Positions 1 to 41,945 of a stretch of 41,945 nucleotides of DNA are shown here, in pieces; within the stretch, counting starts at the first letter, position 1, and each line of letters opens with the position of its first letter. Location: positions 1 through 41,945 of the forward strand of contig CANJQU010000028.1 of assembly GCA_947476485.1 (NCBI GenBank). Direction: 5' to 3'. The position numbers and the translations under genes were made by a program. The stretch is from Chitinophagaceae bacterium. GTDB taxonomy: Bacteria; Bacteroidota; Bacteroidia; Chitinophagales; Chitinophagaceae. A model generated the notes under the pieces. The model saw only the letters and a program-made list of their open reading frames with translations. It did not search any database and had not been told where the DNA came from.

Positions 1-2
1 AA

Positions 3-473
3 AATGATAACTCTATCAACGGGAATATTTCATGTACCTATTATTTCTATAATGATGAGGGCAAAATAAAAACTGAGGACTATGTAAAATATTGCATAGT
101 TAACGACCAAATGAAAAATATTCGGCGAGATAGTCTAGAATATTTTTTTTACAAAGGCTTCTCATATAGGGCAACGAATATATCAAACAATAAATACAAC
201 TATTTCAATAATGGATATGGTATCGTTTATAGTATGCTTGACGACATTTTTTCCATTGATACTTTCTTTCTTAATAATAACCAACAAGTAGTAAAGCACA
301 TGAAATACATAAATAATGAATGTGTTCAAAATGAAGTATATTACTTCGGAATAAATAATAGAATAGAAAAAGTGGTTGCCAATTGTGTTATAAATGATGA
401 GACATTATATAAAATTGGAAAAGGAAGCAAAATTAATAAGATGGTATTTACTTACGTGTATGAGTGGGAATAA
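3..473 (+). CDS. Unknown protein, 5'-truncated by the window edge
   Basis: The reading frame is open from base 3 to the stop at 471-473, so the gene begins before the window. The ATG at 111 is internal: 36 sense codons precede it without a stop. The visible 156 residues are rich in Asn, Tyr, Ile and Lys, with many aromatic residues and repeated 'YNDEG/YYFG'-like turns. This loosely recalls secreted beta-rich repeat proteins, but I recognise no family. The DNA is strikingly AT-rich compared with the GC-rich genes that follow, which suggests recent acquisition. No membrane segment is visible and function is unknown. Confidence 0.6.
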   Translation, partial: NDNSINGNISCTYYFYNDEGKIKTEDYVKYCIVNDQMKNIRRDSLEYFFYKGFSYRATNISNNKYNYFNNGYGIVYSMLDDIFSIDTFFLNNNQQVVKHMKYINNECVQNEVYYFGINNRIEKVVANCVINDETLYKIGKGSKINKMVFTYVYEWE

Positions 474-515
474 CCAAGTTGAGATTGAGCATTACGATAA
501 AATATTAAAAGCCCA

Positions 516-620
516 GTTGAGCGTAGTGTTCCAAAATAAAAAACCTAACAGTTGGGCGTAGTCCCCCCCGTTGAGCGTAGTGTTCCAAAATAAAAAAGTA
601 ACGGTTGGGCGTAGTCTCCG
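516..620. repeat. Two tandem copies of a 54-bp unit
   Basis: The segment starting GTTGAGCGTAGTGTTCC at 516 recurs at 570. Both copies continue through an A-rich stretch into a (A/G)GTTGGGCGTAGTC half at 550 and 602. The two halves of each unit are themselves similar (TTGAGCGTAGT and TTGGGCGTAGT). The stretch is non-coding and lies between the truncated gene and the short phage-like ORF. Confidence 0.7.
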
Positions 621-631
621 ACGGAGTTTAT

Positions 632-676
632 CCCGATAGCTATCGGGGTCCTGGCGGACACCAATCTTCAGATTGG
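632..676. repeat. Two adjacent palindromes
   Basis: CCCGATAGCTATCGGG at 632-647 is a perfect 16-bp palindrome. It is followed by CCAATCT-tc-AGATTGG at 661-676, a 7-bp stem with a 2-base loop. No U-tract follows, so a terminator is not indicated. They look like remnants of intergenic palindromic repeats. Confidence 0.55.
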
Positions 677-727
677 CGAAAACAAAGAATGATAAACAAA
701 AAGTGAGACCGATAAAACAATAAATCT

Positions 728-973
728 ATGGACACACTAAACTATGATGCACACAACATACTACTGAACGGGCAGCCCTACCCCCTGGCATCGGTGCGGC
801 CCATCTACCCCACCTTTTCGGGAGATAATACCGTATCGTTATTATTTCCCTGGTGGTGCAACAGCTATCTGTGGCGCGGAGATGTCACCCGCCTCATCAA
901 TGGCCAGACCGGCCTCCCCTTCACCTCCCTCACCGATTTCAAAACCTTCGCCAATGACCATTTTTATCACTAA
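728..973 (+). CDS. Short copy of the N-terminal domain of the phage-tail-like protein
   Basis: The 81-residue product is clearly homologous to residues 1-80 of the protein at 1527-2861. Both share MDTL, HNILLNGQPYP, the GDNT segment, FPWW, GDVT-LING and TDFK-FA. Similarity covers the whole short protein, which stops straight after the shared HFY motif where the paralogue continues into TDTFSGG. This is either a truncated duplicate (pseudogene) or an independently kept N-terminal module. Function is unknown. There is no signal peptide or membrane segment. The ATG at 728 matches the paralogue's start. Confidence 0.55.
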   Translation: MDTLNYDAHNILLNGQPYPLASVRPIYPTFSGDNTVSLLFPWWCNSYLWRGDVTRLINGQTGLPFTSLTDFKTFANDHFYH

Positions 974-1010
974 AAAATAAAACGCTAAACTTCTCGCAGA
1001 GGACTACGCT

Positions 1011-1094
1011 ACACACTCCCCTCCTTTTTTCAAGGAGGGGATGCTTAAAAGCATAGCGAAGCATGCTTTTAAGCTGGGGTGGTTGACTCGCGCA
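1011..1094 (-). repeat. Dispersed two-hairpin repeat, copy 1
   Basis: The stem CCCCTCCTT/AAGGAGGGG (1018-1026 with 1032-1040) is followed by a 12-bp stem GCTTAAAAGCAT/ATGCTTTTAAGC (1043-1054 with 1063-1074) and the tail CTGGGGTGGTTGACTCGCGC. A second copy in the opposite orientation lies at 22624-22707. The arms are conserved between copies. The middle stem differs in sequence but stays self-complementary. It is unlikely to be a terminator, as no U-run follows. Confidence 0.75.
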
Positions 1095-1413
1095 CTACAC
1101 ACCGCACAGGTGCGCAACAAACGAGCTAACCACATACAGTTTAAACACGCCCATAATCTGTGTTCGATAGCCCCTAAACTCGTCACAAAATGACCATAGT
1201 AGAACCGTAGCTGAAAACATGATGGTGCCTTTTTGGGTCGTGAGACGATTGATACGCTAAATTGAAACGATAAGTACATACGATTGACATTGCTAAATAG
1301 CAGCACTGTATAGAGTCAAAACCAGCACCATACCGCCCATTAGCGGACTGCGTTAACAGCGTATAGCCTCTTTTTTTGCGCGGAGCGATTCAAAAAAAGT
1401 CGCCTTTCTTTTG

Positions 1414-1448
1414 TTACTTTTCTTTTTGGCGAAGCAAAAGAAAAGTAA
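1414..1448. repeat. 13-bp perfect hairpin, AT-rich
   Basis: TTACTTTTCTTTT (1414-1426) pairs perfectly with AAAAGAAAAGTAA (1436-1448) across the loop TGGCGAAGC. Together with the flanking GCGCGGAGCGATTC tract it resembles small intergenic palindromes common in Bacteroidota genomes. The rest of the 974-1526 gap holds copy 1 of the two-hairpin repeat and no gene that I can support. Confidence 0.5.
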
Positions 1449-1526
1449 GGTAACTCTGGACAGGTCTGGCAGGAGTAATACGCTGCTGCAAGACCCTTTT
1501 TACAAGCAGTTAAAAAACTCAAAATC

Positions 1527-2861
1527 ATGGATACCTTATTCTTCGACACCCACAACATCCTGCTCAACGGGCAGCCCTACCCCTACAACTCCATTCGCCC
1601 CCGCTACCCCATAGTCACCGGCGACAACACCGCCGCCCTCTACTTCCCGTGGTGGCGCACCAATGCCATCTGGAGCGGCGATGTCACCCAGCTCATCAAC
1701 GGCATCACCAGCGCCCCCTTCACCGGCATCACCGACTTCAAAGCCTTTGCCGATGCCCATTTCTATACCGACACCTTCTCAGGCGGTATCATCTACCTCG
1801 GCACCTGGGATGCCTCCACCAATACCCCGTTCCTGGTCAACGGCACCGGCACAGCAGGCGATTTCTACATCACCTCCGTAGCCGGCTCTGTCGATTTTGG
1901 CGCCGGCAGCATCACCTTTGCTGTCGGCGACATTGTCATATACAATGGCACTATCTGGGAAAAAGCAGATTTCACCTCAATAACCGCCACCCTGCAGCAG
2001 GTCACAGATGCAGGCAGCACATCCACCCACAACCTCGGGATCGCCGGCCTGCTCGATCAGTCTGCCGCCGATGCCATATTATTCAATACCAATGGTTTCA
2101 CCGCAGAGCGCAGCGGGAATACAGTATACGATTCCAGCCTCAACCGGGCCAATGACAATTCCGGCAACATCAGTGTCGCGCCCGATGCCCGCACCCTCAG
2201 CGACAGCAGCGGCAACGTACGCTACAACTGGAACGCCAACCAGGTAAATGACGGCACCCCCACCATCTCCGCCAACTTCAACAGCCGGCGCCTCTATGCC
2301 AGCGATGGCTCACATCTGCTCGACTATTCCAACCCCGGCCTGCTGAAAGGCTACACCAAGATCATGGCCATGAACGCCGCCGGGCATCCTAATGTGGAAA
2401 TAGAAACCGAAGACAGTTCATACCCCAAAGTCAATGTGTATAACTACACCACGAACGTAGGCGTAGGGCTCCAATGTTCCGGTATCCCCTCCATCGTCAT
2501 GTACGACAATGCCGGCGCAGACTATATCCTGCTCCGTTGCAACAGCCTGCCCGGTTCCGGCCATCACGACATCAATTTCCAGGCAGCCAGCGGCACCGTA
2601 GCATTTCTCTCTGATATACCCGGTATCGGCAAAGGCAATTTCACAGCCACCGGCACCGCCACCACCACTGTATACAATATACCCCACGGGCTTGCGTTCA
2701 CCCCAACCTATGCCACCATCGTCGCAAAGAATGCCGCCACCGCCACCCTCCTGGCAGGCAGCTATTACCTTGCTTACGATGCCACCAACATTGTGATCAC
2801 ACTATTGGTAGCCACTGCCGGCACCCCGGCCATAGATATAGACTGGGTTGCCCTTCCATAA
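1527..2861 (+). CDS. Phage tail-fibre/structural-like protein
   Basis: The 444-residue product has no signal peptide. Several segments resemble phage tail-fibre and receptor-binding proteins. Residues ~87-150 read GGIIYLGTWDAST..., GTGTAGDFYITSVAG and ITFAVGDIVIYNGTIWEK, a module recurrent in tail and baseplate proteins. ATLQQVTDAG follows, and GTVAFLSDIP near residue 362 matches the 'GTVALTSDI' motif typical of fibre shafts. The C-terminus is a beta-rich GNFTATGTATTT domain. Residues 1-80 are shared with the short ORF at 728-973. Base composition is GC-rich with C-ending codons, unlike its neighbours. No other phage genes are visible, so this could be a prophage remnant, a domesticated fibre or an isolated cargo gene. 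Family assignment is by motif resemblance only. Confidence 0.65.
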   Translation: MDTLFFDTHNILLNGQPYPYNSIRPRYPIVTGDNTAALYFPWWRTNAIWSGDVTQLINGITSAPFTGITDFKAFADAHFYTDTFSGGIIYLGTWDASTNTPFLVNGTGTAGDFYITSVAGSVDFGAGSITFAVGDIVIYNGTIWEKADFTSITATLQQVTDAGSTSTHNLGIAGLLDQSAADAILFNTNGFTAERSGNTVYDSSLNRANDNSGNISVAPDARTLSDSSGNVRYNWNANQVNDGTPTISANFNSRRLYASDGSHLLDYSNPGLLKGYTKIMAMNAAGHPNVEIETEDSSYPKVNVYNYTTNVGVGLQCSGIPSIVMYDNAGADYILLRCNSLPGSGHHDINFQAASGTVAFLSDIPGIGKGNFTATGTATTTVYNIPHGLAFTPTYATIVAKNAATATLLAGSYYLAYDATNIVITLLVATAGTPAIDIDWVALP

Positions 2862-2865
2862 CCAC

Positions 2866-2898
2866 GGTGTGCCACACCTTTTTTGGGTGTGGCACACC
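2866..2898. terminator. Hairpin after the tail-like gene
   Basis: GGTGTGCCACACC (2866-2878) and GGTGTGGCACACC (2886-2898) form a perfect 13-bp stem with a T-rich loop, five bases after the stop codon at 2861. There is no U-tract after the stem on either strand. Termination is therefore plausible but unproven. It could instead be a palindromic repeat, since a related string GGTGGCACACCC occurs at 29703. Confidence 0.5.
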
Positions 2899-3474
2899 TA
2901 TGCTCACGCCTTAGCCCTTTTTAGGCGAAGGAGACGTGTGTGGCCCATCTATTCTAGCAAAACAAGATTATAACCAAACCCTTCCATCCCATAACCAAAA
3001 GGTGTTGGGCCGTGTTATTTTGCTTGCTACCTTTGTACCGCAAAAGAGCATTTTTCATCTTCCTTGGAAGGCCTTAGCGTTTTTTCTTTGCTGCCTTTGT
3101 GGTTAACCTTTTTTCGCATTAAACAAAGCACAATGCAATGTGAGCAAGAAATGAGCGCTTACGCAAGTAAACGCGCAACGCGCTGAGCAAGAAATGAGCA
3201 ATGATTTTTTATTAGTTGCTTGATTATCAATAACAAGTTGTGCAACAATGTTTTTTTCGGGAGAGTGTGCAATTGTTAGAACGATATAGTCCGCGAAATC
3301 CGTAGATCCGATAAATCCGCGATTCAGAAGTGTGATAAGAGTGTGATATTAATAGCCTGTACTGAGCAGCGCCGAAGTATGATATTTTTCGGCCATAGTT
3401 CATTGATTACCAACAAAAACCTGCGCAAACTTTTTTTTGAAAGAAACTGTGATATTTTTCACCTAGGCATCAGT

Positions 3475-3522
3475 TGTCTGAATCAAGAAAATCTTTTAAT
3501 CAGGAAAATCAAGGTTCAGACA
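3475..3522. repeat. TGTCTGAA-type inverted repeat, copy 1
   Basis: TGTCTGAA (3475-3482) and TTCAGACA (3515-3522) bracket an A/T-rich interior with GAAAATC on both arms. The reverse complement of the right part matches 32921-32963 over about 40 bases with few differences, so this is a dispersed family. Confidence 0.6.
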
Positions 3523-3523
3523 C

Positions 3524-3635
3524 GATGGGTAATAATGGGAAATGCAAATAACTATTAATATCAGCCACCACAAAGGCTTTCCGGAGAATCCAATGCCCCA
3601 TTTGTGAACTTTTTTTTATTGGGGCATGGGGCATT
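3524..3635 (+). repeat. Dispersed ~80-bp repeat ending in a GGGGCAT hairpin, copy 1
   Basis: From GATGGGTAATAATGGGAAAT (3524-3543) through TTAATATCAGCCAC to AATGCCCCAT (3592-3601), the sequence matches the reverse complement of 22022-22099. Here the last block also forms a hairpin, AATGCCCCAT (3592-3601) with ATGGGGCATT (3626-3635). It is non-coding. Confidence 0.65.
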
Positions 3636-3766
3636 CTTAGAGAAAACCAGGCTCGGCACTACTTGGGGATATGAAAATATACCCGGATATTATAGGCTCT
3701 GCAGGAAAATATTTTCAGTAGAATGTTAAAATTGTTCATCCTGTCACGCAGCAGGCGGGCATGCAG

Positions 3767-3774
3767 TATATTTG
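3767..3774 (+). promoter_or_regulatory. Bacteroidota -7 box upstream of the DUF4294 gene
   Basis: TATATTTG matches the Bacteroidota primary-sigma -7 consensus TAnnTTTG, 25 bases before the ATG at 3800. No good TTG -33 element sits 17-20 bases upstream, so confidence is moderate. Confidence 0.45.
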
Positions 3775-3799
3775 GTACACATGTTGATGTACAGAGATC

Positions 3800-4375
3800 A
3801 TGAAAAGAACAGCATCAGTTATTATCCTTACTTTTCTTACCGGCGCTTCTTATGCCCAGAACACGGCAGACACAGTGAAAAGCGATACCGCCTATAGCGT
3901 CCTGCTCAACACTATAAAAGTGACCGCTAAGTGGCGCAGCGATGAAGACCGCTACCACTACAACCAGATGAAATTCTATGTAACAACCATACTGCCCTAC
4001 CTGAACGCAGGAACACAGTTGTTCTACGACATTAATGCCAAGGAAAATGAGCCCGGTATAAGCAGAAAAGAGTGTCGCCGGTACATTCATTCCAGGGAGG
4101 ATGAAATGCGCACACAATTTGAAGACAAGGTGAAGGCGCTCAATGTGACCCAGGCGGTGTTACTGGTGAAATTGATAACGCGTCAAACGAACATGAACAT
4201 CTATAACATGTTAACTGAATTCAAAAACCCGCTTACAGCCGTTAAATGGCAGGTGTGGGCACGCGTAAATGGTATAAACCTGGACAGGAAGTATGACCCC
4301 TCAAAAGAGCCTGATCTTGAGAATATTATGCAGGAACTTGGCTACCCGTTGCCTGATAGTTATGCCGTTAATTAA
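3800..4375 (+). CDS. DUF4294 family protein, secreted
   Basis: The 191-residue product has an N-terminal signal peptide (residues 1-19, MKRTASVIILTFLTGASYA then QN), indicating export to the periplasm or envelope. The body carries DUF4294 hallmarks: the D-x-Y-H-Y-NQMKFYVT-I-PY segment (~50-70), LNVTQAVLLVKLITRQT (~115-131), and a WARVNGINLDRKYDP...EPDLENIM ending. DUF4294 is a Bacteroidota-restricted family of unknown biochemical function. The gene stands alone, with its own likely -7 box, and is followed by a 110-bp gap. The repeated 'KLI-RQT' helix is diagnostic in my recollection of the family. Confidence 0.75.
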   Translation: MKRTASVIILTFLTGASYAQNTADTVKSDTAYSVLLNTIKVTAKWRSDEDRYHYNQMKFYVTTILPYLNAGTQLFYDINAKENEPGISRKECRRYIHSREDEMRTQFEDKVKALNVTQAVLLVKLITRQTNMNIYNMLTEFKNPLTAVKWQVWARVNGINLDRKYDPSKEPDLENIMQELGYPLPDSYAVN

Positions 4376-4487
4376 TGACTAAAAATGAAAAAATGACGGA
4401 AAGTTAACCTCGTGTTATTCTGTTGCTATTTTTTCATAACATCGCATGCATAATCTAAATTGCCTATTGGAAATATAAGTTAATTTC

Positions 4488-4835
4488 ATGAAGAGGGCCC
4501 CTTATACACTACCGGAAGCAGAAAAGTTATGTACGGAATTCCAGCACCTTGTTGGAAAACGTTTTAATAAAGATAATGACACTACTATAACTTGTGTAGC
4601 CATTGCACCTTTTGATCAGAACAGCAAGAACAGGTTCACCATTTTTTACCTGTTATTTGATGATGCAGAAACTGCGCTAAGCCATGAATATAAAGGCCTG
4701 CTGTATGATGTGATCGTTATCGCCAGCTCACCACAGGACCGCAACGACCTTTTCCAGGAAGACATCTGCACCTGGACGTCTGTCAATGCCGATGTTCTTG
4801 CCGGTAGTAAAGTAAAAGCACAACCTCACGCTTAA
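4488..4835 (+). CDS. Hypothetical 115-residue cytoplasmic protein
   Basis: I do not recognise this protein. It lacks a signal peptide or membrane segment. Residues 1-30 look helical (TLPEAEKLCTEFQHLVGKRF). They are followed by alternating hydrophobic strands (TITCVAIAPF, RFTIFYLLFDD, LLYDVIVIAS) and a short polar tail, consistent with a small alpha/beta fold. Codon use and composition match neighbouring chromosomal genes. It ends just before a strong bidirectional terminator and converges with the T9SS cargo gene. Confidence 0.65.
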   Translation: MKRAPYTLPEAEKLCTEFQHLVGKRFNKDNDTTITCVAIAPFDQNSKNRFTIFYLLFDDAETALSHEYKGLLYDVIVIASSPQDRNDLFQEDICTWTSVNADVLAGSKVKAQPHA

Positions 4836-4853
4836 TAAGATATAAGCTCCTGA

Positions 4854-4891
4854 AAAGAGAAGAGCTTCCCGCGCAGGAAGCTCTTCTCTTT
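4854..4891. terminator. Bidirectional terminator between convergent genes
   Basis: AAAGAGAAGAGCTTCC (4854-4869) pairs perfectly with GGAAGCTCTTCTCTTT (4876-4891) across the 6-base loop CGCGCA. The A-rich and T-rich ends give short U-runs on both strands. It sits between the stop at 4835 (+) and the stop at 4925 (-). Confidence 0.85.
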
Positions 4892-4924
4892 CTAAACCGC
4901 CCCGATGCACCGGGCCGTATAAAA

Positions 4925-6562
4925 TTATTTTTTGATCTGGAATTTGAAGGTTTCTTTGCTGCCGTCAGTATCACGGAACACTACAAAGTAATTGCCTTCA
5001 GGTAAATAAGACAGGTCGCTCTCATAGTGGCTCAGGTTATTGATATCCTCATGGAGTATGCCCTGGCCATAGATGTTGTAAACATCCATCTTCATAACCA
5101 CAGGCTTGCCCCAGTCCACATTAAGCATACCGGTTGTCGGATTTGGATAAACCTTGATAGCGCCATGATTGATATCGTCAACGTCCAGCAGCGAAATATA
5201 CAGTGTATTTGAAGGTGCAGAATTACAGTTACCCGTATCCCTGATCGCATAATAGTAACCCAGCATCAGGGGGTGGAATGTCTGGCCTATGGCGCCCGGT
5301 ATGATGTTGCCGTTATAATACCACGTATATGTTCCGGAAGTATTAGCAACCAGCAGATTGCCGATAAGTGAGATAAGCGGCGCTACCGGGGTACTGTCGC
5401 GGATCATGATAACAGAAGTACTGTTAACTGTGTCATTGAAATAACAACCGCCGTCCGTAGTGTTCACCTGGAGGGTCATTATGTCGCCGTTGTTGAATAC
5501 ATGCGTAAACGTAGGAGAGGTTGTTGCGGTGGAAACGCCGTTCACAAGCCAGTTGAACTCCGGCGCTGTGCCAAAATCCATGTAGGTAGCCGTAAAGGTT
5601 ACCGGGGAATCGAGGCAGCCCGGATTAGCGCCATAGGTCAACAACACACTTACTGTAGGGTCCTGCAAAGGAATTACAGTCATCGTAATGATATTTGAAA
5701 CCGTTGTGTGGTTTACAACACATGGCTCGGGATCAGTGAGTATACAGTATACTTTATCCCCGTCGTGCAGGCTGTCTGTAATAAATATTGGCCCCACAGC
5801 GCTCGGGAAGCTGGAAGTATCCACATACCAGGCAATGGAATAACCTGCAAGCCCCGGTGCGTATACTATCGCAGTAAATGTATCGAGCGTTCCGAAGCAG
5901 ATCGGGTTACGGCTTGCGTAGATAGAGTCGGTAGCGGTCAGGGAATCATGAATGATCGGCACCTGGAAGGAGAACGCAGAATCCGTAGGAAAAGCACATG
6001 GTGAATTGGACACCAGCAGCAGTGACACCGTATCACCGGCATTGAAATGCCGTGTAATGGTAGCGCTGTCCGCACCGGCGATGGGCGAATTGTTGATCAT
6101 CCATTGATAGGTCGGGCTTGTACCGCCATTCACCGGATAGGCTGTAAATGTTAGTGGGGTAGCACCGCAACCCGGGTTACTTCCGCTCGTAAGAGAAATA
6201 AGCACCCGCGGTGGTATCGTATTGCTGCGATGAACAATGATCACGTTTGACTTTGCACTATCCAGCAGTCCGAGGTCATTGATGTATAATATCTCGCAAT
6301 ACACACTATCTCCGTCATTAAGCGCCGTGGTGTAAAACGTATCGATGATCACTCCGGTAAACACGTTGTTTGTATACCAGTGGTACTCAGTAGTTGAAAA
6401 AGTATCGTTGCTTTGCACGGCGGTAAAGGTGAGCTGAATACCCGGGCAAGTGGTGTCTGTTCCATAGGGAAGATAGATACTTACAGAATCTAAAACCTGC
6501 GCTCCGGCGGCACCATGAAGACCTAAACACAGCAAAAAGAAAAGAGTAAATTTACGTAGCAT
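4925..6562 (-). CDS. Ig-like repeat protein with T9SS C-terminal sorting domain
   Basis: The frame is open from 6631, but the start at 6562 gives a proper signal peptide (MLRKFTLFFLLCLGLHGAAGA, then QV) and a 545-residue protein. It contains four to five Ig-like repeats of about 85 residues. Each starts with a C-x-G/L-(5)-TFTA pattern and carries a W-x-(V/I)-N/D strand (YHWYTNN, YQWMINN, IAWYVD, FNWLVNG, YTWYYNG) and a late cysteine. The last ~85 residues are a type A sorting domain: IKVYPNPTTGML, then VYNIYGQGI, LPEGNYFVVF and the basic end FKFQIKK. Such proteins are exported by Sec, then by the type IX machinery, and anchored or released at the cell surface. The substrate or ligand is unknown; adhesion is plausible. 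Confidence 0.85.
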   Translation of the reverse strand: MLRKFTLFFLLCLGLHGAAGAQVLDSVSIYLPYGTDTTCPGIQLTFTAVQSNDTFSTTEYHWYTNNVFTGVIIDTFYTTALNDGDSVYCEILYINDLGLLDSAKSNVIIVHRSNTIPPRVLISLTSGSNPGCGATPLTFTAYPVNGGTSPTYQWMINNSPIAGADSATITRHFNAGDTVSLLLVSNSPCAFPTDSAFSFQVPIIHDSLTATDSIYASRNPICFGTLDTFTAIVYAPGLAGYSIAWYVDTSSFPSAVGPIFITDSLHDGDKVYCILTDPEPCVVNHTTVSNIITMTVIPLQDPTVSVLLTYGANPGCLDSPVTFTATYMDFGTAPEFNWLVNGVSTATTSPTFTHVFNNGDIMTLQVNTTDGGCYFNDTVNSTSVIMIRDSTPVAPLISLIGNLLVANTSGTYTWYYNGNIIPGAIGQTFHPLMLGYYYAIRDTGNCNSAPSNTLYISLLDVDDINHGAIKVYPNPTTGMLNVDWGKPVVMKMDVYNIYGQGILHEDINNLSHYESDLSYLPEGNYFVVFRDTDGSKETFKFQIKK

Positions 6563-6940
6563 AAATAAAATTTTAAGCCCCTCACCTATGTGAACGGATA
6601 GAATTAGTTTGTGTAAAAATAACATATTCATTGAATAATGTAAAAGATTTTAGCTTGATTTTCTTTTTAGTACCCGATCCTGTCTCGGCCATCAAATATT
6701 TACGAAATCAGCATATTATTCAGGGTCATAAAATAGCAACAAGATTGTTATCGGGACTTTGAACAATTGGTGGTGGTTTGTACCGAATTTAATTAAGAAT
6801 GTTATAAATTTACCCAAAAATGAATTTGACACCCTGTTATTCAGGATTCGATCCATTTATAATTTCAACTTAAATATTTTGATTGCGTTGCATATATAAC
6901 ATATATTCACGCTCAAATAACAAAATCAGAACGATTCTTT
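6563..6940. other. Divergent intergenic region
   Basis: This AT-rich 378-bp region lies between the leftward Ig-like cargo and the rightward histidine kinase, so it should hold promoters for both. I see only imperfect -7 boxes (for example TAAATTTA near 6808), no exact TAnnTTTG with a correctly spaced TTG, and no gene. Confidence 0.4.
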
Positions 6941-9001
6941 GTGCAAATAAGGACACTCATTTTTTTTATCTTATTGCTTTTTTTGAGTTCGTGCCATTAC
7001 GGAAGTGACCAGCTTTCTGTGAGCACACCTTTTTTTGACAGCGTTATTAAAAAGACAGATGCAATGTATGACACGGGCAATAAGACCGCAGCCCTTGCGA
7101 TGCTTATTTCTGCCCATGCAAATGCGAAGAAGTTATCGGTGATGGACGATCTGAACTATTATGCTTACTGTGGCGAGATTTACAAAAAAGATTTTAAAGA
7201 CTTCGACAAAAACATCGCCTATGCCGATAGCATGATACACGTGCTTGAAAAATGCAGGCGCAATAAGAAACTTCTGTCTAAGTATGTGCAGGCATATAAC
7301 ATGAAGGCGGATGCCTTATTTGCACGTGAATTGTACAATGAGTCGTATGACTATTATTACCGGGCAAAAACCATGGCAAAGGAAAATGACGATAGCTGCG
7401 CCATGAGCAAGTACAGCTATAGTCTGGGCATGGCGCTATACCGGCAGCAAAACTACCTTAACAGCGCAAACTATTTTATCGAATCGTATGAAGAGTCGGC
7501 GCATTGCAGCGATCTTTTCAGTTATTTCTACCACCGGCAGGAACTGCTTGATAACATTGGCTTGTGCTACTACAAGTGCCAGCGATATGACCGGGCAATG
7601 TCTTATTACGAAAAAGCGATAAAATACATTGACTCAAACTTCATGCGCTTTGATAAGCCCGCAAGCGTGTATCTGAGCGCGCGCGCCGTGGTGATCGGCA
7701 ATATGGCAGATGTGTTCATTGCACGAAAAAGCATGGACTCGGCACGAGTACTGCTGCAGAATAGCATTGATGTTAATTTGCAAAAAGGTTATGCAAACGA
7801 AGATGCACTGCTCACGCAGGTGAAGCTCGCCAACCTGTATTTCAGGACAGGGCACATTGGCGAGATGAAAGAAGTGCTGCAGTTGATACGTGCCGAACTG
7901 GACACCATCCCAAATAAAAATATTGCTTTGTCATGGAATAAGCTGATGTGGCAGTACCACGATCATGAACGTGATTCAGTAAAGGCATACAAGTACTATC
8001 TTACTTATACTGCACTAAATGACTCTTCGATCGCCAGGAATAAGAACCTGATGGCCTCTGATGTGAACGGCCGTATCGAAAACATAGAGCGTGAGTATAA
8101 GATAGACATCCTGAATAAGACAAGCCAGCAGGAAAAGATCTATATCTGGGTGCTGACGCTGGTTGCAGTAATGGCGCTTATCATTATTATCCTCGCGCTG
8201 AGAAACGTCATCCGGTCTCGGGAAAATGTTGTGCTCCTTAAGCGGCTTAACAACCAGGTAAATGAACAGAAAGACAAACTGGAGAAAGCAATAACCCAAC
8301 TGAACCAGAAAGAAAGAGACAAGACAAGAATATTGCGATCGGTGGCGCACGATGTAATGAATCCCATTGCTTCCATAATCGCGCTTGCAGATATACTGGA
8401 ACAGGATTCCGCCAGCTATTCTGAAGAGAACAGGGAGATCCTGAGCCTGATAAAGGAAGCATGCAAAAATTCGCTCAACTTAAGCAAGAACATACTGGAA
8501 GCGGCCATGGACATTGATGAGGGCAATATGGGGAAAGAGTGGGTAGACATTAAAAAACTGGTTTCCAATTGTGTTGAGCTGCTTAACTTCCGTGCTAATG
8601 CCAAGCATCAGCACATAAAAACCGCAATGGCCCAGGATGAGATACTGGCATTTGTGAACAAAGAGAAAATATGGCGGGTAATAAACAATCTTATCGCTAA
8701 CGCGATTAAGTTCAGTTATGAAAATTCAGAGATATTGGTCAGCCTGGATTTGAAAGGCGAAAAAGTACACATTGCTATAAAAGATACTGGTGTAGGTATA
8801 CCTGAGAAAAACCAGCCATTTGTATTTGATATGTTTACACAGGCTAAAAATCCGGGTACATCAGGTGAAGTACCTTACGGCCTGGGGTTGTCTATTTCGC
8901 TGCAGATAGCCCGGGCTCACCAGGGGGATATATGGTTTGATACGGCGGAAGGCAAGGGAACGACGTTCCATTTTGAATTTCCGACAAAAAGTGTAGCGTA
9001 A
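6941..9001 (+). CDS. Hybrid-topology sensor histidine kinase with periplasmic TPR domain
   Basis: The 686-residue product has, in order: a signal sequence (residues 1-18, ending in a lipobox-like LSSC), a periplasmic TPR solenoid (~40-380), one membrane helix (401-423), a coiled coil (425-463), a HisKA helix and an HATPase_c domain. In HisKA, His470 lies in RSVAHDVMNPI. HATPase motifs visible are the N-box (Asn583, Asn587 in INNLIANAIKFS), G1 (DTGVGI, 615-620) and G2 (YGLGLS, 646-651). All catalytic residues needed are present. It starts with GTG. Its likely partner is the REC protein 196 bases downstream. The TPRs probably sense a peptide or protein ligand in the periplasm (inference). Whether the LSSC cysteine is lipidated in a membrane-spanning protein is unclear. 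Confidence 0.9.
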   Translation: MQIRTLIFFILLLFLSSCHYGSDQLSVSTPFFDSVIKKTDAMYDTGNKTAALAMLISAHANAKKLSVMDDLNYYAYCGEIYKKDFKDFDKNIAYADSMIHVLEKCRRNKKLLSKYVQAYNMKADALFARELYNESYDYYYRAKTMAKENDDSCAMSKYSYSLGMALYRQQNYLNSANYFIESYEESAHCSDLFSYFYHRQELLDNIGLCYYKCQRYDRAMSYYEKAIKYIDSNFMRFDKPASVYLSARAVVIGNMADVFIARKSMDSARVLLQNSIDVNLQKGYANEDALLTQVKLANLYFRTGHIGEMKEVLQLIRAELDTIPNKNIALSWNKLMWQYHDHERDSVKAYKYYLTYTALNDSSIARNKNLMASDVNGRIENIEREYKIDILNKTSQQEKIYIWVLTLVAVMALIIIILALRNVIRSRENVVLLKRLNNQVNEQKDKLEKAITQLNQKERDKTRILRSVAHDVMNPIASIIALADILEQDSASYSEENREILSLIKEACKNSLNLSKNILEAAMDIDEGNMGKEWVDIKKLVSNCVELLNFRANAKHQHIKTAMAQDEILAFVNKEKIWRVINNLIANAIKFSYENSEILVSLDLKGEKVHIAIKDTGVGIPEKNQPFVFDMFTQAKNPGTSGEVPYGLGLSISLQIARAHQGDIWFDTAEGKGTTFHFEFPTKSVA

Positions 9002-9101
9002 CAGTTTTTTTAAAGCATTGAAAGTCATAATATTCCATATTATAAACATAATGTTTATTAGGTATGTAAGCTATTAATAAGTTAATGCATAGCTATTGTA
9101 G

Positions 9102-9109
9102 TATATTTG
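9102..9109 (+). promoter_or_regulatory. -7 box upstream of the REC/HEAT/GT operon
   Basis: TATATTTG matches TAnnTTTG, about 89 bases before the ATG at 9198, in the only gap (196 bp) inside the kinase-to-DUF4838 block. A GTTA about 18 bases upstream could serve as a weak -33. It suggests that the polysaccharide operon is transcribed separately from the kinase. Confidence 0.45.
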
Positions 9110-9197
9110 GAATTAAAAGCAGATATTTGTTACCCGATTTAGTAACTCATTTTTTATTCAGCCGGAAATCGGTATAGTTTTTATAGTACTTAATGCC

Positions 9198-9599
9198 ATG
9201 TCGAACATACTTGTAATTGAAGATGATGATATAATGCTCAAGGCCATCCGGAACATTCTTGGAAAGGACGGCTATACTGTTATCACCGCCAAAGACGGAA
9301 AGGAGGCTTTTGACCGCCTTGAAAACGATGACTATGACGTTGTGGTAACAGACCTGATGATGCCCTATGCAAACGGGCTTGAAGTGGTAAGCCGCCTAAG
9401 GGGCGATGAGACGAAACGAAACGTTGGCATTATTGTTATCTCATCAGTAGGTAATGAGGAAACCATCACCGAAGCCTTCAGGCTCGGCGCAGATGATTAT
9501 CTTAAAAAGCCCATAATGGCCGGCGAATTACTGATACGCATCAGGAAATTGCTTTCGAATAAGAACAGTGCATCTCAGCTTGTCACCAAAAAAAAATAG
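9198..9599 (+). CDS. Stand-alone response regulator receiver (REC) protein
   Basis: The 133-residue product is a single CheY-like receiver domain with no output domain. The acidic pocket is Asp8-Asp10, the phosphoacceptor is Asp52 (VVVTDLMMP), the switch Ser is 82/83 (VISSVG), and Lys104-Pro105 (LKKP) is the conserved cis-proline site. The Lys-rich C-terminal tail ends at 133. It is probably phosphorylated by the TPR kinase just upstream. With no DNA-binding domain, it must act through protein contact. The HEAT-repeat protein that starts nine bases after its stop is the obvious candidate partner (inference from synteny). Confidence 0.92.
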   Translation: MSNILVIEDDDIMLKAIRNILGKDGYTVITAKDGKEAFDRLENDDYDVVVTDLMMPYANGLEVVSRLRGDETKRNVGIIVISSVGNEETITEAFRLGADDYLKKPIMAGELLIRIRKLLSNKNSASQLVTKKK

Positions 9600-9608
9600 T
9601 ACAATCCC

Positions 9609-10763
9609 ATGTGGAAAGATCTGGCAGACCTCTTATTTCAGGCCTATGAGCAATACAGCCTCCTACCTCTTTTCATAGAAATAGCGCTGGCGTTCATCTT
9701 TATCGCTATTCTATCTACGCTTATTGCCTATAGCGCTATATTGTTTAAACGATACCGCGCGTATGTTTATGAGAAAAGACTGGCTTTTATAAGCCCTAAG
9801 ATAGAAGATATGATCACCGAGCAGGTGTTGCTGAATCCAAACCTGGGACAGGATATTCCACTTGAGAATATTGAATTCGACCCTGCTGCGCTCAATGACA
9901 AGATATACCGCAAGCCATTTGTGCGGCAGATGCTGATCGATACCCTGATACAATACCGCAAAAACTTCAGGGGTGAAGTAGGCGAATTACTCAGGAAAAT
10001 GTACCTGGATATGGGCCTGGACAAAGATTCATTTGCAAAAATGAAAACTTTGCGCTGGGAGCGAAAGATAAAGGCAGTTGTTGAACTAACACAGATGGAT
10101 ATTCCGATCTCGGACGTTACCATTCTGCCACTTACCAATAGCGGAAATTCCGCCCTTCGCGCGGCAGCCAGAAATGCCTACATCCAGCTTAGTAAGAATG
10201 AGCCGTTCAAGTTTTTCGACATTGCTACCGAGCCGCTGCTTCCCTGGGACCAGCTCGAAATGTTTAAGATAATCACGACAACGAAGGATATTGCCATTCC
10301 AAACTTTTCAAGATGGGTAAGCTATTCCCCAAATAAGAGTATCGTTTCCTTCTGCCTCCAGCTCATCGCCCACTACGATCAGCAGAGCGCAATACCTGCA
10401 GTTATGGACCTGCTGGCCAATAAAGATCACTACTTCAGAGCGAATGCCATTAATTGTCTTGGGAAACTGTCGGCAGAGGTGGCGGAAGACAAGCTTGTAA
10501 AAATATACAACAACCAGCCTCTGAATTGCCAGATCGAAATTTTAAAGGCGCTCGGGCGCATAGCATCGGGCAAACACCTGGAATTCCTGAAATCAGAGTT
10601 CCTGTATTCATCAAACTTTGATATCCGTATGAATGCATCCCGTTCTATCATTAAGCACAATACCCAGAATTCTCGCTTAATGGTAGAGGAACTGATGGAA
10701 ATGACACATGATGAAAACCAGCTAATTATTAAACACTGCCTGAACCCGCTAATTAAGTATTAA
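9609..10763 (+). CDS. Membrane-anchored HEAT-repeat protein
   Basis: The 384-residue product has one N-terminal membrane helix (~19-45, LFIEIALAFIFIAILSTLIAYSAILF). A cytoplasmic helical solenoid follows. HEAT-type repeats are clearest at ~190-384, e.g. SALRAAARNAYIQL, SAIPAVMDLLANKDHYFRANAINCLGKL, CQIEILKALGRIASGKHLEFL and FDIRMNASRSIIKHN. The stop overlaps the next start (TAATG at 10761-10765), so translation is probably coupled to the first glycosyltransferase. HEAT solenoids are scaffolds with no catalysis. Here it most likely links the REC protein to the synthase at the inner membrane (inference). No other assignment fits better. Confidence 0.85.
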   Translation: MWKDLADLLFQAYEQYSLLPLFIEIALAFIFIAILSTLIAYSAILFKRYRAYVYEKRLAFISPKIEDMITEQVLLNPNLGQDIPLENIEFDPAALNDKIYRKPFVRQMLIDTLIQYRKNFRGEVGELLRKMYLDMGLDKDSFAKMKTLRWERKIKAVVELTQMDIPISDVTILPLTNSGNSALRAAARNAYIQLSKNEPFKFFDIATEPLLPWDQLEMFKIITTTKDIAIPNFSRWVSYSPNKSIVSFCLQLIAHYDQQSAIPAVMDLLANKDHYFRANAINCLGKLSAEVAEDKLVKIYNNQPLNCQIEILKALGRIASGKHLEFLKSEFLYSSNFDIRMNASRSIIKHNTQNSRLMVEELMEMTHDENQLIIKHCLNPLIKY

Positions 10764-12220
10764 TGATCAAAACTATACTAGAGCATTTACAGGTAATTTT
10801 TGAAAAAACCGTATACATATACGGTGTGGTGCTGCTTATTATATACGCCTGCCTTGCCCTGATGTCGTATTACAACGTCAGGAGGTTTCTGAAAAAAGAA
10901 AGTTATACCGATTATAAAGTAATAGTAGGTTCTGAACTGGCGCCGGGTATCTCAGTTATCGCTCCTGCATTCAATGAGGGCCTTACCATCATCAGCAATG
11001 TGAGATCACTGCTCACGTTCGACTATCCCAAATACGAGGTTATTATTATCAACGATGGTAGTACCGATGATACACTGGAAAAAGTCGTCAAAGAATTTTC
11101 GCTGGTAAAAGTTGATTTTGCATACGACATAAAGATCCAGTCGAAACCAATACGAGGCATATACAAATCAACTGACGATGCCTATGCAAAGCTTGTGGTG
11201 GTGGACAAAGAGAACGGCAAGTCGAAGGCGGATGCTACGAATGCCGGCATGAACGTTTCTTCATTCCCCTACTTCCTTTGCACTGATGTGGACTGTATCC
11301 TGCACGAGCAGACCCTGCAGAAGCTGATCAGGCCGATAATGGAAGAGGAGAACCACCGTGTGATAGCTACAGGAGCTACCCTGAGGATGGCAAATTCCTG
11401 TGAGATCGACAAAGGGGTTATCATCAGAATAAAGGCGCCAAGACCATTGCTTGCCCGTTTCCAGGAACTGGAATACATACGCTCGTTTGTGTTAGGGAAA
11501 ATGGGCTGGAGCTATATCAATTGTGTACCGAACGTATCCGGTGGTCTCGGGCTGTTTGATAAAGAAATAGCCATTAAAGCCGGCGGATATGACCCGGCAT
11601 CATTTGGCGAGGATATGGAGCTGATGATGCGCATGAACCGTTATGTGCATGACAATAAGATCAAGGCAGCCATACGTTACATACCTGTTACGCTCTGCTG
11701 GACGGAAGGTCCGACTTCGCTCAAAGTATTCATGCGTCAGCGTACAAGATGGGGCCGTGGCTTGTTCCAGTTAATGGTCACGCACAGGAAGATGCTGCTC
11801 AATCCCCGCTACGGGCGGACAGGAATGATCATGTTCCCATACAACTTCCTTTTTGAGTTGCTGGCGCCGTTCATTGAGAGTATCGGCCTCATTTATTACA
11901 TTCTACTGGCCATTTTTGGCCTGGTTAACTGGCCATATGCGGTTATCCTGCTGATCTTCGTTTATTCCTATGCAATTATGATATCAACGCTTGCCGTGCT
12001 GTGGGATCAAATGACCGTACAGTACTACAAGACATGGACGGATGTGGCAAGAATAGCATCCATGGTTTTTATTGAAATGATCATATACCATCCTTTGATA
12101 GTCATCTTCGCATTAAGAGGATACTTTTTCCATATTGCCGGCAGAAAACACAGTTGGGGAAATATGCAAAGGACAGGTTTCAAGAGTGCATCGGCTAGTG
12201 CAAACACTGCCGCGACATAA
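10763..12220 (+). CDS. Processive-type family 2 glycosyltransferase, copy 1
   Basis: The 485-residue inner-membrane protein has one N-terminal helix (~15-37), a cytosolic GT-A domain and about four C-terminal helices (~355-455). Synthase motifs are complete: Asp98 (INDGS), the DxD at Asp175-Val-Asp177, Asp284 in FGEDMEL and Gln326-x-x-Arg-Trp (QRTRW). This is the signature of PgaC/BcsA/hyaluronan-synthase-like enzymes, which polymerise a sugar nucleotide while moving the chain across the inner membrane. No PilZ domain is present, so it is not BcsA. The sugar is not predictable. It overlaps the HEAT gene by one base and lies 17 bases before a paralogue, suggesting a two-enzyme complex. Alternative: a non-processive lipid-linked transferase. 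Confidence 0.9.
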   Translation: MIKTILEHLQVIFEKTVYIYGVVLLIIYACLALMSYYNVRRFLKKESYTDYKVIVGSELAPGISVIAPAFNEGLTIISNVRSLLTFDYPKYEVIIINDGSTDDTLEKVVKEFSLVKVDFAYDIKIQSKPIRGIYKSTDDAYAKLVVVDKENGKSKADATNAGMNVSSFPYFLCTDVDCILHEQTLQKLIRPIMEEENHRVIATGATLRMANSCEIDKGVIIRIKAPRPLLARFQELEYIRSFVLGKMGWSYINCVPNVSGGLGLFDKEIAIKAGGYDPASFGEDMELMMRMNRYVHDNKIKAAIRYIPVTLCWTEGPTSLKVFMRQRTRWGRGLFQLMVTHRKMLLNPRYGRTGMIMFPYNFLFELLAPFIESIGLIYYILLAIFGLVNWPYAVILLIFVYSYAIMISTLAVLWDQMTVQYYKTWTDVARIASMVFIEMIIYHPLIVIFALRGYFFHIAGRKHSWGNMQRTGFKSASASANTAAT

Positions 12221-12237
12221 TTATATATTTAAATGCA

Positions 12238-13785
12238 ATGAGGGCGATACTGGATTTTTTTAATAAGGGGGTGTTTTGGGAAAACATTGGTGCCTACTAC
12301 CAATCGGGTGTATTCGTGTATGGAACTACCCTCCTTATGGCCTATGCGTCGCTTGCGATCATGTCACTGATCTCGATCAGGAGATACATGAAAAAGAACG
12401 CATCGATCGATTATGGTGTTATTGTTGAATCTCCTCTTGCACCAGGCATTTCCGTGATCGCTCCGGCTTATAACGAAGGCGTGACGATCATTTCCAACGT
12501 GCGGTCGCTGCTTACATTTAACTACCCGAAGTTTGAAGTTATCATTATTAACGATGGCAGTACGGACGATACGCTGGAAAAACTGATCAGGGAGTTTGAC
12601 CTGGTGCACGTTGAGTACGCCTTCATTGAAAAGCTGAACAGTGAGCCGATAAAAAGGATATTCAAATCTACCAACCGGGCTTATGACAAGCTGATTGTAG
12701 TAGACAAAATAAATGGTAAGAGTAAGGCCGATGCCTCTAATGCAGGTATCAACATCTCCTCTTACGAGTACTTCCTATGTACAGACGTGGATTGTATCCT
12801 CGATAAAGACACGCTTATCAAGCTCATCAAGCCATTCATGGATGAGGAGACCACCAAGATAAAAGAATTCGGGACACCATGCCCTGAATGCGGATATGTT
12901 CACGTTAAGGAGGATTTCAGGAAAGTAATAGCTACGGGAGCTACACTGCGAATGGTGAACTCGTGCGATGTGGACGAAGGATTGATGATCCGCGTGCGCC
13001 CGCCGGTGAAGTTTTTGCCGCGCTTCCAGGAAATGGAGTATATCCGGGCTTTCGTGCTCGGTAAGATGGGCTGGGACCTTATCAACGCCGTTCCGAACGT
13101 ATCGGGAGGACTAGGTATGTTCGATAAAGAAATTGCGGTGAAAGCGGGCGGCTATGATTCCAAGTCTTTTGGCGAGGATATGGACCTCATCACCCGTATG
13201 TGCTGCCTCATGAAAGACAATAAGCGGAAGTACTCGGTAAGATATGTGCCGATTACACTATGCTGGACAGAGGGACCTACAACATTGAAGGTATTTGGCC
13301 GCCAGCGCAGCCGTTGGGGCAGGGGTATGGCCCAGATCATGAGCATTCACCGCAAAGTGATCTTCAATCCACGCTACGGCAGATTGGGGCTCATTGTTTT
13401 CCCATACAACTTCCTGTTTGAGCTGCTCGCGCCGCTGATTGAGTTTACAGGTCTTCTTTTTTATATTTACCTGATATTGACCAGCCAGATCAACTGGCCG
13501 TTTGCGATCATTTTGCTGGTATTTGTGTATACTTATTCGGTGATGATCACTACGCTGGCTCTTTTATGGGACCAGATCACATTTAAGTACTATAAAACCT
13601 GGGGAGAGACCATTGGATTGTGTTTGATGGCATTTATTGAGCCATTTGTCTATCACCCCCTGATCATGTTTTTTGCCCTTAAGGGTTACATTAATTTTAT
13701 CACAGGGCGCAAGCACGTGTGGGGAAATATGCAACGGCAGGGATTTGGAGGGCAAAAACCGAAAAATGCAGTTAAAGCAGGCTAA
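12238..13785 (+). CDS. Processive-type family 2 glycosyltransferase, copy 2, with CxxC insert
   Basis: The 515-residue paralogue of the preceding enzyme has the same topology: one N-terminal helix (~25-45), a GT-A domain and C-terminal helices (~385-485). Motifs are Asp106 (INDGS), DxD at 183-185, Asp314 (FGEDMDL) and Gln356-x-x-Arg-Trp (QRSRW), all intact, so both copies look active. The two are very similar across the GT core and both end in RKH-WGNMQR. Copy 2 has an extra ~25-residue insert at ~203-228 after the DxD, containing CPECG (Cys215, Cys218), a knuckle that could bind metal or pair in a dimer. Together they may make an alternating two-sugar polymer, or form a heterodimer (inference). 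Confidence 0.9.
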   Translation: MRAILDFFNKGVFWENIGAYYQSGVFVYGTTLLMAYASLAIMSLISIRRYMKKNASIDYGVIVESPLAPGISVIAPAYNEGVTIISNVRSLLTFNYPKFEVIIINDGSTDDTLEKLIREFDLVHVEYAFIEKLNSEPIKRIFKSTNRAYDKLIVVDKINGKSKADASNAGINISSYEYFLCTDVDCILDKDTLIKLIKPFMDEETTKIKEFGTPCPECGYVHVKEDFRKVIATGATLRMVNSCDVDEGLMIRVRPPVKFLPRFQEMEYIRAFVLGKMGWDLINAVPNVSGGLGMFDKEIAVKAGGYDSKSFGEDMDLITRMCCLMKDNKRKYSVRYVPITLCWTEGPTTLKVFGRQRSRWGRGMAQIMSIHRKVIFNPRYGRLGLIVFPYNFLFELLAPLIEFTGLLFYIYLILTSQINWPFAIILLVFVYTYSVMITTLALLWDQITFKYYKTWGETIGLCLMAFIEPFVYHPLIMFFALKGYINFITGRKHVWGNMQRQGFGGQKPKNAVKAG

Positions 13786-13810
13786 ATTAACCATTAAAAT
13801 ATAACAAAAA

Positions 13811-16717
13811 ATGAGATCAACCATGAGGTTGGTGATTTTGGCAACGTTTATCTTTTTGAGTCCTTGTGCAAACGCGCAGTGGCTGAAAATGATAGAGTCA
13901 TCTGATAATTTGTATAAAGACGCAAAAAGAGAGATCGACTTAAAACACTACCAGAAGGCCATTAATCTATGCAACAAAGCGAAAGATATATCGCCGCATA
14001 ACCTGGACATTCATTTGTTGTTGGGGCGGGCATTTTCGCTTGCAGGCAAGATAGACAGCGCGCGTTATGAGTTGAACTATGTAATTGAGAAGAACCCCAA
14101 GTACCGCGATGGTTATATTTACCTCATAAACCTGGAAGCAACAGCGTGTAACTACCTGCAGGCCCTGGAATACGCAGACCTTGGCCTGAAATATTTCCCA
14201 CTGGACCGCGATATCCTTTTAAAGAAACTGGACATTTACCTGAAAGAGGGCGACTGGATGGAAGCCAATAAGATGGCGGATTTCATGTATGAGCGGTTCT
14301 CTTCCGATGCTTACATAAGAAGTGTATATCTCGACTTTAAGCTGTCTCTTGCCCGACAGTATTCGCACCGAGGCTACATTGAGATAGCGAAACGGGCCTA
14401 TGAAGCCGTGCTGGAACAAGACCCAATGAACAAGGAGGCGCTTTCTTCTGTTTTTGCACTGGATGTAAGATCAGGTAATTATGAAAGTTCCCTTGACTAC
14501 GTGAACCGCGCGCTGCAGGCAACGCCAAACTCATATGAGTTCCTGAAAAAGAAGATAAGCATACTTGATGCAATGTCGCGCTATGTGGAAGCAATACAGG
14601 TTGTGGAAAAACTGGCTAAGCTATACCGCAATGACCCGGAAATCCATAAACTGAACATATACATTCGCATGGAAGCAGGCCGGTTCTTTTTGAACATGGA
14701 CCCTTATACCCAATTCCAGGCGGTGCTCGAAAAAGATCCCGGGAATACCGAAGCGCTTAACTATGTTATCAACATTGCCTATAGCCGCGGCTTATTGCCT
14801 GAAGCGCTTCGCTTTGTAAATATGGGCCTGAAAAACTCACCTAATGATCGTGAACTGCTGAAGAAAAAACTCGGTATACTGGAGTCTCTGAGGAACTATG
14901 GCCAGGCGGCTATGATCGCAGAAAAGCTCTATAAAGACAATCGCTCAGAAGCGTTGAAGCAAAATTTCATTGAACTGAAGTTGCAAAGTGCAAAGGCGTT
15001 CATGAACGATATGGCCTACGACAGCGCTGCTAAAGCCTTGAAAGTCGTGCTTTATTACGATCATAACAACGCGACTGCCCTCAACTACCTGATCAATACG
15101 TACCTCGCTGAAAAGAGATATGACGATGCGTTGCAGGTGATAGACCAGGCTCTGGAGCACAAACCTGACGATGAACAACTGCTGTTCAAAAAGGCAGGTA
15201 TACTGGAAACAAGCCAGCGTTACGAGGATGCAGCGGCAATATCAGGCAGGTTGTTACAAAAGCACCATGACAACAGGCAGTACCTTGTGAGTCTTGTAGA
15301 GCAATCCCTCGCAGCAGGAAGACAGTCCATGCAGTATGATGACTATTACAATACGCTGAAAGTATTGAAAGAAGTACTGGACGCCCAACCTGACAATATT
15401 GACGCCCTTAATTACATGATCAATATCCAGATGGCGCTGAAACAATATCCCGCAGCATTACAGTTTGTTGATCAGGCATTGCGTTATTATCCCGAGTCGA
15501 CTGATTTCCTGTTTAAGAAATCTGTAGTGAATGCTGAGGCAAGGAACTACCAGGCTGCATATGCTATTTCCGGGCAATTGTACAGTAACTTCCCCTATAA
15601 CGTTCGTTTTAAAACAGCGTATGTGGATCAGTTAGTTGGTTCCGGAAGGCAGTACCTCGAAGCTAATAATCCTGACAGTGCACTTATGGAGTTCAGGAAA
15701 GCGCTGGCAGAAGCGCCGGCAGATACAGTACCACTGTATTATACCATAAATCTCCTTGTACAGACAAACCAATATGACAGTGCATTGACCTTAATAGATC
15801 ACGGGCGCTTCTTTTATCCGTCTAACCCTTACTTCCTGAGCAAAAGAGCTGTTATTCTTGAGAACCAGAAAAGATGGCATGAGGCCTGGTTATCGGAAGA
15901 TACCCTGCTGAAGATGAATCCATTTGATGCGAAAGTGTCTGATTATGCCCAATTCCTGTATAGCCATACGCTTAAGAACCAAATAGGACTATTTTACCTG
16001 CATTCAGTTTTAACGGATTCAAGCGGCAAGCGCAATGTAACAAGTATCGCCACGGCACAGTATACCCGCAAATGGGACGGAGGTTCGTTTACAGCGCGTG
16101 TTAACTATGCCGGCAGGTTCAACGGAACCGGGTACTCCTTTGAAGCTGAGGCCAATATTAACCACAAGAAGAACTGGTATTCATATGGTCTTGTCGGATA
16201 CTCTCCTACCCCTGATCAATTTCCGGATCTTCGGCTTGGCTACTCCCTCTTTCGGAGCTTTAAGCACGATTATACCGGAGAGTTGGGTATAAGGTACATG
16301 CACATATCTGTTTATAATGGCGCCACTTACATATCGCCTGTGATCGGTATTGCCAAAGAGCTGAGTGACTTTTACCTGAGTCTTCGTGGCTCTCCAATAT
16401 TCGTAAACTATACCGGAATTCCTGATAAACAATATTTTGCACTGACATTTAATTCGCGTTATTACCTGAGAGATAACCGGACAGAATTTTTCAGTGTTCT
16501 GATGGGTTATGGTAACTCGCCTGATGACATTGTCAGGGACTTCAGGGGCGTTGGTTTAAGAGCGTATAATACGGTAACAGTAGGCGCAGGTTACCAGCGG
16601 CAGCTATTCTACCGCACAACTATTATGGTTAACGCAAGCTGGTCCAATCTCCAGGCAGACAGAAATTATTTCCTGAACCAATACAATATTTTTGTGGGAC
16701 TGTTGCGGAGGTTTTAA
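13811..16717 (+). CDS. Large TPR protein with C-terminal YaiO-type outer-membrane beta-barrel
   Basis: The 968-residue product starts with a signal peptide (MRSTMRLVILATFIFLSPCANA, then QW). A long TPR solenoid (~30-715) carries repeats such as YDDALQVIDQALEHKPDDEQLLFKKAGILE. The final ~250 residues form a beta-barrel of alternating aromatic strands ending in Phe968 (FVGLLRRF), the usual outer-membrane insertion signal. The barrel resembles the YaiO outer-membrane domain. Periplasmic TPR plus outer-membrane barrel is the architecture of PgaA/AlgK-AlgE-type exporters. The likely job is guiding the polymer through the periplasm and out of the cell. It sits 25 bases after the second glycosyltransferase, and its start is compatible with the same transcript. 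Confidence 0.88.
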   Translation: MRSTMRLVILATFIFLSPCANAQWLKMIESSDNLYKDAKREIDLKHYQKAINLCNKAKDISPHNLDIHLLLGRAFSLAGKIDSARYELNYVIEKNPKYRDGYIYLINLEATACNYLQALEYADLGLKYFPLDRDILLKKLDIYLKEGDWMEANKMADFMYERFSSDAYIRSVYLDFKLSLARQYSHRGYIEIAKRAYEAVLEQDPMNKEALSSVFALDVRSGNYESSLDYVNRALQATPNSYEFLKKKISILDAMSRYVEAIQVVEKLAKLYRNDPEIHKLNIYIRMEAGRFFLNMDPYTQFQAVLEKDPGNTEALNYVINIAYSRGLLPEALRFVNMGLKNSPNDRELLKKKLGILESLRNYGQAAMIAEKLYKDNRSEALKQNFIELKLQSAKAFMNDMAYDSAAKALKVVLYYDHNNATALNYLINTYLAEKRYDDALQVIDQALEHKPDDEQLLFKKAGILETSQRYEDAAAISGRLLQKHHDNRQYLVSLVEQSLAAGRQSMQYDDYYNTLKVLKEVLDAQPDNIDALNYMINIQMALKQYPAALQFVDQALRYYPESTDFLFKKSVVNAEARNYQAAYAISGQLYSNFPYNVRFKTAYVDQLVGSGRQYLEANNPDSALMEFRKALAEAPADTVPLYYTINLLVQTNQYDSALTLIDHGRFFYPSNPYFLSKRAVILENQKRWHEAWLSEDTLLKMNPFDAKVSDYAQFLYSHTLKNQIGLFYLHSVLTDSSGKRNVTSIATAQYTRKWDGGSFTARVNYAGRFNGTGYSFEAEANINHKKNWYSYGLVGYSPTPDQFPDLRLGYSLFRSFKHDYTGELGIRYMHISVYNGATYISPVIGIAKELSDFYLSLRGSPIFVNYTGIPDKQYFALTFNSRYYLRDNRTEFFSVLMGYGNSPDDIVRDFRGVGLRAYNTVTVGAGYQRQLFYRTTIMVNASWSNLQADRNYFLNQYNIFVGLLRRF

Positions 16718-16729
16718 AGGATAATTGAA

Positions 16730-18991
16730 ATGGCTAAAATATGGCTTTACGGGTGCATGTATGCGCTTGTTACACTCAGCTCCTGCCGTGGCAACGCGCA
16801 GGAGCTTGTTTTAGCAGACAACAACAACTCTGAATACAGGATCATCATTCCGGCAGACGCCTCGAAACAAGAAAAGCATGCTGCCACTGTCTTACAGGAC
16901 TACGTTCAACGTGTCTCGGGAGTGCAGTTAACAGTAGTCAGCGAAGGAACCAAACCAGCCACACCCGCCATTTATATTGGCCATACGTCTAAAGAAAAAA
17001 AAATAGTCCCTGGTAAGATACCTGCTGAAGGCAGCCTGGTAATTACGGACGGCAAGGATATTGTATTTTATGGAGGCAGTGGTAAGGGCCTTGTGTATGG
17101 CGTTTACAGTTTTATAGAAAAATACCTCCATTGCAAAAAGATAAGCAATGAACCTGCCATAGTGCCCGTCTCTAAAAAAATAATGATCCCGGGGCATTTG
17201 CGCGAAGAAAGCAAGCCCCAGTTTCAATACCGCGAGGTATACTATCCTGCCAGTCACGATGCCGAATATGTGGAGTGGAATCAACTGCAGCAGTTTGAGG
17301 ATCTGTGGGGGCTATGGGGCCACTCGTACGAAAAACTGGTTCCTGCAAAAACTTACTTTAAGGCACATCCTGAATATTATGCACTGGTGAAAGGAGTGCG
17401 CCAACCTACGCAGCTATGTCTTGCCAATGAGGATGTTTACAAAATTGTAGTTGATGGCTTAAAAACAAGGATGGCGGCCAACCCGGATGCGATCTACTGG
17501 TCAATAAGCCCAAATGATGACATTGGCTACTGCGAATGTGATAAATGTAAAGCGGCCAATGATGAGCAAGGCAGTCCATCAGGCTCATTGATACAATTCG
17601 TGAATCGTGTGGCGGCGGTGTTCCCGGATAAAACGATCACAACACTGGCTTATGGCTTTACACACCGTGCGCCTAAAAATTTAAAGCCTGCATCCAATGT
17701 CTATATTTTCCTGAGCGACATAGATGCATACCGTGATAAACCACTATCAACGGAAGGCTCGGCTGGTGCATTCCGAAATGATCTTAAGTCATGGGGAGTC
17801 CTTACACCCAATTTGTTTGTGTGGGATTATATCACTGAGTTTACTAACTATCTTGCTCCCTTCCCAAACTTCCCTACACTCAGGCCCAATATCCAGTTCT
17901 TTAAGGATAATGGCGTAAAAGGGATATTTGCGCAGGGAAGCGGGGATACATACGGCGAATGGGCCGAACTGCGCAGCTATGTCACCGCAAAACTATTGCA
18001 GAACCCAAATGCCGACGACAAACAACTTACGTCGGATTTTCTTACTGCACATTACGGTGCTGCCGCCAACTACATGCAGCAATACATTGACCTGCTACAG
18101 GAAAAAATGCTGGCTTCTCATCGCAAGCTTGATATCTACGGCAACCCGGTCAATGAGTGGAATTCTTACCTCACACCGGAATTCCTCGATCAGTACAGTA
18201 CTATCTTCGATAAAGCAGATGCAGCCGTGGAAACCAATGCTGTATTACTTGACAGGATGGTGAGCGCCAGGTTGCCATTGGAATATACCGTACTACAGCA
18301 GTCCCGCTTTTATGGCATTGAAAAATTTGGGGTGTTTGTAAAAGAACGCACCGGGGAATGGGTGGTGAAGCCGAAACTTCCTGAAAAGGTCAGTCGTTTT
18401 GTGGCTAACTGTAAGAAGGCAGGTGTTACCGAACTTTCTGAAGGAGGGCTGACACCCGACCAATACCAGGCCGAATGGGATGCTATTTTCAAGGCCGGGG
18501 TAACGCCAACCAAAGCACTCGATGCTGTGGTTACTTTCCAGTATCCATTTGCTCCGGACTACCCGGCAAAAGGCAACCGCACTCTTGTGGATGGCACACC
18601 TGGTTATAACGATTTTAGCTACAACTGGCTTTGCTTTTACGCAGTGCCTATGATTGCTACTCTAGACCTTGGCAGGGTTCAGGCAGTGAGTACCATAAAG
18701 ATGCACTTCCTCGATGATCCGCGACACTGGATATTCTACCCGGAAAAGATAATGGTCGAGGTGTCTGCTGATGGTATGAATTACCGCTCAATTACAGCCG
18801 TAAGTAACCCTGCTCCGGAAGAGCATTACGACCTTTCATTAAAAGAGTTTGTTGCTCAAAATGCTTTGCAAAAGCCGGAGCAGGTAAGGTATATCCGTGT
18901 TACTGCTAATAACCTGTCCGCATTACCGGAATGGCGGAGGCGTGAGAATAAGAAGCCAATGATCGCCTGCGATGAGATCTATGTGCAGTAA
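16730..18991 (+). CDS. DUF4838 lipoprotein, candidate polysaccharide-acting glycosidase
   Basis: The 753-residue protein has a lipoprotein signal (lipobox LSSC, Cys19). An N-terminal domain (~30-145) resembles the non-catalytic domain found before family 20 and alpha-glucuronidase catalytic barrels (GKDIVFYGGSGKGLVYGVYSFIEKYL). DUF4838 follows (~150-440), with WGLWGHSYEKLVP, SISPNDDIGYCECDKCKA and the long FVWDYITEFTNYLAPFPNFPTLRPN stretch. The C-terminal ~150 residues resemble a discoidin (F5/8C) carbohydrate-binding domain. DUF4838 lies in the TIM-barrel glycosidase superfamily, but its substrate is unproven. It starts 12 bases after the exporter, which suggests it trims or modifies the exported polymer, as PgaB or PelA hydrolase domains do (inference). 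Confidence 0.85.
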   Translation: MAKIWLYGCMYALVTLSSCRGNAQELVLADNNNSEYRIIIPADASKQEKHAATVLQDYVQRVSGVQLTVVSEGTKPATPAIYIGHTSKEKKIVPGKIPAEGSLVITDGKDIVFYGGSGKGLVYGVYSFIEKYLHCKKISNEPAIVPVSKKIMIPGHLREESKPQFQYREVYYPASHDAEYVEWNQLQQFEDLWGLWGHSYEKLVPAKTYFKAHPEYYALVKGVRQPTQLCLANEDVYKIVVDGLKTRMAANPDAIYWSISPNDDIGYCECDKCKAANDEQGSPSGSLIQFVNRVAAVFPDKTITTLAYGFTHRAPKNLKPASNVYIFLSDIDAYRDKPLSTEGSAGAFRNDLKSWGVLTPNLFVWDYITEFTNYLAPFPNFPTLRPNIQFFKDNGVKGIFAQGSGDTYGEWAELRSYVTAKLLQNPNADDKQLTSDFLTAHYGAAANYMQQYIDLLQEKMLASHRKLDIYGNPVNEWNSYLTPEFLDQYSTIFDKADAAVETNAVLLDRMVSARLPLEYTVLQQSRFYGIEKFGVFVKERTGEWVVKPKLPEKVSRFVANCKKAGVTELSEGGLTPDQYQAEWDAIFKAGVTPTKALDAVVTFQYPFAPDYPAKGNRTLVDGTPGYNDFSYNWLCFYAVPMIATLDLGRVQAVSTIKMHFLDDPRHWIFYPEKIMVEVSADGMNYRSITAVSNPAPEEHYDLSLKEFVAQNALQKPEQVRYIRVTANNLSALPEWRRRENKKPMIACDEIYVQ

Positions 18992-19057
18992 TAAGAGATA
19001 CCCGGTAAGCTGATAAGTGATAAGTTCCTGCATAAACTGAGAAATTTAATTTAGTAT

Positions 19058-19477
19058 ATGAATGATCCGCAACAAGTGCTCCAAACAATGCTCGCCAACG
19101 ATAACTTCAGCAAGTGGATGGGCATTGAGATCGATGAATTTAAAGAGGGTTACTGCCGGCTCCATTATACGATCATAGAAGACATGCTCAATGGCTTCGG
19201 GATAGTGCATGGAGGCGTCATATTTTCGGGGGCGGACAGCGCTTTTGCGTTTGCCTGCAACTCCCAGGGTATCCTTAGTGTGGCATTGGACGCACACATT
19301 ACATTCATCAGGGCAGCCAAGGCCGGGGATGTAATGACCGTAACCGCAACCGAAATACATACCGGCAACAAAACCAGTTTCTACAATGTTACCACTACTA
19401 ACAAAAATGAAGAGGTCGTATCAGTCTTCAAAGGGACGGCATACAGAACGGGGAAACACGTGTATGAACCAAAGTGA
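19058..19477 (+). CDS. PaaI-family hotdog thioesterase
   Basis: The 139-residue single hotdog domain has the PaaI hallmark NGFGIVHGGVIFSGADSAF: His51-Gly-Gly and Asp60, the catalytic carboxylate. ALDAHITFIRAAKAGDVMTVTATE follows, the second strand set. These enzymes hydrolyse acyl- or aryl-CoA thioesters in the cytosol, and PaaI itself clears hydroxylated phenylacetyl-CoA. No paa genes are near, although a PcaF/PaaJ-like thiolase lies at 31.7 kb. It follows the exopolysaccharide operon by 66 bases but is probably independent. Substrate is unknown. Confidence 0.9.
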   Translation: MNDPQQVLQTMLANDNFSKWMGIEIDEFKEGYCRLHYTIIEDMLNGFGIVHGGVIFSGADSAFAFACNSQGILSVALDAHITFIRAAKAGDVMTVTATEIHTGNKTSFYNVTTTNKNEEVVSVFKGTAYRTGKHVYEPK

Positions 19478-19529
19478 AAGTTAAAAAACCTTAACTTTTC
19501 CGGTAGAAAATGCGGACTGGTTTTTGCAT

Positions 19530-19537
19530 TAACTTTG
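19530..19537 (+). promoter_or_regulatory. -7 box for the OB-fold gene
   Basis: TAACTTTG is an exact TAnnTTTG match. It lies inside the longest open frame (from ATG 19510), implying that transcription starts near 19543 and that the real start codon is downstream of it. Confidence 0.45.
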
Positions 19538-19554
19538 TAATTACAATTGTTTAT

Positions 19555-19962
19555 TTGGTCAGAAAATTCATAATATTATTCACAATGGCAATAACGATAG
19601 GTGTTGCGATCGGAGTATACTTATGGAATATGCCTGCCAAAAAAGTGGAAAACTCGATTGGCCTTAGCATAACTGCAGCGGACCTCGGCAAAGAGTACGC
19701 GGCCAATGAAAAAGAAGCAGACCTTAAATACCTGAACAAAGCCATAAAAGTTTCCGGCACCATAAGCGAGATAGAAAAGAACCAGGACGGTGGCCTTATG
19801 GTGATCCTGCAGACAGATGATCCGATGACAGGCATCCAGTGTACGTTGCGTGACAAAGGGGCGAACCCGGTAAAGGGACAGAACATCGTTATAAAGGGGT
19901 TCTGTTCGGGTAGTGGAATAACGGGTGTTTCTCTGACTGATTGCATTATCTCTGAAAGCTAA
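19555..19962 (+). CDS. Small membrane-anchored OB-fold (tRNA_anti-like) protein
   Basis: The frame is open from 19510 (ATG), but a -7 box at 19530-19537 lies within that extension. I therefore prefer the TTG at 19555, giving M-VRKFIILFTMAITIGVAIGVYLWNM: a single N-terminal membrane helix and 135 residues. The ATG at 19585 is a third option. The rest is an OB-fold of the tRNA_anti-like family. It has a helical AADLGKEYAANEKEADLKYLNKAIKVSGTI segment, then GLMVILQTDDPMTGIQCTLR and KGQNIVIKGFCSGSGITGVSLTDCII. These proteins are common in Bacteroidota and their function is not established. It probably sits in the inner membrane facing the periplasm. Confidence 0.7.
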   Translation: MVRKFIILFTMAITIGVAIGVYLWNMPAKKVENSIGLSITAADLGKEYAANEKEADLKYLNKAIKVSGTISEIEKNQDGGLMVILQTDDPMTGIQCTLRDKGANPVKGQNIVIKGFCSGSGITGVSLTDCIISES

Positions 19963-19996
19963 GGTGATCTTAAAAAACAAGTAATTCTGAACTCAG

Positions 19997-20386
19997 ATGA
20001 GGAAAATAATGATGGCCACTGCATTGTTGCTCGTTTTCGCGGGGTGTTACAATGATAAGTACGACAAACTTTATCCGGTGATAGCCGCCGCCATATGCGA
20101 TACTACAACTATCACCTATAGTCACGATATTCTACCAATTATATCCAGCAATTGCTATAGTCCCGGCAATGGCTGCCACGATGCTGCCGGAGCGAGCAAC
20201 AGCGGCTACGACTATACTAACTTTACTGTTTTGCAAACTAATGCTCTTGACGGATGGATTGTCAGTGACATTAACTACACACCCACCAGAGGGCATAACA
20301 ATATGCCTAAAGACGCTCCGCAATTATCTGCCTGTGACATTAATAAAATAACACGCTGGGTGAACCAAGGCGCGCAAAATAACTGA
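19997..20386 (+). CDS. Cytochrome c-like lipoprotein with atypical heme motif
   Basis: The 129-residue product has a lipoprotein signal (FAGC, Cys17). Its YSHDILPIISSNC...GCHDA segment, followed by NNMPKDAPQLSACDINKITRWVNQGA, is typical of small Bacteroidota 'cytochrome-like' lipoproteins. The putative heme site is Cys53-x6-Cys60-His61, not the classical CxxCH, and Met103 could be the distal ligand. Whether heme is really attached cannot be decided from sequence. It is followed 20 bases later by a YceI gene and then a DUF5777 barrel, suggesting one envelope unit. Confidence 0.75.
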   Translation: MRKIMMATALLLVFAGCYNDKYDKLYPVIAAAICDTTTITYSHDILPIISSNCYSPGNGCHDAAGASNSGYDYTNFTVLQTNALDGWIVSDINYTPTRGHNNMPKDAPQLSACDINKITRWVNQGAQNN

Positions 20387-20406
20387 TCAACAAAAACAAT
20401 TACAAG

Positions 20407-20961
20407 ATGAAAAGAATACTGCTGACCGGATGTTTTCTGATAGCTGCGACAAGTGGTTTGTTTGCACAAAAGTACATGACACGCACAGGCAAAATTACAT
20501 TCAATGCCACCGCGCCCAACTCTCCTGAAAAGATAGAGGCAATAAACAATGAAGTAGCCTGTATACTGGACTCAAAATCGGGTGATATTGTATTCCAGGT
20601 GCTGATCAAGAGCTTCAAGTTTGAGCGCGAGCTGATGAAGGAACACTTCAATGAAAACTATCTTGAGAGCGATAAGTATCCCAAGGCCGATTTCAAAGGG
20701 ACTGTAACCAAGATCAGTGAAATAAGCTTCGCAAAAGATGGCACATACAATGTAAAGGTTGCAGGCAAGCTCACTATACATGGCGTATCACTTGATGTAA
20801 ATGTACCTGGTACCCTTACCGTAAAAGGCAACACCGTAAATGCCAAAGCCAAATTCTCTGTAGCGCTTAAAGATTATAAAATTGACGTTCCCTCGCTGGT
20901 GGCAGATAAGCTGGGCAAGGAAGCAACCATATCGCTGGAGTGCGGGCTGGGCCAGAAATAA
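20407..20961 (+). CDS. YceI family lipocalin-like protein
   Basis: The 184-residue periplasmic protein has a signal peptide (MKRILLTGCFLIAATSGLFA, then QK). The YceI beta-barrel carries typical segments: GKITFNATAP near the start, SFKFERELMKEHFNENYLESDKYPKADFKGTV in the middle, and KLTIHGVSLDVNVPGTLTVKG plus ALKDYKIDVPSLVADKLGKEATI at the end. Family members bind isoprenoid-type lipids such as polyprenyl quinones in an extended barrel. The gene lies 20 bases after the cytochrome-like lipoprotein and 28 bases before the DUF5777 gene. An electron-transfer or quinone-related role is plausible by context but not shown. Confidence 0.92.
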   Translation: MKRILLTGCFLIAATSGLFAQKYMTRTGKITFNATAPNSPEKIEAINNEVACILDSKSGDIVFQVLIKSFKFERELMKEHFNENYLESDKYPKADFKGTVTKISEISFAKDGTYNVKVAGKLTIHGVSLDVNVPGTLTVKGNTVNAKAKFSVALKDYKIDVPSLVADKLGKEATISLECGLGQK

Positions 20962-20989
20962 TTATCATTACTTTCATCAACATTATTTT

Positions 20990-21922
20990 ATGCATAAACG
21001 TTTTTTACTTTTTTTATTGCCGTTTTGTTTCACCGGCAGAGCATACTGCCAGGCCGATTCTTTAATGAATATGCTTAATGACGGCGCTGCACCAAAAAAG
21101 AAAGAAAATGTTACAGCAACGTTCAAAGCAACCCGGATCATAAACAGCAGCAGCGTTGAAAACCTTGGAGCCGGAGTGCTCGATTTTCGCATTGCTCACC
21201 GCTTTGGCCAGCTTAACCAGGGATTTGAGAACTTTTTCGGACTTGATAATGCGACGACACGCATTGCACTTGATTATGGTATCACAAAATGGCTGATGGT
21301 GGGCATTGCGCATAGCACTTTTAATAAAGAAAATGATGGCTTCGTGAAAGTAAAAGTACTTCCGCAGAAAGAACATGGAATGCCAGTGACCGTGAGCTAC
21401 GCAGGCTATGTGTCTGTGCAAACCGCCCCTGCACCTATACTGCCGCCGGGAGATACCTGGCTTTTCAGCAACCGCCTCTATTATGCACACCAGTTACTGA
21501 TAGCAAGGAAATTCAATGACCGTATCTCGCTACAGCTCATGCCATCGGTGGCGCACTACAACCTGGTGGACAGTTCGAAATTCTCAAACAATACTTTTGC
21601 CCTGGGCGTGGGTGGCCGGGTGAAACTAACCAGGCGCATCGCACTAACAGGAGAATACTTTTACAGGCTGACCAATGCCGACCTGCTGACTTCCGGCCAG
21701 CGTACTTACAATACATTCTCCCTTGGGCTGGATATAGAAACCGGAGGCCATGTGTTCCAGCTGATGTTTACCAATGCACAAGGATTAACCGAGCGTACCT
21801 TCATAGGACAAACAACCGATAGCTGGGATAAAGGCGCGTTGCACTTCGGGTTTAATATATCGCGCCTGTTTACTATTGTGAAGCCAAAAGAGTTCAGAAA
21901 AGAGGAAGCGACAAGTTGGTAG
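20990..21922 (+). CDS. DUF5777 family outer-membrane beta-barrel protein
   Basis: The frame is open from 20882, but the extension overlaps the YceI gene. The ATG at 20990 gives a clean signal peptide (MHKRFLLFLLPFCFTGRAYC, then QA) and 310 residues. The mature part opens with FKATRIINSSSVENLGAGVLDFRIAHRFGQLNQGFENFFGLDNATTRIALDYGITKWLMVGIA, diagnostic of DUF5777. Amphipathic strands of an outer-membrane barrel follow. These proteins commonly follow cytochrome-like and YceI genes in Bacteroidota, matching this layout. Function is unknown. The gene ends at a tandem TTGACAGTTTGCA(A/G) repeat. Confidence 0.85.
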   Translation: MHKRFLLFLLPFCFTGRAYCQADSLMNMLNDGAAPKKKENVTATFKATRIINSSSVENLGAGVLDFRIAHRFGQLNQGFENFFGLDNATTRIALDYGITKWLMVGIAHSTFNKENDGFVKVKVLPQKEHGMPVTVSYAGYVSVQTAPAPILPPGDTWLFSNRLYYAHQLLIARKFNDRISLQLMPSVAHYNLVDSSKFSNNTFALGVGGRVKLTRRIALTGEYFYRLTNADLLTSGQRTYNTFSLGLDIETGGHVFQLMFTNAQGLTERTFIGQTTDSWDKGALHFGFNISRLFTIVKPKEFRKEEATSW

Positions 21923-21934
21923 ACCAGTTGGCAA

Positions 21935-21962
21935 TTGACAGTTTGCAGTTGACAGTTTGCAA
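21935..21962. repeat. 14-bp tandem repeat, two copies
   Basis: TTGACAGTTTGCAG (21935-21948) is followed directly by TTGACAGTTTGCAA (21949-21962). A related CAGTTTGCAG occurs near 22382. It lies just after the DUF5777 stop and belongs to the slipped-repeat type common after Bacteroidota genes. Confidence 0.6.
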
Positions 21963-22021
21963 TCGGCTGTTGGTGGAATGGCGGGCACAATGCCCACTTT
22001 CACGGAAAAAATAATGGGACA

Positions 22022-22099
22022 TTTGGGGCATTTGATTCTGCTGGAACGCTTGCCTGTGGCTGATATTAATTTTGTCCAAATTTCCCATTATTACCCATC
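22022..22099 (-). repeat. Dispersed ~80-bp repeat, copy 2
   Basis: The reverse complement runs from GATGGGTAATAATGGGAAAT (22099-22080) through TTAATATCAGCCAC and AGAATC to AATGCCCCAAAT. It aligns end to end with 3524-3604. Both copies are intergenic and in opposite orientations. Confidence 0.65.
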
Positions 22100-22623
22100 T
22101 GCTGATCACTAACCATAGCACCGGGTTGCAAATGTGAATGATTAGTGAGTAAAAGGTATGCAGCTAGGCTGATCATCGGTGCCCCATTTTCCAATAAATA
22201 AAAAATGTGTTTATATGGGGCATTTGAAAAATTCTAAACTCTGATTTTTAGCTGGTTATGTATTAAGGCATGTCCCGTTTTGCCTTAAGTGGGACATTGA
22301 ATGAGTAATTTCAGCGGCAGCGTCTGTATTATTTCGAATGTCTTATTTCATGCCTCAATCGTACCCCAAAATACCCCATTTCAGTTTGCAGTTTTCAGTC
22401 TGTAGTTATGTTTACTGGTCTCAGCGTGGGTAATATTTGTAATTCTTCATTGTGGCCGAAAAGAGCCCAGACAGCAACAAAGGTCTGTAGAAAATGAATA
22501 CGCTCCAACATCAATTATCTATGGCGGTATTGTGGGTTTCATGGTTTTGAGCAATTCTCTTTCCTACGCGAGCGCCGAAAAAATTCACGCAGGAGGTAAA
22601 ATCGCTTAATGAGCGTGGGGTTG

Positions 22624-22707
22624 GCGCGAGTCAACCACCCCAGCCGTGAAACACTGCTTCGCCGTATTTCACGGCATGCCCCTCCTAAAAACAGGAGGGG
22701 AGGTGTA
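22624..22707 (+). repeat. Dispersed two-hairpin repeat, copy 2
   Basis: GCGCGAGTCAACCACCCCAG is followed by a stem GCCGTGAAA/TTTCACGGC (22643-22651 with 22667-22675), then ATG and a stem CCCCTCCT/AGGAGGGG (22679-22686 with 22693-22700). It is an inverted copy of 1011-1094. Both share the CTTCGC loop but use different, still complementary, middle stems. Confidence 0.75.
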
Positions 22708-22924
22708 ACGCAGCCCTTATAATGTCATTTTCAAAGAGCTTGCCACAGGCAGGTTGGGGGCGCAGCAAATTGTTGACTCTCCGAGACTCTTCTTTCTTCA
22801 TTTTAATAAAATTGAGCGCTTTATTATAATCTATAAAGGTATTCGAAATCTCATGGCTTTGAGCGATTCTCATACGCGGGTAATGTTAAGTAACGAAATG
22901 CATCCATAATAAATATCTTGAGGC

Positions 22925-23088
22925 TGCATTTCAAATCTGCACTAAATACCACATTCAACCCCGTTGGGGTTGGCACTTTTTTCGGTCATTTTACCACCGG
23001 CTCTACCGGTGGCTATTCACATTGAAGCCCGTTGTGCTTCTTTTTACGAAAACACAACCATTATCCATATGCGAAGATTTGAAATGCA
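22925..23088 (+). mobile_element. MITE-like element with 13-bp terminal inverted repeats
   Basis: The perfect terminal repeats TGCATTTCAAATC (22925-22937) and GATTTGAAATGCA (23076-23088) enclose three hairpins. These are CAACCCC-gtt-GGGGTTG (22956-22972), CCACCGG-CCGGTGG (22994-23012) and GAAGC-GCTTC (23024-23040). The three-hairpin core recurs at 34753-34868. It has no coding capacity. The size and structure fit a miniature inverted-repeat element or a REP-type palindrome cluster. Confidence 0.6.
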
Positions 23089-23333
23089 CCATATCTTGTC
23101 GTGCTCCTTAAAATAATACCAGATAGACTTTAAAAGTACACTTATCGCGTAATTGAATTACCTGATTGCTTCGGCGCCTCCCACCCAAAAAGACTATGCG
23201 ACTACTCGCAGAGGCGACGTTTGGTGTGATTTTAAAGTTCATTTGGAATAGCAAGAGGCTGTATCAAAAGGAAAACGAAGCTTCTGAGAACTGCATAAAT
23301 GAGTACCTGACTCCATCAGGTACCTGAATAAAG

Positions 23334-23365
23334 AGAGGGTGTCTCGTACTTTTGAGACACCCTCT
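23334..23365. terminator. Terminator after the giant surface protein
   Basis: AGAGGGTGTCTC (23334-23345) pairs perfectly with GAGACACCCTCT (23354-23365) over an 8-base loop, 24 bases beyond the stop of the leftward gene. Read leftward it is followed by a short U-rich CTTTATTC. It may also stop rightward transcripts (TTGTTATT follows). Confidence 0.75.
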
Positions 23366-23389
23366 TTGTTATTCATTATTAAGCTTTCG

Positions 23390-26300
23390 TTAGTCAGCGG
23401 TCTTCACCAGCTTGTCGACTTTTATCTTATCGCCATCACCGTTGTAAACAGTGATCATGTATACTCCATTGGCAATATTGCTTACGTCTATGTCTTTAGC
23501 ATTTGCTATATCCATCACTACCCTGCCATCAACGCTACTGATAACAGCGCGCACCTTCATAGCCGCCTCGATATGTACCATGGTCTGCGCAGGGTTTGGA
23601 TAAATCCTTACTTCCTGCTGACTTACACCAGCTACATAGCTTGGGCCACCGCCCGAACCTGTGTTCAAAACATAAGCATCAGCGAATGACTGGCAACCGT
23701 TAGTGTCTGTAACCTGAACTTTGTAGCTGCCATAGCCTATAGCCGGTGTGCTGTAAGAAGTAGCACCGGATATTGCTACAAGATCCTTGTACCACTGATA
23801 GGTAACAAACCAGTTACCGGTTGAGAACATACCTGCTGCATAGCTTACTACCGGGTCTGGTAAAGGATGTTCAGTTACTGTAACGGGCAGCGTTGTATTA
23901 ACGCAGCTTCCTACGATGGTTATCTGAACAGTATAATCGCCGGGCATAGTTGCATTGTATATACCACCTACTGCACCTGGTATCAGCACACCATTATAGT
24001 ACCACTGGTAAGTTACTGTGCCAACAGCGCCTGAAATACTAGTGGCGAGCAATGAACTGCTACCCCAGCAAAAAGAAGCGGATGTAATCGGGACTATATA
24101 AGGGTTTGCGACAACGGTTACCACAGTATCAGCATGTGTCTGATCGCTGCAGCCGGTTACGGGGTTGGTCACCTTTACTGTGTAGCCACCACCAACTGTT
24201 ACGAGATAGGTAGCGTTCGTAGCCCCGCTTATCGCAGCACCTTCCAGATACCACTGATATGTAAATCCAGCCAAGGCAACCGCATTAAGGGTAACACTGC
24301 CACCCGCGCAGAACAAGGTAGGACCGCTTGGTGTGATCGACACATCGGGGAGCGGGTTAGCAGTTACGTTAGTTATTGCCGAGTTAGCACTGCAACCAAA
24401 ACCATTGGTTACCGTTACGTAATAGCTGCCTGACAATGAAGCAACGTAAGACTGTCCAATTTCGCCTGCGATCGGTCCTACACCGTCATGCCACTGGTAA
24501 GAGTAATCAGCATCATAGTTAGCGGTAATTGTTACACTGCCGCCATCGCAGAAAGTAATAGGACCAGACAATACAATATTTGCAGTTGGCGTGGGGTTAA
24601 CTGTTACCGATATCACGTTTGAGGTTGCAGAACAACCTGTAGCGTTAGTAACGATCACTGAATAATCACCGGCATCGGGCGTTGTAAATCCGCTGGCAGT
24701 CTCGCCCGGAATTGCAACGCCACCCATCAACCACTGATATGTAAGGCCCACTCCAATGTTGGCAACAAGGGTAATATTGCTTCCTTCGCATATTGAATAT
24801 ATACCCGTTGGCGCACCGATCACTGCAATCGGGGTATCAACGGTCACCAGCATCGAGGTCGAAGTGCCGGGACAACCGAAACTATTAAGCTCTGTTACCT
24901 GATAGTTGCCACCAATGCTGGCAATATAACTTGATGCGACAGCACCCGAGATAGCAACGCCACCGACATACCATTGATAGGTTATTCCGGTTCCTGTGTT
25001 TGCTGTAAGCACAACAAAGCTGCCCGGGCAGAAAGTGGTATCGCCAAGCGGTGTAATAATAGCAGCAGGGGCCGGATTGACGGTTATTGTTTTGAATACG
25101 TTACAGCCGGTGCCCAGTGAGAAAGTGATATTAGCAGTGCCTGCAGCCACCCCGGTAACTACCCCGGTTGCTGCGCCCACAGTTGCCACCGCAGTATTGC
25201 TGCTCGTCCATGTACCGGGACTGGCAGCATCAGTAAGATTTATTGTCTGCCCGGGACATACAACGCTCGGCCCGGTGATCAGTGATGGTAATGCATTCAC
25301 GGTAATAGACATGGTCACATAGCAAGAAGTCGGAAGTCTGTAGGTAATGGTTGTTACGCCATTTGATACACCCGTTACCACGCCACCTGCGCTGATCGCT
25401 GCTATCAAAATATTCGCACTGCTCCAGGTGCCACCGCCTGTGGCATCACTCAAGGTTACTGTAGAGCCCACACAAACCTGGTTGGCACCACTGATCGCTG
25501 ATGGCAGCGGGTTGACGGTTACGACCGCAGTTACTGTACAGCCGGTACCTATAGTATAGGTAATGACAACGGTACCCGCAATAACACCGGTAACAACGCC
25601 GGTGCCGCTTACTGTAGCATTGCCATTGCTGGCGCTCCAGGTGCCACCGCCAGTAGCATCAGACAAGCTGGTAGTTGAACCCACACAGACCGTCCTTGTT
25701 CCTGAAATAGCCACAGGGAGCGGTTGAACTGTAACTACCGCGGTAGCTGCACATGAACCGATGGTGTAGGAAATAGTAGAAGTGCCTGTTGTAACACCGG
25801 TTACCAGTCCGGTTGCATCAACTGTAGCAACGGCAGTAGTGACACTTGTCCAGGTACCGCCAGCATCGGCATCGGAGAGCTGCGTCGTGAGGCCCAGGCA
25901 TACGGCCAGCGGCCCTGATATTGGTGCAGGCTGGAGGTTCACTGTTACTATTGCTGTAACCGCGCAGCCGCTAATGTCATAAGAGATCGTAGCAGTACCT
26001 ACACCAGTTCCGGTAACAAGACCGGTAGCGCTTATGGTAGCGATACCCGGAGGCGGCGCTACGCTCCATACACCACCACCTGTGGCATCACTAAGCTGCG
26101 TAGTAAAGCCATTACATACACTAAGTGTACCTGTTATAGCAACGGGCTGCGAATTAACGGTAACCACGGCTGTTGCAGCGCAACTGCCTATTGTATAAGA
26201 TATAGTTGTTGTGCCCAGGGTGATGCCGGTAACGAGACCAGTTGCATCTACCGTTCCGACAGAAGGTGTAACACTTGTCCAAGTGCCACCACCGGTGACG

Positions 26301-29300
26301 TCAGAAAGTTGCGTGGTATAGCCCTGGCAAACACCAAGCGCACCAGATATAGCAGCAGGCTGTGTATTGACCGTAACTATTGCGGTTGCCGCACAACCAC
26401 TGATGTCATAAGAAATAGTGGCAGTGCCTACACCAATACCGGTAACAAGCCCTGTTGCGCTTATCGTAGCGACACCCGGAGGCGGAGCCACACTCCATAC
26501 ACCGCCACCTGTAGCATCGGTGAGCTGGGTAGTGAAGCCGTTACATACGCTGAGCGTACCGGTTATGGCAACAGGTTGTGAATTCACGGTAACGACTACT
26601 GTAGCAGCGCAACTGCCTATTGTGTAAGATATAGTTGTTGTGCCGAGTGCGATGCCGGTTACCAGCCCGGTTCCGGATACTGTTCCAACAGCGGTTGTGA
26701 CGCTGGTCCAGACACCACCTGCAGTAGCATCGGAAAGCTGGGTAGTAAAGCCCTGGCAAACACCGAGCGCACCAGATATTGCAGCGGGCTGTGTGTTAAC
26801 CGTTACGATGGTAGTAACAGCACAACTGCCAAGTGTATATGAGATCACTGAAGTACCAACCCCTACACCGGTAACCAGGCCACCCGCGGATATTGTTGCC
26901 ACACCAGTGGTAACGCTAGACCAGACACCGCCGCCCGTAGCATCGGACAATGGTAAAGTGAATGTCTGGCAAATAGGCCCTGTATTGCCGGTAATAGCTG
27001 CAGGCTCAGTATTCACTGTTACCACAGCAAACGCTGCACAAGTGCCTAATGTATAAGATATAGTTGTTGTACCCGTGCTGATACCTGTCACAACACCAGA
27101 GGCATCTACTGTGCCAACAGTGGTAGTAGTACTAGACCAGGTGCCGCCGCCGGTGGCATCTGTAAGCGCTGTAGTGAAACCAACACAGACACTCATAACA
27201 CCCGTGATTGCCGCAGGTTGTGTATTAACTGTGACTACCGCAGTGGAGGCGCAGCCACCTAAAGTATAGGAGATAGTTGATGTACCGGGAGAAACACCGG
27301 TAACAACGCCACCCGCAGTAATAGTGGCGACACCAGTTGTAACGCTGCTCCACACCCCGCCTGCAGGACTATCCGACAAGGTAGTTGTAAAGGTCTGACA
27401 AACGGAAAGTGTACCAAGGATGGCACCGGGCTGCGTATTTACAGTTACGACAACCGAAGTGGCGCAAGTTCCTAAAGTATATGAAATGATCGTTGTTCCT
27501 GCACCGATGCCCGTAACATGACCTGTCGCATCGACAGTGCCGACGGCACCAGCAGAGCTGCTCCATGTGCCACCGCCAATAGCGTCAGTGAGGGCAGTAA
27601 CTGAGCCAACACATACGCTTGTTGTTCCGGTAATGGCTGTAGGTTGTGTATTAACAGTAACCACGGCTGTAGCAGCGCAACCACCCAAAGTATACGAAAT
27701 CGTTGATGTGCCTGCCAAGACACCCGTAACAACACCACCTGCAGATATTGTTGCAACTGAAGGTGTAACGCTGCTCCATACGCCGCCCGCAGGGCTGTCG
27801 GATAAAGTTGTTGTTAATGTCTCGCAGACATGCAATGTTCCCAGGATGAGACCAGGCTGTGTATTTACTGTTACGACCTGCACAGCAGAGCAGCCACCTA
27901 TGGTGTAGGAGATGACGGTAGAACCAACGGCAATACCGGTTACATTTCCTGAACCATCTACTGTACCTACCGATGTAATGGCGCTGCTCCAGGTACCACC
28001 TGCAGTGGCACTGGTGAGGGAAGTTACTGAGCCAACACATACTGTGGGTATGCCGGTTATAGCTGCCGGTGTAAGGTTTACCGTGATATCCTTTGTGACG
28101 ATACAACCACCACCTAAACTATAAGTGATCGTAGCAACACCCGGGGCCACCCCTGTTACGAGGCCTGTGGATAAACCGACAGTTGCGGTACCGGTGGCGC
28201 TGCTTGTCCAGGTACCGGAACCAATGAGATCACTGAGACTAATGGAAGACCCGGCGCAGACACTTGATGCGCCCAAAATAGCAGTAGGCGCCGGATTTAC
28301 CGTTACAACGGCGGTAATTACACAACCCGTGGCAAGTGTAAACGTGATGATACTGGTGCCTGCAGCAACGCCAGTGACGACACCGGAAGACAGCCCGACT
28401 GTTGCAACGCCGGTGTTACCGCTGATCCAGGTGCCGGAGCCACTGACATCAGATAATGTTGTCGTTGCACCTTCGCACACGCTGAGTGTTCCGGATATAG
28501 ATGAAGGAAGCGGATTTACCGTTACTACTGCTACAGTATAACATCCTGCGGCGGTAGTGAATGTGATATTTGAAGTGCCTGCGGATACCCCGGTGACAAC
28601 CCCTGTGCCTGAAACAACTGTAGCCACACCCGGGGAACCGCTGCTCCATGTGCCTGTACTTCCGTCGGTCAATGTTGTTGTGAGACCTACGCAGACAGAC
28701 CTTGTGCCGTTAATAACACCAGGCAAAGGATTTACGGTTACGACCTGCACTGTATAACAGCCCACGGAAGCAGTGTAACTAATGGCTGCTGTTCCTGCGC
28801 TAACGCCGGTAACAACACCAGTACCGGTAACGGTAGCAACACCGGTATTGCCGCTGGCCCATGTGCCACCAGTTACTATATCGGTAAGATTTGTGGTAGC
28901 ACCCACACAAACAGTGGCAGCGCCGGTGATCACACCGCTATTACAAGTGGTCCAGCGATAAACCTGGCCGTTTGCCGGGGAAGGATTAAGACCGGTTGTA
29001 AAAGTAATGCTGGAAGGTACAGGAGCTGTGCCGACATTCGGGAGCGTCTGCCAGTCAGTTAAACTATTACCGATGCCTATTGTTGCCGTTCTGCCTGAGT
29101 AAGTGGAGTTTCCGTAGCAAAAATCAATGATATTTGACGCTTCATAAAGCTTGACCTGAAAATTTGCCCTTATCGTCGCATCTGACCAAGTGACCCATTG
29201 CCTCCACTCAAATGTAAATACCCGGCTCCCTACCGCGCCAGTAGTGCTGTAATAAACGGGTAAACTGGCACCGGAAGATGATATACCTTCAAGATCGTCC

Positions 29301-29653
29301 CAATATGCCATGAGCATACCTACACCGCCTGCATTTAAGCCCATATTAGCGGCATTATTAGTATAACTCTGGACACCACCGGCACAAAAACCACCTAATG
29401 ATAAAAAGCCATTTGAGTTAGCGGCAACTGTGGTATAGGGTACCCCACAATAATAAAACGTAAACCCGATCGGAATACCACATACACCACAATCATCACA
29501 TGCGAGCGCAGTGGTAGATGTACCTGAGCCAGATATACTTGTGTAAGGACTTGAAAACGCACTGAAGCCATAAGAAGCCGCAGTTTGCGCATAGCCTTTG
29601 ATACCTAAGCAAGTAAATGCAATAAACAAAAAGAGTAAACTAAGCTTTTTCAT
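23390..29653 (-). CDS. Giant repetitive T9SS-exported surface protein (BIG2 and Ig-like repeats)
   Basis: The frame is open from 29734, but MKKLSLLFLFIAFTCLGIKGYA-Q at 29653 is the proper signal peptide start, giving 2087 residues. An N-terminal domain (~24-236) has NSNGFLSLGGFCAGG and VFTFEWRQWVTW, resembling the N-terminal domain of other Bacteroidota adhesins. About 18 BIG2-like repeats of ~72 residues follow (~238-1535). Each has a pattern like AITGTLSVC-G-TT-LSDATGG-GTWSS--VATVS-TGVVTGV--GT-TISYT-GC-ATAVVTVN. Six Ig-like repeats with a YQWY core come next (~1535-2005). The last ~78 residues are a type A sorting domain (VRIYPNPAQTMVHIE...NGVYMITV). The rod-like shape suggests an adhesin or filamentous surface structure; ligand unknown. 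The many open frames on the plus strand here are shadows. Confidence 0.93.
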   Translation of the reverse strand: MKKLSLLFLFIAFTCLGIKGYAQTAASYGFSAFSSPYTSISGSGTSTTALACDDCGVCGIPIGFTFYYCGVPYTTVAANSNGFLSLGGFCAGGVQSYTNNAANMGLNAGGVGMLMAYWDDLEGISSSGASLPVYYSTTGAVGSRVFTFEWRQWVTWSDATIRANFQVKLYEASNIIDFCYGNSTYSGRTATIGIGNSLTDWQTLPNVGTAPVPSSITFTTGLNPSPANGQVYRWTTCNSGVITGAATVCVGATTNLTDIVTGGTWASGNTGVATVTGTGVVTGVSAGTAAISYTASVGCYTVQVVTVNPLPGVINGTRSVCVGLTTTLTDGSTGTWSSGSPGVATVVSGTGVVTGVSAGTSNITFTTAAGCYTVAVVTVNPLPSSISGTLSVCEGATTTLSDVSGSGTWISGNTGVATVGLSSGVVTGVAAGTSIITFTLATGCVITAVVTVNPAPTAILGASSVCAGSSISLSDLIGSGTWTSSATGTATVGLSTGLVTGVAPGVATITYSLGGGCIVTKDITVNLTPAAITGIPTVCVGSVTSLTSATAGGTWSSAITSVGTVDGSGNVTGIAVGSTVISYTIGGCSAVQVVTVNTQPGLILGTLHVCETLTTTLSDSPAGGVWSSVTPSVATISAGGVVTGVLAGTSTISYTLGGCAATAVVTVNTQPTAITGTTSVCVGSVTALTDAIGGGTWSSSAGAVGTVDATGHVTGIGAGTTIISYTLGTCATSVVVTVNTQPGAILGTLSVCQTFTTTLSDSPAGGVWSSVTTGVATITAGGVVTGVSPGTSTISYTLGGCASTAVVTVNTQPAAITGVMSVCVGFTTALTDATGGGTWSSTTTTVGTVDASGVVTGISTGTTTISYTLGTCAAFAVVTVNTEPAAITGNTGPICQTFTLPLSDATGGGVWSSVTTGVATISAGGLVTGVGVGTSVISYTLGSCAVTTIVTVNTQPAAISGALGVCQGFTTQLSDATAGGVWTSVTTAVGTVSGTGLVTGIALGTTTISYTIGSCAATVVVTVNSQPVAITGTLSVCNGFTTQLTDATGGGVWSVAPPPGVATISATGLVTGIGVGTATISYDISGCAATAIVTVNTQPAAISGALGVCQGYTTQLSDVTGGGTWTSVTPSVGTVDATGLVTGITLGTTTISYTIGSCAATAVVTVNSQPVAITGTLSVCNGFTTQLSDATGGGVWSVAPPPGIATISATGLVTGTGVGTATISYDISGCAVTAIVTVNLQPAPISGPLAVCLGLTTQLSDADAGGTWTSVTTAVATVDATGLVTGVTTGTSTISYTIGSCAATAVVTVQPLPVAISGTRTVCVGSTTSLSDATGGGTWSASNGNATVSGTGVVTGVIAGTVVITYTIGTGCTVTAVVTVNPLPSAISGANQVCVGSTVTLSDATGGGTWSSANILIAAISAGGVVTGVSNGVTTITYRLPTSCYVTMSITVNALPSLITGPSVVCPGQTINLTDAASPGTWTSSNTAVATVGAATGVVTGVAAGTANITFSLGTGCNVFKTITVNPAPAAIITPLGDTTFCPGSFVVLTANTGTGITYQWYVGGVAISGAVASSYIASIGGNYQVTELNSFGCPGTSTSMLVTVDTPIAVIGAPTGIYSICEGSNITLVANIGVGLTYQWLMGGVAIPGETASGFTTPDAGDYSVIVTNATGCSATSNVISVTVNPTPTANIVLSGPITFCDGGSVTITANYDADYSYQWHDGVGPIAGEIGQSYVASLSGSYYVTVTNGFGCSANSAITNVTANPLPDVSITPSGPTLFCAGGSVTLNAVALAGFTYQWYLEGAAISGATNATYLVTVGGGYTVKVTNPVTGCSDQTHADTVVTVVANPYIVPITSASFCWGSSSLLATSISGAVGTVTYQWYYNGVLIPGAVGGIYNATMPGDYTVQITIVGSCVNTTLPVTVTEHPLPDPVVSYAAGMFSTGNWFVTYQWYKDLVAISGATSYSTPAIGYGSYKVQVTDTNGCQSFADAYVLNTGSGGGPSYVAGVSQQEVRIYPNPAQTMVHIEAAMKVRAVISSVDGRVVMDIANAKDIDVSNIANGVYMITVYNGDGDKIKVDKLVKTAD
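25928..26785 (-). repeat. Tandem duplication of a 429-bp double-repeat unit inside the giant gene
   Basis: Two adjacent 429-bp units (25928-26356 and 26357-26785) each encode a pair of BIG2-like repeats. The pairs are nearly identical in protein. Each has a first repeat with GALGVCQG and a second with the otherwise unique WSVAPPPG and YDISGC. At DNA level they differ mainly at third codon positions. The unit therefore arose by duplication of two repeats at once. Confidence 0.75.
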
Positions 29654-29885
29654 GTTTGAAAATTTGGTGTTAATTATTGCTCTGTTTTTAACAAAAAAAA
29701 CCGGTGGCACACCCTTTTTGGGGTATACACACAAAATTCGTACGTTAAAGATAGGATTTTTATCCTAAAATTAACTTTTCAGCAATCTTTATTAAAAAAT
29801 ATTAACCAGTGGAAAGAAGTGGAATTCCATTAATAGCCAACCGCTAATAAATGCATGTTCTGCGCGCTTATTCCATGATCCTGTA

Positions 29886-30404
29886 TTAATGGCCGCCAAC
29901 CCGTAAGCTTTGCCCGAAATAGTGGCAGGAATAGGAAATGGTATCCTGCTCAACGGCATAGGTCATCCAGAGGCTATCGTTGCTCAGCTTACCCCAGCCA
30001 CTATAAGTGACCCCGTTATTTGCACCGATAAATGTGAAAGAATCTGTAGACCTGATGGTACATATGGCGCTATCCTGGAGATTGCCTATGAAATTCTTCA
30101 TGGTGAATAAGAACGGATTTTCGGCAATAGCTAAAAGCTGGATGGAATACTGGTGCCAATGGCCGAGGAAGTTGCTGCAGGTATCGCCGCCATTGTAAGT
30201 GAAGATAAACTTATCCCTGCTCTGCGTTTCGCACCGCAAGCCTTCGTAGCCAACGGGGCACTGACATATACCGCCATCGCAGGTGCCTTTGTGAAGGCAC
30301 ACCACATTATGGCATTTGTCTTTATTGCAGGATGTATATGAAAGCACACCAATGAGCGCAAGCATAACAAAAGAAGAAAGCAGTATAAAGCGAATGTGTT
30401 TCAT
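29886..30404 (-). CDS. Lipoprotein with one EGF-like domain
   Basis: The 172-residue product has an N-terminal lipoprotein-like signal ending SYTSC (Cys26). An EGF-like domain follows directly, with the six-cysteine pattern Cys31, 36, 42, 47, 49 and 58 (CHNVVCLHKGTC, then CQCPVGYEGLRC). A ~110-residue beta-rich domain follows (FIFTYNGGDTCSNF...GHYFGQSLRVGGH-like) with a few cysteines. The -3 residue of the lipobox is unusual (Tyr-Thr-Ser-Cys), so lipidation is probable but not certain. It faces the same way as the giant surface protein, with a 232-bp gap. The domain may bind a partner on the cell surface; function is unknown. Confidence 0.8.
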   Translation of the reverse strand: MKHIRFILLSSFVMLALIGVLSYTSCNKDKCHNVVCLHKGTCDGGICQCPVGYEGLRCETQSRDKFIFTYNGGDTCSNFLGHWHQYSIQLLAIAENPFLFTMKNFIGNLQDSAICTIRSTDSFTFIGANNGVTYSGWGKLSNDSLWMTYAVEQDTISYSCHYFGQSLRVGGH

Positions 30405-30848
30405 AAACGGAATTTGAGGCTAATATATCAAATCTTTGGCCAAAGATAACTTTTGGCGAGCATATTTTTCATACAATTATTTTGATCGCGGCCGAAAGTC
30501 GAGGTAAGACAGTAAGCCGGGGAGGGCATTATTAATCGCCTGTTGAAAAAAGGACCTGGCATCTGTGGCCGGAGCGTTCGCCGTGAGGAGGTAGTTGCTC
30601 TATCGGAGGAATTACCCAGTAGCAATAAAAAGCCCCGCAGGGTGTGCAGGGCTTGTAGTTCTCACGGTGTCAGGGGGATATCTTGAGTGAGGAGAAATCT
30701 CTTTACAAAGCAAATTTAAGGATAACAAGTTATTAAACATCCATTTTTTAAAAAAGATTTATAGAAATTATACATTATTACGTTTCATTGAAACAGACAA
30801 CATACTGTATCTTCGCATTTTTACGTTATCCAGCAATTAAACCAATAC
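30405..30848. other. Intergenic region between the EGF lipoprotein and porT
   Basis: The 444-bp divergent gap has no gene that I can support. It contains a hairpin-capable segment around 30627-30651 (AAGCCC-CGCAGGGTGTGCA-GGGCTT, no U-run). The last part is very AT-rich and ends with the porT promoter (30788-30816). No tRNA-like T-loop motif was found. Confidence 0.45.
30788..30816 (+). promoter_or_regulatory. porT promoter (TTG - 18 bp - TATCTTCG)
   Basis: A TTG at 30788-30790 is separated by 18 bases from TATCTTCG (30809-30816), one mismatch from the Bacteroidota -7 consensus TAnnTTTG. The spacing is ideal for the Bacteroidota primary sigma factor. It lies 33 bases before the porT start codon. 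Confidence 0.6.
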
Positions 30849-31550
30849 ATGCGCAGGGGCTATTCATTTTTTATTGTTGCTTTAATGTTGTTTGCAAAAC
30901 CTGCATTAGCTCAACGTCCGCTGCTGAATATGCCCGAGCATGACGACAAACCTTACTACTTTGGTATAACATTTGGGTTTAACACATCGGTTTACCAGAT
31001 CAGCTATACGTCAGCATTTGCCAATACGGATACATTTAAGCGGATACAGCCACACTGGCAGCCGGGCTTCAATCTTGGCCTTATCGGCAACCTGAGGCTT
31101 TCCAGCTTTATAGATCTGCGTTTTGTTCCATCGCTGGCATTTGCGTCTAAAAATCTAAATTATCAATACGGATCCCCAAGCGACAGTACGGTGAATAAGA
31201 CCATCGAATCTATATATATGCACCTGCCGCTGCAACTGAAATTCAAGAGCGACCGTATCAAGAATTTCCGTTTCTATGGACTCGGCGGAATCAAATTTGA
31301 CTATGACCTTGCTGCCAATGCTCGCTCCCGCCGCCCGGATGAATTTTTGAAAGTGAGCCCGAATGATTTTGGCTACGAGATCGGCGTGGGCTTCGAGTTC
31401 TTCAATCCAAACTTTATTTTTTCGCCCGAGATAAAACTCAGCCAGGGACTCACAAACCAGCTCTACCCCGACCATGGGCTGCAGCTAACAAATGCGATCA
31501 ATACCCTAAAAACGCGTATGATCGTTATTTCCATTCACCTTGAGGGGTAG
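30849..31550 (+). CDS. porT: Type IX secretion protein PorT
   Basis: The 233-residue product has a signal peptide (MRRGYSFFIVALMLFAKPALA, then QR) and a short leader, then an eight-stranded-type outer-membrane barrel. Family marks of PorT/SprT are the opening MPEHDDKPYYFGITFGFNTS, the IYMHLPLQLKFKSDRIKNFRFYGLGGIKFDYDLA strand pair, PNDFGYEIGVGFEFFNPNFIFSPEIKLSQGLTN and the end LKTRMIVISIHLEG. PorT is a Sec-exported outer-membrane protein required for T9SS. Length matches the family (about 230-245). It has its own well-spaced promoter. A generic PorT-family barrel paralogue cannot be fully excluded. The two T9SS cargos in the window support the assignment. Confidence 0.8.
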   Translation: MRRGYSFFIVALMLFAKPALAQRPLLNMPEHDDKPYYFGITFGFNTSVYQISYTSAFANTDTFKRIQPHWQPGFNLGLIGNLRLSSFIDLRFVPSLAFASKNLNYQYGSPSDSTVNKTIESIYMHLPLQLKFKSDRIKNFRFYGLGGIKFDYDLAANARSRRPDEFLKVSPNDFGYEIGVGFEFFNPNFIFSPEIKLSQGLTNQLYPDHGLQLTNAINTLKTRMIVISIHLEG

Positions 31551-31700
31551 GTTGTAAGTGATAAGTTGATAAGTGACAAGGTCCATGCTTCGTCACTGTC
31601 GTATCAACCGACCAAAACATATTCAATATTACCGATACAGCTATGCACAGAATCAATTGGTTTCTGTGTGACAATCCCTTTTTTGCCCCAATTAAAAACT

Positions 31701-31708
31701 TAAATTTG
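31701..31708 (+). promoter_or_regulatory. -7 box immediately upstream of the thiolase gene
   Basis: TAAATTTG matches TAnnTTTG and ends six bases before the ATG at 31714. The nearest TTG (31683-31685) is only 15 bases upstream. If used, the transcript would be nearly leaderless, which is unusual enough to check. Confidence 0.4.
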
Positions 31709-31713
31709 CAGCC

Positions 31714-32919
31714 ATGAAAGAAGCATTCATAGTTGATGGTATCCGTACACCGATAGGGAATTTCAGGGGCGCATTGTCGAATATGCGCACAGACGATCTT
31801 GCTGCGCTGGTGATGCGCAAGCTTGTGGAAAGAAACCCTTCGATACCAGATGGCGTGATAGATGATGTGATCTTTGGCTGTGCGAACCAGGCCGGCGAGG
31901 ATAACAGGAATGTATCGCGGATGGCGCTGCTGCTGGCGGGCATACCCTGGAGTGTGCCTGGCGAAACTGTGAACAGGCTTTGTGCTTCGGGCATGTCGGC
32001 GGTGATAAATGCAGCGCAGGCGATACGCTCAGGTGATGGGGATGTATTTATTGCGGGCGGTGTGGAGCATATGACGCGCGGTCCGTGGGTGATCTCGAAG
32101 ACGTCGCAACCCTTCGGGCAGGATGCCCAGATGTTTGATTCAAGTTTCGGGTGGCGGTTCATCAATCCTAAAATGCATGAGCTGTACGGTACAGATGCTA
32201 TGGGCGTGACAGCGGAGAACCTGGCCGAAATGTATAACATCAGCCGTGACGACCAGGATGCTTTTGCATACAACTCACAGATGAAGGCCGCTGCTGCACA
32301 GAATTCGGGCAGGCTGGCCGAAGAGATAACCGCGGTGGAGATGCCGGGTAAAAAAGGTGAAGTAACAACGGTGAGCAAGGATGAATTTCTGAAACCGTCT
32401 ACAACGATAGAGAAGCTGGGGCAGTTAAAAACTGCATTCAAGAAAGGTGGTACCGTTACTGCGGGTAATGCGTCGGGGCTTAACGATGGCGCAGCGGCGC
32501 TGTACATACTGTCGGGTGATGCGGTGAAGACCTATAATGCCACACCTAAGGCACGGATAGTGAGCTCGGCGGTGGTGGGTGTGGAACCCCGTATTATGGG
32601 TATTGGACCGGTAGGGGCTACCAATAAGGCTCTTGCTAAGGCCGGCCTAACGCTAAATGACATAGATGTTATAGAACTGAATGAAGCCTTTGCTGCGCAG
32701 AGCCTGGCGTGTATTCGTCAACTGGGACTGGCAGATAATGATCCCCGCATTAACCCTAATGGTGGCGCTATTGCTATAGGGCATCCGCTGGGCATGTCGG
32801 GGGCGCGCATTATTTATTCGGCAGCGCTGGAGTTGCAGAAAACGCAGAAGCGTTATGCGCTGGCGACCATGTGTATAGGGCTTGGGCAAGGGTATGCGGT
32901 GATCATTGAAAGGGTGTAA
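31714..32919 (+). CDS. Acetyl-CoA C-acyltransferase (PcaF/PaaJ-like thiolase)
   Basis: The 401-residue cytosolic thiolase has all family residues. Cys90 in [11 protein letters not shown] is the nucleophile. [22 protein letters not shown], His357 in [12 protein letters not shown] and Cys387 in TMCIGLGQG complete the active site. Segments [14 protein letters not shown] and [23 protein letters not shown] are typical of the 3-oxoadipyl-CoA / beta-ketoacyl-CoA thiolase branch. It splits a 3-oxoacyl-CoA to acetyl-CoA and a shorter acyl-CoA, in fatty-acid or aromatic-acid breakdown. No beta-oxidation genes neighbour it, so the substrate is undecided. The -7 box is very close to the start. Confidence 0.92.
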
Positions 32920-32920
32920 C

Positions 32921-32963
32921 TGTCTGAACCTTGATTTTCCCGATTGAAGGATTAATTTGATTT
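32921..32963 (-). repeat. TGTCTGAA-type dispersed repeat, copy 2
   Basis: TGTCTGAACCTTGATTTTCC at 32921-32940 and the following ~20 bases match the reverse complement of 3475-3522. It fills the gap between the convergent thiolase and DUF2130 genes. It may influence transcript ends. Confidence 0.55.
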
Positions 32964-32983
32964 AGGGGTATGTGTTTACAGGT

Positions 32984-34264
32984 CTACTCCAGCAAATACC
33001 CATCCCCCTCAGGCAGCAGGTTCAGGTCTACGTCCATGCCGGATATACCTTCTATGGAGCCTTTGATATGTGCGGCGCTGAGGAGTACTTTTTCGAGTTG
33101 TTTTTCGCGGGCCTTCCAGAGTTTTTCCATGGCATCGCGTTCCTTTTGGATGGATATCTTCATGCCCATGAAACCTTCGCGAATGGCACGCCACTGCTCG
33201 GAGAACTCGGAGCTGACGAGGTAGTGGTAGAGCAGGGCCATTTTATCGCCCTTGCCTTCCTGGCTCTTGGCTGCATTGTATACTTTTATCACGGCATCGC
33301 GCAGTACATGCACCAGTGAGCGAGCCTCACCAAATGTACATATCCATACGCCGCTTCGTTCGCCAAAGCCATTCATGTCCTTTGGCATGGCCTGTGTTAC
33401 GATCACGGCGACATCAGCGCCGAGAACACGCATATCGGCTTTTAGTTTCTCTACCCAATCCTCACTAAAATCTTTAGTGCGCTTGCTTTCGAAGATGATC
33501 CTGCCGCACTCCTGTCCGAAGTTGTTGCGCACGGTCTGTATGCAATCTGCACCTCTTACACCTTTGCCTACTTCACTTACCAGGTCGAAAGGAAATGCAT
33601 ACCGAAGCATCTGCTCCAACGCTAATTCCTGAACCTCGCCTTGTAGCTGCATAGAACCCTGTTCACTCTTTCGCTTCATCTCTTCAATCAGCTTACGCTG
33701 GTCGTCAAGCTGCTTATCGCGCTCTTTCAGCTTCATATCAAACTCGGTTTCCCGGAGTTTGTTCTTTTCTTCTTCCTCCTTCTTTACCAACTCAGAAAGC
33801 TTGTTGCGCTCTTCGAGTAATTTGCGCTGCATCTGCAGCTCCATTTCCTGTTCACGGGTCTGGAGATCCTGCATCTTCTTCAGGAAGTCCATTTCTTTTT
33901 CGCGAGCCTCTACAAGTTTTGCCTGGTTGGTTTTGTTGGCGTCTTCAAGCAGTTTCAGTTTGTTCTCAAAGTCTGCGCCTACTTTTTGCTCCAGTTCCTT
34001 TTTTAGCTGAGTTTCGAGCACTTTCTTATCATCCTCAACCTTCCGGGCAAGGTCACGCTGTTGCTGCTGCCATTGCTGTTCTTTATCCTGCTGCTGCTTT
34101 AGTAATTGCTGCTTTTCCTGCCTGAACTGCTCGTCCTTTTGCTTTTCCAGGTCGACCCATTTCTGGTTATATTCTTTTTTGAGCTCGTCTTTTACAGACT
34201 GGGCAATGGCCGCTGTGGGTTCAAACTCGGTTTTGCAATTAGGACATACGACTATTGTGGACAT
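32984..34264 (-). CDS. DUF2130 coiled-coil protein with N-terminal CxxC
   Basis: The 426-residue cytosolic protein starts with a half zinc-ribbon (CPNCKTEFEP, residues 7-16). A charged helical coiled coil (~25-215) is rich in Gln, Lys and Glu (KQQQDKEQQWQQQQ). The DUF2130 domain (~215-400) follows, with LEQMLRYAFPFDLVSEVGKGVRGADCIQTVRNNFGQECGRIIFESKRTKDFSEDWVEKLKADMRVLGADVAVIVTQAMPKDMNG. DUF2130 resembles a restriction-endonuclease-like core (E-S-K and adjacent D residues, here IIFESKRT). Some members are linked to DNA or cell-division roles, without proof. It stands alone in the reverse orientation. Confidence 0.88.
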   Translation of the reverse strand: MSTIVVCPNCKTEFEPTAAIAQSVKDELKKEYNQKWVDLEKQKDEQFRQEKQQLLKQQQDKEQQWQQQQRDLARKVEDDKKVLETQLKKELEQKVGADFENKLKLLEDANKTNQAKLVEAREKEMDFLKKMQDLQTREQEMELQMQRKLLEERNKLSELVKKEEEEKNKLRETEFDMKLKERDKQLDDQRKLIEEMKRKSEQGSMQLQGEVQELALEQMLRYAFPFDLVSEVGKGVRGADCIQTVRNNFGQECGRIIFESKRTKDFSEDWVEKLKADMRVLGADVAVIVTQAMPKDMNGFGERSGVWICTFGEARSLVHVLRDAVIKVYNAAKSQEGKGDKMALLYHYLVSSEFSEQWRAIREGFMGMKISIQKERDAMEKLWKAREKQLEKVLLSAAHIKGSIEGISGMDVDLNLLPEGDGYLLE

Positions 34265-34388
34265 ACTGTTCTGAATTCTTGATTTGGAAGGTACGAAGTT
34301 ATAAACTTATGAAAGCAAAGAAGTGCGGGCTCCGAGAAGAGTTTATCACTACGTAATCTGATGAAATTATTTTTAGTAAAATGTCAGA

Positions 34389-34691
34389 TCAGAGGTCAAC
34401 ATTTTCTACCTCTTTTAGGATATGTGGGCCAATGTATTTACTCAATGATTGCCGGGTTACTATTTCTATTTTTCTGCCGAATAGGTCTTCAAGGAAGAAG
34501 GAAAGATCCATGTAATTGTCGAATGTCTTTTGTTTCGGTACAAATTCCACCAATAAATCGATATCACTTTTTTTTGTAGCCTTGTTCTTTGCGAACGAAC
34601 CAAACAAACCAACCGATGCAACGCCAAAAGATCTGATCTCTTTGCTGTGACGCTGCATATTTTCGAGCAATGTGGCCTTTGTTAAGATCAT
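34389..34691 (-). CDS. Small MNT-type nucleotidyltransferase (antitoxin-like)
   Basis: The 100-residue protein is a minimal nucleotidyltransferase. Catalytic motifs GSF at 31-33 and Asp43-x-Asp45 (KSDIDLLVEF) are intact, with the third motif region around FFLEDLFGRKIEIVTRQSL. MNT proteins usually pair with a HEPN toxin, which they inactivate by transferring AMP residues. No HEPN gene lies downstream (124-bp gap then DUF2130) or upstream. It may be an orphan, or act with a distant partner. A -7 box TATATTTG lies just upstream on the minus strand (34707-34700). Confidence 0.85.
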   Translation of the reverse strand: MILTKATLLENMQRHSKEIRSFGVASVGLFGSFAKNKATKKSDIDLLVEFVPKQKTFDNYMDLSFFLEDLFGRKIEIVTRQSLSKYIGPHILKEVENVDL

Positions 34692-34699
34692 AGCAATTA

Positions 34700-34707
34700 C
34701 AAATATA
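34700..34707 (-). promoter_or_regulatory. -7 box for the MNT gene
   Basis: Reading leftward, TATATTTG (34707-34700) is an exact TAnnTTTG match, eight bases before the start codon at 34691. No TTG sits 17-20 bases upstream, so use is uncertain. Confidence 0.4.
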
Positions 34708-34752
34708 GAATTATTTTTAGTTGCCGCTGTCTATGACCTTTTCCGGGTGCGT

Positions 34753-34868
34753 TTCAAATCTTCGCAGTAAATACACATTCAACCCCGCTGGGGTTGGCAC
34801 TTTGATCGGGTCCCTTTACCACCGGATACTCCGGTGGCTATTCACACTGAAGCCCGTTGGGCTTCTTC
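34753..34868 (+). repeat. Three-hairpin element, copy 2
   Basis: The core hairpins match those at 22925-23088: CAACCCC-gct-GGGGTTG (34780-34796), CCACCGG-CCGGTGG (34819-34837) and GAAGCCC-gtt-GGGCTTC (34849-34865). TTTCAAATCTTCGCAG starts the left end. The right inverted repeat is degenerate here (ATATGCGGATGTT), consistent with decay of an old insertion. It ends before the PorE-like gene. Confidence 0.65.
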
Positions 34869-34976
34869 CGCCAGAATATTACCACTAATTATATGCGGAT
34901 GTTAGGAATTCAACCCTTTTCTTTCAAAAGGCAACCGTGGAGCTGTTTCTTTATTTTTCCGTACTTTTCGCAACTG

Positions 34977-36875
34977 ATGTGGCTGAAAATATTATTTTTC
35001 TCTTACTTCTTGTTTTCCTGCATGTTCGTTTCCGCACAGGGTTCGAAAAGGGCCCGGCATTTTCATACTGCAGCTTTGCGGTACCGAGCGGCCAAGCTGC
35101 CGGATATGGCCTGCCGGGAAATGGAGATCGCCATTAAGCGCAGCCCGACATGGGCAGACGCATACAGCCAGCTCGGGCAGTGGTATTTTGAAGCCCGTAA
35201 TTTCCCCAAAGCACTCGAGGTATTCCGCAAGGCTGCAACGAGGTGCAAGAACGGCAGGCAGCGATTTGCCCGGCCACTCGCCAAAAGCCTGCTGGCCTGC
35301 GGCTATGCAGATGAGGCGCTGCAGATCATCAATGCTCATACTGACCATGACCAGGAATGGCGCAAGATGAAGGCTCAGGGAGATTTCATAAAATCTGCCC
35401 TTATCAACCAATGGCGATCAAAGCCTGAAAACCTGGTAAGGATCAACACTCCTGATGCCGAGCTGTTCCCATCTATGTCTGCAGATACGGGCTTGCTTTA
35501 TTATACGCGCCGTATGAACAATATGGACGAAGATCTGTATTGCTCTGAAATGGATACCTGCGGCGACTGGTGCTCAGGCCGCAACATGGGCAGTATCAAT
35601 ACGCCTGACCAGGAGTCTGCACTATTCGTTTCCACCGACGGGCATTATATGTTTTTCTCGCGGGGCGAGAACCGTAGCTGGGACGCATGGACGGAAGGCG
35701 GCAGCGATCTTTTTATGGCCTACCGGATAGCCAAAGACAGCGACTGGACAACCGCACAACCTTTCGGCGCTACCATCAATACACCCGCGTATGAAGGGCA
35801 GCCATCGTTATCGCCCGATAACCGTGAGCTTTATTTTGTGAGCGACCGTGCGGGAGGATATGGCGGCATGGATATATGGATATCGCGCTTCGACAACGGA
35901 CTCTGGCAGCTTCCTGTAAATGCCGGCCCATCGATCAATACGGCGGGCAATGAGACAACGCCTTTTATTGCAGTCGACAACCGGACCCTCTTCTTCGCCA
36001 GTGATGGGTGGCCGGGAATGGGCGGATCGGACATTTTTATGAGTAAGCGGATCAACGAGCATACATGGGATAAAGCACGCAACATGGGCTACCCCATCAA
36101 CAGCGCATGTGATGAAAAAAGCGAGTACGTAACAATGGATGGATCGAAAATGTATTTCGGATCAGACCGGAAAGGACCACCCGCAAACTATGACCTTTAC
36201 CAGACCGGCCTGCCACCATTTCTGCAACCCATACCCACCGGCAATATAGCGGGATATGTGTATGACAGCCTTACGCACCAACGGCTCAACTATACGGTAA
36301 TGTTTGTATGCAACGCCAACACAGGCGATACATTGTACCAGTTTCAGAGCAACCGCGGCGATGCAAGCTTCCTTATATCGCTGGCTGTGAACCATACATA
36401 TGCGATCCATAGCTGGCATGTGGAATACACGCCGGTACATGATACTCTTGTTCTTGACACTGCTTTCCTGCGCCGCCCTATGGAACATAATGTAGTGATG
36501 CTGCCTGCCAACTACAAGGAAATAAAGCCTATACATGACAGCCTTATTGCCACGATACATTTTGATGTGAACCGGGTTGAGCTGGCAGACTCTGATGTAA
36601 ATACCATCCGCACAGCGCTGGAACCATTGCTGAAGGACAAGGGCGGCCTGAGCATATTTGTAAACGCCTATACCGATAACACAGGTACACCGATGATAAA
36701 TGAAGAACTGTCTTACAAGCGCGCCGCCATGGTTTCGAAGGCTATTATTTCTTTTGGCGTGGATGAGACACAGGTGCAGGCCAAAGGCTGGGGCGAAGCT
36801 AAAATGATAGCACCCAATGATACAGAAGAAGGCCAGCGAAAGAACCGGCGTGTGGAGATCATTGTGAGGAGGTAG
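34977..36875 (+). CDS. PorE-like OmpA protein (TPR, WD40-like, OmpA C-terminus)
   Basis: The frame is open from 34857, but the extension runs through a dispersed repeat. The ATG at 34977 gives a signal sequence (MWLKILFFSYFLFSCMFVSA, then QG) and 632 residues. In order: TPR helices (~25-140); five PD40/WD40-like blades marked INTPD/INTA (e.g. INTPAYEGQPSLSPDNRELYFVSDR); a carboxypeptidase-regulatory-like strand domain (GNIAGYVYDSLTHQRL...); and an OmpA-like peptidoglycan-binding domain (FDVNRVELADSD, YTDNTGTPMINEELSYKRAAMVSKAI, NRRVEIIV). This is the architecture of PorE, the T9SS peptidoglycan anchor, but paralogues with the same order are common in Bacteroidota. Hence the symbol is left blank. 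Confidence 0.85.
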   Translation: MWLKILFFSYFLFSCMFVSAQGSKRARHFHTAALRYRAAKLPDMACREMEIAIKRSPTWADAYSQLGQWYFEARNFPKALEVFRKAATRCKNGRQRFARPLAKSLLACGYADEALQIINAHTDHDQEWRKMKAQGDFIKSALINQWRSKPENLVRINTPDAELFPSMSADTGLLYYTRRMNNMDEDLYCSEMDTCGDWCSGRNMGSINTPDQESALFVSTDGHYMFFSRGENRSWDAWTEGGSDLFMAYRIAKDSDWTTAQPFGATINTPAYEGQPSLSPDNRELYFVSDRAGGYGGMDIWISRFDNGLWQLPVNAGPSINTAGNETTPFIAVDNRTLFFASDGWPGMGGSDIFMSKRINEHTWDKARNMGYPINSACDEKSEYVTMDGSKMYFGSDRKGPPANYDLYQTGLPPFLQPIPTGNIAGYVYDSLTHQRLNYTVMFVCNANTGDTLYQFQSNRGDASFLISLAVNHTYAIHSWHVEYTPVHDTLVLDTAFLRRPMEHNVVMLPANYKEIKPIHDSLIATIHFDVNRVELADSDVNTIRTALEPLLKDKGGLSIFVNAYTDNTGTPMINEELSYKRAAMVSKAIISFGVDETQVQAKGWGEAKMIAPNDTEEGQRKNRRVEIIVRR

Positions 36876-36896
36876 CGGAAAAAGTACACAAACCAT

Positions 36897-37189
36897 CTAG
36901 CCATTAAAACCATCCGCCATGATCATGCGCGTGGACGCAGATCGCTGGCGAATTTCTTTGGCGGGGGCATATTCCTGCGAACTCCACCATCCTTTTGCCT
37001 TAGCCATGTCGGCAAATTCAGCACAACGATCCGCTGCGGTATCCAATCACCCTCCAGTGTTTCCGTTTGACCACCACGAACTACGAATCGGCCACCATGC
37101 GCGGCAAGCGATGCCGGGGTCAATCGTTTATACTCCTCATAGATTTCCGGATCGTGCACGTCAATTTCGACGATAATATATGCGGGCAT
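36897..37189 (-). pseudogene. DUF1330 gene with a single-base frameshift
   Basis: The frame from 37189 starts like an intact DUF1330 protein: MPAYIIVEIDVHDPEIYEEYKRL, then HGGRFVVRGGQTETLEGDWIPQRIVVL. It then leaves the family (NLPTWLRQKD...). Shifting by one base near 37019 restores it: EFADMAKAKGWWSSQEYAPAKEIRQRSASTRMIM, ending at a stop at 36899-36897. The complete protein would be 97 residues, the usual family length. One G is missing at the CTG-(G)AA junction. Either the gene is newly broken or the assembly has an error. DUF1330 proteins are small ferredoxin-like cytosolic proteins of unknown role. The gene converges with the PorE-like gene. Confidence 0.8.
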
Positions 37190-37245
37190 ATAATGAATTT
37201 TAGTTGTTTACCTGTGCCATCTCCATCATCTTGTCGCCAACTGTT

Positions 37246-37983
37246 TTATGGTTGCTTTGCTTTATGCTTGAAATTATATCTCATGCCGAAATTTACAAGC
37301 GTCGCATAATCAAATTCCTGGTGATCACGTACAAGCGGCGTGAGCGAATAGTGGAACGACAGACCGGCTATAAACGCAATGTGGGCACAGGCTTTATATT
37401 CAAAATTCAATTGCGTTAGTCCAAAAACGGAATACCGGTAACAAGTGGATTTAAAATGCTCCTCCGACTCCGTTTTGCGGCCACCAGCGATGAATACCCG
37501 CGGCATATTGTATGAAAATTCGGCTCCCAACTGTGGCGTAAACGTCCATCTATCATTCAACTGGACTAATTGACAACCCACCTTCACGGGCAAAATAATA
37601 TGTCGGTTATAAGTTTTAGCCTCTCCAAGCTCAGGGTAATCCTTGGTAGCGCCTATAAGACCAATGCCCTGATACATATACTTGTCCGTAAAGTTGAAGA
37701 TTGCATCGGACCCTGAATATCCTGTTGTGAAATATCCGAGACCTGTGATAAATTCCCATTTACCGGTTTTGTAGCCGACATCCAAAGTGCCCTGGTAAGA
37801 AAAGAGTGTGTGCTTAAAGCCCAGGTATTTGGGCGAAGGCAAATTTGATGTCCAGTGGATGCCGTCTGATGTCCAGTGAACATTTCCTGCCCCCGCAGCT
37901 ATCTCTGGTTGCAGGAAAAAACCATTTTGTGCAAACAGGGCGCTGCTGCATAAGCAAAGCAAAAGGGTAGAAAGGATCTTCAT
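37246..37983 (-). CDS. Outer-membrane beta-barrel protein (PorT/OmpW-like fold)
   Basis: The 245-residue product has a signal peptide (MKILSTLLLCLCSSALFA, then QN). Alternating amphipathic beta-strands follow (e.g. GTLDVGYKTGKWEFITGLGYFTTGYS, RHIILPVKVGCQLVQLNDRWTFTPQLGAEFSYN, LVNFGMRYNFKHK), as in small Bacteroidota outer-membrane barrels. A duplicated GNVHWTSDGIHWTSN stretch near the N-terminus is unusual. Substrate and function are unknown. It precedes the DUF1330 gene on the same strand by 56 bases and may share its transcript. Confidence 0.75.
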   Translation of the reverse strand: MKILSTLLLCLCSSALFAQNGFFLQPEIAAGAGNVHWTSDGIHWTSNLPSPKYLGFKHTLFSYQGTLDVGYKTGKWEFITGLGYFTTGYSGSDAIFNFTDKYMYQGIGLIGATKDYPELGEAKTYNRHIILPVKVGCQLVQLNDRWTFTPQLGAEFSYNMPRVFIAGGRKTESEEHFKSTCYRYSVFGLTQLNFEYKACAHIAFIAGLSFHYSLTPLVRDHQEFDYATLVNFGMRYNFKHKAKQP

Positions 37984-38156
37984 ATAGAGCGATTTTGCAG
38001 TAAATATAAACTAAATTATGATGTAAAGTATTGTATATGTGGGTGAAATTCTTTGATCAAGACAGCGCATATAAGCGTCATCGTTGGGCAAAATGCCGAT
38101 AAAACATTTTAACTGCCTCTTTTTTTCTACTTTTACCGCCTCTATAAAGAACAATC

Positions 38157-38987
38157 ATGGCCAATCAATTACTGAAAGGAAAAAAAGGGATCATTTTCGG
38201 GGCGCTGGATGAGCGTTCCATAGCCTGGAAAACTGCGCTTGCTGCGGTGGCAGAAGGCGCAGAGATAGTGCTGACCAATGCTCCGATAGCGCTGCGCATG
38301 GGCAAGATCAATGAACTGGCGAAACAGTGTAACGCCCAGGTGATCGCTGCAGATGCAACATCTACTGCTGACCTTGATAACCTGATGCAGAAAAGCATGG
38401 AGCTGCTGGGCGGTAAAATGGACTTCATATTGCACAGCATAGGCATGTCGCCGAATGTGCGCAAGAACATATCTTATACCGAGACCAGTTATGAGAATTT
38501 CCTGAAAACACTTGATATCTCTGCGCTATCGCTGCACAGGGTATGCCAGGCTGCGATGAAGGCCGATGCGATGAACGAGTGGGGATCTATAACCGGGCTG
38601 AGCTACATAGCCGCCCAGCGTACGTTCCCGGGCTATAACGATATGGCTGATGCCAAGGCGCTGCTGGAAAGCATAGCCCGCAGTTTTGGATATCACTATG
38701 GCTTTGCAAAGAAAGTACGTGTGAACACTATTTCACAGTCGCCTACCGTTACCACCGCTGGCTCCGGTGTGGCGGGGTTTGATGTGTTTTTCCACTATGC
38801 CGAAAAAATGTCGCCACTAGGCAATGCCAGCGCTGAGGACTGTGCTAACTACTGCGTAATGCTGTTCAGCGACTATTGCAGAATGGTTACCATGCAGAAT
38901 CTCTTCCATGACGGCGGCTTCTCCAATACCGGAGTAAGTACAGGCATAGTAGAACAAATACAAAAGGCCGGAAGCGATCAACAATAA
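38157..38987 (+). CDS. fabI: Enoyl-[acyl-carrier-protein] reductase FabI
   Basis: The 276-residue short-chain dehydrogenase-type enzyme reduces trans-2-enoyl-ACP with NAD(P)H in the last step of each fatty-acid elongation cycle. The cofactor-binding motif is GALDERSIAW (15-24). The catalytic pair is Tyr150/Tyr160 with Lys167 (SYIAAQRTFPGYNDMADAKALL, Tyr-x6-Lys). The C-terminal substrate loop and helices (KVRVNTISQSPTVTTAGSGVAGFDVFFHYAEKMSPLGN) match the Bacteroidota FabI group. Length is normal. It stands upstream of porQ with a 29-bp gap, so they may be co-transcribed. Confidence 0.95.
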   Translation: MANQLLKGKKGIIFGALDERSIAWKTALAAVAEGAEIVLTNAPIALRMGKINELAKQCNAQVIAADATSTADLDNLMQKSMELLGGKMDFILHSIGMSPNVRKNISYTETSYENFLKTLDISALSLHRVCQAAMKADAMNEWGSITGLSYIAAQRTFPGYNDMADAKALLESIARSFGYHYGFAKKVRVNTISQSPTVTTAGSGVAGFDVFFHYAEKMSPLGNASAEDCANYCVMLFSDYCRMVTMQNLFHDGGFSNTGVSTGIVEQIQKAGSDQQ

Positions 38988-39016
38988 TTGAGGAACCGAA
39001 ACGTTATAGCTGAGTT

Positions 39017-40132
39017 ATGTCATTGAGATCTTCCCTGTTTTTTTGCCTGATCCTGTCCCTGGTTGCCGGTGCTGAAACTTCTGCCCAGGTGAACGGCGGG
39101 CAATCTGCATTCGGGTACCTGCGCCTGTCGAATGCGCCGCATGTATCGGCGTCAGGCGGCATCAGTGTAGCTAACCCGGACAATGACATTGCTTTTGCAT
39201 TGCAAAACCCCGCGATGATGCGCCCGGGTATGCACAACGAACTGCAACTGGTCTACAACAATTTCTTTGCCGGCATCAGCATCGCCAACCTGCAGTATGG
39301 CTACCATGCACCCAAGATCAATACTTCTTTTTTCTTTGGCGTTCAGTATCTTAATTATGGCACTTTTGATGAAACAAACACCGTTGGTAATGTTACCGGA
39401 CAGTTTCATGCTGCGGACTATGCGCTAACATTCGGCGCATCGCGATCTTACCTTTCTCACTGGCGTTATGGTGCAGATATAAAATGGGCGAAATCATCGT
39501 TATACCAGTTCAAAGGAGCAGCTGCATTGGTTGATGTGGGCGTCAATTATTACGACACATCATCGCTCTGGGACTTTGGTCTCGTGGCAAAGAACATGGG
39601 TGTGATGGTTCAGAAATACAACACATCGGGCCCTGCTGAGCCATTGCCTTTTGACCTTCAGCTTGGCGTGTCAAAAAAATTCAAACACCTTCCACTGCGC
39701 CTTATAGCTACGATACATCATTTGTATGAATGGGACATCCGTTATGCCAACCCAACAGACCTCACGGGCACCAACAGCCTGGGCGCAACCGATACGGTAA
39801 AAGACAAAGGATCGCACTTTGGCGATAAGCTTTTCCGCCATTTTATTTTGGGTGCTGAGCTTACACTGGCAAAACGAATTACACTCACTTTTTCATACAA
39901 CGACCTGCAGCGCCGCGAACTTGCCCTGCAAACGCAGCCGGGCCTTGCCGGCTTTTCGTTCGGCGCCGGTATTGACCTGAAGAAACTGCACCTGCACTAT
40001 GCGCGCACTTACTACTATGTCTCCGGCGCATATAATGAGTTCGGTCTCACATTAGCGCTCAACAAACTGTTTGGCCTGGGGCAGACCGGTGAGAAGATAC
40101 ACTGGAATGCGGAATATCCTGATTGGGAATAA
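39017..40132 (+). CDS. porQ: Type IX secretion protein PorQ
   Basis: The 371-residue protein has a signal peptide (MSLRSSLFFCLILSLVAGAETSA, then QV) and an outer-membrane barrel. The N-terminal segment GGQSAFGYLRLSNAPHVSASGGISVANPDNDIAFALQNPAMMRPGMHNELQLVYNNFFAGI is the PorQ signature. GVQYLNYGTFDETNTVGNVTGQFHAADYALTFGASRSY and the final NEFGLTLALNKLFG are also typical. PorQ works with PorU, PorV and PorZ in the attachment complex that processes and anchors T9SS cargo. Length agrees with the family. It lies 29 bases after fabI and is followed by a short tandem repeat. Confidence 0.9.
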   Translation: MSLRSSLFFCLILSLVAGAETSAQVNGGQSAFGYLRLSNAPHVSASGGISVANPDNDIAFALQNPAMMRPGMHNELQLVYNNFFAGISIANLQYGYHAPKINTSFFFGVQYLNYGTFDETNTVGNVTGQFHAADYALTFGASRSYLSHWRYGADIKWAKSSLYQFKGAAALVDVGVNYYDTSSLWDFGLVAKNMGVMVQKYNTSGPAEPLPFDLQLGVSKKFKHLPLRLIATIHHLYEWDIRYANPTDLTGTNSLGATDTVKDKGSHFGDKLFRHFILGAELTLAKRITLTFSYNDLQRRELALQTQPGLAGFSFGAGIDLKKLHLHYARTYYYVSGAYNEFGLTLALNKLFGLGQTGEKIHWNAEYPDWE

Positions 40133-40140
40133 GCTCTCTT

Positions 40141-40168
40141 TAGTAGATAGTAGATAGTAGATAGTAGA
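40141..40168. repeat. Heptamer repeat TAGTAGA x4
   Basis: Four exact head-to-tail copies of TAGTAGA start eight bases after the porQ stop. It is a simple slippage-prone repeat in a non-coding gap, so copy number may vary between strains. No reading frame is affected. Confidence 0.85.
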
Positions 40169-40223
40169 TGGTCTGGAGATGATTTTACATAGCCTTTGAA
40201 TCCGTTGGTTCTTGAGTATCGCC

Positions 40224-40231
40224 TATCTTTG
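40224..40231 (+). promoter_or_regulatory. -7 box of the UbiA/Maf operon
   Basis: TATCTTTG is an exact TAnnTTTG match, with a TTG at 40205-40207, 16 bases upstream. Transcription would start near 40237, just before ATG 40239. This makes the second in-frame ATG (40257) a realistic start. Confidence 0.6.
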
Positions 40232-40238
40232 AGCGAGG

Positions 40239-41204
40239 ATGCATCCTCAGAAAATCATGGCCTGGTTACGCCTTATACGCTGGAAAAATCTCGTGATCAT
40301 ATTTCTTACGCAGTTGCTTGCGTGGTGGTGCATTTCTATATTTGAAGAGCCCGAGGTACTTTACCCTATGCAGTTCCTCCTGGTGTCGTTGTCTACCATA
40401 TCCATCGCGGCTGCCGGCTACATTATAAATGACTACTTTGACATCAAAATAGATCAGCAAAACAGGCCGCAAAAAGTGGTATTAGGAAATACTATACCAC
40501 CTAAGCAGGCTATTGTAGCGCATTTCGTACTCAATATTATCGCTTTGTTATTCGCGGCACTGGCAGCCCTTCCATCCGGGCACCCTGAGTGGCTCTTATT
40601 ACAAGCAGGCTGTACACTTTTATTGTGGTTCTATTCAACACACTTTAAGAGACAATACATGGTTGGCAATGTTGTGGTTGCCCTGCTGGCGGCGTTGACA
40701 ATACTGGTGCTGATGGTATACGAGCCGGTGCTATATCAATATATGCATTTCCCGCTTGTAACAGCCATCAACGGCAGTCCCAGAACATCACCACCTGTGT
40801 GGATATTGGGCTGTTATGCATATTTTGCTTTCATACTAACGTGGATGCGCGAAATAGTAAAAGATATGGAAGACATAAAAGGTGATGAGGCAGAGGGTTG
40901 TGTCACAATGCCCATAAAAAAAGGCATTGCTTTTTCTAAAAATTTCATATCCATTTTGGCTTTGTTTGTAGTGGTCCCCCTGGCTATTGCGTCGTTTACG
41001 CTCGCTACACATCACTATATTGCTATGTCTCTGTATGTGCTGGTAGTAGTGGTTTCACTTATTGCATGGGTCGTATTTTTACACGGCGGGCGAACGGACA
41101 GAGCGTACCATAGAGCCAGCAGTTACATCAAGGGCATCATGTTACTTGGCATTTGTTCATTCATTTTTTACTTTCTTCAGTTAATTTTAACCAGTGGGAC
41201 ATAA
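40239..41204 (+). CDS. UbiA-family prenyltransferase
   Basis: The 321-residue integral inner-membrane protein has about eight hydrophobic segments. The two Asp-rich motifs of the UbiA superfamily are intact. The first, Asn64-Asp65-x-x-Asp68-x-x-x-Asp72 (NDYFDIKID), binds the prenyl diphosphate through magnesium. The second is REIVKDMEDIKGDEAEG near 205-220. In Bacteroidota this branch is often annotated as geranylgeranylglycerol-phosphate geranylgeranyltransferase, but the acceptor is not shown. Start 40239 is the longest; ATG 40257 (MAWLRLIRWKNL) fits the promoter position better. It overlaps the Maf gene by 11 bases, which indicates one transcript. Confidence 0.88.
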   Translation: MHPQKIMAWLRLIRWKNLVIIFLTQLLAWWCISIFEEPEVLYPMQFLLVSLSTISIAAAGYIINDYFDIKIDQQNRPQKVVLGNTIPPKQAIVAHFVLNIIALLFAALAALPSGHPEWLLLQAGCTLLLWFYSTHFKRQYMVGNVVVALLAALTILVLMVYEPVLYQYMHFPLVTAINGSPRTSPPVWILGCYAYFAFILTWMREIVKDMEDIKGDEAEGCVTMPIKKGIAFSKNFISILALFVVVPLAIASFTLATHHYIAMSLYVLVVVVSLIAWVVFLHGGRTDRAYHRASSYIKGIMLLGICSFIFYFLQLILTSGT

Positions 41205-41760
41205 GATCATACTCGCATCACAGTCGCCCCGGCGCAAGCAGCTCATGGAAATGGCGGAGTTGAAATTTGAAATACTGGTAGCCGATGTGGATGAAACAAA
41301 TCCGCCGGGTATGCCGGCATCGCAGGTGCCGGAACATCTTGCACGTAAGAAGGCAGATGCGGTATCGCTGTGGGTAAATGACGCTATCGTAATTGCCGCA
41401 GATACACTTGTGCTGCTTGATGAACATATACTCGGGAAACCAAAAGATGCGGCGCATGCCATAGACATACTGAAACAGCTCTCCGGCAGGATGCACACGG
41501 TAGTTACGGGTGTTTGCATGCGCAAAGAAAACAAAGAAGTATGCTTTTCCACAACCACCGAAGTTTACTTTCGCACACTCACGGATGCACAGATCGAGCA
41601 CTATGTTTCGCACTACAAGCCATTCGACAAAGCAGGGGCATATGCGATACAGGAATGGATAGGTGTGACGGGCATTGAAAAAATAAACGGAGACTATTAC
41701 AATGTAATGGGCCTCCCTATTGGTGAGGTATGTATCAGGCTGAAAGAGTTTACAGCCTAG
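41194..41760 (+). CDS. Maf-family nucleoside triphosphate pyrophosphatase
   Basis: The 188-residue cytosolic protein begins with GTG inside the end of the UbiA gene. Maf motifs are S9-Q-S-P-R13-R14 (ASQSPRRKQL), Glu/Asp-rich VADVDETNP, Asp70-Thr71 (IAADTLV), GKPKD at 81-85, SGRMHTVVTGV, and the late KAGAYAIQEW and GDYYNVMGLP. Maf enzymes remove pyrophosphate from dTTP, UTP or modified pyrimidine NTPs, keeping them out of nucleic acids. The UbiA-Maf order is common in Bacteroidota. Its stop (41758-41760) overlaps the stop of the convergent oxidoreductase gene by two bases. Confidence 0.93.
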   Translation: MGHKIILASQSPRRKQLMEMAELKFEILVADVDETNPPGMPASQVPEHLARKKADAVSLWVNDAIVIAADTLVLLDEHILGKPKDAAHAIDILKQLSGRMHTVVTGVCMRKENKEVCFSTTTEVYFRTLTDAQIEHYVSHYKPFDKAGAYAIQEWIGVTGIEKINGDYYNVMGLPIGEVCIRLKEFTA

Positions 41761-41945
41761 GCAATATGCAGGTCTACCAATGCCCTTGCGGTCTCACTGC
41801 CAAGCGCGACCCCCATGCCACCCATACGGAATGCACCGAATACGCGTGGTGAAAATGCCTTTACTATAGGATATTTATTCACACCGAACGCCATAATGCC
41901 TGCCCATCGCTGCGCCACCTGGAACTGCATGCCAGGGAGTATGAT
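41757..41945 (-). CDS. C-terminal end of an FAD-dependent (DAO-type) oxidoreductase, truncated by the window edge
   Basis: Reading leftward from 41945, the frame gives IILPGMQFQVAQRWAGIMAFG, then PRVFGAFRMGGMGVALGSETARALVDLHIA and a stop at 41759-41757. The RWAGIMAFG...GGMGVALGS pattern is the C-terminal FAD-contact end of D-amino-acid-oxidase/glycine-oxidase-type flavoproteins. The first ~300 residues lie outside the window, so substrate is unknown. Its stop codon shares the CTAG at 41757-41760 with the Maf stop. Confidence 0.8.
   Translation of the reverse strand: MILPGMQFQVAQRWAGIMAFGVNKYPIVKAFSPRVFGAFRMGGMGVALGSETARALVDLHIA

Follow-up and report, generated by a model that had tools for sequence, protein, structure and literature searches.

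The window analyzed here, a 41,945-nucleotide stretch of DNA from a Chitinophagaceae bacterium, contains seven consecutive + strand ORFs at 6941-18991, which raises the question of what a sensor kinase, a receiver, two synthases, a barrel protein, and a carbohydrate enzyme might make together, and how they would be controlled. The original prediction placed seven co-directional genes at these coordinates, in agreement with the ORF list of the window, and the gaps that it gave from REC onward (9, -1, 17, 25, and 12 bases) were reproduced exactly. HK is separated from REC by 196 bases. The features are as follows:

6941..9001, + strand: HK, TPR sensor histidine kinase (686 aa; Pfam TPR, HisKA, HATPase_c)
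9198..9599, + strand: REC, stand-alone receiver protein (133 aa; Response_reg, 101.8 bits)
9609..10763, + strand: HEAT protein (384 aa; HEAT_2 in one stretch, residues 240-302)
10763..12220, + strand: GT2a, first synthase of the tandem pair (485 aa; Glycos_transf_2)
12238..13785, + strand: GT2b, second synthase of the tandem pair (515 aa; Glycos_transf_2)
12844..12912, + strand: GT2b-specific insertion with C215-x2-C218-x3-H222 (residues about 203-225)
13811..16717, + strand: TPR/YaiO protein, predicted exporter (968 aa; TPRs and PF19413 YaiO)
16730..18991, + strand: DUF4838 protein (753 aa; PF16126)

A scan for sigma-70-type promoters gave 25 matches and a terminator scan gave 14, each about equal to the shuffle mean (26.1 and 12.0, respectively). 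No nucleotide-sugar gene was found within the cluster.

Synthases, exporter, and carbohydrate enzyme

GT2a and GT2b are both GT2-family proteins, each predicted from hydropathy to have one N-terminal and three C-terminal TM segments. The twelve motif positions examined were invariant in all 107 aligned GT2 sequences, with N105-D106, D183xD185, E313-D314, and Q356R-x-R359W360 occurring in 35/35 GT2a, 38/38 GT2b, and 34/34 single GT2 sequences. The trees and motif counts used GT2s of 440-560 aa, which leaves out fragments and the 599-aa protein of L066; the 107-sequence count also omits L069, L092, L120, and the divergent third GT2 of L080. When the GT2 profile was compared with four E. coli synthases, PgaC scored best (104 bits), followed by YaiP (40 bits) and BcsA (25 bits), with no hit to NfrB. 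Both proteins thus have the features of putative inner-membrane synthases of the processive, PgaC-like type, as had been predicted.

If the GT2s were instead non-processive, they would make a glycolipid or lipid-linked oligosaccharide and the barrel would serve something else. Such an activity would fit the solved-structure sequences that they matched, 34 of 41 of which align best in the N-terminal GT-A stretch and include many non-processive enzymes; moreover, a QxxRW-type motif is also known from ceramide glucosyltransferase. However, each of the seven with its best stretch in the second half of the catalytic region is a cellulose or hyaluronan synthase, and this C-terminal resemblance to BcsA/HAS, the ranking of PgaC, the three C-terminal TM segments, and the conserved TPR/barrel partner make a non-processive enzyme improbable.

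The 968-aa protein belongs to the YaiO family, scoring 91.5 bits to PF19413 (cut-off 23.9) and 54.1 bits to the YaiO barrel profile of NCBIfam, TIGR04390 (cut-off 32). The profiles place TPRs and a C-terminal barrel domain in a single protein, a putative periplasmic scaffold joined to an outer-membrane barrel, and 33/34 aligned TPR/YaiO sequences end in a C-terminal F. The earlier description of a YaiO-type barrel is therefore sound at the level of family profiles, but BLAST of the protein against E. coli YaiO itself gave no significant match. The DUF4838 protein scores 324.9 bits to PF16126 (cut-off 26.6) and resembles glycoside hydrolases at both ends, with profile matches to beta-hexosaminidase, alpha-glucuronidase, and O-GlcNAcase structures. 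Its acidic residues D263, D366, E571, D681, and E749 are invariant in 39/39 sequences. It carries a lipobox-like LSSC, and 18 of 39 relatives, the window included, have a stretch of this kind; it is probably a periplasmic or outer-membrane lipoprotein glycosidase. The profiles thus support the predicted combination of a GT2 synthase, a TPR/YaiO barrel, and a putative periplasmic carbohydrate enzyme.

PgaABCD, which makes PNAG in E. coli, offers the closest synthase of the four compared and a similar layout: TPRs and an outer-membrane barrel in one protein, a periplasmic carbohydrate enzyme, and a partner gene beside the synthase (pgaD there, HEAT here). Among NCBIfam profiles, TIGR03937 (PgaC_IcaA) also scores highest for both GT2s, which would favor a divergent PNAG system. 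Their scores of 107.0 and 113.9 bits, however, reach only some 25% of the cut-off of 422.3 bits, the PgaA profile reaches 49.5 bits against a cut-off of 366.65, with its best stretch in the TPRs, and the barrel is of the YaiO family. Neither PgaD nor the PF01522 deacetylase domain had a match in the seven proteins, leaving the operon without a PgaB; c-di-GMP control and the PgaB deacetylase/hydrolase appear to be replaced by REC-HEAT and DUF4838. We regard a PNAG identity as very unlikely. The predicted lack of a deacetylase holds for the seven proteins, but not for the genome, which has seven PF01522 matches elsewhere.

Other known systems share parts of this design. The E. coli yaiP-yaiX-yaiO locus encodes YaiP, a GT2, together with a YaiO barrel within 4 kb, and its YaiO is the namesake of the family (182.4 bits to TIGR04390). 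However, that YaiO has 257 aa and no TPR match, the locus has no HEAT or REC gene, its yaiX encodes an acyltransferase and is IS-broken in K-12, and YaiP is more distant than PgaC. BcsABZC and NfrAB combine a synthase with a TPR/outer-membrane exporter, as in the cluster. The GT2s nevertheless score only 23.3 and 42.9 bits with the CelA equivalog profile (cut-off 699.1), the genome lacks a PilZ match, and NfrB was not hit by the GT2 profile. In view of the sub-cut-off equivalog scores and the comparison of E. coli synthases, we do not assign the locus to Pga, Bcs, or Nfr.

Conservation and control of the cluster

Gene runs come from 79 loci picked for the similarity of their GT2 (the best 80 among 578 relatives); closely related genomes supply many of them, and the runs are thus not independent. 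L085 and L114 yielded no GT2 run, as ORF picking replaced it there with longer ORFs on the opposite strand. Five of the 77 runs start at a contig end, leaving 72 with upstream sequence. HEAT lies immediately 5' of the synthases in 70 of these 72, the exceptions being L113 and L055, whose GT2a is cut at a contig end. With HEAT as the bait, a GT2 gene is next in 27/29 loci. The adjacency of HEAT and GT2 is not due to chance. The gap between them is -28 to +12 in 59/70 runs (approximate values, as each start was taken as the first start codon), which suggests translational coupling. YaiO is directly 3' of the synthases in 59/74 runs.

The order REC-HEAT-GT2(-GT2)-TPR/YaiO-DUF4838, which the original prediction proposed to seek in other Bacteroidota genomes, is conserved in other genera. 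DUF4838 is a component in 49/74 runs but not a universal one: other branches have a sulfatase-fold domain (PF00884), sometimes fused to GT2, or a CotH kinase. Matches to HEAT were found in 56 of 392 sampled Bacteroidota genomes, with none at 1e-15 in the other 336. The system is thus scattered across the phylum and limited to part of it. Among the open-access papers listed in literature searches, none describes a REC-HEAT-GT2-YaiO cluster, a weak absence given that scope; the one DUF4838 paper among them was PMC9870897, and PMC12419801 proved unrelated.

One account divides synthase-dependent exopolysaccharide systems into four parts, including an inner-membrane polysaccharide synthase, a c-di-GMP-binding domain or co-polymerase, and a periplasmic enzyme that modifies the polysaccharide (PMC7112194). 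None of the 47 HEAT-positive genomes belonging to the window's class had a GGDEF match, and neither GGDEF nor PilZ was matched in the window genome or 19 relatives (PilZ, 0/20). The predicted absence of c-di-GMP input from the cluster thus extends to the whole genome, a stronger result than had been claimed. Outside the window's class, GGDEF is present in 6/9 HEAT-positive genomes. These counts assume that the HEAT and GGDEF searches, which share handles and genome number, covered the same 392 genomes, and the lists name only some of the genomes without a match. Where no GGDEF match exists, control of the cluster should differ, and REC and the membrane HEAT protein probably replace c-di-GMP. 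The latter has one N-terminal TM segment by hydropathy, followed by a K/R-rich stretch; its HEAT domain is probably cytosolic, and we propose that it acts as a co-polymerase or receiver docking subunit.

The TPR histidine kinase, also predicted to belong to the system, did not prove to be a conserved core member, a role ruled out by the variation in kinases among loci. HK has a lipobox-like N-terminus, and close homologs (46-78%) precede REC in L053, L061, and L068. Different kinases, mostly longer and hybrid-sized, precede it in L111, L117, L122, L039, and L042, and other kinases are divergently placed in many Chitinophaga. A kinase-like gene of varying type lies within the span in 31/60 loci. 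HK is a candidate input of the cluster, with close homologs in place only in near relatives.

REC has no output domain by Pfam, and its phospho-acceptor D52 and K104 are present in 34/35 and 35/35 aligned sequences, respectively. It could be a general phosphorelay shuttle that works through a transcription factor encoded elsewhere, with no post-translational tie to HEAT and only a shared transcript to link it to a correctly identified exporter-synthase core. The varying kinase partner fits such a role, as do the 19 of 70 runs in which REC does not directly adjoin HEAT (including at least three ORF-picker misses, L058, L078, and L095) and the Bacteroides loci L116 and L121, which have HEAT-GT2-TPR-DUF4838 but no REC match; thus, REC cannot be essential everywhere. 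Conversely, a REC domain is nearby, as a raw count, in 58/60 loci of at least 15 kb from several families, and most often touches HEAT, being immediately upstream in 51/70 runs. A stand-alone form (at most 160 aa) was called in 51/60 loci, a minimum for output-less REC proteins. We consider the shuttle role somewhat unlikely and favor local control through REC and HEAT.

The duplicated synthases and the C-x2-C-x3-H insertion

Sequence comparison indicates that GT2a and GT2b stem from one tandem duplication, although support for the GT2b clade is modest (SH-aLRT 85; 88/42 with L097 in a second tree). The predicted two-GT2 layout is real, but its first gene is optional, and GT2b is the copy retained when one synthase remains in the duplicated clade. 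Mean windowed identity favors GT2b and argues against single-synthase genes being a/b recombination hybrids, with near-ties at columns 200-239 around the insertion in most single GT2s and at 40-79 in L033.

The C-x2-C-x3-H residues are present in 38/38 GT2b and have no counterpart in 35/35 GT2a. By locus, the motif occurs in 34/34 with two or three synthases versus 0/36 with one; six of the latter lie inside the duplicated clade, and those outside it probably never had the motif. We infer that the association is best read as lineages, with one gain and four GT2a losses, three of which were accompanied by loss of the motif. The exception is the single-synthase genome G152 (L033/L193), which keeps the motif without GT2a. 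Of the 211 GT2b positions with conservation of at least 95%, only six changed in at least four of the six single-synthase descendants (G212, P214, C215, E217, C218, and H222), all of them inside the insertion. A follow-up of 30 loci found both partner and motif in 20, neither in seven, and the motif without a visible partner in three. Of these, L189 is truncated by a contig end and L192 has a GT2a (G629) overlooked in ORF picking, which leaves L193 (G152) as the one real exception. A candidate fourth ligand of a putative zinc-binding site at the motif, C322, is present in 35/38 GT2b; it is also kept in L067 and L068, which have lost the motif, so a ligand role for C322 is unproven.

The joint loss of GT2a and motif predicts a hetero-oligomeric synthase. 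An insertion without a pairing role, acting as a redox or metal sensor or simply drifting, would produce the same pattern by shared ancestry, given that the association comes down to a single gain and four inferred GT2a losses, with the motif retained in one of these. Drift, however, does not explain the retention of C, C, and H in 38/38 GT2b over deep divergence. Scans of the same type in the neighboring genes, moreover, gave few positions changed in at least two-thirds of single-synthase loci: 2/99 in HEAT, 0/27 in REC and, from four single-synthase loci only, 3/38 in YaiO (785, 791, and 811, near each other) and 1/92 in DUF4838. We see the lack of a pairing role as a serious possibility, but not as the more probable one. 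A pairing role would have an analogy in plant CesA, also a set of paralogous processive GT2 synthases with a catalytic-domain insertion, on which contact between unlike isoforms depends (PMC12077881). The plant insertion, the class-specific region (CSR), is a long stretch for which disorder has been proposed, whereas the insertion here is a short loop in one of two isoforms. Only tentatively do we put forward the full reading, in which REC phosphorylation gates the synthases directly via HEAT and, in one branch, an obligate paralog pair is joined by a metal-binding C-x2-C-x3-H loop in parallel with CesA.

A proposed polysaccharide machine

On balance, we think it fairly likely that the cluster encodes a phosphorelay-wired, synthase-dependent polysaccharide machine with REC-HEAT control, paired GT2s, YaiO export, and DUF4838 trimming. 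The sequences themselves establish the components, the gene order and its conservation, the intact motifs, the lack of GGDEF and PilZ matches within the scope given above, and the link between GT2a and the C-x2-C-x3-H motif. In the mechanism that we infer, REC would be phosphorylated by the neighboring kinase or another one and would then dock on a membrane subunit through the latter's cytosolic HEAT domain; this subunit, made together with the synthase, would take the role of the PilZ domains or PgaD in c-di-GMP systems. GT2a and GT2b may work together in a hetero-oligomer that the GT2b insertion holds or tunes; this would polymerize a sugar, perhaps a hexosamine, and push the chain across the inner membrane. 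From there, the TPR protein would lead it to the YaiO-type barrel in the same polypeptide, and trimming or release may then fall to the DUF4838 enzyme.

With matches in 56 sampled genomes of the phylum, this is a recurrent class of system for which REC and HEAT are the obvious control candidates. Loss of GT2a provides a natural experiment on synthase duplication, in which a three-residue signature tracks the partner with one exception. The HEAT-GT2-TPR core is found in Bacteroides (L116 and L121), Chitinophaga, and Flavobacterium, and its polymer may thus be a recurrent, uncharacterized surface glycan.

Gene cluster and its recurrence

The seven open reading frames agree with the original prediction in strand, size and spacing, and family searches identify their products as follows.

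6941-9001, + strand: TPR histidine kinase
9198-9599, + strand: stand-alone REC protein
9609-10763, + strand: HEAT-repeat protein
10763-12220, + strand: first GT2 enzyme (GT2a)
12238-13785, + strand: second GT2 enzyme (GT2b)
13811-16717, + strand: TPR plus YaiO-barrel protein, 968 aa
16730-18991, + strand: DUF4838 protein, 753 aa

The genes from REC through DUF4838 are closely packed. The kinase gene, 196 bases upstream of REC, is possibly a transcription unit of its own. About 90 bases 5' of the REC start, TATATTTG (9102-9109) resembles the Bacteroidota -7 element, TAnnTTTG, and is a possible promoter for REC onward, apart from the kinase. In the source genome (a 4.58-Mb draft, 99% complete, of which the window is contig 28), HEAT is single copy in a search at E 0.001, and no close GT2 relatives occur besides GT2a and GT2b. 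Long repetitive Ig-like proteins of 2114 and 568 aa are encoded at 23390-29734 (-) and 4925-6631 (-); their C-terminal ends look to us like the type IX secretion sorting domain.

A search with HEAT as bait through 198 genomes of the order returned matches in 23, and we read 20 wide regions around these. The gene order REC-HEAT-GT2(-GT2)-TPR/YaiO-DUF4838 recurs at loci from three other genera (L033, L034 and L035); most of the more distant loci retain the HEAT-GT2 pair and have REC and a shorter YaiO gene close by in varying arrangements. The window's family includes Chitinophaga: the same cluster occurs in G168, a genome of that family, as in the Chitinophaga tropicalis record L071. Scanning named genomes with the GT2 profile yielded 79 loci, many closely related, including ones from Chitinophaga, Flavipsychrobacter, Olivibacter, Pedobacter, Mucilaginibacter, Flavobacterium, Galbibacter, Bacteroides and Rufibacter. 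Within this set, drawn from the best 80 of 578 relatives, HEAT lies directly 5' of GT2 in 70 of 72 GT2 runs, REC directly 5' of HEAT in 51/70, YaiO directly 3' of the run in 59/74, and DUF4838 within the next four genes in 49/74. Of 60 loci of at least 15 kb, 58 have a REC domain close to the cluster (raw count, tblastn check included); the two lacking one are both Bacteroides. Across the phylum, HEAT matched 56 of 392 genomes at 1e-15, leaving 336 without a match. These 56 yielded more matches than the 29 loci examined, and GT2 follows HEAT in 27 of the 29; in the other two (L138, L147), the locus ends inside the long HEAT reading frame. Thus, a real core recurs, with a scattered distribution.

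Some loci depart from this picture. Three from two close genomes (L062, L177 and L179, with L177 repeating L062) have both synthases and lack YaiO within the 1.2-1.5 kb visible downstream, where an opposite-strand reading frame follows. The cluster also appears in a record titled Beijerinckiaceae (L072/L195, genome G698), but a genome of the window's own family has the same GT2b; the record is probably a MAG that was misbinned or mislabelled. In a Chitinophaga pinensis assembly (L075), YaiO and DUF4838 are each split into two reading frames, which may reflect sequencing errors or decay.

Synthases, exporter and polymer

Both GT2s carry the complete processive-type motif set, invariant across 35 GT2a, 38 GT2b and 34 single GT2 sequences. 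Against four E. coli synthases, the GT2 profile scored 104 with PgaC, 40 with YaiP and 25 with BcsA, and found no match to NfrB. The best-matching stretch was the N-terminal GT-A region in 34 of 41 solved structures and the second catalytic half in seven, which are cellulose and hyaluronan synthases. The 968-aa protein exceeds both YaiO cut-offs, and 33 of 34 aligned TPR/YaiO sequences end in Phe, as is typical of outer-membrane barrels. The finding is real, and its reading as an exporter-synthase system, as originally proposed, is well supported by sequence. In the case of PNAG, a TPR scaffold reportedly binds the polymer and may guide it to the porin (PMC9384988).

The DUF4838 profile matched beta-hexosaminidase 6q63 in the C-terminal domain (whole-sequence E 8e-31) and gave weak matches to the N-terminal parts of alpha-glucuronidases and O-GlcNAcase NagJ. 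These enzymes belong to GH families 20, 67, 115 and 84. Five acidic residues of DUF4838 are invariant (39/39), including D263, D366 and E571, which are candidate catalytic residues. Because of these profile matches and the kinship of the GT2s to PgaC, our guess is that the polymer would be of hexosamine or uronic-acid type.

The class seems to combine a shared core with interchangeable tailoring genes. In distant branches, a sulfatase-fold domain (PF00884; L036:10928-12982, L038:5800-9375, L123:11411-13453) is either part of the GT2 protein or encoded next to it, and a CotH kinase gene (PF08757; L051:3496-4917) sits between HEAT and YaiO. At the Mucilaginibacter locus L098, REC and HEAT are separated by an actin-like protein (PF17989), and YaiO and DUF4838 by a fusion of an NDP-sugar epimerase with a class-V aminotransferase (L098:2989-4005 and L098:9548-11980 being the two genes of interest), a lead to the polymer's sugar. 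Sphingobacterium locus L099 has reading frames similar in look to those of L098. In the L036, L038 and L123 branches, a protein of ~390 aa without a Pfam match adjoins YaiO.

Regulatory input

Kinases closely homologous to the window's TPR kinase lie 5' of REC at three loci (L053, L061, L068) and larger kinases at five (L111, L117, L122, L039, L042), while a divergent kinase adjoins REC at many Chitinophaga loci; in all, 31 of 60 loci have any kinase-like gene within the span. Kinases recur at the cluster, but not the window's own one, which is peripheral and no conserved member.

Neither GGDEF nor PilZ was found in 20 genomes (the window's own and 19 relatives), with control genomes positive in 8/14 and 5/14, respectively. 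GGDEF is present in 189 of 392 phylum genomes. Cross-reading the separate HEAT and GGDEF scans, taken to cover the same 392, placed GGDEF in 0/47 HEAT-positive genomes of the window's class and in 6/9 outside it. Thus, the c-di-GMP-free reading applies to the class but does not extend to all HEAT-positive genomes.

Control by REC-HEAT is a plausible hypothesis. The REC phospho-acceptor Asp is kept in 34/35 and the Lys in 35/35, and family search found no output domain in the window's REC. In HEAT, a single transmembrane segment close to the N-terminus precedes K/R residues, so by the positive-inside rule the repeats should lie on the same, cytosolic side as REC. The gap from HEAT to the synthase gene is -28 to +12 in 59/70 cases among the best 80 of 578 relatives. 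On this basis, HEAT could be a co-polymerase, in a position like that of PgaD, with REC as its candidate switch.

Tandem synthases and the C-x2-C-x3-H motif

In a tree of 111 GT2s, first copies form one clade (35 rows, SH-aLRT 97) and second copies another (44 rows, SH-aLRT 85, not strong); the simplest reading of the tree is one old tandem duplication. At L080:5974-7530, a third, divergent GT2 with a very long branch lies between the usual two (43% to GT2a).

In GT2b, the DxD motif and the conserved strand that comes next are separated by an insertion, in which Cys215, Cys218 and His222 (window numbering) are present in 38/38. The motif occurs in 34/34 loci with two or three synthases vs 0/36 with one. 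Of these 36, 30 fall outside the duplicated clade and are unlikely ever to have carried it; the informative cases are losses inside the clade. In a tree built after removing the insertion columns, single-synthase rows take separate positions: X183/L063/L065/X184/X185 group at 99/98; L067/L068/X186 group at 100/100 and join two-synthase loci at 98/93; X182 stands beside L064 at 99/97; and X193 (genome G152) is at the base. The motif is absent from both groups and from X182. G152 keeps it with a single synthase, has Ser at position 322, and had no GT2a found elsewhere in its genome. Position 322 is Cys in 35/38 GT2b; because L067/L068 keep Cys322 without the motif, a role as fourth ligand is speculative.

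In the family search, each of the eight single-synthase genomes has only one GT2 match at 1e-60, so GT2a was not merely relocated, within the limits of 92-100% complete drafts. Among 211 GT2b positions conserved at ≥95%, six are altered in at least 4/6 single-synthase descendants, and all six fall inside the insertion. The same kind of scan gave 2/99 for HEAT, 0/27 for REC and, with four single-synthase loci only, 3/38 for YaiO (785, 791, 811) and 1/92 for DUF4838.

Going by how GT-A elements are usually arranged, the loop presumably joins a helix to the next strand at the pole away from the active site, a place that suits contact more than catalysis. Plant cellulose synthases offer a precedent, in that their different isoforms require an insertion in the catalytic domain to contact one another (PMC12077881). 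Among the new points, the one that best lends itself to testing is that the GT2b motif would depend on GT2a.
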